A stretch of 64,000 nucleotides of DNA, taken from assembly GCF_038396675.1 (NCBI RefSeq), contig NC_088920.1, forward strand, positions 67,695,001 through 67,759,000, in the 5' to 3' direction. A model generated the notes under the pieces. It was given only the letters and a program-made list of their open reading frames with translations. It was not told the origin of the DNA and did not search any database. Origin of the DNA: Hydra vulgaris (Eukaryota > Cnidaria > Hydrozoa > Anthoathecata > Hydridae). Positions 1-64,000 of the stretch are shown piece after piece (position 1 is the first letter of the stretch; each line of letters begins with the position of its first letter). The position numbers and the translations under genes are program-made.

Positions 1-900
1 TGATATTCAACATTTTAGTATTTGATCAAACTATCCATGTAACTGATAAGAATGTTAACTTATTTACCTAGTTAAGCGTTGCATTTATTTATCTTTAAAC
101 ACTGTTTATACTTATTTACTTTTTAATCCCTCTACTTCTTACTTTCATAACTTTCTACGCTTTTTATATACTATTATACTACTAAAATACTATTTTATAT
201 ACTATTATACTACTAAAATACTATTTTAACTAATCGTCAAAACTTATAGGAAGTACTATATCATTAATAGACTTGCAAATAAGCAATTAGCTTATTTAGA
301 ACAATTGTGGTACCAAATATATTTTTTATTCAGAACAGTGCAGGAAATACTAACTAAAAAGAGCAAATAATAATAGCTATAAAAGAGTATCAACGGAGCT
401 ATAAGATAACAATAAAAGCAACGAAATAATATCAATGGAGAGCCATTCATATAGAAGGTGGTGCATAATCTGAAGTTTAGAATAAAATTTAAAAAAATGT
501 TATCGTTTTTGATGTAAAATTTTATAAGGAATACATTTTTGAAACTATTTTTATAATATTTATGACATTAATAGTGATTTAGGGGGCTTTTTAGAAGAAT
601 TTTTGGACTTAGCAACGTCCTTAGCAACCATCTTCTTACCTACTCTGCCAAGACATTATGGAAAACTATACTACAAGTTTAAGACAAAGATAAACCTTTA
701 AGCTGCTTGTCAAGTAAAAGTTATTAGTCATACTTTTTAAGCACAATTTCGTTTGCCAGAAGTTTTAAAATCCGCAATGCATACTATGTTAATATGTGAT
801 TATAACACTTTTTTAGGAACATAGTTTCAATTAAAATGTTATATTGAATAATATGCCAAGAACTTGTTCTAGAACAAAAAAGAGATCGTTTGCTTGCAAT
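1..900. other. AT-rich host sequence without a recognisable gene
   Basis: No reading frame here looks coding on either strand. A direct repeat of about 31 bp occurs twice in tandem at roughly 162-228 (core tatactattatactacta). The stretch is ordinary A/T-rich intergenic or decayed repeat sequence preceding the MULE relic. Confidence 0.5.
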
Positions 901-2035
901 CGGGGTACACACATATAGAAGACCCAACAAGTTAGCATCTGATTCTTAACCTTTAACTAGTTACTCAAGTTCAGGAAAATCAAAATTCGACTCTAATTTC
1001 GGTACACTAAGATGATTACAACATAATTAATTATGGTTTACTAAACTCTTTAATAAAAGAATAAGCTTGATGCTCAGATTGTGGAAGTTATGTTAATCTT
1101 GACAATAATGAAGTTAAGCGACAAGGATTTTGTTTAGAACTACAATTATTATGTACTTCAGATTCTTGTCAATGGCGAAAAAACTTTTAAGACGTCCAAG
1201 AGCATCACTTTTATTCTAAATAAAAACAACATTACATAATAATGTGGCAGAAAGTTTTATTCTACTAATGTCTAAATGGTGTTGGCATTTAAAGACATTG
1301 GTCATAAAAGTCATAGAGCCATAAAATCTTTTAGTATAATATGTAATATGCCACCACCTATTTCTTTCAGAGTTTACACGAGTATCATTAATGTTTTGCA
1401 TGGTATATTTACTAGTGTTTGTAAGGCATCGATGATCAAAGCAGACAAGGAAACAGCAAGACAGCAAGAGAGCAAAAAAATGAAGAATCAATGAACTGTA
1501 CAGTTTCCGTTGATGTTTCGTGGCAGCGAAGAGAACACAGCTCGCTAAATGGAATTGTCTCTATCATTTCAACGCTCAAATGGAAAGTGTTTAAACTATG
1601 ACGTCTTATGTAAAAGTTGTCATGGTTGTGTTGTGTGGAAGCATAAAATCATGGTTGTGTTGTGTGGAAGCATAAAATCTCAATATGTGGACAGGAAACT
1701 CAATCATGTTTGCCAGTCAAATCATGCAAGTAGTTCTGGATCCATAAAAACAATAGGGCCTGTTAAAATGTTTCCTCTTTTCATTTTTGAAAATAATCTT
1801 ATATATAAAGAACACATTCGCGATGGAGATACTACTTTGATTAATCAAGTAAAGTAATCTAAACTTTATGATGAGATTCCGATTACTAAGCTAGAATATT
1901 TTGAACACATTCATAAAATTGGTATTTGTTTAGCAATCATTGAATATAATGAAGGTAAATCTGGTTTAAGCCCAATAATGAAAATGCTTGAACTGCTACT
2001 TTCACAGTTTTGGCATAATGTATTAAAAAATTGAT
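900..2035 (+). pseudogene. Decayed Mutator-like (MULE) transposase fragment
   Basis: Pieces in different frames resemble the Mutator-like transposase domain common in cnidarian and arthropod repeats. A Cys-rich segment near 1075-1180 comes first, then a stretch with NMPPP near 1345, then a segment near 1500-1860 with DVSWQR, KCLNYDVLCKSC, NHASSSGS and IRDGDT, the catalytic-core style order of that family. Stops and frame changes separate the parts, so no product is expected. A 28 bp unit ending in aagcataaaatc is duplicated in tandem near 1620-1678. No terminal inverted repeats were found. The parvovirus-like insertion starts just downstream. Family assignment is by remembered motif pattern. 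Confidence 0.55.
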
Positions 2036-2041
2036 GTAGAG

Positions 2042-2170
2042 CAACCACGCCCTACTATGAGATCTCATAGTTGGGCGTGGTTGGTCGGTGAAGGATGGTT
2101 GCATTGTAAGGAATTTGTAAATGTTTCGTATTATTCATGGGTCGGAACAATAGGATTAGTTATATATATA
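2042..2170 (+). repeat. Left inverted terminal repeat with hairpin tip
   Basis: Positions 2042-2083 form a 42 nt palindrome centred on gagatctc, with about one mismatch per arm. It could fold into a terminal hairpin. The following bases to about 2170 match the reverse complement of 10931-11015 with only a few differences. Confidence 0.8.
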
Positions 2171-2280
2171 GTAACGGATAATCTTTTTGTTTTTTTCTCA
2201 ATTATATTACCATGACAATGTGGAGGTGTGTTAATCCTTTTAATCTATATAAATGCATGTTTAATTCCTTTTTCATTCAT

Positions 2281-2888
2281 AATGAGTTTTTACAACGACA
2301 ACTACTTGTGTCAATTATTCTGCGATTGTGAAGGAAATAAGTGCGAAAAATGTCAAAATTTGAAAGAGCAGTTTCAACAACAAGATCAGGTAAACGAAAG
2401 CTTCCTAGAGATGAAAAAGAAAGCAATGCCAAACGACGAGACGACGAATACGTCGCAAACCTTGAAAAGCAATACTACGATATCATTGGAAACGGATGCA
2501 ATTCCAACGACGTTGAAGACATCAGAGCCATCTTGTACTTTAAAACAAAAAAACAGAATTTAGACCGTATCCGGCTGACGAAAATGAAGACGTTATCAGA
2601 GATAACCAGGTGGATGTCATATATGGCGAAAACGGAGAAGAAATTGGAAATGTTGCTGGGGGAGAAAATCGATCTTCAGAATCGATACATGTTACCGGAA
2701 ATGGACAACAGCCAGGATGTAATAGTAAAGTCGTTCAAACAAATGAGATTGGAGACCAAAAAAACATTAAAACGTCTAATAAAGACGAAGGAACAAGAAA
2801 TGAGGTTGTTACAAACAACATTATTGAGATCGACAGCGACTCGGACATGGAAGGTGAAGTCGCAGGACCACCTAAAAGCCCTGCATAA
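2281..2888 (+). pseudogene. Parvovirus-like NS1 N-terminal region (broken)
   Basis: One frame opens with MSFYNDNYLCQLFCDC at 2281 and a CEGNKCEKC cysteine cluster. It closes at 2563. The coding character continues in another frame (about 2560-2888), rich in acidic residues and Asn, for example EIDSDSDMEG. A frame change near 2560 therefore breaks it. It lies just inside the left ITR, where NS genes start. Function is inferred from position: N-terminal part of a replication initiator or a separate NS protein. No HUH nickase motif was recognised. Confidence 0.45.
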
Positions 2889-2946
2889 GTGCAAAAAGAA
2901 CCTTGTTGCGACAATGGCCCAATTCGAGGAATCGATCGTCCAATAA
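2341..2946 (+). CDS. Overlapping NS2-like basic coiled-coil protein
   Basis: This 201-residue frame overlaps the NS1 N-terminal frames out of phase. It is Lys/Arg/Glu-rich with helical coiled-coil character, for example KTEKKLEMLLGEK and KEQEMRLLQTTLL. Densoviruses often encode NS2 in a frame overlapping NS1, and the long intact frame within otherwise broken sequence supports a real ancestral gene. No catalytic motif is visible. It may be a shadow of the acidic frame, since A/T-rich DNA can give Lys-rich complements, but its length argues against that. Confidence 0.45.
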   Translation: MRKMSKFERAVSTTRSGKRKLPRDEKESNAKRRDDEYVANLEKQYYDIIGNGCNSNDVEDIRAILYFKTKKQNLDRIRLTKMKTLSEITRWMSYMAKTEKKLEMLLGEKIDLQNRYMLPEMDNSQDVIVKSFKQMRLETKKTLKRLIKTKEQEMRLLQTTLLRSTATRTWKVKSQDHLKALHKCKKNLVATMAQFEESIVQ

Positions 2947-3061
2947 TTCAAGTAGATAACTCTGTAAGTAATTGTAAACACGGTAAATGTTATTGTTGTA
3001 ATGTTTGTCACAATTCTAACTGTGTAAATTATTATTTATGTAAATAATATTTATTTAGGAA

Positions 3062-3490
3062 ATGTTTGTATTTAATGACAACCTTAAACACGGATTTGAA
3101 CTATTCCATGTGATTTATGCAGGGAGTGCACAACCGTATATGTGGTACGACGAAAAAAAGTCAAAAATCCTTTATATTCCCATACAAACTAAGTCACACA
3201 AAATCTGTAAATATTTCGACGGAAAATCTTCAGAATTTGACGGACAATACCACACCCTTGAATTATATGCCATGCACAGCTATGGCCGATGCAAGAGAGA
3301 TTCCGACCTCCTCAACATCCGACGAAGATTTTTCAGAATACGGCGATTCAAATGTATGGGATGCCAAAGAAGACATAGTGAACGATACGGAACGCAATGC
3401 TCAACGTGTAAAAAGAGGGTTAAAGTTAAGTACGTTAACACAGCACAATACCTCAGGAATCTGTTTGTCTACATGGGTAACATTAATTAA
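3062..3490 (+). CDS. Overlapping NS-type ORF with zinc-like C-terminus
   Basis: This 142-residue frame starts at an ATG right after a ttatttag stretch and overlaps the beginning of the NS1 helicase frame in another phase. The C-terminal part holds a Cys cluster (KCMGCQRRH...CSTCKK) that could bind zinc, as in densovirus NS3-like proteins. Family membership is not established; the overlapping arrangement and location are the main support. Confidence 0.4.
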   Translation: MFVFNDNLKHGFELFHVIYAGSAQPYMWYDEKKSKILYIPIQTKSHKICKYFDGKSSEFDGQYHTLELYAMHSYGRCKRDSDLLNIRRRFFRIRRFKCMGCQRRHSERYGTQCSTCKKRVKVKYVNTAQYLRNLFVYMGNIN

Positions 3491-4440
3491 CTTTTTACAA
3501 GCGCATATATTTATTAATTTTGAGGGAATTGACGACAATAAAGAACATAATATAGTTACTAGACGACCGAGTGTTAAAAATGAGCGCAAAGATACATTTT
3601 GTAGTTATCTAATTAATAATTGTGTAATTAATTCTCGTCATTATGACAATTTGTTGGAAACAGACGATAAACTGAGAGAATTTGAGTATCAAATTGATGT
3701 GAGATGCCTAGAAAGCGCTAAAAAGACCATATTTAGACAGAACTATTTAAAAATTAGGAATGCGGATGTGTTAACCCCCAGGATAGTGGAATGTAGCAAT
3801 ACGTCCAAATTAGGTGCAGTAATGTTCTTATTGGGACATATAGCTAGCCAAAATACCATTTCAGTTACCAGATTTAAAAAATTGTTATCGTCTTATTTAT
3901 TTAACTTACACCATAAAAAACGGGGATTAATTTTATGCGGGCCTTCTGATTCAGGGAAAACATTCTTTGCGAATTTATTATTTAGTAACTTCAAACCTCA
4001 TGAAATTGGCTATTTTAACTGTCCAACTGGACCTTCTCCTTCTGCTTTTATGTTGCAATCTTTATCTAACGCGCTAGTCTATAGATGTGATGAAATGGTA
4101 TTTGAACACCTGGGAGTCATACAACAAATGAAACAATTGTTAGAGGGTACTAAAACTTTAACAACCGATGTAAAATATAAAGACTCTAGCAATTGATCCA
4201 CATTCCACCCTCATTACAATGAATAGTTCGTCTAAATATGATATACTCAAATGGCACCCATCAGAGTTCCAGGCTTTCGAAAACAGATGCACTATTTTAT
4301 GGTTTGGATGCCCTCTTCTAAATATATTTAATCCAGAAGAATTATTGGCAGTTAGCGAATGCGGCAACGAACTGTTATACATATTAAGTTTGGAAAATAA
4401 TGTAAATGATACGAATGTATTAGAAATACAAATAATGTAA
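3117..4440 (+). pseudogene. Parvovirus-like NS1, SF3 helicase domain, frameshifted
   Basis: The frame 3117-4196 encodes a C-terminal superfamily 3 helicase. It shows Walker A CGPSDSGKT near 3939-3965, a Walker B-type region around YRCDEM near 4088, and a spacing typical of NS1 ATPase. The frame ends at 4196. The next expected element (motif C, TMNSSS) and the family C-terminal tail are found in another phase, at about 4200-4440, so one frameshift breaks the gene. In parvoviruses NS1 nicks and unwinds the terminal hairpins during rolling-hairpin replication. The N-terminal nickase motifs (HUH) were not identified. The product would be inactive as it stands. Confidence 0.7.
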
Positions 4441-4482
4441 ATGATACAAATGTATTAGAAAAATTTAAAAAATTATGTACAA

Positions 4483-5431
4483 TTATAATTTATTTTTGTA
4501 ACGTTTTTTTAATGGCTTTTCTTCCTCCATAGCGGGCTCTTCTCCCAAAAACATAGTCGCAAAAGCCGGGTGATATAATTTTTGATAACTGTTTAGAAAC
4601 GATATATTTCCACCTTTTCTGCTAAACGGGTTAAACATACTAACAGTAGTATATGTACAATCTTTTGAAAATTGACATTGAATAGGGTTAGTTTTATTAA
4701 AGTTTGGTTGTACTGGTGAAACATTAGCAATGTCATAAAACCATTCCTTACCGTATGTTCTTATAGTATGAGATAAATGTAATTTAAATCTTACAAACGT
4801 TGGCATAACCTCTGCACCTAAGTAAGCTGGATCGAAACAAATATAAAACGGTCTTATAGTTTTATTACCAGTAAATGGGGCGGTGTTAGGTAAATAATTC
4901 AGGCGCTATTGGTGGAGTTGTACCATCGGTAATATGATCGTAATTATCTCTATTATTAAAAACAGTAGCGTTATTATCAAATTCGGTATATGGACTCCAA
5001 TACATATCAAAATTATTTAAAAAATCCGTTGGTATATTTTCGGAATAATAAGAATTTAAAGGTGCGTATACATGTACCTTTCTACCTGCAACGATTTTAC
5101 TATCTATAATCATTTCGTTATATTCAGAGTTAATTACTGGTAGTTGAGTATCGGCATGTGTTGGATCAGCTATCATTGTTCTAGCGACTAAATTACTTAT
5201 ACCATAATGAGGTGTTGTCACATGACCATAAAAATAATTTTTTAAATCTTTAATTATTTGCCAATCAGATGATCTTGCAAGAGGGTACATTCTGTCCGTA
5301 ACCGTTTGATCATGTTCCGTATTAAATAATCGTATACCAATATTTGTCATTTCTAATGGTATTGAAGATGTCTGTGTAGTTTTTAACTGGTTTTCAACTC
5401 TAACATCACTCATTCTTATAGAGCAACTCAT
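4483..5431 (-). pseudogene. Parvovirus-like capsid protein, C-terminal part (broken)
   Basis: Two leftward frames, 5431-4886 (181 residues) and 4806-4483 (107 residues), look like successive parts of one capsid protein, with a frame break between them near 4806-4886. The first contains segments such as TMIADPTHADTQLPV and MYWSPYTEFD, in the style of densovirus beta-barrel capsid proteins. The second ends in a basic tail. They converge with the NS gene tail (4440), as in ambisense densoviruses. The exact capsid family could not be tested here. Confidence 0.55.
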
Positions 5432-6253
5432 GTCCGTGTAATATAAATGTTACACAAGGATGATACTTCTCAGGGTCTGACCACAGGTTAGGGAATTCCC
5501 AAGGAAAATGATATATTTTATTTACAGTGTCTGCCGTTAAATTAATTCCTCAATATGTTTTTTGAATTGTATATTCATGATAATAACCTTTACTGCATTC
5601 ATACCCGTTGTCTCCTATAGTAAAATCTATATCGGAAGGCTCTACGATGTTCGGTGGTTGCTCTGCCATTATTTATGGGGTGAGTACCTCTTTGAGACCA
5701 ACCGTTTCTTTCTTTTGGATGATAATAATTTCTTTTTCCTGTCTTGATCATTGGCTGCTACTGCTTCAAATGGGTCGTTACCATATAATTTATTTAATAT
5801 AGACTCTTGCACTCACATCCCCTAAGGCATTTCTTCGAATGAACCAATAGGAATATAAGGTAAATGGGGACCCTCCTTCGGTAATTTAAGATAATCCATT
5901 GGCTTATATGCTCCTATATTTTGCGCATCTCTCGCCTCTTTAATAAAGTCTAACTCTTTAGGATTATATTTATATTCATATTTTACTTTCTTTAGTCACA
6001 TATAATCAGGAAGATCAGTAGTAGGCACAGCTTCATAATCAGAATGTTGATTCCAATTAGAATTTATACTACTGTTAGTAGAAGTTGTTTTATTAGAATT
6101 TAAAGATGTTGTTGACGAGTTTAAAGAGGAACTTGCATTTGATATTTCGTAATCAGAATATCCGTATAAATATTCCTCTAGTGTGTTTAAGGTAGCGATT
6201 CCACGGCTTAACAAAAAACATTTGACGTTTGACAAAAAACACGTAATTTTCAT
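5432..6253 (-). pseudogene. Parvovirus-like capsid protein, middle part (broken)
   Basis: Leftward coding-like segments in several frames precede the C-terminal part. A Ser/Asn/Thr-rich stretch lies at 6253-5996. A segment near 5960-5825 contains KEARDAQNIGAYKPMDYL and LPYIPIGSFEEMP. Another near 5670 begins MAEQPPNIVEPSDIDF, a possible internal start of a shorter capsid form. Stops near 5990, 5825 and 5550 interrupt it. The upstream (right) part is displaced by the 6260-10430 insertion. Confidence 0.45.
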
Positions 6254-7020
6254 AAACTATGCTCTCTTATATCTTTTCGTATGGTTAAGCTAGCGCCTTG
6301 AGGTTTTTTGCATCAGTTAGTGTTACTCAATCTCTTTCCAACCATATATAGAAAGTACTAAGCTTTGTATGGCTTCATTTATATATTACCCATATCTTGA
6401 GACCACTTTTCATAAAAAACTTGTCGCAGGAACGTTTTTTTAAAACGAAGCTTTTGAAGGTAAGGATTCCTTAGAACTTAAACACATCTAATTCTTATGA
6501 AACTTTCCGTATTTATTAAGAAAAGGACGAGGAATCTAATGGAATCTTGACGTTTTTTAACATTTATACAAAAAATTTTAGTTCTCAGCGTTTAAAAACT
6601 TCAAGGTTGATTTACATAGAAAAAAAAGTGTTTTTGAAAAACGTCCGGGTGGAAATTGCAAGTTTAGCTTTTCCTCTATTTAAAACAAGTCTTTATTTAA
6701 GTTTACCTAAAGAATTGGTACTAAGGAATTGCATATATAAATTATGTGTATATATATATGCTTTTCTTCGCGTATTTAATGACGTTATATGTTTTGATTT
6801 TTGCGTTTGTTTTGGATAAATAATGAAAATTATATTGAAAGTGAAAGTATATTTCTTAAAATTTTAATCAAATGAAAATAAATCTTTTACTTTTTCCCAG
6901 GTAAAAGGTCTGCATTTTTCAAGAAAGTTAAAATCTTGATTTTTACTATTTTAACTACAGGTTGCTCTTATTTAAACTGTTTTTTTCAAAACAAAAACCT
7001 AAAAATAGTATTCAACAGAA

Positions 7021-8912
7021 GCTTACGAAAATGGAGTTGTGTAAGAAATTCTTAATTTCTTTTTATATTTGCCTCTATTTGTTTTTTGATTAAATACTAT
7101 GAAATCTTGTAATAATTATTTTAATTCCTTTTTTTTAGGTGTTGACATTAACAGTATTCTCACCAAAATGGTTGCTCCATCCATAAGTCAAGAAAGTAAG
7201 TCAAAATTATAAATTAGGAATACTGTAGCCCAACTTTTTTTCATTTTAATCATTTTATTTATTGAAACCAAAGTAATCCACCCCTAATTTTTCTTTATGT
7301 CACTTAAATTAAGTTTACTTTTAATTTTAGTCTCTGACACTGTTTTGGATTATCTAAATATTAATGGAGGCATTGTATCCCTCAAAATTCCAGATTTGGT
7401 TTTAACCAATCGCCATTTTTTACAAATTTGTAAAGAAAAAGATAAATTTAACTTGACATCTTGCCAAATCTTTCAGTATTTTTTACATCCTTGTTTAAAT
7501 ACCCTATATCTAGAGTTATGCTGATCAAGTGCCTTCAAAAGTCAAAAGATTTCATTGCAAAATTAAATCGTGCCAAAAATTTTGATTTTACAAAGCATTT
7601 TTTAAGCTCTGCTTTATCTTTTATTGGTGCTTTTCCGGATGTTGTTGATTTGTCACCTTCTGATGCTTGTTCTACCCCAACTTCTATCCACAATAGTGAA
7701 ATTATTCCAAATCAAATTACTGTTTTTGTATCTTCTGATTTAAACTTGCAAATTGCTAATGATGATTTTTTGTGTTCTGTTACCCCAAACTCTGTTGTAT
7801 ACACCTCTTTAGGAAATGATTCTGAAAATTTTCTTCTTGATGCACAAGTTAATGAAGTGAATCTGCCAGTTTCCAGTTTGGATAAAAAACTACCTATATT
7901 ATCAGATGATTTGACCTATCAAATAAAAAAATACAAACAGAAAATTAATCATCTTAAATTACAAAATAGACAAATTAATAAAAGATGTAATGAATACAAA
8001 AGAAAATATCAAGCAATCTTGTCAGAAATGTCAATAAAAGAGAAGTTAGAAAGGATTGTAGGATTAACCAATTGTTGCAAAAAAATATTAGATTAGAAAA
8101 AGAAATTGATTTGGCTAGAAAACGTTCACAATCAGATCGACAAAAGGCATGGTATTTTAAGAAAAAAATTGAAAACACTGTTTTGAAAACATCTGATGAA
8201 ACGAATGATTCAATCTTAATGGAAAGTTTAAATTACTTTGAAACTCTTTCAGAAGAGCTGAAGGAAAGAGTTGACTTTTTTGAAAAAAATGTAATTGATG
8301 TTTTTGAAGGAGGTAGATATAATGATGAAATTCGTTCAGTATAATATGACCTTTTAAGTAAAAATGTTTCTGTTAACAATCTTGAATCTGTTATCAAAAC
8401 TGTACTACAAAAAATGGCTGGAATTTCATGTGGCACACTTCCAAAAAAATCTTTGGCTGCTGAATTTTTTAGTGAAATGAACCTTTTATCAAAAGCTCAG
8501 GTTAGAGAGGCTATATTGAATAGAACACACAATGTTCTTCATACAGATGGCACAAAGTATAATTTTAGAGAGATTGGTAGTTTTCAAGTCACAACGTCAT
8601 CTGGAAGCTACACGATTGGGATAGAAGATATGTTTTCAGGCGAGGCACAATCTTATTTTGGAGAGCTAAAAAATTTAATCTCAAATATTTTCTCCTGAAA
8701 AGGAAAACTATGAGGATGATCTTCGGAAGCTTATTTTTTCGTTCAAATCTTTGATGACAGATCGCACCATTGTTAATTCAAGTTTTTTTAAGCAATTTAA
8801 ACATTGGAGAGAAGCAATTTTGCCTTTTGTTGTTGAAAACTATGAACGACTTCCTTTAAATGAAAAATTAAAAATTTCTCAAATGCATCATATGCATACT
8901 TGCTACTTCTAA
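7021..8912 (+). pseudogene. Decayed multi-exon gene, coiled coil plus RNase H-like motif
   Basis: Short exons appear bounded by splice-like sites. One is near 7030 with a GTAAG donor, one near 7139-7194 between TTTTTTAG and GTAAGT, and one starts near 7331 after TTTTAG. A long coding-like part follows in several frames. It shows a basic coiled coil (about 7910-8340) and then a region with VREAILNRTHNV, LHTDGTKYNF and LMTDRTIVNSS. The HTDGT segment resembles the first strand of RNase H-like DDE cores, and similar proteins are frequent as repeats in cnidarian genomes. Stops and frameshifts (for example near 7520, 8095, 8342 and 8697) make it a relic. Superfamily not assigned. Confidence 0.4.
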
Positions 8913-9289
8913 TCATTCACTAAAAGCCAAGAAATAAGTTTTAGAATCAAAACATTTTTTTATGTTATTTTCATTTTTTTTATCTTAGGCGTTTTCATAG
9001 GTTCACATAAACAATCATAAAGAGTAAGTTTCTTATTTTATACTTATTTAGTTTTAAATGTTTTTAATATATATGTATTTTAAAATGAATTAACAAAATA
9101 TTTTTAACACGTTATTGTGTACCTGTGTTTCTAATAATAATATTTTTACATTTTTAGATATAATTTCTGCTGTTATACCTGCCTATTGCAGTTGTAAGTA
9201 CTCCAAATTTCAGAAAGTTCATTTGCTGTAAGTTATTTTCATTAAAAATGAAATTTTAACTTTATTGAAGAATCTTCCGTCTGTTAAAT

Positions 9290-10130
9290 AGGTTATTCTG
9301 AATAATTTTGACAGATTTCGATGCCCTTTTGCAGTAATTTACTGACCGGTCTGTAAATTATACAATAATTTCAAAATGATGCATGATTTGGATTCCATGA
9401 TTCCTTTATGCATATTTGTATGGTGTAATTATAATATAACCCCAAATTTTATTTTCCAAATCTAAGTAAATAAGTGAAAACCATCAGTCTGTAAAATAGA
9501 TGATTCTGATTAATCTCGTCAGATGAATAAAAATGGGACCATTATGAAAAACTTCGAGTCAAATTTAATAACGGTTGAAAAATATCAAATATATTCATAG
9601 TCGGTATGCCCAGTTGGTTTGTGTAGCCCTTTAGCAGTAATTTACTGACCGGTCTGTAAATTATGCAATGATTTCAAAATGATGTACTATTTGGATTCCA
9701 TGGCTCCTTTATGCACATTTGTATGGTGTTATTATAATATAATCACAAATTTTATTTTCTAAAACTAAGTAAATAGGTGAAAACCCTCAGTCTGTAAAAT
9801 AGATGATTCTGGTAAATCTCGTCAGTTGAACAAAAAAATTTTGGGGTATTTTATTTTCTTATAGTTGTTGGATCACTACGGAAAATATAAAGTCAAATGT
9901 AATAACGGTTCAAGAGTTATTCAAGAGTCAATATGACACCAAAACTAAGTAAATAAGTAAAAACCCTCAGTCTGTAAAATAGACAGTTCTGGGCAATCCC
10001 GACAGAATTAAAAAAAAATTTTTTTGTATTTTATTTTCTTATAGTTGTTGAATCATTATGGAAAATTTCAAGTCAAATGTAATAACGGTTCAAAAGTTAT
10101 TCAAAAGTCAATATGATCCAAAAATACTCT
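9290..10130 (+). repeat. Tandem array of about 300 bp repeats
   Basis: Blocks containing cagtaatttactgaccggtc occur near 9333 and 9628, followed by cagtctgtaaaatagatgat near 9485 and 9788. A shorter third copy starts near 9945 with cagtctgtaaaatagacag. A motif caaatgtaataacggttcaa recurs near 9895 and 10075. Copies differ by scattered substitutions, so the array is old. No coding. Confidence 0.65.
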
Positions 10131-10429
10131 CTTTTTCGGTGCCATAACGCTGCAAATTTTCCATACTTAAGCCCTATACCTTTCGTCAACAAATCATCGA
10201 TTTTTGCACTACAAAAAACTCAATAACTTTGGATCCGCTTAACTTCAAAGGTCGAATGACCCCTCATTTATTAAGACAGGTCAAGCTCTATACGATGATA
10301 TAAATTATATTTGTTTCTTTGGAGTATAAAAAAATCGTCTGGAATGGCTATTCAAGGGTCTGGTTTAGCCTAATTGTTGCATGGCTATATAATCACTTGC
10401 GTATACTTAATTTTTTGGTAATAAATTAT

Positions 10430-10902
10430 TCTTTAACGTTTTTCTTACATCACTTAACGTGGGTAGTTTTGGTAACATAGAAGCTACATTTTTAGTTGCT
10501 GATGGAATATTTTTTATAACATTTGCAACATTAATGACACTTTTAGGATTTAATGCTCCCGTTAACCCTATAACGATAGATTCTGCTATTCTAGCTTGAT
10601 CGGGTTTTTAAAAATTTTTTTCGTTTACCCCAAATATTTGTTTATTCCAACCAGGTGCTACCTGAAGAGATTTCTTTGTATTTATTTTATTTACTCTAAA
10701 CTGAGCTGTGTTGGCTTTTCCTACAGAGGCTATTGGGTCCTCCATTACTATTTTTAAATGTATTTTCGCACATACAGATATTCCAAATATCACAAGCAAA
10801 AAGATTATGATTGACACATTCATTATACAAAGAATGGCATGCTGTTTTACCACACCAATCACAATGCACAACGCGTAGTAACGCTAACAACATCAAAAAC
10901 AT
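10430..10902 (-). pseudogene. Capsid (VP1) N-terminal region, broken
   Basis: The right end carries leftward coding-like sequence starting at an ATG at 10902 just inside the right ITR. The first part (MFLMLLALLRVVHC, then a Cys-rich stretch with WCGKTACH and DIWNICMC) resembles a signal peptide with a small Cys-rich domain. The frame then changes near 10740 to a part with KANTAQFRVNKINTKK and VAPGWNKQIFG, and a Lys/Leu-rich end near 10440. The position suits a VP1 unique region, but no phospholipase A2 motif (GxGN, HDxxY) was recognised. It might instead be a small secreted protein followed by VP1 remains. Confidence 0.35.
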
Positions 10903-10930
10903 TTTGAGAGGATTAAAATTTCTAATTTCT

Positions 10931-11052
10931 ATATATATAACTAATCCTATTGTTCCGACCCATGAATAATACGAAACATTTACAAATTCCTTATAATCCA
11001 ACCATCCTTCACCGACCAACCACGCCCTACTATGAGATCTCATAGTTGGGCG
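10931..11052 (-). repeat. Right inverted terminal repeat, hairpin clipped
   Basis: This is the inverted copy of the left repeat. The palindrome runs from about 11016 to 11052, then the similarity stops, so the outer part of the right hairpin arm (about 5 bp) is missing. Such loss at the tip is common in integrated parvovirus genomes. Confidence 0.8.
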
Positions 11053-11061
11053 ATAATACAA

Positions 11062-11117
11062 AAGCCATAATACAAAAAATCTATTAAAAAATTAATAGAT
11101 TTTTTGTATTATGGCTT
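11062..11117. repeat. Perfect 26 bp inverted repeat
   Basis: Two 26 bp arms (beginning aagccataatacaaaaaatc) flank a 4 nt A loop. It lies 10 bp outside the parvovirus-like right end. It could be a MITE-like palindrome or a rearranged junction. Confidence 0.8.
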
Positions 11118-12180
11118 CATTTCAGTTCAACTCCAGCATTTCAATAAAATTAAAAACTGGTAAAATTTTCAGGTCTCTAACTATTTCAGTTTTATGAACT
11201 TTGATTACAATCTATAATGAAAATATCATATTTTCAGTAACAATCGAGGCAAAAAGACTTGATTAACTACTTTATAAATTCTTTATTTCTGAATATAAAA
11301 AATAAAACATTGTCGGGCATTGGTCTAATTCCAACTTAAATTTTTAAATGGGTACGTACCACCTTAATTAAAAAGTAAGTATTTGCTATCATGAGCCCAA
11401 ATTACGCTAAATTATCAATCTGATCCATACAATTTTTCGCAGAAATCAGCCTTAAAGAATTGTAAAGTTGAAGTGTAGTCTAGGTGAGGTCAGTACACAT
11501 TCACTAGCTTTGTAAGAATCCTGAAATAACCACACAACCTGTATCAATATAGCGAATTAACACTTCAACGTACCGTTTGATAAAATTTGTTATGCAAACG
11601 TTAAATAGATGTTCTTATATACCATTTATCGGGTTTTGTTACAAATTTTACCAAAGTCAATATTTCCGAATTTTTATACTGTTCTCGGACTGTTAAATAT
11701 GCTTGCAACTAAATAAGAGATTTTGAATCAACAACAGTAATAACAGAAGCAACATGTTTGCTGTTAAATTATTAAGTTATCCGCATAATCCACCTTAAAG
11801 AAAGTTATATTTTCACTGGATGGTTCACTCTCATATAGCCTTGCTTAAAGAAGGAAAGCGATATGAAATTTGAAAAAAACATTCATTACGAAAAATAAAA
11901 ATCACATAAATTCACAGTAAAACATTAAACTACTGTAATAAATAGTTATATTAATCTATAATATTCAGAGGGTTACAAATGTCATCTTACAGTTAATTAT
12001 TTAATAAATTTTTTGTTTATCTATTTTTTCAGATTATTTTGGTGAAATTATTTACATATCAAAATTAACGCAACATGGAAAGAAAATTATTATATTTTAG
12101 ATAATTTTTTCGATAGACTTATATACAGATAAGATAAAGGTCTTGTTTAAAATATTAAAAAAGTCTTCATACGATATAAA
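11118..12180. other. No gene seen
   Basis: A/T-rich sequence without convincing reading frames on either strand, between the palindrome and the Tc1 relic. Nothing further could be supported. Confidence 0.5.
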
Positions 12181-12975
12181 AATCTTTCAGAAAAATAGAA
12201 AAAAAGGAACGTATCAGAAAACCAAATTTCGCCATACAGCCCCAAATCATGACATCGCCCCCGCCATGTTTGCCTATTGCTTCCATGTTTCGCTCCTCTA
12301 ACTCTGTATTTTGTCTTCCTCAAACAATGACACGTCCATCCGATCCAAACAAATTAAATTTCCTCTTAGCTAAAATTATAGTACCCTAGAAATCTTTAGG
12401 CATCGAAACATATTTTTAGCAAATTCTAAAGGTGCTTTTCGATTCTTCTTCGAAATGAAGGACTTCTTTTTCGCTACTCTTCCATGAAAATTTTGTTTCT
12501 TTATACATCGTCTCACTGTTTTCACGCTTACAGTTTGTCCTATAACAAATTCTATATCCTTAGTCAATTTAGAAGCGCTCAGCTTTAGCTGCATCTTGAT
12601 TTTTTGTATCAGCCAATTCTCAGTTCGATCCGAAAGAACTTATGGGCGGCCAGTTCTTAGTTTATTTTAAAGAGAAACCTATGTAGAAAATTTTTTTATG
12701 ATAGACTGAACCGTGGATTTTGGCATTCAAGTATTTCTTTTTGCTGTGACAGTGATTTCCCTTTTTAATAGTGAGTAACAATGAGATTCTTCATCACTTC
12801 TGGCACTTCTTCTCTAGTAATTTCATTTTTAAAATTACCAGTTTCTTATTGCACAAAATGTTGAATCAGGTTTAAAATTGACAATTTTATTTACGCTGAA
12901 AATAAAAACATTAAAAATATGAAGCTAATGTATACATAAACAACAGATAAGGGGGTCGCACTAAGACTTTTGTAA
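12180..12975 (-). pseudogene. Tc1/mariner transposase relic
   Basis: Leftward, a helix-turn-helix part (12594-12376, with SVKTVRRCIKK and FISKKNRKAPLEFAKNM) is followed in other frames by the catalytic-core signature. It has GGGDVMIWGCMA near 12230-12260 and GSDGRVIV near 12330. Stops and frame changes disable it. Near 12950-12975 the bases gggggtcgcactaagactt match the style of Tc1/mariner inverted ends, so this probably marks the 5' end. The opposite end was not found. Confidence 0.6.
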
Positions 12976-13303
12976 CATATCAAAACACTCATTTTTCATA
13001 TTTAGTTTTCGACGTAATTTTCTTTAGATTAAGTATTATTTCTTTTGTTATATATCCAATAAAGATAGGTTAAGCAATTTCAACAAGAATTTTTACAGAA
13101 ACACTTATTTGTTTTAAACAAAACATTAGTATAAAATTTTTACTGTACGAACACATTTGTTATCCTCTGTAGGTATGTGAAATTAAATAAATGTGACATG
13201 AAATTTCTAATGTATTCAAATACTAGCTTGTCAAATATTATTAGAAAGACCTAGAAAACAGTAATTTCACACAAAAGTTATAGTGTTACAAGTACCTAAT
13301 TTA

Positions 13304-13525
13304 GGCGCTATTTTACATCTCTAGGCATTATTTTTATTTTTGACATATATAGAGAATTTTATTTTATAGTATATGCAGAAATATATATAGAAATATATGT
13401 AGAGAATTTTATCCTGATTAAGAATCATATAAAAACACAGACCTGAAAACCAATAGAAAGTTCTCTAATTTGATGTTAAAGTGTCAAAAAAATATACCAA
13501 AAACGCTAATATTCGCCATCTTTTT
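13304..13525 (+). repeat. Left inverted end of the Merlin-type element
   Basis: Matches the reverse complement of 19790-19980 over about 200 bp with indels, including the blocks gacctgaaaaccaa and agtgtcaaaaaaa. An internal duplication of tatagagaattttat is present on this side only. Confidence 0.75.
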
Positions 13526-14049
13526 TGAAACACGACTAAGGTAATTAAGACGGTGTTGCGTTAAATCAGTAGCCCGTTAAATAAGTAGACAAAATGTAAT
13601 ATTTGCGCATGCGTTAGTATACGGATACTTATTTAACGCCAATAGGCGTTAAATAAGTAGCTCGTTAAAAAAGTAGACTAATTGAGCAATCAAGGCATAG
13701 TTCGTTTAGCCAAACTTTATGTCAAACTGAAACAAAAACGTTGTCGAGGTAAGTGTTACAATGTTATTGTGAAACCAATTTACGGTTTATATATAGCATT
13801 AACTTTAGTTACTAAAAACTGATTTTAAGAAATAGGGAACGATTAATTTTTCACAAAAAATACTTAAAAATGGCTTTTATTTTAAAATAACAGTTTTTTT
13901 GTTGAAACATTGGTAACGTTTTTTATATGCATAAGTTTTTTTTTCCTAAAAACAATATAATACTACGGTTAGGATTATTGCTGATGGGTGTTATTTTAAT
14001 GACATAACCTTCTTTGGGATGCTTTTTGCGAAGCGTGTTTATTTTGCAA

Positions 14050-14500
14050 TACTTTAGAAAAAGTGCTTGGTAGCAGAGTTGTTAACAATGCCAAAAGTTG
14101 CAAGGCCAAGGCTACATGTTACAAGGCCAAGACCAAGGCCAAAAGTTACACGGTCAAGGATAAGAGTTTCAAGGCCAAGGCCTACGCAAACATTTTCAAG
14201 ACCAAAGATTTGAATTTTTGCCTAACGTTAAGGTCAAATATTAACAAAACTGTAGGTAAAATTGCTGTGACAATAAACCACATGTTGTAAAAATAAACCA
14301 AAGTTATGCGCAAAATTCTACGAAGTCAATAAGGAAACATACTTGTAAATATTTATGAAAGCCGAAAACAAAAATACATAAAAATAAAGGATGAAAACCT
14401 TTAATTCTTTAATGTTATGTATTTTTTGAAGGCCTAGGCCAAAACATTCAAGGCCAAGGCCAAAATTTTCAAGGCCAAGAGCAAAAAATCAATAACATTT
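14050..14500 (+). repeat. Degenerate tandem repeat of aaggccaag units
   Basis: Short units aaggccaag(g/a)cc recur near 14100-14190 and again 14430-14490, separated by unrelated sequence. A shadow frame here is Lys/Ala-rich only because of the repeat. Inside the Ginger element. Confidence 0.6.
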
Positions 14501-15171
14501 TTTAGCTGGTAGAAAATGCTCAATGAAATAGTTACCTTCATCGCAGTATTTTATCTTGAATAATAAGTTCATGAATAATTGGAAAAATTAGCAGACGAAT
14601 AAAATCCAATAATTTTCTAAAACCTTTAATAAACTTCCATAACGCTTAATTCCAATAAAAAAAACATATGGGTAACATTCAAGACAAATTTATGCGGAAG
14701 AAAGATTCATAAACTAATACGATAACATAATAAAGTTATAAAAATTTATCAGGTAAAAATGAATTTACATTTACTTTGTTTTTAAATCTGTTCATTTACG
14801 TTTACCTCTCCTAGATTGGAAGTTACTTGTCTTTGCAGTCAAACATCAGAGATTGAGATTACCTAAAATGTACTCTTTTACCGCCTTTAACTAAGGAGTT
14901 TAGCTTGTCATTCCTAAAAAAAGGTACAATTATTTACTAGAAAATAATAATATAGTATGCATTTATTACAGTTTTTGAAACTTGTAAATTAAATATGCAA
15001 ATATTTTATTAAAACATTTATTTAAAAATCTTTGTATTTAAAATAAAGAATAATAATAAAAAGATAATACTAAGTTAGTTAAAAATACACTTGTAACCTG
15101 AAATGGATTCAACAACCTCAAGTGTCTAAATATTACACAAATTAATATTACAAATCTAAATGAAAATAATT

Positions 15172-15232
15172 AAAAACCTTTTACTATAAAGTCAGAAATC
15201 AGGTAATTTCTGATTTAGAAGTAAAAGGTTTT
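15172..15232. repeat. Imperfect inverted repeat
   Basis: Arms aaaaaccttttac and gtaaaaggttttt enclose a second pair tcagaaat/atttctga. A hairpin could form. It lies in the 3' flank of the Ginger gene. Confidence 0.6.
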
Positions 15233-15840
15233 TGATTAAATATTTAAAGTAACTATTCTTTAATTAAGTATAGTTACTTTAGAATGAAAAAACAAATTGC
15301 AAATATACAAAATTTCTTTAATATATTCAGTTTAAAAACTCTATATATAACTCTAATATAAAATTGAACAAACTCTAGTCTAACAATAGTAAAGTCTAAT
15401 CTAAAACTAAATTAATAACAAGCTAAAGTACTGACTCAACTAATACTAGACTTAAAATATTATCCTTTTTTTTTATAGAAAAGGAAACTGATTTTTTAGA
15501 TTGAATTAAAATATTTTAATACAGTAAATATCTTCCCAAACCACAAACTTTAGAAATTAATGATCCACAAAAAAATTTAAAACTAATAATTTTTTATTAT
15601 CATTTTTTTTTATTATTTTTATACAGGGTTTCTGAAATAAGTTCTTTAAACATAAAAAATAACTGAAAACTTGATGTTTCATCACATGCTGTCATTACAT
15701 ATTGTAAATAAACATTCAAATATATTGTACTAGCTCATAATTTAAACATTTTCTTGATGTGAAGACACAAAACAGAAACACTATTTCAATGCACAAGGGC
15801 AGAGACCATCACATTGAAATGATATTGAGCAGGTTTTTGT

Positions 15841-15890
15841 ACCATTAGATAAAATGGAAGGAATTATTTCCTTCCATTTTATCTAATGGT
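15841..15890. repeat. 50 bp near-perfect palindrome at the protease stop
   Basis: Arms starting accattagataaaatggaag are mirrored after a few A/T bases. The leftward protease frame ends inside it, so the palindrome may have replaced or extended the original C-terminus. Possible terminator-like hairpin or small inversion duplication. Confidence 0.75.
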
Positions 15891-16966
15891 AATTTTATCT
15901 CCAGTTTCCTATTCTCAACACACTTCAAAAAATGAGATCTCTTAATGTTTCTTTCCCAAATAATTACACTTGGATCAATTCCATGACATAAAGCTGTAGC
16001 TTTAGCAATAGCATGAAGCCCGCAATCATTTCCGTTGTCTTGATTCTGGCATCTCATGACTTCTAAATTTATGAATTCAATACCCTCATTTATCAATATT
16101 GATCGTGCAACTCTGTGTACTAGTAATGGAACAGTATTTTTATTAAAACCAGTAAAAAGGGAATCATAATATTGAACAGAATTTGAACCATTATCAGATG
16201 TTACATTACTTATTAATACCCAATGTGAATTTCTCACATTAAATATCTGAACAAACTTTCCAGAAACAAAACCACCAAAGTTATTTGAATTAAAAATACA
16301 AGAACTTTGAAACCCACCTACTTTAGGAAACTGATGCGAAAGAAAACTTTTTGCAATATCAATGAAAGTATCATCTAGCCAACCTAATGGATTATTTAAA
16401 ATATCTATGCATTGTTTGATCGACTGTGCTGATAATGCTGAATAAAAATTGTTATCTAGCGAAATTGCAGGATAAATCAATCTTCTATGTTTTAAAATGC
16501 TTTTATCGTCAGATAGAGATGATGTAGAGATTTCCATTTTAATAAATTTATAATTTTTATCTTTGTCATAACATTTCAATTCTGACATGTGCCTCTTTTT
16601 AGAATTCCTTTTTTTTAAATCTTCTTTTTTATATGATTGGTTTGTCATTTTTAAACAATAATCATGTTCTTTTAAAAGCAATTCTGCCGACAATACTTGC
16701 TTATCAACTATATAAGGCTTCATGTTGGATAAAGAAACAGTTTTTTTCCAAACTTTACCATTGAAAGTTAAAGTAGCACCAGTTTGTTTTAACTCTGAAG
16801 TAATTCCAGGTCCCAACCAATCATGTTCCATCCGACTTCCTTTACGAGCAATTTTTCTGTAATTTCTAACTAAAACTTGATCGCCTGTTTTAAATGTAAA
16901 TGATTTCCATCCTTTAAGTTGTTTTGAGGCATAATACTTTTTTTCATTTTTGTTTGAGCATGACAA
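15845..16966 (-). CDS. Ginger C-terminal part: GPY/F-like tail plus Ulp1-like protease
   Basis: This 373-residue frame begins within the integrase C-terminal region (VLVRNYRK, EHDWLGPGI, a GPY/F-like domain, residues about 30-90). After a Lys-rich linker it has a Ulp1/C48-type cysteine protease. The triad style is clear: NSHWVLI (His), QYYDSLF (Asp) and RCQNQDNGNDCG (Gln helix and Cys). It overlaps the integrase frame by about 97 bases in another phase, so in the intact element both were probably one spliced polyprotein. The last residues are read from a 50 bp palindrome. The role of the protease in Ginger elements is not known. Confidence 0.65.
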   Translation of the reverse strand: MSCSNKNEKKYYASKQLKGWKSFTFKTGDQVLVRNYRKIARKGSRMEHDWLGPGITSELKQTGATLTFNGKVWKKTVSLSNMKPYIVDKQVLSAELLLKEHDYCLKMTNQSYKKEDLKKRNSKKRHMSELKCYDKDKNYKFIKMEISTSSLSDDKSILKHRRLIYPAISLDNNFYSALSAQSIKQCIDILNNPLGWLDDTFIDIAKSFLSHQFPKVGGFQSSCIFNSNNFGGFVSGKFVQIFNVRNSHWVLISNVTSDNGSNSVQYYDSLFTGFNKNTVPLLVHRVARSILINEGIEFINLEVMRCQNQDNGNDCGLHAIAKATALCHGIDPSVIIWERNIKRSHFLKCVENRKLEIKLPLDKMEGNNSFHFI

Positions 16967-18243
16967 ATATTGTTATTTACTTCTGTTATAACTTTATTAT
17001 ATGAACCCAATTTTTCTTGAATTTGCTCATCAAATGCATTATTTTCAAATATGTTATTGTCATTAGTACCAGAATCAATATTATTCAGTGATAAAGTGGA
17101 GAACAATATTATAAAAAATGGTGTAAATTTAGTTGACTTTTGCACACATGTGCGCAGACCAAATAAAACAGCTTCTAACAACTCATCCCAATTGTCCTGG
17201 GTATCATTAGATAATTTAGAGAGAGATTTCTTAATTGTCTGATTAGTTCTTTCGTCTTGTCCGTTGGTTTGAGGGTGGTAGGCAGAGGTTATCAAGTGTT
17301 TGATTTGAAATGAAGAGAATAAATGTTCATTTTAACTATTTACAAACTCCCTGCCTTGATCCGAAAGAATTTTCTATGGAGGACCAAACCGATAGAACAA
17401 AGTAGAAAGGCACTTAGAAGCATAAAATGCCGACTTTTCAGGAATAGGAAAAGCTTCAATATATTTGCTCCAAAGATCAGTTATTGTTAAAATATATTTG
17501 TTTCCAAGCTTTGTAATTGGAAGAGGTCCAATTAGGTCTATGCCTTAAAAGTCCATTAACCTTGATAGGTTTTAATTCAGGAGCGACAGTTCTTATTTTC
17601 TCCATTCTTTGACACTTGTCACATTCTTTAACCCATTTGGTAATGTCATTAACCATTCCTAATTATTCAACAAAAACAAAAGTTTGACATGAACCAAAAT
17701 ATAACTAAATTTAAACACTAGAGTTGTGCTACTATATATTATTATGATGATATTAACCAATAACTCACAAAAAAATTTAATTTGCCCAGCATTTTAGTTC
17801 AAGAAATGCACAACACTTAAAAGAATTTAAAAACCTCATAGAAATTAAAAAAGTACTATTATAAAAACACATTAATACTACCTAGCCAGTAGAAAGAACC
17901 TTTTAATTTTGCTCTTGTGTTGTTAAGGCCAACATGAGCCCCATGATTAGAATCATGGACATCTTTAAAGGCTAACTTGCAGGTTTTTTGACGCTGTTAC
18001 ATAGTACAACTTACCATCTGAAGTATATAATAAGTTAGTGATTATTCAATAAAAATAATTAATCTTTATTAAAAATAACTATTACTTATTCAACAATTTA
18101 TTATATAACGATTACATACCGCATAGTTTGAACTTTTTGCACATTTTAAAAATGATTTACGCTGTGATTTAGAGCAATTTATTGCTTTTTCAGAAAGATA
18201 AAGCTTTACATCTTCAACAGAATAACTATGAGCTGACATTTTA
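16870..18243 (-). pseudogene. Ginger integrase (broken, with introns)
   Basis: The gene reads leftward from MSAHSYSVEDVKLYL near 18240. An HHCC-type zinc module follows: HDSNHGAHVG near 17955, and CDKCQRMEK near 17610 after an intron-like gap (about 17660-17880). The catalytic core shows GIDLIGPLPITKLGN near 17550, TDLWSKY, ILSDQGREFVN near 17370 and ITSAYHPQTNGQ near 17290. These match the D, D and downstream region of retroviral-type integrases. An in-frame stop precedes the second Asp motif, another follows it, and the last part lies in the frame 17295-16870. It would have catalysed cut-and-paste insertion of the element. Confidence 0.65.
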
Positions 18244-18679
18244 TAATAAATTTTAAATGAATTAAATTGTTAAGTATGATCAAAAATGAAATCCAAATAA
18301 TTTTAAATCTTTACCTAACGGAACGAGGTTACTTATTTAACGATAAATGTAACTTACCTAACGGACACTTAACAGCATATCTGCGCACGCGAAAAAGCAT
18401 GCGCAAAACTGTTTGTCTAGTTATTTAACGGGCTATTTATTTAACGCAACCGCGGTAATCATAATAAATTATTCATTAAAAAACTTGATAGCCCAGTTTT
18501 CATTTCGCTAGAACATTTTATGGAGAAATTTGTTGCGTATTTTCTTTTTATAATAGTATTTTTTTTTTCTTGTAAAAACTTCGAATTTCAATAAGTCTTT
18601 TTTTTATTTTCAGATTATATAAATATTTTTTTAAATATATTAAAGATTTTCGATAGACAAATGTTACTATACACAGAAA

Positions 18680-19622
18680 TAATAATCAAACGGGACATTC
18701 ATCTACAACTTGGTTCCAAAAGTGAAAATAAGAGAGTTCTTTGAAATGTTGCACCCACTTAAAATCCGACAAACAATCGGGAATCATTTCTCGATTTGTG
18801 GGCCCAAACATAGCTTTAAATTTGGCTTTGCTTCTTATTGCCTCAACTCTGTTTGTTGTAACATTTGTTGCGGGATCAATAAAATGTAAAGTTTGGTTTA
18901 CTGTACCATGTTGTAAACTTTGCGTTGCTAAACCTCGGTATGCTGCCCACATATCGCTCCATATTTCAGTTCCAGGACAAAACGATTGTATGATGTTGGG
19001 TAATCATGTTGCTGCATCGCGGCGCGCTACAGGAATGAGTGACCCTTCTATAGGCGCTTTATCGTACGCACAAAAAAATCCATTGATCTTCTACATTTCT
19101 ACCTCGGTCGTATTTTCTTCTTGAATAAAGTCGTTCATCTATTTCCACTGCTGCACCTGGCCCTCCCAATTGCACACGGTTGTTAAAGAAATAAGTAACG
19201 GCAATTTCTCTACAAAATTGATTCCAATCAACTACAGTTTTATTTCTACCGATTTTAAATCCTTTTGATTGTCTTCTACTGAAAGGTCACGACTTTTTCC
19301 GGCGCTACGAGTCCAAATATAGGTAACACCTATTATTTGCCAAAGTTTCAGTTGAGATCTTTCAAATAAACTACCAACACGAATACTTATTTTCTTTTTG
19401 CTTTGTGTTTGCATGCATTTCCAAATCTTTCCATCGACATTATGACTATTTTGTTTGTTGCACTGGATGTTACATTGAGGACAGATAATACTGTTAGCAA
19501 ATAAACCAAACTCCCTGCACCACCGGATGCACTCATTATTATTGTTTTAAACCTGCGACCAATATCCAGCAAATTTAGGCTATTAAACTCAATAATCGTC
19601 GGTCGTCTAGCATTCGCCATTT
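18680..19622 (-). pseudogene. IS1595/ISXO2-like (Merlin) transposase relic
   Basis: Leftward pieces in several frames form one transposase. The N-terminal part starts MANARRPTIIEFNSLNL at 19620. A middle part near 19210-19120 has VQLGGPGAAVEIDE (the first acidic catalytic segment). A C-terminal frame at 18952-18686 has MWAAYRGLATQ, TLHFIDPATNVTTNRVEA and LSDFKWVQHF, matching the family's end, with the last acidic residue in NRVEA. Frameshifts near 19400, 19250 and 18960 disable it. Inverted ends on both sides suit a Merlin superfamily element. Confidence 0.65.
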
Positions 19623-19789
19623 TAATTTTATAACAAAAACAGTTCTTACAGAGAGAGTCTTTTGTAATTACATTTTGTTTTTTTGCAAATTTTTTGCATC
19701 AGAATTTTCATGAATACTTTCGGAATTTTCATGAGTATTTTAGTTACTTTTAAACTACAGAAACCAGGCGGCGTAATTAAATAGTGAAA

Positions 19790-19980
19790 TTTTAAAGTGT
19801 TATTAAAAAAGTTGGCAAATATAAGCGCTTTTGATAATTTTTTTTTGACACTTCAATATCGAATTATAGAACTTTTCTTTGGTTTTCAGGTCTATATTTT
19901 TATACGTTTCTTAATCAGGATAAAATTCTCTATCGTAATCAAAAATAAAAATAGAAGGGTAGAGATGTAAATTAGCGCCC
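19790..19980 (-). repeat. Right inverted end of the Merlin-type element
   Basis: Inverted counterpart of 13304-13525, ending in tagcgccc. It directly follows the start region of the leftward transposase relic. Confidence 0.75.
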
Positions 19981-20870
19981 AAATTTTCTATTTATGTATT
20001 TGTTGAGGCAACCGTGACTAAGTTTTAGGGGTAGTGGCAAACATTACTTTTCCTATTAATAGCTATATTTATAACAAAACACAAACTTTATCAACGAAAA
20101 ACAAACTATAAATATATATAAAAACTTATACACAAAAAGACTATAGACAAATATAAACTTGCAAAAAAACTATATGCATACTACTATACATGCACGAACT
20201 AATAGTTGATGTAAATACACCTCTATGTGTTTCTTCGTACACATACTAGCAAGTGTGTGTACAGGTTTACAGATAGGTCGTTAACAAATGTTTAACTTTT
20301 TTGCCATTCTATTTGCCACCTCTTCTGCCATTCTTTTCGCCATCAGAAGACTAAAATTTAAATTTAAGCAAGTCTTTGTCTTCATTCTGGCATTCTTCCA
20401 TTCAATGAATCCGTTTTGATTTAGGCATAGGATGGTTTCGGCGCCAAACCATAAAATCATTCCTTGACTAGACTAAATTTTATATAAAACATATCTTAAT
20501 AACATAATCAAAAAACAAAAATGAATAAAAAATTGAGACAAAAACTTACTATGGAGGTCTTCACCAAAAATGTTGGCACCAGATGGCACTGGTAAAGAAT
20601 ATATCAATGATAAAGGTATAATCCGAAGAATTATAGTAACTTTAGTAAAATTGCACAAATCGTATATTAACCTGTCTATAAACGTTTTATAAAAATAATT
20701 AACATAAATAATAAAACAGCACAACTTATTTGTTCTGCAGCAGGTAAATTAAAAAAGAGTTTTTGCTTTCTTAACAAATTATTATTTTAATCAACTCAAT
20801 AAGACAATACAAACTTTACCAAGTTTTTCTTTTTTTTTAAAGTCAAGCGAACGCTATTTATATGACACCT
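19981..20870. other. No gene seen
   Basis: A/T-rich sequence with tata-rich simple stretches near 20100-20200. Reading frames here are short and do not resemble proteins. Confidence 0.5.
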
Positions 20871-21650
20871 TCTTGTAATGTAGTATCAAATCTTATAGTA
20901 AGATAATTGTTTTTGATAACCCATTCTGGTAATTGCAGTTCTGATATAATGACTAGTTTACGAGTCATTTGTTCAACAGTACTGCGATTAGGAATATCAG
21001 TAAAAATAGCACCTAATATATTGCCCTTTTTTCTATATTAGTAATGGAATTTTACCAGTTAAGACATTTTATAACAGCATGTCAATTATTTTCATATGTA
21101 TTTTATATGTCATTTTATATGTATTTTAAATATCTGAAATTTTCATATATGTAATCTCATTCTCCTTCTTCAGAAACGTAATTTTTCAAGCAAAAAATTG
21201 TTATTATTTGCCTTAATATCAGCATTAGATTTGAGTTTAATTTTCCTGAGCATTTGTTTTTCATTTATCTTTAATACCTCTTTTTTTGAAGTCTACGAAT
21301 ACGCTCACTGATAATTTTATTTTAATTTTTTTTTTCAGGCCTCTTATTTTATGTCATTAAAGCTTTGATAAATTCTTCTTTTCGTTTAACGATTTTTTAA
21401 CTAATGCGTTTGTGCATTGGTTTTTTCTGGAAGCTAACGAGAAGGCAAGTATGATAAAAGAAATTTTAGATTTTTTTTCTAATTCAATTTTTCTCTAGAA
21501 AAATGTTTGTTTAATGCCTTCTTGCCATAAACTACAGATGTCAAACGTTCAATAGTTAATGAAGCCAAATCACTCATATTGTCAGAAGATGAGATTACTG
21601 AAGAATATGCAAAAGTAATATCTGAACTACTTTGAACAGTTTATAATAAA
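20870..21650 (-). pseudogene. Relic of an unidentified repeat-associated gene, copy 1
   Basis: Leftward translation near 21035-20875 gives FTDIPNRSTVEQMTRKL followed by a stretch with RFDTTLQEGVI. A second relic at 23530-25420 has the matching order (FSDIPHHNSVDKWLQS, then LLLGFDA), so both derive from one family. The family is familiar as a repeated uncharacterised protein in cnidarian and fish genomes, but I cannot name it. Heavily broken. Confidence 0.35.
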
Positions 21651-23040
21651 TGTGCACTTGAAGACAAGGAATAAACATTATTAAAGGCCACATTACATAA
21701 TTCAATAAACTTTTGAAGTCTACAAACCTTAAAAAGTTTTTTGCCTTAGTAAATGATCTCTTTACAAGATGCATTAGCTAAGTTATGTATAGATATTCTA
21801 AATATGAGACTATAATTAGGTACGTGAATCAAACTTTCAAATTGTTTGAATACTATAACGTTGTATATCATTAGAAAAAAGATTATTCCAGTATTTTAAA
21901 AGTGAAAAAATTATTAAAATCGAACAACTGGTTCAAAAGTTATGACGGTTTAAGTACCCATTTTCTATATATGGATTTGTTGAAGAAACTGTGGTCAAAA
22001 TAATGTTTTTCTTCGCTTAAATCTTTATAACTTTGCCAATTCTTATCGAAATACTAATATCTAATAGATTTAAGAGTGGGCTACATTTTTATGTTAATCT
22101 CTAACCACCGGGCGTATCTGATGGACAATGGGGTTACCAAACCACTACCTTGCCCGTTTAAAACTGAACACTTTCTAGAAAAAAAGTTTTTTTAAAGACA
22201 TAAGCAATATAAATAAACAAAAATGTTGTTTTAAATTTATAGTAAACCACCAAAATATACGAGAGATGTATGTTAGCAAAAGAGGTGGGTGTGGTGGCAA
22301 TGGTTTGATACACCCTAGGATCAAAAACGAGTTGATTTTGTAAATATTTATCTCTTTATTAAAATGAGTAAAATTAGTAATATAAAATTATATTATACAA
22401 GCTTACGTATACAAGTGGTGTTTCTATTACGGAAGGGGCGTTTGCCCACCACCACCACCCCCCCTACCCAACATAAAAAATTATTAGTTTCAAAATTTGA
22501 ACAAGAAAATTTTAAAAATAAATTATGAAATTAGAAATAAATTAAAAAATAAATTTATACCAGACAACCACCAAATATCGGAGATGAAGGTATATAGCTT
22601 TTATATAACTAACTATAACTTTTACCGACTCGTAGTAGATATGTTGATGATGTTTTAGAACTATGATATTAAAAAAAGATTCAATTCTTGAAATATCTGA
22701 TTGGATATTTAAAGTACAACAACAACGAAGTAAAAAACATATTCCACTAGATTAAAATATACATTAGTGGTGCATCCATGGTCATACGAGAGTGGAGTAT
22801 AAGGAAGGGCGTATCCAAATATGTCTTTTCATATTTCTAACCAAAAATATTTATTTAATCGGATATATATGACTAAAAATATGATACAAATGCTATTGGA
22901 CTATAAGTCAATTGGTTGTAAAAAACATGTCATCTTTCTAACCAAGTATAGCAAAAACCTATAATAAAGTCTTTCATGTGATTATTACATTAACAGAAGT
23001 AAGACCACACACTTCCTAGCCATTTTGTTTAGTTAACAAA
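21650..23040. other. No gene seen
   Basis: Non-coding repeat-like sequence. It contains a G-rich stretch gaggtgggtgtggtggcaat near 22281 and a C-rich stretch near 22440-22470. No frame is convincing. Confidence 0.45.
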
Positions 23041-23158
23041 CAAATTTAGCCTTTTAACGAGCTAACGAGTCAGTAGCCTTTTAACGAGTAATTTTAGCCT
23101 TTTAACGAGTCATTTAGCCTTTTAACGAGCCATTAGCCTTTTAACGAGCTAGCCATTT
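23040..23158 (+). repeat. Short tandem repeat, agccttttaacgag units
   Basis: About five or six copies of agccttttaacgag with short variable spacers (for example agtaattt, tcattt, ccatt) lie in a row. Non-coding. Confidence 0.75.
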
Positions 23159-23314
23159 TGTTTGATTAGCAAAAAAAAGAAAATAATAATGTATAATTAT
23201 TTTAAAGATAATGTAATATATTTTTGTCTTGGCTTTTAGTTAATGATTAAAATGATTATTTCCAGAAATGATCAAACCATGTTTATGACCAGAAATGTTG
23301 TATAATTTATATAA

Positions 23315-23460
23315 TTTAAGTCACAACACTTGCTATATTATTTATGCAAGTCGCAACACTTGCTATATAATTTATGCAAGTCACAACACTTGCTGTATAA
23401 TTTATGCAAGTCACAACACTTGCAATACATTTTTGGCAAGTCACAAAACTTGCAGCGTTA
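23315..23460 (+). repeat. About 30 bp tandem repeat, four to five copies
   Basis: The unit contains caagtcacaacacttgc followed by tatataatttatg. Copies diverge toward the right. A frame crosses it but its sequence is only the repeat read as protein. Confidence 0.75.
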
Positions 23461-23529
23461 TTAAATTAATTAAATTGAACTCACCGGAAACAACACCAGC
23501 AGCAAGCTGGATCTTTTTTATGCAATAGT

Positions 23530-25422
23530 CAACAGCTTCATTATCTGTTTCATTATCTTTCTTAAATTGTTTGTATAACATTTTTCACAACTTGGATACC
23601 AGCAACATGATCAAAAGTTGCTTGCTCTGATGTAACATAAAACTTTTCCATCCAGGGTCCTGTAAAAAGTTTTTCAAATACTGCAAGTTTACACATTTGT
23701 TTGATTGCGGTTGCACTACAAAATACTGTTCAAAGAGTTGCTTGTAAACCTTTACACATTACTGTTCCAATTGTAAGATATTATTTAAATTTACTGTGAT
23801 GCTTTATTAAAATAAAGCAAGTATGGAAAAAATGTGAAGTCCGTTTCTACGATTATCTAAAAAGTTTATAAAACCTTGTGGATCGTTTTTTACATCTTTA
23901 AATCTCATATTGTTTAGAGCTAAAATAATCAAGTTTGCCATGCAGTCATTTTCAAACAATTTGCATTTCTCAATCCCTAGAGACTTCAATGCTGTACGGC
24001 ATGATATGGCAATTGTATCAAGAGGGTGCAATGGCCGTTCAGCTCATTTAGACTTTTCCCCCAGGTTGCACACACTTTGCACATGGTAAGATGATTAACG
24101 GCAACTCGGTCAGACATTGCGTTAGAAATATTATTAATAATTGAATTACGGATTCGTTATAGCTGCTCAAGTGAAAACGAGAATAAATAAAAGCCATATG
24201 ATCGACAAGATTACATATATGGCTTTTAAATTCATCAGCTGTCCTACTGGGTAGTTGGCCCAGAGCAACAACTAGGCATTTATCTTATGACGTCAAGTAT
24301 ATACTGTTATTATGAACACCTTATTGTGTTATAGCATCAAACCCAAGAGTAAGTTGACTATTGTTGATTGCCCATTCAGCTGCTTGCAAGCTTGAAATAC
24401 TGCACAGCTTTGGAGCCATTTGTCAACGCTATTGTGGTGTGGAATATCAGAGAAAGCAAAACCCATACATTGCCCAATTTTCTGAATGAGAATAGGAATA
24501 TTACTTGTTGAGACATTATATATTACCATGTTATAAATAATCATTCTCATCTGTAACGAATGTCTTTTCTTCTCCATTTATGTTCAAAAGTGTGATTGTG
24601 TTCTCCTCTTTTTGAAGCAAATCGTTTCCCAAACTAGCAATTACTTTTTGCTTTGCCCTATTATCCATTTTATGCCAGACCTTTATTTGATGCAACTTTT
24701 TTTATTCATTAAATTTTGATTTTTTTATTGAAGCTGTATGACTGCGAATTTTTCTAGTATAATAATATGTTCTAAATAATTCCGTTCTTAAACCTCTTAT
24801 AATCTCTTCTTTTCTTTTAACACTTTGTCTTAAAATTTCTAGTTATATGGCATAATATTTAATTTAGATTTAACTATAGCTATATTTTTTCGGTATTTCT
24901 TGGTAGAGGTATAATTGATTAGCCAAATTACATAACCGACTCTTCAATAGATTTTCTCTAGTTGTCATTTCCTGTCCACAAGTGTCACTATTTTGAACAT
25001 GATTACTAATTTTGGCTGTCGGTAAAAGCTCATAGTGTTTCTCGGATAAAAGACTTTTGTGTTCAATTAAAGGTAAATTATTTGGACTAGACAGGGATGC
25101 TTGTGTCATTGTTGAGATTGATGTATAGTCTGTAAACAGTTTATTGCAAAAATCATCAAAACAATTAGTCTCTTTTAAAATAATGTCTCCATTGTTTTGC
25201 TACATTCACTACATTTACGAGATAATTTGTGCAAGTGTTGAAGTTAAAAATCTCATTGATTTCTTCTACCGTTTTCTTATATAACTCACCGCTGTTAATG
25301 AAAACAAAAAGTACATGTCCGTTTCTACACTTAACGTTTGTATCTTTAGACAATTTATAGTTAGCATTTAAAAAAGTGTTGATTGCTCCTCGAAATATGA
25401 ATAATTTCTTTTTCAGGCCCAT
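23530..25422 (-). pseudogene. Relic of an unidentified repeat-associated gene, copy 2
   Basis: Leftward pieces include 25422-25165 (NANYKLSKDTNVKCRNGHV), 25109-24870, 24577-24329 (FSDIPHHNSVDKWLQS), 24031-23807 (MHPLDTIAISCRTALKSLG, NMRFKDVKNDPQGFINFL) and a last part near 23700-23560 (LFTGPWMEKFYV). They are co-linear parts of a protein of perhaps 600-700 residues broken by many stops. It is a transposon or host multicopy gene relic; no catalytic motif was recognised. Confidence 0.45.
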
Positions 25423-25596
25423 AACACCATTTTTAATGAAAAGAAAACTAACAAAAATTTGATTCTTTAAAATAATAATTACAATACCATTTTCATCTCA
25501 ATTTCAACAAGCACGGAAAATATTTTTCAAAAAATATTTACTAAACCGTTAATTGTATGGCGTAAATTTAAAAAAACCATTTCTTTTTCTATTTAC
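25423..25596. other. Short non-coding spacer
   Basis: A/T-rich sequence between the relic and the TTAA-flanked transposon. Nothing seen. Confidence 0.5.
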
Positions 25597-25600
25597 TTAA

Positions 25601-26439
25601 GAGCCATTGTCTGAGAAATGTAGGCAAAATAAGCAAATTTTGGAAGTGATGTCTTCAAATTGTACTCATTTTTAGATATTTTGTAAAATACAATGAAAAT
25701 GGGCCACTGGTAATTTTTTTTTCAAAAATTTTTATTAATTACGGAGATATTGGGTCCCCAAAATTTGGCCCGTTTTAAGAAAATTTTGCGCATGGAGTGC
25801 AATTGCTACTTTGAGGAGTAGTTTTAGCAACATGAACATGACAGAAACATTTCTTTTTAATTTTTTTTACTAATCTAGGTAGGTTTCTACAGTAAAAGCA
25901 AAAATTCAACATGATTACATTTTCAGTTGTCTAGAAATCGTGGTCCGAAACCACAACATTTGAAATTTTACCCTAACTTTGAGCTCTAATATCTCTTAAG
26001 GCCAATACTTGCACGTAGTTTTTTTAGGTGTTTTTGAAAGACACTAAGACATACATTGATTTTTTGAAACAAAAGCCATGTGCATGTAAGGAACTGGGAA
26101 GGAGTAACCTGCCAAAAATCACTTTTTGCGTTCAACGCGCTTTGATAGATTACCCATAACAACTGTGGCCTTAGGTCTACCTTAAACAGTATAAGTTATT
26201 TATTTTCCTTAAATATGCATCTTCCGATATATGAAAAAAAATCTATGTGCTCTGGTGATAAAAAGCCTACAGAAGTCCTAGAAGTAGCCTTATTTTGCCA
26301 ATTTTTTAACTAGAAAAATACCCTAGCAACGGTATAGATATACTTAGCAACGGCTACTTTACAGCTATATCAATTAGTGCTGCTACTAAAAATTTTAATA
26401 TAATACTTTTTTATAAAGAAACCGTACAAGAGAACTTGA
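25601..26439 (+). repeat. Left long terminal inverted repeat
   Basis: About 839 bp matching the reverse complement of about 30668-31504, for example the block ccctagcaacggta near 26323 and taccgttgctaggg near 30780. High identity over most of the length indicates a fairly young element or strong conversion. Confidence 0.8.
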
Positions 26440-26539
26440 AAAAAATACATATAGCACTTAAAATAAAAACAAATAAAAACTATATATAAATAAATACAAT
26501 GTTTCATCTAATATAATATATTATATCAGGTGGAACATT

Positions 26540-26564
26540 GTATATATATATATATATATATATA
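26540..26564. repeat. (TA)n microsatellite
   Basis: About eleven to twelve TA units lie just inside the left inverted repeat of the TTAA element. Confidence 0.8.
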
Positions 26565-26820
26565 TTTGTGTTTATTTTATATATTAAACAGAACATTTTA
26601 TTTATTTCATTTGTAGATAGAACGAGATAATACTGCGAGGACGAAATGACTGCCGACTTAGTATGACATTTTTCTTAATGACTACTTGGTACATAACATG
26701 GTTTACTTGAATTACATAACATAATTTTTTTCAGCAGTTTTCAGTAGAAGAATTATAATTTGTTAGTAAAAACTGCATTATTTTAATATTAGTCAATAAA
26801 TAATTATTAATAAACTGAAT

Positions 26821-29800
26821 ATGTCAGAGAGCAAGAATAAAGTCAGTCTTTATGAAAAATGCATATATTTTTATAAAGAGAAGACTTCTTGTGGTCCCTT
26901 TAAGCGTTGGAACAAAGATGGAATCTTTCAAGTTAATAAATTACCTGCTGACATAACTAATCATTTACATGCTTTAAAGGTATGAATAATATTAAAGTAT
27001 TATTTGCTTTTTTATTAAAAGAAACAGGATTTCTTTCTCCATAGGTGGAAAATCTAACGTTACTGTTTTATGGCTTCTACCGACAAACCAGTGGAATGAA
27101 AAAACCTTGATTGAAAGCCGACTACAAGCTTATCTTTCACGCTATGACTCATTATGTGCGTACCATCGTTTTTCTTTTGGTATTGGCTGGAAGCAGCCAA
27201 ACAGTTGTCAACACCCAAGACATGAATTTCAAATTGGTAAAAAAGCACCAAAAATTAGATCCATCCCTTTGAACACCCTTGCTGCTTATAATGAAAAGAA
27301 TTAATCACTTCCTGTTGGAGCCGTATTTTGCTTGAGCCACCTAAAAAGTATTTCTACAGGTAACAATATTGACATGTTAGAACCAGCTCCAACACCAATA
27401 AAGTCTTGCTTTCCTGCTGATGACATATATGTTCCAGATATAACAATCATTTCAGATGAAACTATCGAAGAATCAAAAAAAGCAGCTAGCTCTTTGTGTG
27501 AAGCATTTAGAGCAAGTCCACTGTCCTTTCAGATAAAGCAAAAGCGAATATGACTTGACCCCAGGAACCAAACAGAAAGTTAAGAAGAAATTTGAAAAAT
27601 TTAAAATGCAGCTTGAGAAGATATTTGCTAAAGCAGTTGCACCAGGTCAATCCAGGTACTAATTTCTCAAGTGTTACACAATGAGGATGAAGATGGTTCA
27701 ACACAATTGGTTCCAGAAGACCTTGTTGTACCAGTTAAGATGTTTCAAGAAAGCGATTCTGTAGGACAAATTTTTTTGCTTTCAGTTATTAATCATAAAA
27801 AGTACACTAAAGAAACATTTAATGAAAACCTTTAATTGCAAAAAACATCAAATTGAAAAAGCACGCAAGTTGCAAAAACAAAACAGAGAATTTTCCATAC
27901 CAAAAAAGGAAAAGGTAAACATATGCCGAATGCTACAGGAAAAAATAGAACATTTTTTAGAATTTATGTTTTGTCGAGCTTTGCTGCAAGATGTAGCTTA
28001 TGGTGTAAATAAAATATAGCTTGACAATGGAGAGGAAAAAAAAGTGGCTAATGCCAATTTAATGATGAAGTTTAGCCATACAATCGCATTTTATAAGAAG
28101 TTTGCCAAGAAACTAATTATCTCCCTATGTCAGATACTACTTTATAGAGAATTCTTCGTGGAATAAAACCTTCTCAAAGGAAAGCTTTGGCTGGTCTTGA
28201 TGATGTCACGGCAGCTGGCATGAATGGGTTTCAAACTTTGATTGCTATTCCTGAAAAGTGGAAGTATAAAAATATTACTAAGTTCCTTGAAAAGGGTAAA
28301 AGGTATTTGAAGAGTAATTATCCTTTCAAGTGTAGTGAAAGTTCCACTTTGCATAGTCACTCTACTTCTTTTGCTCTTTCAGATATAGATCCAGACTTGA
28401 ATTAACCCTTTATAGCTGCTGAAAATGAACAATATTTTGATTGTGCATACCTCATTTCAGTAATCAACCAGGTTCGTGAGTTAGTTATAGAAAGTAAAGA
28501 TGAAGATCTTCTATATGATTTAAATGTGGCTACTGAAGATGTTGAAGCCTAAATGAAGCATCAAATACGTGATGCACAACAAAAAATGGCCAAAATAATG
28601 GCTTTTGAATAACTTGATGAGGAAACTGGTTTTTGGCTGAAAGATTTTTGTCAGAAAATTTTGCCAGCTAAATTCCGTGAAAGCCAAAAGGATTATTTTG
28701 GAAAGAAAGGAATGACTCTACATGTTGATGTCTTCTTCTTCCATGAGAATGGTCAAATGAAAAAAAAAGTCTATTTCACTGCTGTCTATAGATGTCAGCA
28801 AAGCCTTGTTGATGTACTCTGTTAAGCTGATGTTGTTTTAACCAAAGTTCGAAATGATTTTCCTTGTTTATAAAACCTTTATGCTAAGTCAGATAATGCA
28901 TCATCTTATCATGGCAACTTCTACTTAGAAGCTCTTTACAAAGTTTGCAAAGCAAAAAAATTCTTTCTTAAAAGGTATGATTACAATGAGCCGTCACGTG
29001 GAAAAGATCAATGCCACAGAGAGTCAGCAGGATCGAAATGTGTCATAAGGAGTTTTATTGATGCTGGAAACAATACGTTGACTGCAGAAGATATTTATAA
29101 GGCTCTTCATTATGGCAATGGAATTCAAAATGCTGATGTCGCTGTAATTACAATAGACTCCAATGCTTCTACTTTATCAGGAACAAATCTGATTCCCAGC
29201 ATTAATAGCTATCATTTTTTTCAGTTTTTCTCTGATCACATGATAACGTGGAGATTCCGAATTGGAAAAGGTAAAAAATGGAACTATACTAATGTGACAT
29301 TCCATTCTTCAGTTCAAATTGTTAAGCCCTATAGTTCAACTTGCAAAAGTTATACTGCGCCATCAGTTTCCAAAAAAAAACGTGTTGATAGAAGTGTTAA
29401 CACTCTTAAGTTTTGTACACAAATTGGTTGTGCTGAATCATTTTATGATACTGAATTATTAGCAGAGCATATACTTTCAGAAAACCGCACTTCTCAATCT
29501 GTGGCAAAATCTATGGTAGACAGAGCAAGACTTTCCTATGTCAACAAAATGAACCTAAATTTGAACCTTAATTCTTCTGATCACCTGCTATTATCCCATT
29601 CTATCATTAAACAAGGGATTCAAAACTTCCCAAGCATCACTGGATGGGCATTACTAAAAAGAAAATTATTTAGATATGCTTCAAAGCAAAAATCATTGCT
29701 AATGCAGATGTTTATGGCTGGAGAAGAATGTGGGAAGAAAATGAATCCAGAGCAAGTTCACCTACAGCTGAGGACAATGTTAAAGCCATGTGAATATGTG

Positions 29801-30570
29801 ACAACTCAACAAGTTCGATCATTATTCTGTAGGCAAAGAAATTAACTTGTATATTTACAAATACCCAAAGAATGTATGCTAAAAAATGTGACTTTTTTCT
29901 TTTCTTGGGACTTGAGATAAATATTTAGCAATTTCCTTTATCCTTCAAGTGTAATTTTTTAGATGGAGTAAGCAAAAAAGAACAGGAAGGTTGGCAACCA
30001 CTTTTTGTGAAAAGGTTAACTTAAATGATGATGTGATTGATGAAACTGTTGATATGAAAGACGCACTTGAAAACGAAGATGATTTAAACAATGATATTCA
30101 GTTGATTGCAAAGGAGTTAGCAGCTGATTTTCAAATTGGTGATTGGATTGTTGTTCCATACTTTATGCAATGGTATCCTGTAATAATTAAAAATGTAAGA
30201 AGTTTTAACATTATAATACTGTATTTTTGTGTATTGAGATCTATTACAAAATTATTGGTTTATTAACCATATTAACTAATTTCAAGGAATATTTAGGAAA
30301 CAGCAATGATTAGACGTTACTTTGCCTCAACCATTAGGTCAATGATGATGATATATATGTTTCTTGTCTGGAATATTCTGTTACACCTGGAAAGAACTGC
30401 TTCAAGTGGCCAACCAAAGAAAATATTCTCTAATGTTCGTCTCTCGACGTTGTTTGTAAGATTGATGCACCAACACCAACTAATGAAAAAGGTGATTATT
30501 CACTCTCAAAAGACGATATTGACAACGTGGAGATTCAGATCGGCCATTAATAAATTTGTTATATATTTTT
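26821..30570 (+). pseudogene. Multi-exon DDE-like transposase gene of the TTAA element (broken)
   Basis: Exon 1 is 26821-26979 (53 codons from MSESKNKVSLYEK, GTATG donor), and exon 2 begins at 27045 after CCATAG. A frameshift follows near 27100. Later parts contain FGIGWKQPNSCQHP near 27190, LHVDVFFFHENGQMKKK near 28720, YAKSDNASSYHGNFY near 28890 and GKDQCHRESAGSK near 29005. The spacing and acidic residues resemble an RNase H-fold DDE core (D, D, D/E). The longest intact part is 29078-29845 with a C2H2-like finger (FCTQIGCAESFYDTELLAEH). Several stops (near 28390, 28550, 28826, 28872) make it inactive. Superfamily not certain. Confidence 0.5.
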
Positions 30571-30667
30571 CTTAATTCTTATAAAGCTGTATTTCCCATC
30601 AGTTTTAAACGGAAAAAACGATCTTGAAGTTTAATGGTTCTTTCTTTGATTGATAAAGTTAAAAAAC

Positions 30668-31504
30668 AAAATTTTTTTTAAGTTCTCTTGTACAGTTCCT
30701 TTATAAAAAAGTATCAAGTTAAATTTTAATAGCAGTACTAATTAATAAGGCTTTAAAGTAGCCGTTGCTAAGTATATCTTACCGTTGCTAGGGTATTTTT
30801 TTAGTTAAAAAATTGGCAAAATAAGGCTACTTCTAGGACTTCTGTAGGCTTTTTATCACCAGAGCACATAGATTTTTTTTCATATATTGGAAGATGCATA
30901 TTTAAGGAAAATAAATAACTTATACTGTTTATGGTAGACCTAAGGCCACAGTTGTTATGGGTAATCTATCAAAGCGCGTTGAACGCAAAAAGTGATTTTT
31001 GGCAGGTTACTCCTTCCCAGGTCCTTGCATGCACATGGTTTTTGTTTCAAAAAATCAATGTATGTCTTAGTGTCTTTCAAAAACACCTAAAAAAACTACG
31101 TGCAAGTATTGGCCTTAAGAGATATTAGAGCTCAAAGTTAGGGTAAAATTTCAAATGTTGTGGTTTCGGACCACGATTTCTAGACAACTGAAAATGTAAT
31201 CATGTTGAATTTTTGCTTTTACTGTAGAAACCTACCCAGATTAGTAAAAAAAATTAAAAAGAAATGTTTCTGTCATGTTCATGTTGCTAAAACTACTCCT
31301 CAAAGTAGCAATTGCACTCCATGCGCAAAATTTTCTTAAAACGGGCCAAATTTTGGGGACCCAATATCTCCGTAATTAATAAAAATTTTTGAAAAAAAAA
31401 TTACCAGTGGCCCATTTTCATTGTATTTTACAAAATATCTAAAAATGAGTACAATTTGAAGACATCACTTCCGGACTTTGCCTAGATTTCTCAGACAATG
31501 GCTC
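30668..31504 (-). repeat. Right long terminal inverted repeat
   Basis: Inverted counterpart of 25601-26439. It ends gacaatggctc followed by TTAA. Confidence 0.8.
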
Positions 31505-31508
31505 TTAA

Positions 31509-31980
31509 TAAAATAACATGCATATTTTTTACAGCAAAATAATGGTTAAAACGAAAATTTGCAAACCAGTGTAATCATAAAAAATTAAATTACTTCAAAA
31601 AAGAGTGACTTAATAAAATATAAGTATTAAGTATACAAATCTACAACAATCTACATAGGCATAATAAAGAACTGTATTAAAGTATATACACAAATAACGT
31701 TTTTTTCACATTAAACATTAGTCTACAGAATAAAATAATTAAATAGACTTGAAAATATTTTAAAAGTAAATCAATATATTTGTAATTGAAAAAATTTGTT
31801 TTTTAATATTATATTTAAAAGAATTTAAAGTACAATCTTGAGAAATATCATTTGGAGCATTTAAAATTACATTGTTCCATAAAAATGGTCCGCGAAAAGA
31901 AATACAAAATTTTCTAAAATTAGTTTAAGAAAACGGTTGTCGAATTAAATTATTTCTCCTTAATATATATTTATTTCTGT
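31509..31980. other. No gene seen
   Basis: A/T-rich spacer between the TTAA element and the retrotransposon fragment. Confidence 0.5.
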
Positions 31981-32790
31981 CTTTTTGTAGATATAAATTA
32001 TGAAAAGAAATAGGCGATAAGTTTGTTTTACATTGAACCATGAAACATAAAATATTAAAAACATTTAGTTTGTATATATTTCATTTCATATAAAAGAGGT
32101 TTGGCGTGAGCAAAACGGCCTTTAAAATTTATAAATCGTGCAACATGCTTCTGTTGCCGATAAAGATGTTCGAGTTTTCCTTTATTTGTACTTCCCCAAG
32201 CAATATTAGCATAGCTTAAATGGCAATGAATTATTAAGTAATATAATTGAATTAATGTATGTTTGTTTAATACGCTTCTTACTGTGTATAAAATCCCTAT
32301 ACTCTTAGAAATTTTATTACATAAATTTGCAATGTGGTTTGTCCAAGTAAGATTTTCATCAATATACACACCAAAAAATTTTGTCACTATACCCGTTTAA
32401 TAAGAATATCATCAATAAAAAGATTTGGCATATTAATTAAAAGTTGGTGTTTTTTACCAGCTGGATGGAAAAGAATCCATTTAGTTTTTTCAATATTTAA
32501 TGATAATTTGTTTAATTTAAACCAATTAGAGACTTTAGCCAGTTCAATGTTCATGTTGTTAATTAATGTTATTATGAGAGAGAAATAAGTTGGAATCATC
32601 AGCAAACATAATTGTAATTAGATTTGAAGCTTTAAATAGGTCGTTAATGTAAATTAAAAATAAAAGAGATCCTAATATGGATTCTTGCGGAACTCCGCAT
32701 GTTACATTTAACAAACTAGATGATGTACTTTCATCTGCATAAACAAATTGCTTTCTACTATATGATGATAACGTAAGTTACAATTCTTGT
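31980..32790 (-). pseudogene. Non-LTR retrotransposon reverse transcriptase fragment
   Basis: Leftward, the palm region reads GVPQESILGSLLFLIYIND near 32690 and MFADDSNLF near 32610 (the YADD-type box as FADD). Next come frame 32605-32387 (SNWFKLNKLSLNIEKTKW) and frame 32387-32055 (FFGVYIDENLTWTNHI, then LYYLIIHCHLSYANIAWG), the thumb region. It is 5'-truncated near 32790 and has frame changes. The style is that of Jockey/CR1-like elements. Its truncated end abuts the large viral region. Confidence 0.7.
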
Positions 32791-32997
32791 AAGAGTCAGA
32801 GTCAACGTCATCAAACCGTGAAAAACCGACGTCCGTGTAAAAAAAGTTGAAATAAAACGTTAAAACCGAGTGTCGAATGAAAGTGATGAAAATTTCCCGG
32901 TCTCAAAAAAAAAGTTGGCGCATGCGCGCAAAAAAAAAGATCAGATGACAAAAAAATTTTTTTATTTAAAAAAAACTGTTACAGTTAAAAATAAAGG

Positions 32998-33228
32998 TTA
33001 CAATATCGATTTTTTTGCTTCTCTGAAAATAGGATATTTTTCTTTGACAAAGTTTTCAAACGTCATGTGTGGATGAAATCGTTTTCCAATGGTAACATAA
33101 TGATTATAAATGTCGAGTTCTTCAAAAAATGTTTTTTGATATTTTTCTGCAGACAACAAGACAAATACCAGTTCTTCACCAGTTAATTGGATTGTGTTTT
33201 CGACAGTACAATTGCGATTTCCACACAT
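32998..33228 (-). CDS. Small unknown viral protein (76 residues)
   Basis: The gene starts MCGNRNCTVENTI, with a leading Cys pair, and continues with acidic/aromatic helix-forming sequence. It is not recognised. A T tract ending in AG (AG at 33241-33242) and a short leader precede the ATG, the arrangement shared by the accessory genes. It is the outermost gene at the left end of the viral region. Confidence 0.5.
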   Translation of the reverse strand: MCGNRNCTVENTIQLTGEELVFVLLSAEKYQKTFFEELDIYNHYVTIGKRFHPHMTFENFVKEKYPIFREAKKSIL

Positions 33229-33317
33229 TGTATTAGTTAGCTAAAAAAAAATTTTATTTATAGAAAATAGTTTTTACAAAAAAAATAACTGTGATAAATA
33301 CAAAAAAAAATAAATAT

Positions 33318-33563
33318 TTACAAAAATGAATCATTATAAAAATTTTTATTGAGTTCAAATGGGGGTGCATCGCAAATCCATTGCTCTCGATATTGAGGTG
33401 TTTCTTTTATTTGTTTTTTGTTTTTTAGTTCTAATTTTTCACAATTTTCATAATCCAGTCCTTTTAATGTTGAATTCAATTTTTTGAGTTTTAAATTAGC
33501 TGGTGGTAATTCAAACGGTGGAGCGGAGAGTTCTTCATCCCAGTTTTCATTATTATTAATCAT
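33318..33563 (-). CDS. Small unknown protein with repeated APPFEL motif
   Basis: This 81-residue acidic protein has the segment APPFEL twice (residues about 14-19 and 66-71), each preceded by acidic or Cys/Asp residues. Repeated short motifs in an otherwise disordered protein suggest a bivalent linear binding motif for a partner protein. No domain is visible. The ATG is preceded by the T-tract/AG leader (AG at 33577-33578). Confidence 0.5.
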   Translation of the reverse strand: MINNNENWDEELSAPPFELPPANLKLKKLNSTLKGLDYENCEKLELKNKKQIKETPQYREQWICDAPPFELNKNFYNDSFL

Positions 33564-33690
33564 TTTTTATTTATATCTAAAAAAAAGAAAAAATGTTAGT
33601 ATAAAGTAATATAAAAAATAAAAAAAAACATAAAAAAAACACAAAAAAAATGCGATAAAATATATATTCTAAAAATAAAAAATACAAAGG

Positions 33691-33810
33691 TTATTTATTT
33701 AGCACACATGATTGACATAACCCGCATTTCTTGATGCAAAAGTAACGTTTGTTTAATCGATTTGAATGTTCTAAAGAATGCTTTTGCATTTTGAAATAGT
33801 AGGCATACAT
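33691..33810 (-). CDS. Tiny Cys-motif ORF (39 residues)
   Basis: A 40-codon frame starts two bases after a TTTTTTTACAG acceptor-like site and ends in CIKKCGLCQSC, a possible zinc-binding cluster. It could be a separate small protein or the last exon of a spliced gene. Support is the conserved 5' arrangement and the cysteine pattern. Confidence 0.35.
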   Translation of the reverse strand: MYAYYFKMQKHSLEHSNRLNKRYFCIKKCGLCQSCVLNK

Positions 33811-33955
33811 GGCTGTAAAAAAAAAAAGAATTAATAAAAAATTATAATGATAAAAATAAATACAGAAAAAAAAATATTCCTTTTATTTGTTTTTTTATTT
33901 TTTTGTTTGACTTTCTTTTGCTGTAACCATATTTCATTTTTTTTTATTAGTTTGT

Positions 33956-34426
33956 CTATAAATATAAAATGTTATCATTATAATGTACAAAATTATTTTC
34001 ACGAATATAATAATATTGATCTATTGCCCATTGAATGTATTTTCTAATACAATTATAAAAAAAATCAAGTTGTTCATTTTTAATATAACGATTATTATAG
34101 TGCGATCTAAACATTTCGTATAAAGAAGCTATAATTTTTCTTTGTATCCAATAAAATAAATTATGATTGAATAGAAAACTAATGTCGTAATCATAAGAAA
34201 AGTCACAAATATAAAAAGATTTGTTTTCATCATAATAAAAATATAAATTTCCAAGCTGTTCTTTTAATAATTCAAATTCAATTTTAATTCTTCTATATGC
34301 CAATTTTCTTTTACACAAATCTTTTAACGTTTTCAAGTCTACATCCATGTTATTTTTTGTTTCTGATGTAAACCAACTCACAATGTGGATAATTTCGTAT
34401 TCATAAAAGTGCTTACTTCTTTGCAT
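33956..34426 (-). CDS. Unknown protein, paralogue of the 34461-35189 gene
   Basis: 156 residues, rich in Tyr, Phe, Asn and Ile. A segment TLKDLCKRKLAYRRIKIEF matches TLKDLCKRRLAQERIQFEF of the next gene upstream, and the helical C-terminal regions also correspond, so the two arose by duplication. No domain or membrane segment is clear. T-tract/AG leader with AG at 34442-34443. Function unknown; it sits in the leftward block with TRAF, DED and death-domain genes. Confidence 0.6.
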   Translation of the reverse strand: MQRSKHFYEYEIIHIVSWFTSETKNNMDVDLKTLKDLCKRKLAYRRIKIEFELLKEQLGNLYFYYDENKSFYICDFSYDYDISFLFNHNLFYWIQRKIIASLYEMFRSHYNNRYIKNEQLDFFYNCIRKYIQWAIDQYYYIRENNFVHYNDNILYL

Positions 34427-34460
34427 TTTTTTATTAGTTAACTAAAAAAAATAAAAAAAA

Positions 34461-35189
34461 TTAAAAATATTGTTTTACAATTTGAAAATGAATAAAACAA
34501 GGTTCAATAGTATAAAAATATTGTTGTTGTGACCAATTTATATATTCCATGATTAAACGATATAATTTTCGTATTAAATGTATTTCCAGTTGTCTATTTG
34601 GATCGGCAAAATAGGATATTTCTGTGAAAAGTAAATGAAATAAAGTAAAAAGATATCGTCTTTGAAGATAATAAAAGGATAAACGTTTACTTATAAAAGG
34701 TAAATGATAAAAAATATATATTTTATAATAGGTGTAAAACAATAATCGAATATTATCTGGATCTTTCCATTTAATATGTGGTAGTTTGGTTTTATCGAAT
34801 AAACAAACAATTTTTTCTCGCAATTGATCGAATTCAAATTGAATTCGTTCTTGTGCCAATCTTCTTTTACACAAATCTTTCAAAGTAAGTTGGGTTTGAT
34901 TTTCATTGACAAATTTGTTTGTTTTATCCAATGTCGAATCATCAAAGTCAAAAATATAATATGAATAATGTCGTTCTTCTGGACTAAACCAGATGAGTGT
35001 TTGTTGTTCAAAGTTTTTAACATAAGAAAAAATGTTTTCTAAATAATGACTAGCTTTTCTTGTTTCTTTGTCTATTTCTATAAACTTTTTTTCTCGTGCC
35101 ATTTGTTTATGAAGTCTTTGTAAAAAGTGACGAAGTGTAGTTTCTTCTTTATCAAGTATTCTTCTAATATTTCCCCAGTTGCTTCCCAT
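34461..35189 (-). CDS. Unknown protein, longer paralogue (242 residues)
   Basis: The N-terminal helical region (residues about 1-60) is followed by an acidic segment and then the module shared with the neighbouring gene (LTLKDLCKRRLAQERI, residues about 100-115) and aromatic-rich helices. No known family is recognised. Leader with AG at 35207-35208 and ATG at 35189. Confidence 0.6.
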   Translation of the reverse strand: MGSNWGNIRRILDKEETTLRHFLQRLHKQMAREKKFIEIDKETRKASHYLENIFSYVKNFEQQTLIWFSPEERHYSYYIFDFDDSTLDKTNKFVNENQTQLTLKDLCKRRLAQERIQFEFDQLREKIVCLFDKTKLPHIKWKDPDNIRLLFYTYYKIYIFYHLPFISKRLSFYYLQRRYLFTLFHLLFTEISYFADPNRQLEIHLIRKLYRLIMEYINWSQQQYFYTIEPCFIHFQIVKQYF

Positions 35190-35307
35190 TATTTTTAATT
35201 AGTTGTCTAAAAAAAAAAAAAGTTTACAAATGGAGTTAATACAAGTAAAAAAATTTACAAATTTGAGTTATACAAGTAAAAAATTTTTTTTCCTAAAAAA
35301 AAAAGAG

Positions 35308-35727
35308 TTAAATGAATTCTTGTGCACATTCAGGTGCTTTAGCTGGTTTTGGATTATATAAATGAAATAGTTCTTGTTGTTTTGCTTCTACAACTGCACT
35401 TGGATATGCATATACAGGTGGATTATTAACAACGCATTCTTCGTAACTAGGAAGACGTGGTATTTTATTTTTGTATTTGTTGAAAATATCATTTCGATGA
35501 ATTGTTTTACATAATACAAGTAGATATTCCAATTTACTTTCTAATGATTCGTAAAGATGGCCATGTTCACTTTGAATAGTATTATCTTTAAAGTATTCTA
35601 TAATATCCAAACCATTTTTTAAAGTTTGTTTGATTCCTAACGGTATTCTGAGTAAGAATTTGATAGATTGCACGTTGTTGGTTGTTAGTTCCAAACTAAT
35701 TTCTCTGAATATATCAATTGTATTCAT
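35308..35727 (-). CDS. Death-effector-domain-like protein with PPxY tail
   Basis: Residues about 3-85 follow the six-helix death effector pattern: FREISLELTTNNVQSIKFLL, then a helix with GLDIIEYFKDN, then LLVLCKTIHRNDIFNKY. The last resembles the L-x-x-I-x-R-x-D-L element near the end of DEDs. DEDs assemble caspase-8/FADD complexes, and viral single or double DED proteins can block them. The tail (residues about 95-139) is Pro-rich and contains PPVY, a PPxY motif of the kind bound by WW-domain ubiquitin ligases. It lies next to the TRAF-like gene. Leader AG at 35746-35747. Domain call is by pattern; structure prediction would settle it. Confidence 0.55.
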   Translation of the reverse strand: MNTIDIFREISLELTTNNVQSIKFLLRIPLGIKQTLKNGLDIIEYFKDNTIQSEHGHLYESLESKLEYLLVLCKTIHRNDIFNKYKNKIPRLPSYEECVVNNPPVYAYPSAVVEAKQQELFHLYNPKPAKAPECAQEFI

Positions 35728-35835
35728 TTTTTTTTATTAGTTAATCTAAAAAAAAAAAAGGGTTAATAACGTTAGATAAAGTACAAAAAAACATTTTAAA
35801 AAATAGGATAAATACATTTTTTTAAATAAAATATG

Positions 35836-36876
35836 TTATTGTATACTAATCGTAATAAATAAATTATTGTTAATAATAAATGGTTTTAGTTCTTCGTGTG
35901 AAATAAAATTCTTATAACCAACAGCCACATTATATTCGGTGGTAGGTTTATCAAATGAACTGTCGTCTAAAAGTTGAAGATAATTATTGTTGGTAGTAGT
36001 ACGAGTAAAAAATTGTTCTTTATTTCTCAAGGTGATATTGACATTTTTGGTAAAAGGCCATTGTAAAGCATCGTCCAGTTCACCTCTTAACAATTGAAAG
36101 TAAATGGCTAGATTGTTGATGACGGTACTTCGCGTATACACTTTTATTCGATAACGGTATCCTTCTGTTGTGTAAATGGGTTCTGAATAAAATGTTTCAT
36201 CTGATAATAGCCTGAGATTCATTTGATCGAGTTTGATCAATTGCATGTCTTTAATAACGTGTTGAATTACCTTGACTTCTTTAGGTTGTTGAATGGAATT
36301 TTTTAAAGCTAAGAATTCTGTGCTATTTTCTTCTGCAATATGATAAAGTTTTGTTATTTCTTGTTTGAGATGTTCTGTATCTTGTTGATTTGCTAAAACC
36401 AACATGTTGTCATAAAAGAGACTTTTTAATTCTGCCATTTCTTGGTTCGTTTTTGCTAGGGTTTGTTGAAGTTTGTCATTTTCTTCTTTTAGATTTTTAA
36501 TTTCTTTTTCTTGAAGACTCTTCATTTTAATCATGATTTGATTCATAGAAAGATTCAAATAATTTAAATTTTTCTTTTCGTCTTGAACGACTTGGTTCAA
36601 ATAACGATTTTGTTGCTCTTTATAATATTGAAAGCAGATGACAGAGTGCTCATAATAATCTTGATCATCGATTTTGGTATTACAAAAAAAACATATTTTT
36701 TGTATATCTAGAAATTCATAATCACATTCGTGGTTTAACAAATCTTGTACCTTTTTTTTACAGGTGAAACATTCGTGGGAGTATTGTTCTGTAGAACAAT
36801 CTGCTTGATGCTGTAAAAGTTCTTTTGAACTAAATTCTTTGTCGCAAAAACAGCAAGGATATATGTTGGCTGACAT
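35836..36876 (-). CDS. TRAF-like protein (zinc fingers, coiled coil, MATH domain; no RING)
   Basis: 346 residues. Three Cys/His clusters of TRAF-type zinc-finger style lie in residues 1-85 (CCFCDKEFSSKELLQHQADC, then HECFTCKKKVQDLLNHEC, then ICFFCNTKI...HSVIC). A coiled coil covers about 90-190. A TRAF-C/MATH domain covers about 215-346, with RYRIKVYTRS, FQLLRGELDDALQWPF and TEYNVAVGYKNFISHEEL matching the conserved strands. Cellular TRAFs trimerise, bind TNF- and Toll-type receptor tails and use a RING to signal. The RING is missing here, as expected for a competitive inhibitor. Leader AG at 36891-36892. Probably captured from a host. Confidence 0.8.
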   Translation of the reverse strand: MSANIYPCCFCDKEFSSKELLQHQADCSTEQYSHECFTCKKKVQDLLNHECDYEFLDIQKICFFCNTKIDDQDYYEHSVICFQYYKEQQNRYLNQVVQDEKKNLNYLNLSMNQIMIKMKSLQEKEIKNLKEENDKLQQTLAKTNQEMAELKSLFYDNMLVLANQQDTEHLKQEITKLYHIAEENSTEFLALKNSIQQPKEVKVIQHVIKDMQLIKLDQMNLRLLSDETFYSEPIYTTEGYRYRIKVYTRSTVINNLAIYFQLLRGELDDALQWPFTKNVNITLRNKEQFFTRTTTNNNYLQLLDDSSFDKPTTEYNVAVGYKNFISHEELKPFIINNNLFITISIQ

Positions 36877-36945
36877 TTTTTTATTAGTTGCTGAAAAAAA
36901 AACATTTATTTATATAAGAACTATAAAAAAATATACATGTCTTTT

Positions 36946-37149
36946 TTAACATAAAAGAATTAATAAATAAACAAAATTGCTCAACAAAACATATAAAAGA
37001 ATAAAAATATAAATAAGGTTTTTTTCAATAACTTCTTCTTCTTCTTCAAATATATTGTTAAAAGTTATATTTTCTACTTCTTTTTGTTCTTCATTTAAAT
37101 AATCACCAAACCCAGGAAACATATCTTCAAAATCATCATTATTATTCAT
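36946..37149 (-). CDS. Small acidic membrane-anchored protein
   Basis: 67 residues. The N-terminal half is acidic (DDFEDMFPGFGDYLNEEQ, EEEEEVIE). The C-terminal 25 residues form one hydrophobic segment (LIYIFILLYVLLSNFVYLLI), so it would be tail-anchored. The GDYLNEE segment resembles GDYINEE of the spliced gene at 37361-37792, suggesting a shared origin. Leader AG at 37163-37164. Confidence 0.55.
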   Translation of the reverse strand: MNNNDDFEDMFPGFGDYLNEEQKEVENITFNNIFEEEEEVIEKNLIYIFILLYVLLSNFVYLLILLC

Positions 37150-37360
37150 TTTTTTTAGTTGTCTAAAAAAAAGAAAAAAATTACAAAATAAAGTGATCTT
37201 ATTTTATTACAACAGTTCGTCTTATGCTGCAATACGATGAAAAAAAATTACAAAATAAAGTTACAAAATAAAGTTCTTATTGTCGAGTTTATTATTTAAA
37301 AAGTGATGATTGTTATTTGTTTTTAGTTGACTAAAAAAAGATATATTTATAAATAAAAAA

Positions 37361-37792
37361 TTATAAATAAAGCTCTGGTAAGTTGTCCATTTTATTAATA
37401 ACGTCTATAACGTATTGTTCCCAATCCATTTCATCTAAGATTTCATGCATTTCTTTTTCTATTTCTTCCACTTCTTTTTCCATTTCTTCTTCTAACATTT
37501 GTAATTTTAGTTCTTCAATATCATCTGATTCTTCTTCCATTTCTTGTACTAATTGATCTAAATATTTTTCATAATCTTTCTCTGTTAATTCTTCCATTTC
37601 CATAAGTTCTTCCAAATCTTGTTCTTCTTCTTTTGTCAATAACAACTCGTGATAGCAAAGAGTCTCTTCGTTAATATAATCCCCATAACTAATAAGAAAA
37701 AAAATAAAAAAATTTAAAAAAATTATAAAAAAAAACAAAGAAAAAACAAATGACAAAACTTACCATCCACATTTTTTGACGTATTGTTTCAT
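37361..37792 (-). CDS. Two-exon acidic coiled-coil protein
   Basis: Exon 1 is 37764-37792 (MKQYVKKCG plus two bases) and ends at a GTAAGT donor. Exon 2 is 37361-37688 and starts after TTATTAG. Joining keeps the frame and gives 118 residues; the intron is 75 nt. Exon 2 is extremely Glu-rich with repeated methionines and coiled-coil character. No ATG with a good leader exists in exon 2, while exon 1 has the usual T-tract/AG leader (AG at 37817-37818). Function unknown. Confidence 0.65.
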
Positions 37793-37859
37793 TTTTTTTT
37801 TAAATATATTAGTTTGCTAAAAAAAAAATAAAAAAATTACAAAAAAATTACAAAAAAAA

Positions 37860-38174
37860 TTATTGTAATATATAGTTTTGAATTATTTTCATAGTTTCTT
37901 CTATATTTTTTAATAGTTCTAAATTATTTTGTTTTGTTGTTATGTCAAGTGACCATGTCCATAACGCATCATATAAAGCACGAGCTGCTTCGATTTCGGT
38001 TCCTTTTCTTTGATAAATTAAATTTAAAAGTCTCATCATTCTTTCGTTCGTATCATGATAATCAGTTTGTATGCATACGATATCACGGTTTTTGTAGTCC
38101 AGATATTCAGCTAACGTTTGCCAATGTGATTGTAAATGTTGTGCTATTTTTAGTTTTAATCGTATAAAATTCAT
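37860..38174 (-). CDS. Death-domain protein 1
   Basis: 104 residues, nearly all one death-fold domain. The pattern is LKIAQHLQSHWQTLAEYL (helices 1-2 with the conserved Trp), then a helix around IVCIQTDYHDTNERMMRLL and a last pair with EAARALYDALW. Death domains mediate homotypic contacts in receptor, MyD88, FADD and ankyrin/UNC5-type complexes. A stand-alone viral copy could act as a decoy. It adjoins a second death-domain gene. Leader AG at 38184-38185. Confidence 0.7.
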   Translation of the reverse strand: MNFIRLKLKIAQHLQSHWQTLAEYLDYKNRDIVCIQTDYHDTNERMMRLLNLIYQRKGTEIEAARALYDALWTWSLDITTKQNNLELLKNIEETMKIIQNYILQ

Positions 38175-38201
38175 TATTTTATGCTAAAAAATATAAAAAC
38201 A

Positions 38202-38492
38202 TTAATTATTAAATAAAACTAATTTACATTGTAATAAATTAAATAAAAGTTCTTGCTTGTCGGTTTCAATTTCCCATCTTGTTAATACATAATATAAATG
38301 ATTTATAGCTCTTTTTTTATCTTTGTGTTGCGTTAAATAAAGAAGTAAAATTTTTTTAATTTTGTCAAAGTTTTTTATATAATTCACGTCAATTTTTTTA
38401 ATAATGTGTCTTTTAAAGTGTAGATCAATCGCTAATTGTTTCCAATGGTGATTTAATTGTTTTGAAATCGTATTTATTATTTGTTTGTACAT
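38202..38492 (-). CDS. Death-domain protein 2
   Basis: 96 residues with the same arrangement as the neighbouring gene: SKQLNHHWKQLAIDLHF, IIKKIDVNYIKNFDKIKKIL, KKRAINHLYYVLTRWEIET. It is clearly a diverged tandem paralogue. The upstream region has a T tract but the AG spacing is less regular (TTTTTTTAATACAATAG before ATG). Predicted cytoplasmic adaptor mimic. Confidence 0.6.
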   Translation of the reverse strand: MYKQIINTISKQLNHHWKQLAIDLHFKRHIIKKIDVNYIKNFDKIKKILLLYLTQHKDKKRAINHLYYVLTRWEIETDKQELLFNLLQCKLVLFNN

Positions 38493-38603
38493 TTTTTTCT
38501 ATTGTATTAAAAAAAGATGTAAAATTCTATTGTATTAAAAAATCTTGTATTAAAAAATGTAAAAATTCAAATAAACAAAAAAAATATAAAGAAAAAATTA
38601 ACA

Positions 38604-38690
38604 CTAAAAAAGACTATAATTAATTTTTTTAATTTCAGTTCTTTTTAAATTTAACAAAAACGCCAAATGTTTCCATTCATAAAATAGTAA
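38604..38690 (-). pseudogene. Death-domain fragment (third tandem copy)
   Basis: A short leftward segment reads EWKHLAFLLNLKRTEIKKI before a stop. It matches the Trp-containing helix 1-2 region of the death-domain gene just downstream (HWKQLAIDLHFKRHIIKKI). It has no good start and no C-terminal half, so it is a remnant of a third copy. Confidence 0.55.
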
Positions 38691-38802
38691 TATTAAAATA
38701 GTAAATAACAAAAAAAATAGTATTGTATATATAATAGTAATAATAAAATAGTAATAACAACTAAAAAAAATTTTTTTCTATAAAAAAATATATACAAAAG
38801 CT

Positions 38803-39413
38803 TTATAAAATTTCGCTTTCTGTATATTCTGGATCTGGACTCTCTAAAAAACAGACAAAGGGGATATTAAAAAAAAATATTAATATTTTTTAATAAAATA
38901 AAAAAAGATCAAGTTCAACTTACGAGGAGAGTAGTCCCAGTGTGAAGGACCCACTTCCCTATTGGGTTCTGGTGGTGATTGTGGTGGTGAATGTGGTGGT
39001 GATAGTGGTGATAGTAGTGGTGAGCGTGGTGAACGTGGATAGGGATTATCTAAAAAAAGAAAATATTTTTTAAAAAATGAATTTTTTTAATAAGAAAAAA
39101 TAGTAAAGTTAAAAAAAAAACTTACGTCGAGTGTGAGAAAATCTTGTATCATCTACAAAATTTTGTCTAACAAAGTTTCTAAACTCTCTAAGTTTTTGCA
39201 TTTCTTTTTCTAGAAAAAAAATAGTATTTTAAAAAATAATAATTTTTCTTATAAAAATGAAAAAAAACCATAAAAACAATTACCTCTTTTTGCGTTATAT
39301 GGAAATACTAGTGCAATGGGTTTTTTTTTTCCATTTTGAATAATGAAAAATTGATCTTTTTCACTATCGCTAAACACTTCATATTTTAAATTATTGATAG
39401 TAATATATCTCAT
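38803..39413 (-). CDS. Four-exon Ser-Pro-rich protein
   Basis: Exons are 39284-39413, 39126-39209, 38924-39049 and 38803-38843. All three introns have GTAATT/GTAAGT donors and T-tract-AG acceptors and are 74-80 nt long. All interrupt after the first base of a codon, and the joined frame has 126 residues. Exon 1 encodes a small beta-like module (EVFSDSEKDQFFIIQNG), exon 2 a basic helix, exon 3 a run of SP/SPP repeats (SPRSPLLSPLSPPHSPP), and exon 4 an acidic tail. SP repeats are typical targets of proline-directed kinases. Leader AG at 39422-39423. Function unknown. Confidence 0.75.
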
Positions 39414-39508
39414 TATTAAAACTAAAAAAAATAGGTTTATTTAGAAATAAATACTCTATTTTTTATTGTAATAAATATAAATAGTTATAAATATCATTTT
39501 TTTATAAA

Positions 39509-39860
39509 ATGTCTAAAATAAGGTATACTCCTAGATCGTTAAACACTGTCAATATGGCGCGTACAAAAACAACAGTTCCTAGAACAAAAAAAGCAGTTCA
39601 AACACAAACAGACTGAAAATAGTAGAAAACAAAGTTCAACATCGACACAGACTGAAAATCAGTATTTACCAAGCAATTGTAAAAGAATATTATCGTGTTT
39701 ACGAAGAACAAATAACAGATATAAAGATAATAAAACAAATCGTAAACTTGGAAGAGTTGGTAAAAGAATAAAACGCTGGGTTCATACTGCCGAATCCTAT
39801 GTCGATATTAAACAACAATTAAAAGAAGCAAACATACGACGAAAAAATAGACAAAAATAA
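39509..39860 (+). pseudogene. Basic core-like protein, frameshifted
   Basis: The frame opens with MSKIRYTPRSL at 39509, with a second ATG at 39554 giving MARTKTTVPRTKK, and stops at 39614-39616. Strongly basic coding continues in the next frame to 39860 (RKLGRVGKRIKRW, RRKNRQK), so one indel near 39590-39600, in an A-rich run, breaks a gene of about 117 residues. The composition suits a DNA-condensing core protein like adenovirus VII or mu. ARTK equals the first residues of mature histone H3. A TATA-like stretch (tataaatagttataa) lies upstream. Confidence 0.5.
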
Positions 39861-40036
39861 TATATTTATAAAAAAATTTTTTTTACAAATTATAAAGATT
39901 TCTTTTTAATAAATAATTTAATTTTCTCTTGCTGTTGCGTCGTTTATATGATTTGCTTTTTTTTTCTAAAAAATATATATAAAAACCTTGTATGTGTGTA
40001 AAAAGAAAATAATGAAAAAAGTGTAAAAAAGAAATA

Positions 40037-40393
40037 TTAAAAACAAACTTTTATTTTGTTGTCCGATTGAATTTCTTGTGTGTTATTATTTATTTCTGTC
40101 GATACTAATGGCGCTTCTGTGAATTCTAATGGTGCTTCTTCTGGTGTTTCTTTTGTCGTTTCTATTTTTTTTGACTCGTTATTTTTAATAACAAAATCAA
40201 TTTTGTCAGTGTCTTCGATATAAATATCGAAATCCAATACAGGATCATCTTCTATGAGAATAATTTCTGGTTCTTCTTCATCGCTAACTATTTCGATTTC
40301 ATTTTCTTTAAAATCAATTTCTTTACCAACGACTTCATCGTTAAATAAATATTTTGTTTTTTTAATAGAGCGTTTCGTTAATGTTTTTGTCAT
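40037..40393 (-). CDS. Acidic protein of unknown role
   Basis: 118 residues from the ATG at 40393. A basic start (MTKTLTKRSIKKTKYLF) is followed by a long Glu/Asp-rich part (EIVSDEEEPEIILIEDD) and a Thr/Glu/Pro tail. It is probably disordered; it could be a chaperone for basic core proteins, by analogy only. A TATA-like element lies at about 40420-40436. It is the only gene between the core gene and the repeat region. Confidence 0.5.
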   Translation of the reverse strand: MTKTLTKRSIKKTKYLFNDEVVGKEIDFKENEIEIVSDEEEPEIILIEDDPVLDFDIYIEDTDKIDFVIKNNESKKIETTKETPEEAPLEFTEAPLVSTEINNNTQEIQSDNKIKVCF

Positions 40394-40681
40394 TTTTGAT
40401 TTTGTTAACAAAAAACACGCTTTTTATGTATAAAATTTAATCTCTACAGATTAACGCGAAATAATAGCTAAAGTGATGCAACTTTATGCGATGAAAAGAA
40501 AATGCTGTGTCATGCTAGTTAAATTTAGAAACTTTTGTTAGCGCTTTTATGAACAAGATTAAAGAGATTAAAATACGGAGTAAACAACTTTTTAAAAACT
40601 CTACGAAGAAAAAAACTCTGTGATAAGTGTTAAAACAACATGTTAAATAAATTCAAAACTTTATGAACCAATACGTCGACG

Positions 40682-40765
40682 TAGCATAGTGCATTCGCTC
40701 GCCGCACTATGTTTCAAACGCCATGCCATTAGACCGTCGTGGGTTCGATTCTCGTTGAGGGTAGT
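40682..40765 (+). ncRNA. Possible Pol III (tRNA-like) unit
   Basis: An A-box-like tagcatagtgc (40682-40692) and a B-box-like ggttcgattct (40742-40752) lie 49 bp apart, within the normal range for internal Pol III promoters. A clean cloverleaf was not found, and the T-stem would need several G-U pairs. It may be a SINE head, a viral small RNA or a decayed tRNA. It directly precedes the hairpin repeats. Confidence 0.35.
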
Positions 40766-41060
40766 AGAAAGTATAGAAAGTTCAATGTGAAAACACTAAC
40801 TCGAAAGAATTAGTGAGTGCGTCTAGAAAGTATAGAAAGTTCAATGTGAAAACACTAACTCGAAAGAATTAGTGAAAACACTAACTCGAAAGAATTAGTG
40901 AGTGCGTCTAGAAAGTATAGAAAGTTCAATGTGAAAACACTAACTCGAAAGAATTAGTGAGTGCGTCTAGAAAGTATAGAAAGTTCAATGTGAAAACACT
41001 AACTCGAAAGAATTAGTGAGTGTGTCGAGTGAAAACACTAACTCGAAAGAATTAGTGATG
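40763..41060 (+). repeat. 59 bp tandem repeats, each with a GAAA-loop hairpin
   Basis: Six copies of a hairpin (arms CACTAA.TC and GA.TTAGTG around a GAAA loop) occur near 40794, 40853, 40879, 40938, 40997 and 41035. Most are embedded in a 59 bp unit with gaaagtatagaaagttcaat. The GAAA is a GNRA-type tetraloop if transcribed. The location is the largest gene-free gap of the viral region. Confidence 0.8.
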
Positions 41061-41422
41061 TGAGAACGAGTGTGTGAGTAAGCAGGCTAAGGACTAAGTC
41101 AGGACTAAGTAAGTTAAGTAAGGACTAAGTAAGGTTAAGTAAGTAAGTAAGAAAAAATACGGCCGTATAAAAAAAAATAAAGACTGTAAGAAAAAAACAC
41201 AAGTAAGTAGGCCTACTAAGATAAAGTAAAGACAGAATAAGTAAGGTTGTGTCAGGGTGACACTATGTTTTTTATATTGTAAAAAAAAAAGATATAAAAA
41301 AAATACAAGTCGAAAAAAGTTAAAGTCAAAAAAAAAAAAAAGTTAAAGTCAAAAAAAAGTTAAAGTCAAAAAAAAAAGTTAAAGTCGAAAAAGTTAAAGT
41401 TAAAAAAAAAGTTAAAGACAAA
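41060..41422 (+). repeat. Simple repeats, ggactaagtaag and gttaaagtc units
   Basis: Short degenerate units (ggactaagta, then aagtaagtaag) occupy about 41085-41240. Seven or so gttaaagt(c/t) units separated by A runs fill 41315-41415, right up to the next ATG. No gene. Together with the hairpin array this makes a 1 kb non-coding block that could hold an origin or regulatory region. Confidence 0.65.
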
Positions 41423-41423
41423 A

Positions 41424-41846
41424 ATGGTTGCAGATGATATTGATTTTTCCCGTATGATTGTAAGACGGAATTTATTTTCAACACCTTCTTATAAAAGCAA
41501 TTTGAGACCTAAATATACATCTAAATTACCCAAATATACAGTAGATGGAAAATGGCCTTTTCATAGGGATGCTTTTTTTGAATTTTTTGATAGGACCTCT
41601 TTTGATGAAAACGAGTTAACTGATCCCAATAATACAGAACTAAGAACTCTAAGACGTAGAAGAGTTAAGAAAAATTTAAAAAAAATAAAGCGTCAATATT
41701 GTAGAAAAGCACTGATGTGTTATCGAAAAACAAAAAGCAAGTATATAAATAATAAACAAAATCGCGAAATGAATCGAGTAGGAAAACCGATATATCGTTT
41801 TGTTTTAACAAAAGTGGATCGCGATAAACACAGAAATATTTATTAA
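41424..41846 (+). CDS. Basic protein, probable virion core component
   Basis: 140 residues. The N-terminal half is mixed (FSRMIVRRNLFSTPSYKSN); residues about 70-140 are Arg/Lys-rich (LRRRRVKKNLKKIKRQYCRK). The next basic gene starts three bases after its stop, suggesting joint transcription. By composition it fits a DNA-binding core protein; no homologue is recognised. Confidence 0.6.
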   Translation: MVADDIDFSRMIVRRNLFSTPSYKSNLRPKYTSKLPKYTVDGKWPFHRDAFFEFFDRTSFDENELTDPNNTELRTLRRRRVKKNLKKIKRQYCRKALMCYRKTKSKYINNKQNREMNRVGKPIYRFVLTKVDRDKHRNIY

Positions 41847-41849
41847 AAA

Positions 41850-42053
41850 ATGAGACATAGAAGACATAGAGGACATAGAAATGCTAGAAGATATATTTTT
41901 GTTCATCGAAAATCGAAACCTAATCCTAGACCTTATCATTCTTTAATCGGTAAAGGACGAAAGCGTATACTTAGAAAACGCGGTAAAGGTATCCTTGGTA
42001 ACCTATTAGGAAATATACCCGTACTTGGTGGTGTATTTAAAACTATATTTTAA
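41850..42053 (+). CDS. Small Arg/His-rich core protein with adenain-type site
   Basis: 67 residues: an Arg/His-rich head (RHRRHRGHRNARR), a basic middle, and a Gly-rich hydrophobic end (LGNLLGNIPVLGGVF). LIGKG fits the (M/I/L)XGX-G consensus cleaved by adenovirus-type proteases, and this element encodes such a protease (43701-44864). The layout resembles adenovirus mu/pX precursors. Composition-based call. Confidence 0.6.
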   Translation: MRHRRHRGHRNARRYIFVHRKSKPNPRPYHSLIGKGRKRILRKRGKGILGNLLGNIPVLGGVFKTIF

Positions 42054-42070
42054 TCGGATTAAAAAACATG

Positions 42071-42080
42071 TATAAAAAAG
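42071..42080 (+). promoter_or_regulatory. TATA box of the 42115 gene
   Basis: TATAAAAAAG lies 35-44 nt before the ATG. No T-tract/AG leader is present here, which puts the gene in the TATA class. Confidence 0.5.
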
Positions 42081-42114
42081 CTCAATTCTGTAAAACGTTC
42101 ATTTACAAAAAAGA

Positions 42115-42501
42115 ATGAATTCAACAGTGTGTAAACACGCCAAAAGAAAAAGCCACATTAAAAAATATTGTGACAAATGTTTTGTGCAAAAATTTCGATT
42201 CTATGTCGAAGAAAATATTAAAGAATGTCTTTGGTTATTGAAAAATATGGAAAAACAGAGTCAAAAGCTTAAAAATTTACGTACAGACACAAGTGCTTAT
42301 GGCGATTATATTCTTACGTACGAATATGAAAACGGTGTTGCTGAAATTATCAGCGGAGATAAAGAAAATGGACACACAAAAACATCTACTTTTTTTGGTG
42401 GATTTATATTAGATTTTGATATTATAAATAAAATATATAGCATATCACATGTATATGACGGTGTTTTTTATATTGGTAATAAAATACCAAAAATATATTG
42501 A
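42115..42501 (+). CDS. Unknown protein with N-terminal zinc-like cluster
   Basis: 128 residues. CKHAKRKSHIKKYCDKC (residues about 5-22) could bind zinc. A helix then leads into a beta-rich half (YGDYILTYEYENGVAEII, FFGGFILDFDI). No family recognised. It lies among the core and protease genes, so a structural role is possible. Confidence 0.55.
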   Translation: MNSTVCKHAKRKSHIKKYCDKCFVQKFRFYVEENIKECLWLLKNMEKQSQKLKNLRTDTSAYGDYILTYEYENGVAEIISGDKENGHTKTSTFFGGFILDFDIINKIYSISHVYDGVFYIGNKIPKIY

Positions 42502-42606
42502 TAAAAAAAATATTTGATAGTGTTTTTTCTGTTTTTTTTTAAAAAAAGTACTATAAATTTGTTTGTTTTGAAATAAAAAAAAATTCATTTGAAATAAACA
42601 AAAAAA

Positions 42607-42918
42607 ATGGAGTTTAAAACTTGTTTAAACGAATTTTATAACACTGTTATGAATGTAGAAGCTTCCAAGTTTGAAGCTAGCGATATTTTAAAACATGTTG
42701 AAGGCGATTTTAAATTAGTATTTCGTTTGGATGCAAGTAAACAAATCAAAGTAACTCGTGATAATAATAAAGCCCATATTGAATTTTTTTATGGTGAAAA
42801 CATTCGAAATGAATCTTTTATGGTGAAAACATTCGAAATGAATTATAAAGACTTTGTTGATGTTATTAAAGAGACATTTAATGTTTGGCAACTTGAAGAA
42901 GCAGACATAAAAGAATGA
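42607..42918 (+). CDS. Unknown protein carrying an out-of-phase internal duplication
   Basis: 103 residues. A 29 bp stretch (ttttatggtgaaaacattcg...) is repeated directly at about 42787-42844 and read in two frames, first as FYGENIRNE and then as FMVKTFEMN. The following broken gene is a paralogue (shared IKVTR). No domain known. A TATA-like tataaat lies near 42552. Confidence 0.5.
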   Translation: MEFKTCLNEFYNTVMNVEASKFEASDILKHVEGDFKLVFRLDASKQIKVTRDNNKAHIEFFYGENIRNESFMVKTFEMNYKDFVDVIKETFNVWQLEEADIKE

Positions 42919-43111
42919 AACATTTTACTGATTATTTAGAGACTTATTATGGGGAATAATTATTAAAGTAACACGTTTCAACGATGAATTTATTATTGAG
43001 TTTATATATAAAGAAGTTCCTTTTGAAACTTTTAAACTTCCTTTGAAACATTTTTTAGTTTATGTTGAGCATTGTCAACAAAAATGGCTTTTAAGCGAAA
43101 AAGATATTTGA
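42915..43111 (+). pseudogene. Broken paralogue of the preceding gene
   Basis: The frame begins MKHFTDYLETYYGE and stops at once near 42959. In another frame, similarity to the previous gene continues (IIKVTRFNDEFIIEF, then PLKHFLVYV) to a stop at 43109-43111. It is probably a tandem duplicate lost by frameshift. The end overlaps the next gene. Confidence 0.45.
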
Positions 43112-43338
43112 GATCAAAAAGACGTAAAAGTCATAGAAAGAGAATACGCAGAAGAGGAAGAGGATTAGCCGATTTTATCACGCCTAAAAATGTAACTAAC
43201 GCATTGCAAGTGGGTTCGCTGTTATACAGTATAAAAAAAGCGTGGAAAGGCAAAAAAACAAAAACGCCTCCTGTTCCTGTTGTTACAAAACCTGCCAACC
43301 CTTATATGCCTCCGGATAAAGTGTTTGAAGTATATTAA
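43084..43338 (+). CDS. Basic core-like protein with Pro-rich tail
   Basis: 84 residues from the ATG at 43084 (an upstream TTG in frame was not chosen). The first 30 residues are almost all Arg/Lys/Ser (KRKRYLRSKRRKSHRKRIRRR). A short hydrophobic helix follows (NALQVGSLLYSI), then a Pro/Val/Lys tail. It resembles adenovirus-like minor core proteins in composition. Confidence 0.55.
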   Translation: MAFKRKRYLRSKRRKSHRKRIRRRGRGLADFITPKNVTNALQVGSLLYSIKKAWKGKKTKTPPVPVVTKPANPYMPPDKVFEVY

Positions 43339-43359
43339 AAAAAAAGTTGTAAAAAAATA

Positions 43360-43692
43360 TTATATTAATTCATTTAATGAATAAATATGTACATATAAAA
43401 AATTGTTTCTTTTTTCTTGTTTTCGTTTCTTTTTGTAACGTTTTATTAGAATAGTTTTTTTTCCTTTGCAAGTTAAACAATTTGTTTTATAAAGATGTAT
43501 TTTTGCAGATCTTTTGGTAACAGTATTAAAAATCCGTATTTCTTGATTTACAACGTGGATAGTGCAGTTTTTTAACAAATGTTGATTTTTTTTTTCTTTT
43601 AAAACTACAAAAAACAGTTCACCATATTCATTGCACGTGGCGCATTTTTCTTCTACGATTTCTTCTAATAGCGTGTGCGCTGTTCTCTTCAT
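43360..43692 (-). CDS. Zinc-ribbon-like small protein
   Basis: 110 residues with two Cys pairs, KCATCNEYG (about residue 17) and NCLTCKGKK (about residue 71), spaced like a zinc ribbon. A very basic segment follows (RYKKKRKQEKR). It starts 8 bases after the end of the protease gene, same strand, so co-transcription is likely. Possibly a nucleic-acid-binding late transcription factor; this is inference. Confidence 0.5.
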   Translation of the reverse strand: MKRTAHTLLEEIVEEKCATCNEYGELFFVVLKEKKNQHLLKNCTIHVVNQEIRIFNTVTKRSAKIHLYKTNCLTCKGKKTILIKRYKKKRKQEKRNNFLYVHIYSLNELI

Positions 43693-43700
43693 GATTCTGT

Positions 43701-44864
43701 TTATATTAAATTCAGAGCGATTTGCCTTTTTATTTCTTTTTTAGTCATGACATCATCAATAGGTACATCTAAAAATTGATTGGCAGTCTTTAATCGCGTA
43801 TAATTGTTTGCGTAAATTCTATCCATTTCATTTTGCATCATGTAATAAATGTTTTCCTCGTTCATCACAGCTGGAATGGCTTGAATATCCAATAGGGATA
43901 ACTTACCCCACGTACCTTCATAATTTGTTCTTAAGAATCCTGCATCTTTTAAAAATCTTTTAGCAGCATTTTGAGCTAATAATTGTTTTTCGTAAATATC
44001 ATAATGTAAAGGAATTTGTTTTGTTTTCATAGACAAAAGATCACGTTCCAGATTTTCCTGTTTTTTCATATAAAAATGCAACTGCATGTCTTTTTCAAAC
44101 AGTTGTTTAGCAGTGTTATCAAGGTATTGAAAGAGTTCGTGTTTAATAAACTGAAAAAATGAATAAAGATTTATTTGAACTAGTGAAGAGGCATGAAGCG
44201 TTGTTACTTCAAAAAAATAATGGTTTAACAGTCTGCACAACGAAGGTAAATATATTTGATCTGTATATAATACATTTTCGCTGCGAAAGACTAGAGCTAC
44301 AAAATAGGCGGCAAATGCACCACATAAACTACTATCATTCCATTGAAAAGGAAATTTATTGTATGAAAAAAATACATTTTGATTGCCAGTGATTTCGCTA
44401 TATTTTAAAATAAATTTGGTAAACCAATAAAATTCACGATTTTCTGCTGTCCATTCTGTAGGAAAATGATTGGATTGACGTATATAAGAATTAATTTCAA
44501 TTTCGTTGTAGTTAATGTTAATCGTGATGATTTGTATATTGCTATTCACTTCTTCTACTGCTTCAAACAAATATTTATTAAATCTTAAATATATTGGAAT
44601 TTGTTGCAATACACTTTCTTCACCTAAACTATCAAAACAAAAAAAATGACCCTTGTCTATTTTCATCAACACTCTCCAATGTTGACCTGCCTCTTTTGTA
44701 GTTTCATTGTTGTAAATGATAAAGGAACCATTTTTTTTCATTTGTTGAATAATATGAATATGTGTTTTTGTTTGACTTAGTTCGTCAAAAGCATATATTC
44801 CTATAAAATAATTTTTAAATTCTGAATTTTTAAAAAAACGAGACAAAGAATCATCAGTAGCCAT
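43701..44864 (-). CDS. Adenain-like cysteine protease with C-terminal extension
   Basis: 387 residues. Catalytic residues appear in the adenovirus protease order: His62 in GQHWRVL, Asp78 in FFCFDSLGE, Gln174 in FPFQW, Cys181 in SLCGAFAAYFV. Adenain is about 204 residues, so the first half is the protease. The remaining 160 residues form helices, a coiled region and a conserved-looking end. In adenoviruses and Polintons the enzyme matures capsid and core proteins. Its likely targets include the basic protein at 41850, which has an LIGKG site. It lies in a leftward group with 43360 and 44871. Confidence 0.75.
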   Translation of the reverse strand: MATDDSLSRFFKNSEFKNYFIGIYAFDELSQTKTHIHIIQQMKKNGSFIIYNNETTKEAGQHWRVLMKIDKGHFFCFDSLGEESVLQQIPIYLRFNKYLFEAVEEVNSNIQIITININYNEIEINSYIRQSNHFPTEWTAENREFYWFTKFILKYSEITGNQNVFFSYNKFPFQWNDSSLCGAFAAYFVALVFRSENVLYTDQIYLPSLCRLLNHYFFEVTTLHASSLVQINLYSFFQFIKHELFQYLDNTAKQLFEKDMQLHFYMKKQENLERDLLSMKTKQIPLHYDIYEKQLLAQNAAKRFLKDAGFLRTNYEGTWGKLSLLDIQAIPAVMNEENIYYMMQNEMDRIYANNYTRLKTANQFLDVPIDDVMTKKEIKRQIALNLI

Positions 44865-44870
44865 TTTTTT

Positions 44871-45512
44871 TTATTCTTCTTTTTCTAAATTAAAAAAACT
44901 CGCAATAAATAGTGTTACAACAGCGTGTAATATATTAACAAATAAAGTTTTTTTGTCGGCGGTTCCTTCCTTTATAATTCCTTCAATGTTTCTTTTAACA
45001 GACTTCTTTTTTAAAGCACCATCTAGTTTTTCTATCAAAGAAGTAATGGTAGGTATTACTTTTGAAGTAAACGTATCCACAAAACCGTCAGTTTGATCGC
45101 CTTCTGTTAGAATCATAGGTGGTTTGATTTTTCTTTCTAGCAGCAAAAGAGTAAGCTTGGTTTTATAGAGTTCTATTACATAATGTTCGCCATAGGTTTC
45201 TTTCAAATCATCAAAGTAGTTGAGATGAATAGAACAAAGTTGAGGATTTTCGAGTAAATTATTAAATTCGCTGTTTTTAAAACATTTTTCAATACTGTAA
45301 GAATTTAATGTTATCCTTTTAGATTTGAGTACATTTTGTAAAAATTCAAACGAATTTTTATCTGTAAAATGTTCTTCTTCTACGTAATCCGATGAAGGTG
45401 AAGAATTTCCAGATTTGTGTTCGTAATATTTATATCTTTTAGATACTTCATCGAGCGCGCACACTGCGCAATTGTTGTGAATTTTTTTAATGATGCTATC
45501 AACGCGATTCAT
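44871..45512 (-). CDS. Unknown protein with C-terminal hydrophobic segment
   Basis: 213 residues. The N-terminus has NNCAVCALDEV and a Ser-rich linker; the C-terminus ends LFVNILHAVVTLFIASFF, a likely membrane anchor or packing helix. It ends 6 bases before the protease ATG, so both are probably co-transcribed. A TATA box lies at 45561-45568. A minor capsid role is possible from location only. Confidence 0.55.
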   Translation of the reverse strand: MNRVDSIIKKIHNNCAVCALDEVSKRYKYYEHKSGNSSPSSDYVEEEHFTDKNSFEFLQNVLKSKRITLNSYSIEKCFKNSEFNNLLENPQLCSIHLNYFDDLKETYGEHYVIELYKTKLTLLLLERKIKPPMILTEGDQTDGFVDTFTSKVIPTITSLIEKLDGALKKKSVKRNIEGIIKEGTADKKTLFVNILHAVVTLFIASFFNLEKEE

Positions 45513-45560
45513 TTTTTTTTAATTAAAAATGTAAAAAAAAATATTTTTAAAAAATTTGAT

Positions 45561-45568
45561 TTTTTATA
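45561..45568 (-). promoter_or_regulatory. TATA box of the 44871-45512 gene
   Basis: TATAAAAA on the minus strand, 49-56 nt before the ATG; no AG leader follows. Confidence 0.45.
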
Positions 45569-45633
45569 CTTTTTTATTCGTTTTATTAAAAGAATACGCT
45601 TCTTTTTTAATAAAAAAGCATTTTTTTTTCTAG

Positions 45634-46377
45634 TTGTGGTTGTTAGATTTGGAATTTATAACCAATAAAGAGATTCACAAGTGGGGAAAAAATTGTATCA
45701 GAGAGTTATGTTTGCGTTCACTTGCTGATAAAAAGTTTTATCACGTACAAGTTATACCATGTGAAAAATTTGAAAACATGGAAGAAAAGGATAAAAAAGT
45801 ATTTTTATACTGTCTAAAGAATATTCATGGATTAGAATATTATCCCACATTCAAATATACCGGTGAAATCATATTTTGCTGCTCCGTAGTGGATTATTTA
45901 AAAACTATATTTTCAAAACTCGAATATAATGTTGTATTTTATAAAGGTGGAAACATGGAAAAAGATGTGTTGACTACAATAAATGATCAAAAAATAGTTA
46001 CATTCGATTTAAATAAATTATTATTTCCAAAATTGTGTAAACTACCTACTTATTTCAACAATGAAAGTTTATGTTTAGAACATTATCATCATAACTATGT
46101 GAAAAAACATATCCACGAACATTGTCCTAAATATGAAACATATATGTTTGCACACTATTTAGAAGATTTTGTAAATGGGTTTATAGAAAATATCGACGTG
46201 CAAGATTATACAGAATTAAATGTTGAAGAATACTCGAGTTTTATTAAATTTATAAAAGATAACATTCAATGTATTTATATATTAAAAAAAGACACTTGTG
46301 AATGTTTTAATAATATATTTCAAGTAAACAAACTTGTATATCAACTTTTTGATATGGAAAAAAAAATAAAAAAATAA
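45634..46377 (+). CDS. DEDD-exonuclease-like (RNase H fold) protein, first exon missing
   Basis: 247 codons, open from 45634, without a suitable ATG. The frame begins immediately after TTTTTTTTTCTAG, a perfect acceptor-like site, and the first in-frame ATG (45778) would remove the conserved start. Segments LLDLEFITNKEIHKW, KNIHGLEY, VVFYKGG and DLNKLLFPKLCKL, then HEHCPKYETYMFAHYL, recall a family of DEDD-type exonuclease-like proteins common in invertebrate repeats and viruses. The D-x-E at the N-terminus would be catalytic. The start must come from an upstream exon or a trans-spliced leader. Family call is moderate. Confidence 0.5.
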   Translation: MWLLDLEFITNKEIHKWGKNCIRELCLRSLADKKFYHVQVIPCEKFENMEEKDKKVFLYCLKNIHGLEYYPTFKYTGEIIFCCSVVDYLKTIFSKLEYNVVFYKGGNMEKDVLTTINDQKIVTFDLNKLLFPKLCKLPTYFNNESLCLEHYHHNYVKKHIHEHCPKYETYMFAHYLEDFVNGFIENIDVQDYTELNVEEYSSFIKFIKDNIQCIYILKKDTCECFNNIFQVNKLVYQLFDMEKKIKK

Positions 46378-46392
46378 AAAAAATTGTCTTGT

Positions 46393-47337
46393 TTATAATC
46401 CTTCTTCCGCAGTCACATAATATTTGGTGTAATGATTGTTTGTATGAATAGGTTGTTTCGATACTATTTTGTCGTTTTCATAATTATAAACTTCCTCCTC
46501 TTTTCTGTATAAAATCTTTGAAATGTTAAAATTTCTCTTAAAGAAAAAAAACCATTGAGCTGTGGGAAACATTTCTATTAAACTTTTTTCGTGAAAATTG
46601 CAGCGTTCAAAGGCTTTGTAAATGTACACTTTATCTCCTTCTTGATGTACTTTTTTTTGTATAAAATATTCATAAATAGGAACGGGTGTGTATAAGGTAT
46701 AATAACCATTATGAAAAACTTTATCGTCAAACGAAAAACAAGGTAGTGGGTCCATGCAAGCTGGAACAACATAATTTAACAGTTTACAATTTTTCTTCAA
46801 CTGATCATATTCCCATTTGTTAGATAGATAAGGAAACAAAAAATAATACTTTAAAGTGGGTTTAAGTTTGCTTTTCCACGAAGTTTGCTTTTCCATGTTT
46901 TTTGATTTGTAATAAAGTTTATATACTTTAAGAAAGTCTTCTAGTTGTTTTTTTAATTCTTCGTGTTGTTTTTCTACACTTGTTTTGATTACATTTATAA
47001 AATCATCGTTTATCAGGCGACATACTTCGAGCATGTTCGTTCTCCATGATGGTGCTTGTTCTACAAAATTCATATAACGACGTGATGGTTTTTCAAACAA
47101 ATCAAGTTTATTTTCATAGTCTTTAGCTATAAAAATATAATATAAATCCTTGAATTTTTCTTCTTCCAAGTTTAATTCCAAGTTAAAATTTTTTAAATAC
47201 TTAAAGATAATGTCTTGCCATTCTTCATACGTGTTATTTAAATGGTGAAATTCAAACAACATAGGATGTAATTCATTATCTGGATAAAAAAGTTGAACAG
47301 CTTTGATAAGACTTTCGTCGAGTTGTTTGCTAGTCAT
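46393..47337 (-). CDS. Unknown 314-residue viral protein
   Basis: ATG at 47337 chosen, since the upstream in-frame GTG lacks support. The sequence is rich in Lys, Tyr, Phe and Asn with no recognised motif. Segments such as LYTPVPIYEYFIQKK and PTAQWFFFFKRNFN suggest a globular mixed fold. A TATA box at 47381-47388 places it in the structural-type class. Convergent with the 45634 gene (16 bp apart). Confidence 0.6.
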   Translation of the reverse strand: MTSKQLDESLIKAVQLFYPDNELHPMLFEFHHLNNTYEEWQDIIFKYLKNFNLELNLEEEKFKDLYYIFIAKDYENKLDLFEKPSRRYMNFVEQAPSWRTNMLEVCRLINDDFINVIKTSVEKQHEELKKQLEDFLKVYKLYYKSKNMEKQTSWKSKLKPTLKYYFLFPYLSNKWEYDQLKKNCKLLNYVVPACMDPLPCFSFDDKVFHNGYYTLYTPVPIYEYFIQKKVHQEGDKVYIYKAFERCNFHEKSLIEMFPTAQWFFFFKRNFNISKILYRKEEEVYNYENDKIVSKQPIHTNNHYTKYYVTAEEGL

Positions 47338-47380
47338 TTTCTCTTTCACAAATGAACTAGCGTTTTATTTTTTTTCACCC

Positions 47381-47388
47381 TTTATATA
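47381..47388 (-). promoter_or_regulatory. TATA box of the 46393-47337 gene
   Basis: TATATAAA (minus strand) 44-51 nt before the ATG. Confidence 0.55.
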
Positions 47389-47485
47389 GGAAAATAGAGA
47401 GATTAAAAAAAAACAAGTTTTTTAATATTAAAACAGGTTTTTTAAATCAAAAAAATTACAAAAATTTTTATTTAAAAAAAAAAAA

Positions 47486-48190
47486 TTATTCTTCTTCTTC
47501 TGGTACTTCTGGTACTGGTTCTGGTTCGACTTTGGTTTTTTTTGTTTCAATTTCAGCAAGCTCGAGCGAAGCTCTTTTCAAATTTTGATTTAAATTTCGT
47601 GAAACGCCATTTTTAATTAACGAATTATGAAAAGATGGTTCTATAGCCAACTGTCTTGCATATTCTGTAGTATAAATTTCGTCTTCTTCTTTGGCTAATC
47701 GTATACTAAAATTGCTAAAATCGATCGTTTTTAATATGCGAGTTTTAGGGTAAGCTACTTGCCTATAGGCTTTGTTTTGAGCTTCTTCCATAGCCATCAT
47801 CAAACTTTCCAATACTTTTTTGGTCATTTTGTTATGATTAAATATAAACACCGCATTATTAGTGAGTTCGCCTTTGTTCATTTTAAATGTGTTGTCGTCT
47901 TTAGTCAATTTCAATTCGCATCTAAACAAATAATTTGTTTTGTTGAGATCGCACATTTCTCTATATCTCCATGGTAACAAGATTTCACAACCCTCATTTT
48001 TTTGTTTGTAAATCAATTCTTTTTTATTAAAGTTAAATTGCGCCAACGGTTTAAGAGGAACAGTAGAATATTGTTTTTCTTTCACATTTTTTTCTTCTTT
48101 AAATTCAATGAGCCACAAAGTTGCAGCTGCTAGATCTGCAAATTTAACATAGTTATTATCATTGCAGTAAACAATTTCAAACTCTGTCAT
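47486..48190 (-). CDS. Unknown 234-residue protein with acidic tail
   Basis: The N-terminal two thirds look globular (FADLAAATLWLIEF, LPWRYREMCDL, LKTIDFSNFSIRL). The end is a Pro/Glu tail (PEPVPEVPEEEE). Family not recognised. A TATA box at 48241-48248 precedes it. Faces the dUTPase gene across a 308 bp divergent intergenic region. Confidence 0.6.
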   Translation of the reverse strand: MTEFEIVYCNDNNYVKFADLAAATLWLIEFKEEKNVKEKQYSTVPLKPLAQFNFNKKELIYKQKNEGCEILLPWRYREMCDLNKTNYLFRCELKLTKDDNTFKMNKGELTNNAVFIFNHNKMTKKVLESLMMAMEEAQNKAYRQVAYPKTRILKTIDFSNFSIRLAKEEDEIYTTEYARQLAIEPSFHNSLIKNGVSRNLNQNLKRASLELAEIETKKTKVEPEPVPEVPEEEE

Positions 48191-48240
48191 TTTTTGATGT
48201 TCGTTGTGTTGTGAATGAACTTTGAAATGGAAATGAACTC

Positions 48241-48248
48241 TTTTTATA
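48241..48248 (-). promoter_or_regulatory. TATA box of the 47486-48190 gene
   Basis: TATAAAAA on the minus strand, 51-58 nt before the ATG. Confidence 0.5.
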
Positions 48249-48430
48249 CTGTTTCAGTTGAAAAGAGAGATTAAAAAAAACAAGTACTAAACAAGTTTTT
48301 TTAGAAAAATGTTAATCCCTTAATCAAGAGTCTAAAGTTCAATGTGTGGTACGATGAACTTTAAACTTTGTACTTTACACTTTTAATTCTGTTTTTAATG
48401 ATAGAGATAATGTTGTTATGACTACTATTT

Positions 48431-48440
48431 TATATAAAAA
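48431..48440 (+). promoter_or_regulatory. TATA box of the dUTPase gene
   Basis: TATATAAAAA 59-68 nt before the ATG at 48499. No T-tract/AG leader occurs between them. Confidence 0.55.
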
Positions 48441-48498
48441 GAGTGGAAAAACAACTTGAGGTTATCATCTTTTTGGACAAGACAGCGAGATAGATAAA

Positions 48499-48972
48499 AT
48501 GGAAAATAAAGAGTTTAAATCACTTGAAATTACAGATATTCATGAATGGTCTTTTTATGAAACAAAAGAAAGCGCTTGTTTTGATTTGAGAAGCTCAAAG
48601 GATGTTATACTTCAACCCCATCAACGTGTTTTAGTAAATACTGGAGTGTATATAGATAAAATGGATTCAAATTTAGTAGGACAGATATATTCAAAATCAG
48701 GTATTGCTTTTAAACATGGTGTGGTAGTGTTCAATGCTCCAGGCATAATAGATGTCGATTATAAAGACGAAATTAAAGTCTTATTGATGAATCATTCTGA
48801 AGAAAATGTTGTGTTTAAACGTGGAGATGCTATTGCTCAAATGGGATTTGTAAAAATGTTTAAAGCTGTAAAAAATGTAATAGAATTTGATGGGTGTTGT
48901 TGTGGTCAAGTAAAAATGACAATGATTAAAGATGTAGAAAGAAAAGGTGGTTTTGGATCCACTGGAAAATAA
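48499..48972 (+). CDS. dut: dUTPase (trimeric type)
   Basis: 157 residues with all five motifs: ACFDLRSS (motif 1), IYSKSGIAFKHG (2), NAPGIIDVDYKDEI (3), RGDAIAQMGF (4) and RKGGFGSTGK (5). The enzyme hydrolyses dUTP to dUMP and pyrophosphate, limiting uracil in viral DNA and supplying dTMP synthesis. Length is normal and no key residue is missing, so it should be active. It uses a TATA promoter, unlike the helicase and polymerase genes. Confidence 0.93.
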   Translation: MENKEFKSLEITDIHEWSFYETKESACFDLRSSKDVILQPHQRVLVNTGVYIDKMDSNLVGQIYSKSGIAFKHGVVVFNAPGIIDVDYKDEIKVLLMNHSEENVVFKRGDAIAQMGFVKMFKAVKNVIEFDGCCCGQVKMTMIKDVERKGGFGSTGK

Positions 48973-49027
48973 TTTTTTTGTAAAATATTTTTGTAAATTT
49001 TTTTTATTTTTTAGATTAGTAAAAATT

Positions 49028-49429
49028 ATGTCATTTCTTCTTTTGGACGCTTGGAACGACATTAGAAAATTAGATGTTGAACAACATACTCGTTTAAAAA
49101 CCATATCATTGTTTGTAAGTTACGGTTGTCAAGCTATTTCATTTGGTGAAGTAGTCGATAATACGATTAAAATGAAGACGAACTTTTATCAAGCAATTAT
49201 TTATCAAGCAACTAATTTATCAAATTTATATTTGATTGTTTTTGAAACTATTTATGAAAATTGTCAATCTATGAAAAACATGATATTATCAATGAATATA
49301 AGAGATGACGAAAATTATTTAACAGATTTACAATTTATCGAAAACACTTTTTTAGAATTAATAACATTTATTAATAAACATATTAAATGTAAACAAAATT
49401 TAGTATCATTTAACTGTATAATCATTTAA
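49028..49429 (+). CDS. Helical unknown protein, family H1 copy a
   Basis: 133 residues. ATG 49028 is chosen because the T-tract/AG leader (AG at 49013-49014) sits 14 nt before it; an upstream in-frame ATG would read through the tract. The pattern W.DI..LD.EQ..RL..I..FV followed by a Cys near the end matches the next gene. No domain known. Confidence 0.55.
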   Translation: MSFLLLDAWNDIRKLDVEQHTRLKTISLFVSYGCQAISFGEVVDNTIKMKTNFYQAIIYQATNLSNLYLIVFETIYENCQSMKNMILSMNIRDDENYLTDLQFIENTFLELITFINKHIKCKQNLVSFNCIII

Positions 49430-49555
49430 CTGTATAAATGAAGTGTATCATTTTTTTATAATTTTAACTGTATAAACATTGTTCTGTATATTTTTTATTT
49501 ATTTTTTAGATTAGTAAAAAAAATTTTTATTTTTTTTAGAAAAAACTATTAAAAA

Positions 49556-49996
49556 ATGGATTGGTCTACACGCTTTGCTTGGGATACTATTTTACAACAT
49601 GATGAAGAACAATATGGACGTTTATCAAATATAATGGGTTTTGTTGGTAACCGTCATATGGATTCATTTACTCGTGTAATGGAAGATATTAATGATATGA
49701 AAAGTTCTTTCATACAAACAATTCAAGTCATGTCTTTAAATAAAGTAGATTGCTATTTGGACATTTTTTCTAAAATTAAACTTGATTGTGGCGAAAGAGA
49801 AAAATTACTTATGGAAAATATAGAAGATATTGTGATTGAGGATATGAACGAAATGGAAAAGAATAGTTGTATTTATAATTATATAACGAGTTTAAAAACC
49901 ATTGCAGAAATTTTTTCAGAATTGTTAACTTTTAGTTATAAACATATTGAATGTAATCACGATTTAAATTATGAATTTAAACATTTATCTGTATAA
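49556..49996 (+). CDS. Helical unknown protein, family H1 copy b
   Basis: 146 residues, paralogue of 49028-49429: WDTILQHDEEQYGRLSNI corresponds to WNDIRKLDVEQHTRLKTI, and ELLTFSYKHIECNHDL to ELITFINKHIKCKQNL. Predicted all-helical. Upstream is a T-rich region with AG elements near 49509 and 49539. Function unknown. Confidence 0.55.
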   Translation: MDWSTRFAWDTILQHDEEQYGRLSNIMGFVGNRHMDSFTRVMEDINDMKSSFIQTIQVMSLNKVDCYLDIFSKIKLDCGEREKLLMENIEDIVIEDMNEMEKNSCIYNYITSLKTIAEIFSELLTFSYKHIECNHDLNYEFKHLSV

Positions 49997-50030
49997 TTTT
50001 TTTATTTTTTTTAGATTAACTAATTAAAAA

Positions 50031-50528
50031 ATGAATAATGAAAAATGGTCTGAAGATCGCATCGAATGGATTACCAAATGTTACAAACTACATCATTCTG
50101 AACGGAAATTGTGGGAGTTTTTGGAAAAATTATCACCTGTTTTTTATTTTCATTTTGTTATTGTTAAAGAATTTTTAACTAACGACGATCATCAAGATGG
50201 CATAGTGGGACAACTTGATAAAATAACAGAAATTATAGATAAAAATAACGAGCTCATCAAAAAATATCTCAATATACGTCAATTTTTAATAGAGATGTTC
50301 AATTTCATGATTGTCACTTGCAATGCTGCGATTGAAGAAGACGAATTTATTGTAAAAAAAGAAAAGGAAGAATTTGCAAGAAGAGATGAAGCCTTGTTCT
50401 CTTATATGAAAGTAAACGTGGACATGAAAAATTTTCATTACATTTCAAAGCACGAAGAAAGATTAATATTAAAAAAAACAATTAAAAATTGTTTTACGCT
50501 TCTTCTTATAAATATTTATATCGAGTAA
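50031..50528 (+). CDS. Helical unknown protein, family H2 copy a
   Basis: 165 residues with long helices. KKEKEEFARRDEALFSYMK matches the corresponding part of the next gene (EDKEKQKERDMVMIEYIEK). Leader AG at 50013-50014 followed by attaactaattaaaaa. No function assigned. Confidence 0.55.
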   Translation: MNNEKWSEDRIEWITKCYKLHHSERKLWEFLEKLSPVFYFHFVIVKEFLTNDDHQDGIVGQLDKITEIIDKNNELIKKYLNIRQFLIEMFNFMIVTCNAAIEEDEFIVKKEKEEFARRDEALFSYMKVNVDMKNFHYISKHEERLILKKTIKNCFTLLLINIYIE

Positions 50529-50590
50529 CTTGATTTTTTTTATACTTTTAATAACTTTTGTATTTTTTTTTAGGTAAACTAATAAAAAAT

Positions 50591-51112
50591 ATGGATTTCT
50601 TTCGAGATTATAAATGTGGAAAATACATCTCTCATAAATATAGAAAGTTGGATAAACGTAACGCAGATGTTGCTGCTGAATATAAAATAGTAAAATGTTT
50701 TGTTGAATATGGTGATGATTTTAAAGATTATTTTAAAAATTTTCACGTCAACATGTTAAATGAAACAGTAGACGAATTGAACCGTTTAATACGAAAAGAT
50801 GCTGAAAAAGATGGTTTTATAAACAGATTGAGAACTTTGCAACTGTATTATCAAGCCATGCACAAATTATTTACGACAAATCAAAAAGAGATTGAATGGC
50901 TTAAAATAGAGGTAGAAGAAGATAAAGAAAAACAAAAAGAAAGAGATATGGTTATGATTGAGTATATTGAAAAAAATGTCCCTGAATTTCGCAAAGAAAT
51001 AATGAAACATTTTTCTTTTGTCAACAAGACTGAAAAAACAATACGTATTCGCGAAGAATTACAACTTTCTTTTTTAAAAACAATGGAATATTTGAGTACC
51101 TTTTTTGATTAA
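50591..51112 (+). CDS. Helical unknown protein, family H2 copy b
   Basis: 173 residues from the ATG at 50591, chosen because the leader AG (50572-50573) precedes it; an upstream alternative would cross the tract. Charged helical protein, paralogue of 50031-50528. No motif beyond coiled-coil character. Confidence 0.55.
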   Translation: MDFFRDYKCGKYISHKYRKLDKRNADVAAEYKIVKCFVEYGDDFKDYFKNFHVNMLNETVDELNRLIRKDAEKDGFINRLRTLQLYYQAMHKLFTTNQKEIEWLKIEVEEDKEKQKERDMVMIEYIEKNVPEFRKEIMKHFSFVNKTEKTIRIREELQLSFLKTMEYLSTFFD

Positions 51113-51148
51113 ATTTTTTTTTTCTCTTTAGATTACATAATAAAAAAA

Positions 51149-51313
51149 ATGGTAAAAATAATAGTTCGACCAACAAACAGCATTATGGCAACAACACCAA
51201 CAATTTGTCAATACATAGAATTGTGTCATCATAAAGAATGTCAAAAGACTAAACTTATTTATGCAATGAATGTGGAAAAAAAAATTGTTATCAATAATAT
51301 CATTTTTAGATAA
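51149..51313 (+). CDS. Tiny Cys/His protein (54 residues)
   Basis: A short frame with the full accessory leader (AG at 51130-51131, attacataataaaa, ATG). It contains CQYIELCHHKEC, a possible zinc site similar in flavour to the Cys clusters of the 52-54 kb family. The conserved leader is the main evidence that it is real. Confidence 0.45.
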   Translation: MVKIIVRPTNSIMATTPTICQYIELCHHKECQKTKLIYAMNVEKKIVINNIIFR

Positions 51314-51339
51314 ATTTTATTGTCATTTTTTTAATCATT

Positions 51340-51371
51340 TTATTGTATTTTTTTAGATTACATAATAAAAA
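51340..51371 (+). promoter_or_regulatory. Representative T-tract/AG leader (accessory and replication genes)
   Basis: T-rich tract, AG (51355-51356), then attacataataaaa and ATG. The same layout occurs on the plus strand with AG at 49013, 50013, 50572, 51130, 51991, 52375, 52643, 53070, 53391, 54000, 54486, 54731, 55018 and 56280. On the minus strand it occurs at 33241, 33577, 34442, 35207, 35746, 36891, 37163, 37817, 38184 and 39422. It reads as a 3' splice site or as an A/T-rich promoter/initiator. Confidence 0.65.
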
Positions 51372-51962
51372 ATGGTTGTGGTTTGTGAATTTGAAATTGT
51401 TAAAAATAAAGATGGAAGGTTTGCTCTTATTGATCGCGACAACAATGCTTTTCGTTACGGCAATCTTCTTCTAGAATGTATAAGACAAACTTATTTGAAT
51501 TCTATAAATGGATGGCACTGTTTGGAAAATGGTTTGGAAGATTATCATCTTAAAGAATTGTTTCAAGAAGATAGTTTGGAAGATTATCATCTTAAAGAAT
51601 TGTTTCAAGAAGAAATGACCCAAGATGAATTTGATGAATTTGTAAAACAAGTGCAACGAATTAAACCTAAAAAACTACGAGTTGATAAATATTCAGAAGA
51701 AAAAACTTTTAAAAGAGAAAAAGAAATTTTGGAAGCATTTTTATTAGAAGATTGGCGCATGAGTGAACAAGCTTCTGAAATGTGTGAAAAAGTAGCTAAA
51801 AAAATAGGGCTTAACAAAACAACACTTTTATTTATTTGTAAAAAACCTGATTTTGTTTATGAAGCTCTATGTAAAATAGCTCAATGTGAATGTATATCGA
51901 ATTGTGTATTTTGTATTTTAAATGCTTGTTACATTTATGCTGAAATAAGAAGAATTTTTTAA
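51372..51962 (+). CDS. Unknown protein with a duplicated 14-residue unit
   Basis: 196 residues. LEDYHLKELFQE occurs twice in tandem (residues about 55-82) because of a perfect or near-perfect 42 bp DNA duplication. A charged middle and a C-terminal Cys-rich part (CKIAQCECISNCVFCILNAC) follow. Leader AG at 51355-51356. Family unknown. Confidence 0.6.
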   Translation: MVVVCEFEIVKNKDGRFALIDRDNNAFRYGNLLLECIRQTYLNSINGWHCLENGLEDYHLKELFQEDSLEDYHLKELFQEEMTQDEFDEFVKQVQRIKPKKLRVDKYSEEKTFKREKEILEAFLLEDWRMSEQASEMCEKVAKKIGLNKTTLLFICKKPDFVYEALCKIAQCECISNCVFCILNACYIYAEIRRIF

Positions 51963-52008
51963 AATTTTTTAAAAAAATGTATTTTTTTTTAGATTACATA
52001 ATTAAAAA

Positions 52009-52257
52009 ATGGAAAAAAATATAAAGTTGGCTTGCAAAAAATTGGTATTGCCTGAAGTGTTGATGAAAAATAATTTTCGTTATCATAAAGAGGATATTAA
52101 TAGATTGGCTTCGTGTGCTTGCGAATCGCATAATATGTGTCGAAAATGTAAAAAGATTGTGTTGGAAGTATTATTTTCAGAAAATAGTGATTATGTGTTG
52201 AAATATGAACCACCTTTTTATATAGATAAATATGGATTGATATGGATGAATAATTAA
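52009..52257 (+). CDS. Cys-cluster family protein 1
   Basis: 82 residues. The motif is MEKNIKLACKKL, a short helix pair, then SCACESHNMCRKCKK: a CxC followed by CxxC about 8 residues on, likely one zinc site. At least three neighbours share it. Leader AG at 51991-51992. Function unknown. Confidence 0.6.
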   Translation: MEKNIKLACKKLVLPEVLMKNNFRYHKEDINRLASCACESHNMCRKCKKIVLEVLFSENSDYVLKYEPPFYIDKYGLIWMNN

Positions 52258-52389
52258 ATTTTGATATTAAATTTTTGTATACATATTTTTTTTGTATTTT
52301 TTATATTGAATTTTGTTTAAACTTTGTATATGTGTTTTTTGTATTTTTATATTGAATTTTTGTTATTTATTTTTAGATTTATATAAAAA

Positions 52390-52566
52390 ATGGAAAATAA
52401 CATAATATTAGCCAGCAAAAAATTGGGTTATTCTGAAGATTTAATGAAAAAAGACCTTTATAACTTAGCTTCGTGTGATTGTACAACAGAAGATGTGCTT
52501 CGTTTTTTATATGTTAGAATGATAATGGCAGACAAAAGACAGAATAAAGATAGAAATCGAGAATAA
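52390..52566 (+). CDS. Cys-cluster family protein 2, shortened
   Basis: 58 residues. The start (MENNIILASKKLGYSEDLM) and ASCDCTT match the family, but the second Cys pair is replaced by hydrophobic sequence, so the zinc site is incomplete. Leader AG at 52375-52376. Possibly degenerating. Confidence 0.5.
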   Translation: MENNIILASKKLGYSEDLMKKDLYNLASCDCTTEDVLRFLYVRMIMADKRQNKDRNRE

Positions 52567-52659
52567 AACAAATAATTATATTTTTTTATGGTATTTTTGT
52601 TTAAAACTTTGTAATATTGAATTTTTTATATTAAATTTTTTTAGCATTACATAATAAAA

Positions 52660-52881
52660 ATGGAAAAAAATATAAAATTAGCATGTATAAAATTGGGATT
52701 CAGTGAAGTGTTGACGAAAAAAAACTTTCGTTATTATAAACAGGAAATTTATCAGCTAGCTTCGTGTGTTTGCAAAAGAGATAATTTGTGTGAGAAATGT
52801 CGAACGATTGTGAGAGATGTTATAATGGCAGAAAAAAGAGACTCTGTAAGAAGAAAACGAGACTATCAAGAAATTGAATAA
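52660..52881 (+). CDS. Cys-cluster family protein 3
   Basis: 73 residues, close to copy 1: MEKNIKLACIKLGFSEVL, NFRYYKQEIYQLASC, VCKRDNLCEKC, and then a basic tail. Leader AG at 52643-52644. Tandem duplication of 52009-52257 is evident. Confidence 0.6.
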   Translation: MEKNIKLACIKLGFSEVLTKKNFRYYKQEIYQLASCVCKRDNLCEKCRTIVRDVIMAEKRDSVRRKRDYQEIE

Positions 52882-53086
52882 TGACATTTTGTATATGGAA
52901 TTTTATTTAAAAACTTTGTAATATTTAATGTTTTATTTAATAATTTTTTTCATATTAAATTTTATAGTATTTTGTTCATATTTTTTTTATTTTTTATATT
53001 AAATTTTATAGCATTTTGTTTATATTTTTTTTGTTTAAAACTTTGTATACATTTTTTTTTGTATTTTTTAGATTTCATAATAAAAA

Positions 53087-53269
53087 ATGGAAAATAATAC
53101 AATGATGGAATTGACAAAAAAAACAAAGAAATGTCTGAATTATTTGGCTTTTTGCACTTGCAATATGTTCGATATGTGTCAAGAATGTAAACGAATAGGA
53201 AACGAATTGTCAATTTTAAATCTTGATTATCCAACAATATATAAACATTTTTTAGACACGTTTGTTTAA
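53087..53269 (+). CDS. Cys-cluster family protein 4, diverged
   Basis: 60 residues. FCTCNMFDMCQECKRI keeps the CxC...CxxC spacing; the rest is diverged. Leader AG at 53070-53071. Confidence 0.55.
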   Translation: MENNTMMELTKKTKKCLNYLAFCTCNMFDMCQECKRIGNELSILNLDYPTIYKHFLDTFV

Positions 53270-53421
53270 ACAAGCTTATGTTGTATTTAAATAATAAAAA
53301 TTTTTTTTTATATTTTGTTTAAATTTTGTATATATTATTTTGTTTATTTTTTTATAACGAATTTTGTATACATTTTTTGTATTTTTTTTTAGATTACATA
53401 ATAAAATGACATAATAAAAAA

Positions 53422-53955
53422 ATGGAACAAGAGGAGATATCGTGGTGCAACTATTCTATTATATTAAAAGCTTCAAAAAAAATGGATTTACCTAAAAAGA
53501 TAATCTTAAAAGATTATAAAAAACAAAAGAAATTTTTAACCGAATGTCAATGTGACGAATACAAACCATCATTTCTTTGTATGCATTGTTGTTCTTGTGT
53601 GGATACAGCTTCAAAAAAAATGGATTTGACTAAAGAACAACTTTTGGAAATTTATAGAAATAAAAAGAAAAAGATTAAATTTTTGGCTGAATGTCAATGT
53701 GGAGAATACGATCCTGTGTTTGATTATCGTTTTCTTTGTTTATGTTGTAGTTATTGTGAGGATTCAATAAAAGAATTTTACACTATGATAATAAAAGCTT
53801 CTAGTAAACTTGCTTTATCGTCTGATTTATTAAACAAAATTTTTGGTCTTATTAATTATGAAATACGTGATTTAGTTAAATGTAATTGTGTTTTTGAACA
53901 TTTGTGTGACAATTGTACTTTTCAAAAAAATTTGGTATATCGATGGTTTCGTTAA
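53422..53955 (+). CDS. Cys-cluster family protein 5, three repeats
   Basis: 177 residues made of three units of the family module in one chain. Units 1 and 2 contain ASKKMDL and ECQC(D/G)EY plus a CxxCC/CC..C cluster; unit 3 contains ASSKLALSSDL, KCNCVFEHLCDNC. It is an internal fusion of what the neighbours carry singly. Leader AG at 53391-53392; a second copy of the cataataaaa leader element sits before the ATG. Confidence 0.65.
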   Translation: MEQEEISWCNYSIILKASKKMDLPKKIILKDYKKQKKFLTECQCDEYKPSFLCMHCCSCVDTASKKMDLTKEQLLEIYRNKKKKIKFLAECQCGEYDPVFDYRFLCLCCSYCEDSIKEFYTMIIKASSKLALSSDLLNKIFGLINYEIRDLVKCNCVFEHLCDNCTFQKNLVYRWFR

Positions 53956-54016
53956 AGTAACTATTTTTTTATTAATGTATTTTTTTTCTTTATTTTTTTA
54001 GTTTACATAATAAAAA

Positions 54017-54469
54017 ATGCAACTAACAGAAAATGATTTGGATTTTTTGATGGAAAAAATATACCAATTCAATCGAGCTCACCCAGCTACATTGGAAGAA
54101 ATTCGAATACATGCGATTAGTTCAAAACAAATTTTATGTAGACGATGTCAATGGTATGGTGAGTACAAGTGGGACGATTTTTTCAATCAAGAAATGAAAC
54201 GAGTACCTCATATATTGATTTTGATGGTTTTTCAATATATTAAAAAACATTATCATATTTATTTGAATTTAAATTTTGAATGTTTTTATGATTTTTTTAA
54301 ATTAAAATGTAAAGAAGATGTTTTAAACCATGTAAAAGAAAAATGTGAAGAAATTGAAAATTGTAAACATTATTTAAACGAATGTGAAGAGTGTGATGAG
54401 TATAGAGTATCTGATGGTAAAACTTGTTCATTTATATATTGTGAAAAATGTTTTAATTCTGAATATTAA
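54017..54469 (+). CDS. Unknown protein with several Cys pairs
   Basis: 150 residues. CRRCQWYG near residue 42 and CEECDEYR...CSFIYCEKC near the end suggest two zinc sites around a helical middle. Leader AG at 54000-54001. Not clearly part of the Cys-cluster family. Confidence 0.55.
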   Translation: MQLTENDLDFLMEKIYQFNRAHPATLEEIRIHAISSKQILCRRCQWYGEYKWDDFFNQEMKRVPHILILMVFQYIKKHYHIYLNLNFECFYDFFKLKCKEDVLNHVKEKCEEIENCKHYLNECEECDEYRVSDGKTCSFIYCEKCFNSEY

Positions 54470-54487
54470 TTGACAATTTTTTTTTAG

Positions 54488-54712
54488 ATGAATAAAATAA
54501 ATGAAAATAACAACTTGTTGGAATTATTAAACAAACATAATGAACAAATAAATGTATTGAACAAAGATGAAATGTCAGCTGTGAAATTTTTATTACTTGT
54601 TAATGGGAACAAAAACAATTTTTCAACTAAATTGGAAAAACTGATCAATAGAAACATTATATATATGATGTTTTTTATAAAATATGGTGTAATATTTTTA
54701 TATTCGAAATAA
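54488..54712 (+). CDS. Small unknown protein, followed by a broken copy
   Basis: 74 residues; the ATG follows directly after TTTTTTTTTAG with no leader. MNKINENNNLLELLN and LNKDEMSAVKFLLL are shared with the next, frameshifted gene. A hydrophobic C-terminus (YMMFFIKYGVIFLY) may insert in membranes. Confidence 0.45.
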   Translation: MNKINENNNLLELLNKHNEQINVLNKDEMSAVKFLLLVNGNKNNFSTKLEKLINRNIIYMMFFIKYGVIFLYSK

Positions 54713-54732
54713 ATTTTTTTTTTTTTTTTTAG

Positions 54733-54992
54733 ATGAATAATATAAATGAAAATAAAAAAATGTTGGAAAAGATTGTAAATATGAATTCTTTGTTGAAAGA
54801 AATTCGCGAAACTTTAACGACGAGGAGAAAGAAAATTGCAAAACTTTAACTGACGAGGAAATGGCATCTTTGAAATTTTTGTTAGACGAAAACGATAGTG
54901 ACTTTTTATTTAAAATACGAACAAATTTAAATGTTAAACTGATTTTGTTATTTTTTTTAATCAAATATTCTTATATGTATTTTTTTCAGTAA
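54733..54992 (+). pseudogene. Broken paralogue of the 54488 gene
   Basis: The frame 54733-54849 (MNNINENKKMLEKI...) ends early. The homologous remainder (LTDEEMASLKFLLDEN, then LLFFLIKYSYMYFF) continues in another frame to 54992. A short direct duplication around aaactttaac(t)gacgagga near 54810 and 54842 caused the shift. Confidence 0.5.
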
Positions 54993-55034
54993 ATAAAAAA
55001 AAATATTTTTTTTTTTCAGCAAAATAATAAAAAA

Positions 55035-56267
55035 ATGTTATCTTTGCAACAACAAAAAGCACTTCAATGGCTTGATGAAGGAAAGAATTTCTTTATTACT
55101 GGTGGTGCTGGATGCGGTAAAAGTTATATTGTCAACCAAATTGCTCAAAGCGAACAAATTTATAAAACAATACATATTACTGCGAGTACAGGAAAAGCAT
55201 CTTATTTAATCAATGGTGTCACCATACATGCTTTTGCTGGTATAGAAACTGGTGTTAAAAGTGTCGATTATTATAAACGACATATGCATCAAGACATTAA
55301 AAAAACATGGTTGGAAACTGATGTTTTAATTATTGATGAAATTTCAATGATTAGCGCTTCAACATTTGATTTATTACATTCGATAGCTTGTGAAATTAGA
55401 CAATGTTACGATGAATTATTTGGTGGTATACAAGTGATTGCTTGTGGTGATTTTTTTCAGTTGCCACCTGTTTCAGGTCAATTTGTTTTTAAATCACAAA
55501 TATGGCTACACTACATGACAGAAGTGTTGGTTTTAACTCAATGTTTTAGACAAAAAGACAACGAACAATTTTTTGGAGCTTTAAATGAACTACGTGTTGG
55601 TCAAGTTTCAGACAAAACTATTGATTATTTTATGACACGTTGTTTTGAAAAAGATGAAAATTTAAACTCTAAATATACAAGATTGTTTTTTAGAAACATC
55701 GAAGTGGATGTTTATAACAATCAAAAAATGGAAACTATCAAACAAGAAGGGTATTGGTTTTATGCTAAAGATGTTATTAAAAATCGAAATATTCCATGCT
55801 CGTTTCAAATTCCGGCAGCTGTTCATCTTAAAATAGGTGCTATTGTGATGCTTGTAAGAAATATTAATGTGGAAGAAGGTTTGTGTAATGGTACTATTGG
55901 TACCGTTATTTTAATAGAAAGTAATGCAGTTTGGGTGATGATGAATAAAAAAGAAGTCAAAATTGAATGTGTCAAAGAAGAAATTTTAGATTGCTCTCAT
56001 GCTGTCGTAGGCTCAAGATTTGGTTTGCCTTTAAAATTAGCATTTTCTTTTACGGTTCATAAAGCACAAGGAAGTACCATGAATAAAGCCGTTGTTCAAT
56101 TTAATTCAAAGGCTTTTATTAATAGTCTTTATTATGTTTCTTTATCACGAGTTTGCAATATTAACGATATATTTATAATTATTAATAATAAATTTGATTT
56201 ACGAACACTATTTAAAAGTATTACTGTTGATTCTGATGTTTTGGAATTTTATAAAAAATACATGTAA
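55035..56267 (+). CDS. Pif1/RecD-like SF1B DNA helicase
   Basis: 410 residues. Motifs are Walker A TGGAGCGKS (residues about 21-29), ASTGKAS (Ia), LIIDEISMI (Walker B, about 98-106), GDFFQLPPV (III, about 143), LTQCFRQ (IV) and FTVHKAQGS (VI, about 340). It is a 5'-3' helicase assisting DNA replication or recombination. Length is on the short side for Pif1, with no extra domains. Leader: TTTTTTTTCAG (55018-55019) then caaaataataaaaaa and ATG. It lies just upstream of the polymerase. Confidence 0.88.
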   Translation: MLSLQQQKALQWLDEGKNFFITGGAGCGKSYIVNQIAQSEQIYKTIHITASTGKASYLINGVTIHAFAGIETGVKSVDYYKRHMHQDIKKTWLETDVLIIDEISMISASTFDLLHSIACEIRQCYDELFGGIQVIACGDFFQLPPVSGQFVFKSQIWLHYMTEVLVLTQCFRQKDNEQFFGALNELRVGQVSDKTIDYFMTRCFEKDENLNSKYTRLFFRNIEVDVYNNQKMETIKQEGYWFYAKDVIKNRNIPCSFQIPAAVHLKIGAIVMLVRNINVEEGLCNGTIGTVILIESNAVWVMMNKKEVKIECVKEEILDCSHAVVGSRFGLPLKLAFSFTVHKAQGSTMNKAVVQFNSKAFINSLYYVSLSRVCNINDIFIIINNKFDLRTLFKSITVDSDVLEFYKKYM

Positions 56268-56293
56268 ATTTTTTTTTTTAGATTCCTAAAAAA

Positions 56294-58429
56294 ATGAAAT
56301 TTGAATATCAAACTGAGGAAACTCGTTTTAGTAATAACAGTATATACACGGAACATTTTTTTTACATTAAAGATGGTTATAAAGATGAAGATATTGTAGA
56401 AGAATCACAACTTTATTCTGAAACTCAAAGTCCTGATGAAATTGTTTATCATGTTGAACAAAAAACAATGGAAGGTTTTGAAACACAAATGAAAAACAGT
56501 ATTCTTTTTGCTGACTTGTTTCAAAATTTCTTATTGGGTTATAATATTGTTACTTTGTGTTGCAAGTCTATTGAAAATGGTTATTGTAAAATAATGAAAC
56601 GTTGTTATAATTCACCTGTTTATTTTATTAAACCTTTAGAAGGATCGACAAATTTGCGTTTTATTCAAGATGCCAATGTGCGAGCTGTTTTTAATGTTTT
56701 AGAAAACGACAGCGGATGGAAGATAATACGATTATGTAATATTAAAATTAAAACTTTATCTAATTTAACAGAAAGATCCATGATGAAATTACGAGATTTT
56801 GAATTGTCTGGTTTTAAAAGAAAAATGCTCATGACAGATGAAGAAATTGAAAAAAAGAAAAAAATCGACAAAACTTATTATGAAAAAAATAAAGAAACAC
56901 TAAAACAACGAAGAAAAAGTAACCAAAAGAAAAAACACAACAAAACTTATTACGAAAAAAAACAACAAAAGAAGATAGAAATAGACGAATGGTTTGGTGA
57001 ATGGTATAGACCACATTCTTTAACACAATGGGAAAAAACACTAAAAAGTACTGTTTATACTATTCTGTCTTATCAACAAAAAAAGAAAATGTTTTTAGAT
57101 TATAGTATTTTATTTGAACCAGGATTATGTTTTTATTCTGCTTTTCTCGTGTCTTTGTTGATTCGTCAATGGAATGTGAGCACCATTGAAGAATGGAATA
57201 GAAAAGTGTTGGAAAAAAACACTACAGATTTATATTCTGAAGAAAATATTTTACAACTTCTTTTTGAAGATCAAGAAGAGCAAAATGTTCTAGCGTGGAA
57301 AGACGTTTTACAACAATTAAAAGAAAAATCTAAAAATATGTCATTTCAAACTTTGATTGATTTTTGTCATTGTTTTGCTTACGAAAACACTTTTGATCGT
57401 ATTAACATTAAAATTTTTGCCTTTAACAAAAAAAACACCAAAATTCGTTTGTTGCATTCAAAATTAAAATCACAATATAAAAGTTCTCTTGCAGAATTGT
57501 TAAAAGTAGTTTACGAAAGCGCAAACATTACCAAAGACGATCAAGATTCTCAAAGAGTATTTATTAACGACGAAGAAAGAAATAAAGCCAACGAACGGAA
57601 AAAAACAATCAACACGAGCAAAATTTGTATTTTTCAAAAAAATAATTCTTTTCACGCTATAAGCATGTTGAATGAAAAATTTTCTACAAAGTATTTTTGT
57701 TCTAACAACTCACGTGTTTTGTTTCAATGTTCTGATTGTGGACAAAAATTTACCACAGAGAAACACAAATGCGAAGGTTATTATAAACCGGACAAATTTA
57801 CATACGGTGATTGCATTACTCACTATCGTCCACAAAATTCGTTCATGTGTACGAGTAGAAACTTGTTTCCTTTTTTAATGACTTTCGATTGCGAAACGAG
57901 TATTACAAAGTCTGAAGAAAATGCTACTTGCAAAGTCAAACCTTTATCTGAGTTGAATTATTATTGTCATTCCATTGTGATTCAATGTATTCATGAAAAA
58001 TTAGCAAGAGAATGTTTTGGTTTGGACGAACAAGGACAAGTCATTACTCAATGGATTTTTTATTATGAAAATACGGTTGAAAGTTTAGAAAGAAATCCTT
58101 TAACTTGTCTACCAGACTATTTTCAACCAGGAGTTTCTTTACTTCACAAGACACACAGACGTATCTTGTGGGAAAAGCTAAATTGTGAAAATAATGAAAA
58201 ATTAAAAATGGAATTGAGAGTTTACGATATCATTGCTTTAGCAGATACTTTGGTTCGATTTACTTATGAAATATGTTTACCGCGTTTTGAAAATTTAAAT
58301 ATATCAAGTGAAGAAAGAGATTTAATATGGCAAGAAGAAAATCCTTGTTGTTCTATTTGTAGAACTCCCGTAGATAAAATACGTCAATCTGATGTTTATA
58401 AAAATAAATTTTCTCACATGACTCCTTAA
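56294..58429 (+). CDS. polB: Family B DNA polymerase, N-terminal part (to in-frame stop)
   Basis: 711 residues. The N-terminal 500 residues are lineage-specific, with a Lys-rich repeat (KTYYEKN.., about 195-230) and a zinc-like CSDCGQKF...KHKC near 480-490. The exonuclease domain starts with Exo I TFDCETS near 531. At about 684, CCSICRTP begins the zinc/endonuclease VII-like insertion typical of Polinton-type polymerases. A single TAA (58427-58429) then closes the frame, and the next ORF continues in the same frame four bases later. Leader AG at 56280-56281. Confidence 0.85.
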   Translation: MKFEYQTEETRFSNNSIYTEHFFYIKDGYKDEDIVEESQLYSETQSPDEIVYHVEQKTMEGFETQMKNSILFADLFQNFLLGYNIVTLCCKSIENGYCKIMKRCYNSPVYFIKPLEGSTNLRFIQDANVRAVFNVLENDSGWKIIRLCNIKIKTLSNLTERSMMKLRDFELSGFKRKMLMTDEEIEKKKKIDKTYYEKNKETLKQRRKSNQKKKHNKTYYEKKQQKKIEIDEWFGEWYRPHSLTQWEKTLKSTVYTILSYQQKKKMFLDYSILFEPGLCFYSAFLVSLLIRQWNVSTIEEWNRKVLEKNTTDLYSEENILQLLFEDQEEQNVLAWKDVLQQLKEKSKNMSFQTLIDFCHCFAYENTFDRINIKIFAFNKKNTKIRLLHSKLKSQYKSSLAELLKVVYESANITKDDQDSQRVFINDEERNKANERKKTINTSKICIFQKNNSFHAISMLNEKFSTKYFCSNNSRVLFQCSDCGQKFTTEKHKCEGYYKPDKFTYGDCITHYRPQNSFMCTSRNLFPFLMTFDCETSITKSEENATCKVKPLSELNYYCHSIVIQCIHEKLARECFGLDEQGQVITQWIFYYENTVESLERNPLTCLPDYFQPGVSLLHKTHRRILWEKLNCENNEKLKMELRVYDIIALADTLVRFTYEICLPRFENLNISSEERDLIWQEENPCCSICRTPVDKIRQSDVYKNKFSHMTP

Positions 58430-58432
58430 GAA

Positions 58433-59893
58433 ATGGAAAGATTAAATCATAATGAATTTTGCATTTATAACGACAAACGAATTCAAGTTGTAAACATGGT
58501 GTTTCAAAGAGTAGGACGATTAGAATTGTTCATGTTACCTTGTCACGTTCAAAATTATTTAATCGACAACGATGCTGAAAAAATAAAACAAGATTTATTT
58601 CGAGTCTCCACTTTGTATTACATTTGTTGTAGATGGTGGGAAAAATTTCAATACTTACCTGCCACTAACGGTTTATTGAGTGATTATGTGAGAATCACCA
58701 CTGCTGAACTTGTAGATTATATGAAACAATTGTCTTTGCTTATCATGACCGAACACCAATTTGAAAACTATTTTAATCAAGAAGATATAGAGTTGTTAGA
58801 AGATCCCTACTTTTTAATCAAAATCTTTCGCAAATGTATTAACGAAACTGGTGAACAATATACAGACAACCTTCATTTTTTGTTTCTCATGAGAAAATTT
58901 AAGCAACCCGTCTACGAATTATGGTATCACACCATGTTGGTTGCTTTTAATAAACACTTTGAAACCCAATTTAGTTTAACTGATTTTATTCAAGATGAAA
59001 AAAATCGAGAAAAAATTTTAAATAAATGTCAATTTTTTCTTAACGCTTTTGAAGATTATCTTGTTATTGATCACGATCATTTTTCAGGACAAGTGTACGG
59101 ATTAGCTCACGATTATTGCAACAAAAATTTAGGTAGATATAGTCAGCATTTGTCTTGTCCTATATTTGCTCACAATGCTTCTTTTGATAATCGTATTATG
59201 ATTGTAGAAGGTTTAAAAAAAATATTGGATATTCCGTTATACGGTCATTTGGCAGAATCTGAAACTACACCTTTTAATGCTTTTATAAAATACAGCAACA
59301 TGGAAGATGTTTTTGTTATATCTAAAAATGTAAGCAAAGTCAATATTATTTGCATCGGTAAACATATTAAAATTGTAGATAGTTTGAAAATTTTAAACTG
59401 TTCCTTAGAACAGGCCAGTAGTATGTTGTCACAAAAAGCACAACATCAAATTGTCAACACCATGTTGCATTATTTACGACCTTTTCATCCCGAAGTAAAT
59501 GATTTAGCCGACAATTTAGAGTTTAAAAACTGTTTTATTAAAAAAACATTATTTCCTTACTCGCAAATAACAGACGAACTCTTAAACATTGAATATAAAA
59601 CATTTCCACCGATTGAATTATTTGCTCAAAACGATTTAATGAAGTCTAAAAACTTACAAGAAGAAATTAAAAAATTGAAAGAAGCTTACGAAGGTGTTAA
59701 AAAATTGTGGAACTTTTTGAATTTAAAAACTTTAAAATCCTTATTGCATATCTATACTGTACTCGATACGGTCGTATTAGGTTCTGTTATGATTGACTTT
59801 GACGAAAGAACATTTCAATTTACAAAGTTTCATATTCTAAATCATGTTAGCATTTTTAGTTATACTGCAAACTCAATTCTACCCTTAGTTTAA
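58433..59893 (+). CDS. polB: Family B DNA polymerase, middle part
   Basis: 486 residues in the same frame as the preceding ORF. It contains the second half of the HNH-like insertion (VIDHDHFSGQVYGLAHDYC near 210-228), Exo II FAHNASFDNRI near 245 and Exo III YTVLDTVV near 440. It stops at 59891-59893, where the sequence changes frame by one. The insertion between the Exo motifs, with the Cys pair before and the DHDH after, is a known feature of Maverick/Polinton polymerases. Confidence 0.85.
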   Translation: MERLNHNEFCIYNDKRIQVVNMVFQRVGRLELFMLPCHVQNYLIDNDAEKIKQDLFRVSTLYYICCRWWEKFQYLPATNGLLSDYVRITTAELVDYMKQLSLLIMTEHQFENYFNQEDIELLEDPYFLIKIFRKCINETGEQYTDNLHFLFLMRKFKQPVYELWYHTMLVAFNKHFETQFSLTDFIQDEKNREKILNKCQFFLNAFEDYLVIDHDHFSGQVYGLAHDYCNKNLGRYSQHLSCPIFAHNASFDNRIMIVEGLKKILDIPLYGHLAESETTPFNAFIKYSNMEDVFVISKNVSKVNIICIGKHIKIVDSLKILNCSLEQASSMLSQKAQHQIVNTMLHYLRPFHPEVNDLADNLEFKNCFIKKTLFPYSQITDELLNIEYKTFPPIELFAQNDLMKSKNLQEEIKKLKEAYEGVKKLWNFLNLKTLKSLLHIYTVLDTVVLGSVMIDFDERTFQFTKFHILNHVSIFSYTANSILPLV

Positions 59894-59931
59894 TTCCAAT
59901 CCAACATCCTGCGACCAACGAACATCAAAAA

Positions 59932-61956
59932 ATGATTGAAAAGAGTATTCGAGGCGGTATGTCCACCAACGGTACGCAAAAGTTTGCCATTGATACAGAT
60001 TACTTTGAACCTAAAATAAAAGAACTCAAATTAAACAGCGAATTGAGAGCTTGTTTAATTTTTATGGACGAAAACGGTCAATACGGAGGAGCTCAATTAA
60101 AACCTTTACCTTTTCACATGAAATATTCTTTTGATTTGGAATGTATTACTTTAGACGATGTGATTCGAAAATATCATCGCGTTAATTTAAACGGTTTCTC
60201 GACGAGCGCTTTAGTGCATTGTCAAATTATTATGAAACCAGAGTATCAAGATCAAGTAGGAGGTTTTTCACCCATGGTAGAAAAAGAAATTATATCCTTT
60301 CAAGATTATTCTCCCACTGAAATTGTATCCAAACGTTATCTCAAAAACAATGGAACCTACGGTATAGAAAAAGACAAAACTATTAAATTGGTCATGAAAT
60401 TAAGTTCGCATGAGTCTGGTGAATTTTTAGACACTTTAATATGGTTGACTACGTGCTGTGGATGCGTTGTTGAAAAAATTTACAAAGTGCTTCCTCTATG
60501 GCGTTATCCTTTAGCTCAAAAAATGGTAAAACGAAATATGGAAAAAAGAAAAGAAGCTATTAAAAAGGGTGACAAGGTAGTGGATGCTTCTTGCAAATTG
60601 CAAATTAACGGTCATTACGGAACCTTGAGTCAACAAATTGCACAAAAACTAAATACTACTTTTATGAACCACGAAGAAAAAGCATTTCAAAATAGTATTG
60701 AAAATTTTCAAAACATTCGTCGTGTTTTAATTCAAGAAGGTCAAACCGATGAAAATAATAAAAAGTTATTCCCTTTTCATTTTCAAAATTTATTATATAA
60801 CGGATCACAATTCATCGGTGTTGAACCTGAAAGATATAAATTGGACGTTTTTGAAAAAAAAGTATGTTTAGATGAATACGAAACGAGTGATTTTAGTTAT
60901 GATGATTATTTTAAAGAAACTTTGTTTGGTTTAATGACAGATGTTAAAACCAAAAGTATTTTATTTCACGATCAAGACAATCATCATGAAAAGAAAGACG
61001 CCTTTGAACTTTTAAAAACTAAAGATCATAAAAACGCTCTCATTTTAACAACCAGCGAAAAATGCAAACTCGTGAACACCTCTTTACGTATTGTAGCTTC
61101 ACAAATTTTATCTTATGCCAAACTTAATGTAGGACGTTTTAGTTGGGAATTGGGACAAGTATTAAGAAATCATGGAGCTGAAAAACATTTAGTAGTAACA
61201 GATACTGATTCTGGTTGTTTTTTTATTACGCAAAAGAAACACAAAATGCTTTCTACAACGTTTCGAGAAAAGGTAGAAGAATGGATTTATTTTTCAAACT
61301 TTGGCAATCGTTGGATGGATTATTCCAATTATAAAACGACTCATCCTTTTTATTCCACTCTTTACGCCAAAGAAACGGATCATTTTCAAAACGAAATACC
61401 TCCTCCTTATTACATTGCACAAGCTTTTGCTATGGGACCTAAATGTTATAGCGTTCATAGCGTCAACGGAGACGAAGAAAAAAATTATTATAAAAATAGA
61501 GCTAAAGGAGTGCCCAATTCTAAACTTTTATTTTCAAATTATGTCAACGGATTCGATACCTTTGCTGCCAAAAGATTGTGTAAACAAGTTCCTTTTTCAG
61601 TGATAAAAGAAAATCAACCTATCGAACAAAATAGAATGAGTGTCAATTACAAACAAGTGAAAATACAAACGCACACTATTGATTTTTTAAAAAGATTTAC
61701 ACAAAAAAATTATGTTTTTGATGACGGAGTCATGACCGAAATTCGTGATCATTATCTTTTGCAACCGATACGAGAAGCCAATTTAAAAGTGTTACCCGAT
61801 ATAGAAAAATTTTGTAGCGATGAACATATTCAAAATTTACTTGAAATTGAAAAAAATATTATAAAACAATCAGAACGTTATCAAACAATGGCCATGTTTA
61901 ATCGAAAAGTTTTGATCCCTTTATTATACGATCTTAAAAAGAATATAAATTTGTAA
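59932..61956 (+). CDS. polB: Family B DNA polymerase, palm and thumb part
   Basis: 674 residues. SIRGGMS near the start is the family's pre-motif-A element. Motif A is FMDENGQYGGAQL near residue 46, motif B KLQINGHYGTLSQ near 222, and motif C VTDTDSGCFF near 424. All catalytic acids are present. The coding frame is open upstream of this ATG to about 59880, so a one-base shift from the middle part is the only break. The last 96 bases are duplicated downstream (62336-62427). Confidence 0.88.
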   Translation: MIEKSIRGGMSTNGTQKFAIDTDYFEPKIKELKLNSELRACLIFMDENGQYGGAQLKPLPFHMKYSFDLECITLDDVIRKYHRVNLNGFSTSALVHCQIIMKPEYQDQVGGFSPMVEKEIISFQDYSPTEIVSKRYLKNNGTYGIEKDKTIKLVMKLSSHESGEFLDTLIWLTTCCGCVVEKIYKVLPLWRYPLAQKMVKRNMEKRKEAIKKGDKVVDASCKLQINGHYGTLSQQIAQKLNTTFMNHEEKAFQNSIENFQNIRRVLIQEGQTDENNKKLFPFHFQNLLYNGSQFIGVEPERYKLDVFEKKVCLDEYETSDFSYDDYFKETLFGLMTDVKTKSILFHDQDNHHEKKDAFELLKTKDHKNALILTTSEKCKLVNTSLRIVASQILSYAKLNVGRFSWELGQVLRNHGAEKHLVVTDTDSGCFFITQKKHKMLSTTFREKVEEWIYFSNFGNRWMDYSNYKTTHPFYSTLYAKETDHFQNEIPPPYYIAQAFAMGPKCYSVHSVNGDEEKNYYKNRAKGVPNSKLLFSNYVNGFDTFAAKRLCKQVPFSVIKENQPIEQNRMSVNYKQVKIQTHTIDFLKRFTQKNYVFDDGVMTEIRDHYLLQPIREANLKVLPDIEKFCSDEHIQNLLEIEKNIIKQSERYQTMAMFNRKVLIPLLYDLKKNINL

Positions 61957-61982
61957 AAAATTTTTTTTATGATTATAAAAAA

Positions 61983-62336
61983 ATGGTGTTTTATTTTTTA
62001 GAACAAAAATTGACAGCGCAACAACTTGAAAACAAATTAAAAGAAATTGGTTTTAAAAATTTTTATTTAGTAGAAAATACAGAAAACGAAATTCATTATT
62101 TTAAAAATAAAAAAAACGGTTCTTATACTTCGCGTTTGATTCTCATTACTCTGAACGGACGACAATTAATTCATGAAGGATTTTTAAGTTGCTGTCTTGA
62201 TTGTTTGGTTGAATATTTATGTTTCGCGTGTCACGTGGGATGTTATGAAGAAGATTGTGTTCATTGTGAAGAATACAATAGTATTCATTATAATTGTACT
62301 TGTCTTTTAGAAAATAAAAAAGATGAAGATATTTAA
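61983..62336 (+). CDS. Cys-rich unknown protein, duplicate 1
   Basis: 117 residues. N-terminal half: LTAQQLENKLKEIGFKNFYL; C-terminal half Cys-rich: SCCLDCLVEYLCFACHVGC, CVHCEEYN, CTCLLE. It is nearly identical to the next gene. The N-terminal element resembles the start of the packaging ATPase (ITEILNEKGFHDFYL). Confidence 0.6.
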   Translation: MVFYFLEQKLTAQQLENKLKEIGFKNFYLVENTENEIHYFKNKKNGSYTSRLILITLNGRQLIHEGFLSCCLDCLVEYLCFACHVGCYEEDCVHCEEYNSIHYNCTCLLENKKDEDI

Positions 62337-62427
62337 AACAATCAGAACGTTATCAAACAATGGTCATGTTTAATCGAAAAGTTTTGATCCCTTTATTATA
62401 CGATCTTAAAAAGAATATAAATTTGTA
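62336..62427 (+). pseudogene. Duplicated tail of the DNA polymerase gene
   Basis: This segment copies the last polymerase codons (61865-61956) almost exactly, with a Met-Ala to Met-Val change. It lies between the two Cys-rich genes, showing that a unit of about 475 bp was duplicated in tandem. Confidence 0.85.
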
Positions 62428-62455
62428 AAAATTTTTTTATGATTATAAAAAAAAA

Positions 62456-62797
62456 ATGGTGTTTTATTTTTTAGAACAAAAATTGACAGCACAACAACTT
62501 GAAAACAAATTAAAAGAAATTGGTTTTAAAAATTTTTATTTAGTAGAAAATACAGAAAACGAAATTCATTATTTAAAAAAAAACGATTCTTATACTTCGC
62601 GTTTGATTCTCATTACTCTAAACGGACGAGATTTAATTCCTGAAGAATTTTTAAGTTGTTGTCTTGATTGTTTGATTGATTATTTACGTTTTGAGTGTCA
62701 CGTGGGATGTTATAAAGAAGATTGTGTTCATTGTGAAAATTATAATAGAGTTCATTATAATTGTACTTGTCTTTTAGAAAATAAAAAAGATGGATAA
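62456..62797 (+). CDS. Cys-rich unknown protein, duplicate 2
   Basis: 113 residues; differs from duplicate 1 by a two-residue deletion and about 15 substitutions, mostly in the C-terminal half, while the Cys pattern is largely kept. Several changes are non-synonymous, so the copies may be diverging in function. The end overlaps the next ATG by 8 bases. Confidence 0.6.
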   Translation: MVFYFLEQKLTAQQLENKLKEIGFKNFYLVENTENEIHYLKKNDSYTSRLILITLNGRDLIPEEFLSCCLDCLIDYLRFECHVGCYKEDCVHCENYNRVHYNCTCLLENKKDG

Positions 62798-63038
62798 TAT
62801 AGTATTAACAGAAGTGGCAAAACGATTAAATCGAGATTGGAAAACGTGTGGAAGATATTTGAAAGTGTGTGAACAAGAACTGGATCTTATTGATGCAGAT
62901 TACAGATATATTGAAGAAAAAGCTTTTGAAATGTTAAAAATATGGAATCGTAATGGCACTAAAGAACAATTACTATACGCAATGAACAACATACCAAGAA
63001 TGGACATTAAAAAAATTATTTTGAACCGTATTTTGTAA
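62790..63038 (+). CDS. Death-domain protein 3
   Basis: 82 residues, a single death-fold domain: LTEVAKRLNRDWKTCGRYL (helices 1-2 with Trp), CEQELDLIDADYRYIEEKAF, MLKIWNRNGTKEQLLYAM. This is the clearest of the three death domains. It lies beside the packaging ATPase, 24 kb from the other death-domain genes, overlapping the end of the Cys-rich gene. Likely a decoy adaptor. Confidence 0.72.
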   Translation: MDNIVLTEVAKRLNRDWKTCGRYLKVCEQELDLIDADYRYIEEKAFEMLKIWNRNGTKEQLLYAMNNIPRMDIKKIILNRIL

Positions 63039-63105
63039 AATTTTTTTTGATAAAAAAAGGATATAAATTAAAAAAAATGTTTTTTTTATTCGTAGTTAAA
63101 AAAAA

Positions 63106-64000
63106 ATGGAAGAAAAAGAAGAAAAGCCTCTTGAACAAAAAATAGAGACTGTAGAACAACCTATAGAAAAACCTTTAGAAAAAAAAGATGGTAGATCTAT
63201 TACCGAAATATTAAACGAAAAAGGTTTTCATGATTTCTATTTGAAAGGAACATCAAAAGAAACTGAACTCAAAGACGATGAAACCCATTCGCAAGTGAAA
63301 TTTAATATTTTTAAACCTACTCAAGATGTCTATCCAGAAAATACAATTATTACAGGTCCTACAAACAGTGGAAAATCAACTATGGCTAGAGATTTATTAC
63401 ATTGTGGAAAATTTCCTGATGCCGAAATGTTATTTGTGATACAAATGAGAGAACCTAGCGATTGTCAACACAAAACATGGAAAAATATTATCGACTCTTC
63501 AAAAAATAATTTAGAAGCGTATCAGATTATAACAGTGAACAGTCCAGAAAATTTAGATTCGGTAATACAGAGAGCTATTGGTTTTTCTAAAGATAAATAC
63601 GGTATTCAAAATAGTGATCACCGATTATTAAAAACAATACTTTTATTCGATGACATTAGCGCTTTTTGTTTAAAAAGTCAACAATACACGAGCGCGTGTT
63701 CTAGCGGTTCTCATCACGGAGTAGGTACCATTACCGTTTTTCATTCCGTACCTTCTAAAGCCAGTCAATGTTGGAACAATTTAGTGTCTCATTACAAATG
63801 TATCATTTCTTTTGATAACAACAGCGAAATTGAAAAAATATTTAAAAACGATTTTCCTTCGACCGGCAAAATGCATCATCACGTTATCAGCGATTTGTTA
63901 AATAAAGAAACTTCTAATCAACACGGGTATTTGGCTTTGTTTAAAAGAAACTCTTCCGTTGCACGCTTAAGAACTCAAATTACGAGTAAAGAACAAAAAG
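63106..64000 (+). CDS. DNA-packaging ATPase (FtsK/HerA, A32-like), partial
   Basis: 298 codons open to the window edge. Walker A ITGPTNSGKST lies near residue 87, Walker B ILLFDDIS near 183. HSVPSKASQCWNN and the downstream basic region suit the A32/adenovirus IVa2-like packaging ATPases of the Polinton lineage. The enzyme pumps viral DNA into capsids. The N-terminal 60 residues are Glu/Lys-rich, with an EKGFHDFYL element shared with the Cys-rich genes. The upstream sequence has TTTTTTTTATTCGTAG then ATG. The C-terminus is outside the window. Confidence 0.85.
   Translation, partial: MEEKEEKPLEQKIETVEQPIEKPLEKKDGRSITEILNEKGFHDFYLKGTSKETELKDDETHSQVKFNIFKPTQDVYPENTIITGPTNSGKSTMARDLLHCGKFPDAEMLFVIQMREPSDCQHKTWKNIIDSSKNNLEAYQIITVNSPENLDSVIQRAIGFSKDKYGIQNSDHRLLKTILLFDDISAFCLKSQQYTSACSSGSHHGVGTITVFHSVPSKASQCWNNLVSHYKCIISFDNNSEIEKIFKNDFPSTGKMHHHVISDLLNKETSNQHGYLALFKRNSSVARLRTQITSKEQK

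Follow-up and report, generated by a model that had tools for sequence, protein, structure and literature searches.

The death-domain, death-effector-domain (DED) and TRAF-like genes found in the stretch of Hydra vulgaris DNA analysed here (the window, 64,000 nucleotides of contig NC_088920.1) lie at one end of what, judging from its sequence, is a Polinton/Maverick-type provirus of about 42.8 kb inserted in a Hydra chromosome, the class being assigned from terminal inverted repeats (TIRs), target-site duplication (TSD) and integrase, with polymerase, ATPase and capsid matches weak or absent. The left arm of this element is a leftward row of genes, all on the minus strand, that encodes two death-domain proteins and a remnant of a further one, acidic ORFs, a RING-less TRAF-like protein and a single-DED protein, the architecture of the mimic proteins being domain-only. 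We consider it probable that the element is an integrated virus of this type and that its left arm is a host-interaction row of decoys, mostly trans-spliced, which would dampen death and NF-kB signalling. A first-pass annotation of the region 33318..38690 had recognized the cassette ORFs at their correct coordinates, but had overlooked both the extension of the element past the window and further ORFs of the row.

The left TSD copy (ACTATA, 6 bp; 32757..32762) is followed by the left TIR (32763..32959, plus strand), the partner of which lies beyond the window end at L032:2375-2574 (75375-75574 on the window scale), next to the right TSD copy at L032:2575-2580. The two TIRs, of about 200 bp, are 96% identical (193/201 columns), and the reading frame of a LINE is unbroken over the joined flanks once one ACTATA copy is removed, indicating a clean insertion into the LINE. 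A 6-bp target duplication is a known Polinton trait, and the element shares it, together with TIRs, an rve integrase and a large gene set, with Polintons, Mavericks and adintoviruses. The integrase match (Pfam rve, E 1.1e-6) reaches 29.2 bits, slightly under the curated cut-off of 32.6. Further along the element are a dUTPase (48499..48972, plus strand; Pfam 6.3e-22), a PIF1-like helicase (55035..56267, plus strand; Pfam 3.2e-35) and a polymerase region of three consecutive ORFs (56294..61956, plus strand). With regard to a protein-primed DNA polymerase B, the middle ORF matches PHROG DNA polymerase (4.4e-5) and endonuclease VII families, and nothing convincing was matched by the other two. 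A packaging-ATPase-like ORF (63106..64000, plus strand, continuing in L031:106-1368) presents weak P-loop/A32 matches, whereas neither of the capsid and penton candidates (ORFs of 892 and 317 aa) has a Pfam match and the 892 aa ORF has no PDB sequence match. The candidate adenain/Ulp1-like maturation protease (43701..44864, minus strand) was picked by eye from its motif, with no match in Pfam and no credible one in PDB. A search of IMG/VR, which favours close relatives, confirmed nothing for the TRAF-like ORF, the third polymerase ORF, death-domain protein 3 or the capsid candidate. In the accessible part of PMC11071296, adintoviruses are defined by an OTU-bearing PolB and a BLAST-recognisable hexon, those associated with mammals are said to bear homologues of anti-apoptotic genes, and no word beginning with 'death' or 'TRAF' occurs in the main text. 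The cassette of TRAF, DED and death-domain genes sets the Hydra element apart from the Polintons and adintoviruses of animals. No report of such a cassette was found in the literature on Polintons and adintoviruses, on viral TRAF or DED proteins or on Hydra TNF-R and FADD, although one may exist elsewhere, and the search returned no paper joining adintovirus or polinton with death domain.

The TRAF-like ORF (35836..36876; dN/dS 0.27) matches the Pfam TRAF/meprin MATH family at 6.5e-19 (69 bits, against a cut-off of 27.4) and TRAF5 at 1.2e-11. Its structural model (mean pLDDT 63 overall) matches TRAF3 in Foldseek at 4.4e-9 and, among others, two iridovirus TRAFs (E 4.7e-8 and 5.2e-8), and presents the coiled coil that precedes the MATH domain as a long helix spanning residues 71-162. 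Two Cx2C..H..C zinc-finger-like motifs are seen by pattern in the window copy, and fewer in some relatives; Pfam zf-TRAF gives no match in the window protein. The earlier description of this protein as RING-less is borne out by the lack of a Pfam RING match in the window copy and of one RING pattern in all 32 distinct copies. Because no N-terminal RING was found, we class the predicted product as a 'TRAF-domain protein' rather than a canonical TRAF ligase. Compared with two cellular-like MATH exons of Hydra, three element MATH domains show just 22-29% identity. The viral protein also has a shorter loop behind the first MATH strands than these exons do, so that TRAF-motif peptides may not be bound. 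Virus-encoded TRAF-like proteins are also a feature of fish megalocytiviruses (ISKNV ORF111L and its relatives), but the Hydra element differs from these in that it integrates, has a cnidarian host and carries its TRAF-like gene next to DED and death-domain genes.

The DED assignment is the weakest of the domain identities. The DED ORF (35308..35727; dN/dS 0.20) matches Pfam DED with an E-value of 4.6e-7 but with 30.4 bits, under the curated cut-off of 35.9. The same domain (E<=0.01) is nonetheless recovered in 26 of the 29 relatives submitted, out of 35 distinct ones, among which the LPxYEE and PPxY motifs of the tail are each kept in 32. The proposal of a DED protein with a PPxY tail is confirmed as to the tail and less firm as to the domain. 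The RxDL-type motif that DEDs carry in their last helix is present as RxDI in 31/35 distinct copies, and the DED profile aligns in equal register with three DED exons that the same genome holds outside the element (E 0.0011), albeit with a probability of just 20.7%. The sequence profile search against PDB matched nothing. The structure prediction suggested as a check supported the TRAF-like protein, but yielded for the DED protein a single-sequence model (pLDDT 48) that is unusable and has no death fold among its structural matches. For the DED, a chance domain match appears unlikely. Like the vFLIPs, the viral DED proteins of herpes- and poxviruses, the putative product is small, virus-encoded and lacking a caspase domain; unlike the vFLIPs, which have two DEDs, it presents one DED match in 139 aa and an LPxY/PPxY tail.

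All three death-domain-only ORFs exceed the Pfam Death curated cut-off of 22.6 bits, as anticipated for two genes in the row and a third one at 62790: DD1 (37860..38174; 3.6e-8, 33.9 bits, dN/dS 0.39), DD2 (38202..38492; 4.4e-6, 27.2 bits, dN/dS 0.33) and DD3 (62790..63038, plus strand; 1.3e-10, 41.6 bits, dN/dS 0.35), the last of which shares 8 nt with the ORF before it. The domain was found in all 17 DD1 relatives submitted (of 26 distinct) and in 13/14 DD2 members. When compared with PDB, the DD3 profile places the death domains of RIPK1 (2.2e-9) and FADD (5e-7) first among true death domains. The postulated death-domain remnant was likewise recovered at 38619..38681, where 21 residues are 81% identical to the second death-domain family of a relative (L023; E 2e-9), identifying it as what is left of a further DD2-type gene. 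Chance domain matches are ruled out for the MATH and death domains by their E-values and by their recurrence in relatives.

The remainder of the row is made up of smaller or less readily assigned ORFs. Outermost is a small ORF (32998..33228), followed by another with two APPFEL repeats (33318..33563), with acceptor-like motifs 12 and 13 nt before their respective ATGs. Then come two paralogues identified by their cross-hits, 33956..34426, without known domain, and 34461..35189, with no assigned function (dN/dS 0.53). Between the TRAF-like and death-domain genes lie an acidic microprotein (DDFEDMFPGFGD; 36946..37149, dN/dS 0.47) with a hydrophobic C-terminal segment and a strongly acidic gene (37361..37792), the ORF of which is conserved in the loci of relatives and for which pattern predicts a first exon at 37792-37764, a 75-nt intron at 37763-37689 (GTAAGT...AG) and a second exon at 37688-37361.

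A T-rich motif resembling a 3' splice acceptor precedes the ATG in 21 of the 23 ORFs of two gene blocks, delimited after the motif had been seen, compared with 1 of 26 other ORFs, the single exception being a basic ORF at 43072. The same motif heads most of the ORFs in a rightward block of small ORFs (49028..54469, plus strand) and stands 15 nt before the ATG of the PIF1-like helicase. This pattern and the small conserved, predicted intron fit operons that would be resolved by Hydra spliced-leader trans-splicing. Most cassette ORFs would then give rise to separate mRNAs through 3' splicing just ahead of the ATG, most likely as a polycistronic RNA is trans-spliced to a host spliced leader. In the available part of PMC3273482, one Hydra operon, RFC140/flp, was tested experimentally and combines closely spaced genes and a T-rich tract with an AG acceptor before the downstream ATG, as seen here, with trans-splicing to SL-B1; spliced-leader addition is shown for that operon, whereas in the viral element it is predicted for two blocks and many ORFs. 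The motif is mostly absent before DD2 (1/13 copies) and DD3 (3/33 copies), and hence this expression scheme leaves some of the mimics uncovered.

Copies of these genes abound in the genome, with at least 148 matches for the TRAF-like ORF (some copies accounting for two matches), 151 for DED and 150 for DD3. The DED gene adjoins the TRAF-like gene in 30/30 loci, including that of the window, and in 20/20 divergent loci chosen for comparison, and DD1 is present in 29/30 and 19/20 of them, respectively. Moreover, DD3 is located 12-40 kb off on the expected side in 78 of the 150 DED copies listed and on the wrong side in 6, against a random mean of 0.45. Across divergent dispersed copies, purifying selection is apparent for the eight genes tested (median dN/dS 0.20-0.53) and, by domain, for the DED fold (median 0.17) and MATH (0.25). 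Ten copies on five chromosomes are nearly identical over 4 kb, and amplification must therefore be recent. Multi-exon host genes had been named as the finding that would speak against a viral origin, but the cassette ORFs occur in many syntenic copies, evolve under purifying selection and, one small predicted intron aside, are intronless, for which reason they are not ordinary host loci. An ordinary host gene family is ruled out by the dispersal of the copies, the intronless main ORFs, their mutual synteny and the location of the window copy inside a TIR/TSD-bounded element. Higher-scoring MATH and DED exons found elsewhere in the genome are probably cellular genes. Outside Hydra, a protein-database search that favours close relatives returned no match at E<=1e-3 for the DED protein or the three death-domain proteins, an absence of relatives that we regard as weak evidence.

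The conserved row of small genes resembling host death and inflammation adaptors suggests that the element interferes with those pathways. In the decoy reading, single-domain proteins would insert themselves into the signalling complexes of the host and render these silent. The three death-domain-only proteins would take up places in assemblies of death domains (receptor, adaptor, RIPK1- or FADD-like). At the caspase-8 step, DED filaments would be capped by the DED-only protein, the LPxY/PPxY tail of which would recruit a WW-domain ubiquitin ligase, and the RING-less TRAF, devoid of E3 activity, would be incorporated into trimers of host TRAFs. Overall, the infected cell would survive with a dampened NF-kB-type alarm. 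Of the first-pass interpretation, a virus-like mobile element in an early-branching animal is upheld by the TIRs, TSD, rve integrase and multiple copies, and we infer that it would block apoptosis or NF-kB. Death-fold proteins can also nucleate filaments, and the same families might instead activate, seeding death-domain, DED or TRAF assemblies and thereby either killing the cell so that virus is released or promoting NF-kB-like growth. The effect could have either sign, since the viral TRAF ORF111L of ISKNV binds TRADD and induces caspase-8 apoptosis according to the accessible part of PMC3352826, the effect of the Hydra TRAF-like protein being deduced and that of ORF111L reported. Activation seems to us unlikely, as the cassette ORFs have no Pfam match to an effector domain (caspase, kinase or RING) and alone would yield no output, and as five such genes per element would better suit titration.

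Two further readings were weighed. The death-fold and TRAF shapes might have been kept but reused within the virus, for a scaffold, a replication compartment or PPxY-mediated budding, as the divergence of the element MATH domains from the cellular-like exons, the resemblance of PPxY/LPxY to late-budding motifs and the acidic ORFs in the row, one with a hydrophobic end, could indicate. Yet it would be strange for a structural role to bring together five members of one host pathway in a single element, and the DD3 profile still favours RIPK1 and FADD; this reading we deem improbable. We think it highly improbable that endogenised copies serve as Hydra immune regulators conserved by host selection: many ORFs are intact and relatives in the database carry Hydra TRAF-like annotations, but the ten almost identical copies, and selection acting on eight genes across divergent dispersed copies, are the pattern of a replicating element rather than of a few domesticated loci.

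Returning to the decoy reading, we tentatively postulate, at somewhat less than even odds, an animal DNA virus with host-interaction and replication operons resolved by host spliced-leader trans-splicing, one operon holding co-inherited decoys against successive death-receptor and TRAF steps, with most of the expanded Hydra 'TRAF-like' genes being viral. If so, arms races over death receptors and TRAFs would date back to the cnidarians, a very old animal lineage, with their viral side preserved as many copies of differing age. The acceptor-like motif reduces part of this to a simple and decisive RNA question, namely whether cassette transcripts carry spliced leaders. Finally, the 27 database relatives found for the TRAF-like protein, with 56-94% identity, all belong to Hydra vulgaris, and 24 carry the name TRAF2-, 3- or 5-like; Hydra proteins so annotated match a mobile virus and should be checked before being used as host TRAFs.

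The element that carries these small ORFs spans 42.8 kb, its right end lying outside the window, which is placed on contig C1 at 67,695,001-67,759,000 of a 911.5-Mb assembly in 15 contigs. Its left terminal inverted repeat, of about 200 bp, occupies 32,763-32,959 and has its inverted partner at L032:2375-2574, in a locus fetched from the right of the window; the two copies are identical in 193 of 201 columns. ACTATA is present at both outer edges as a 6-bp duplication. Joining the host flanks and dropping one ACTATA leaves a LINE reverse-transcriptase frame that is continuous over the junction, indicating a clean insertion of the element into a LINE. Pfam searches identified a dUTPase (6.3e-22) and a PIF1 helicase (3.2e-35) within the window, which also holds a putative polymerase region of three ORFs. 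Right of the window (loci L031 and L032) lie the remainder of an ATPase-like ORF, a 717-aa ORF, an rve integrase (Pfam E 1.1e-6, slightly under the curated cut-off) and ORFs of 892 and 317 aa, which gave no match in the Pfam search and are capsid and penton candidates from size and place only. The terminal repeats, the 6-bp duplication and the integrase group the element with the Polintons/Mavericks. Elsewhere in the window, and by eye only, ORFs at 2228-5431 resemble pieces of a parvovirus NS1-type helicase and capsid, i.e. another viral insertion, and retroelement-like ORFs at 15845-17295 (-) contain integrase-like and Ulp1-like protease pieces.

The left-arm cassette runs from 38.5 to 33.3 kb on the minus strand, its listed ORFs being separated by 27-392 nt. 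It comprises the death-domain-only proteins DD2 (38202-38492) and DD1 (37860-38174), two acidic ORFs (37361-37756 and 36946-37149, the latter with a hydrophobic end), the RING-less TRAF-like ORF (35836-36876), the death-effector-domain (DED) ORF (35308-35727), two paralogous ORFs (34461-35189 and 33956-34426) and small ORFs at 33318-33563 and 32998-33228. The first-pass annotation had reported a death-domain remnant, which we located at 38619-38681 as the remnant of another DD2-type gene, and a third death-domain gene at 62790, which proves to be DD3 (62790-63038, +), within the same element and RIPK1/FADD-like by profile. Directly ahead of DD3 there is a tandem duplicate of a Cys-rich ORF of about 115 aa (61983-62336 and 62456-62797).

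Compared with PDB, a DD3 profile built from 21 of 34 distinct copies has RIPK1 (2.2e-9) and FADD (5e-7) as its nearest true death domains, the designed WD40-type entries in the same list being matched over only 14 residues, and DD1 is nearest to THOC1 (1.4e-4), then to RIPK1 (9.5e-4). The structure check proposed together with the original domain calls succeeded for the TRAF-like protein, with TRAF5 as its best sequence match (1.2e-11): its AlphaFold model (mean pLDDT 63), made from 24 sequences comprising that of the window and 23 of 27 database relatives, matches TRAF3 (Foldseek, 4.4e-9) and other TRAF domains. For the DED, the model predicted from a lone sequence is unusable (pLDDT 48). Among viral models (BFVD), the TRAF-like model best matches the unnamed entry A0A346G469 (366 columns, E 1.1e-10, TM 0.32), followed by iridovirus TRAFs. 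Across 35 distinct intact DED copies, RxDI is found in 31, PPxY in 32 and LPxYEE in 32.

The cassette is highly repeated in its own genome, with at least 148 matches for TRAF (117 of 810 candidates scored, some copies giving two matches), at least 150 for DD3 (150 of 633 scored) and at least 151 for DED (150 of 363 scored), all of them lower bounds that include some matches with stops. DED adjoins TRAF in all 30 loci from the TRAF search (the window's own included), DD1 and both acidic ORFs being individually present in 29 of them and ORF 34461 in 26, and in 20 more divergent loci, hand-chosen from the list (TRAF 56-80% identical), DED is found in 20, DD1 in 19 and DD2 in 18. For 78 of 150 listed DED copies a listed DD3 lies 12-40 kb off (median 26.7 kb), on the expected side and the opposite strand, against a mean of 0.45 (maximum 3 in 200) at random, and 6 on the wrong side; the other 72 DED copies have no DD3 partner among the matches listed, which does not show that one is missing. 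Ten copies (L003-L012, on contigs C2, C3, C10, C14 and C15) present 0-1 mismatches over 4,038 bp with respect to L003 and L004, one of them with two gap columns, and these ten share 95.2% identity with the window copy; hence, the family contains very young and old members. Nei-Gojobori dN/dS, computed on distinct intact ORFs with broken copies dropped and over pairs that are not independent, was 0.20 for DED (35 copies; fold 0.17, tail 0.29), 0.27 for TRAF (32 copies; zinc fingers 0.23, coil 0.37, MATH 0.25), 0.39 for DD1 (26 copies), 0.33 for DD2 (14), 0.35 for DD3 (35), 0.53 for ORF 34461 (20), 0.47 for ORF 36946 (30) and 0.30 for ORF 37361 (7).

An acceptor-like motif (at least six T, an optional C, then AG, at most 30 nt from the start) precedes 7 of 8 ATG-start ORFs in the cassette, DD2 being the exception, and 10 of 11 in a rightward block (49028-56294, +); 16 of these motifs lie 9-18 nt from the ATG and the remaining one 29 nt. 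It was found at 0 of 15 other window ORFs, 0 of 7 right-flank ORFs and 12 of 1031 other ATGs, five of these 12 being starts later added to the ORF set. When ORFs with non-ATG listed starts were scored at their first ATG as a second set, the motif appeared at 49028 and 50591 (rightward) and at 33228 and 37792 (left), for 21 of 23 within the blocks, and outside them at 43072/43084, with 45634, 46393 and 40037 lacking it, for 1 of 26, a split that is descriptive because the block limits were drawn after the motif had been seen. At the sequence level, independent support for the pattern is provided by its retention across distinct copies of 34461 (20/21), DED (29/36), TRAF (25/32), 36946 (27/30) and DD1 (23/26), the motif being rare in DD2 (1/13) and DD3 (3/33). 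In the 49028-56294 (+) and 32998-38174 (-) blocks it is often trailed by a TTAACTAATAAAAA-like leader, and a row of small, mutually similar Cys-rich ORFs occupies 52009-53955, inside the rightward block.

The simplest reading of the two-block motif is that it marks a predicted viral operon processed by host trans-splicing; for one Hydra operon, with a T-rich tract and an AG acceptor, resolution by spliced-leader addition has been shown (PMC3273482). Alternative splicing in cis from a single leader exon is equally compatible with the motif. Several database gene models attach an upstream exon directly after such an AG, and P0006, a database relative of the TRAF-like protein, has TNKK ahead of the TRAF start, which is what the window bases after the AG would encode. 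The ATG at 37792 opens a 29-nt exon closing at a GTAAGT donor, and an AG 75 nt on joins the acidic ORF in frame, yielding a predicted 75-nt intron (GTAAGT...AG; 37689-37763, -); among 49 other loci the strict intron pattern is found in 7, down to a TRAF identity of 56%.

TRAFs and DED proteins encoded by viruses are already known. Within the literature searched, a cnidarian Polinton-type element that combines TRAF, DED and death domains is new. The same holds for viral death domains that stand alone, here in three versions, and for the conserved gene row and the acceptor motif. The sequence, gene order, copy number and selection of the cassette are direct observations, and a mode of action may be postulated from knowledge of these families: the domain-only proteins would titrate host assemblies, the LPxY/PPxY tail may recruit WW-domain ligases and loss of the RING would render TRAF inert. 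The effect could possibly be of the opposite sign, with signalling promoted rather than blocked, given that the viral TRAF of a fish iridovirus (ISKNV ORF111L) is reported to be pro-apoptotic (PMC3352826). Adintoviruses are said to carry anti-apoptotic genes (PMC11071296).

A search of the genome for the DED family gave at least 89 matches, 64 of them above the Pfam cut-off, mostly on C2 (0.4-19.7 Mb), C1 and C14 and outside the element list; four matches under the cut-off are element copies. The MATH search gave 12 places with 88-146 bits, the listed element copies all scoring lower (at most 79.8; 150 of 542 candidates scored), and from these scores we infer that the better-scoring DED and MATH places outside the element are cellular genes. 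Identity between three element MATH domains and two high-scoring cellular-like MATH exons is 22-29%, against 41% between the two exons themselves, pointing to old capture or fast divergence. The non-element DED exons above the cut-off form a large set clustered on few chromosomes. Seven DED matches outside the listed DED family share one score (30.9 bits, 149-aa frame) and are perhaps another repeat carrying a DED (C1:53638396, C6:1594993, C8:8696989, C8:51735990, C10:15075570, C11:31485121 and C15:13855372).

Relatives of the element have a second TRAF-type gene that seems to be missing from the window copy, where the ORFs at the corresponding place gave no MATH match. Of 33 further MATH matches picked from the list, 17 sit on the DD3 side of a cassette, at a distance of 11-19 kb and on the opposite strand (measured to a listed DED in 14 cases and to a TRAF/MATH place in 3), as exemplified by C5:21955319-21955666 (locus L108). 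One shares the strand of its cassette, and for the other 15 no cassette is listed closer than 30 kb.
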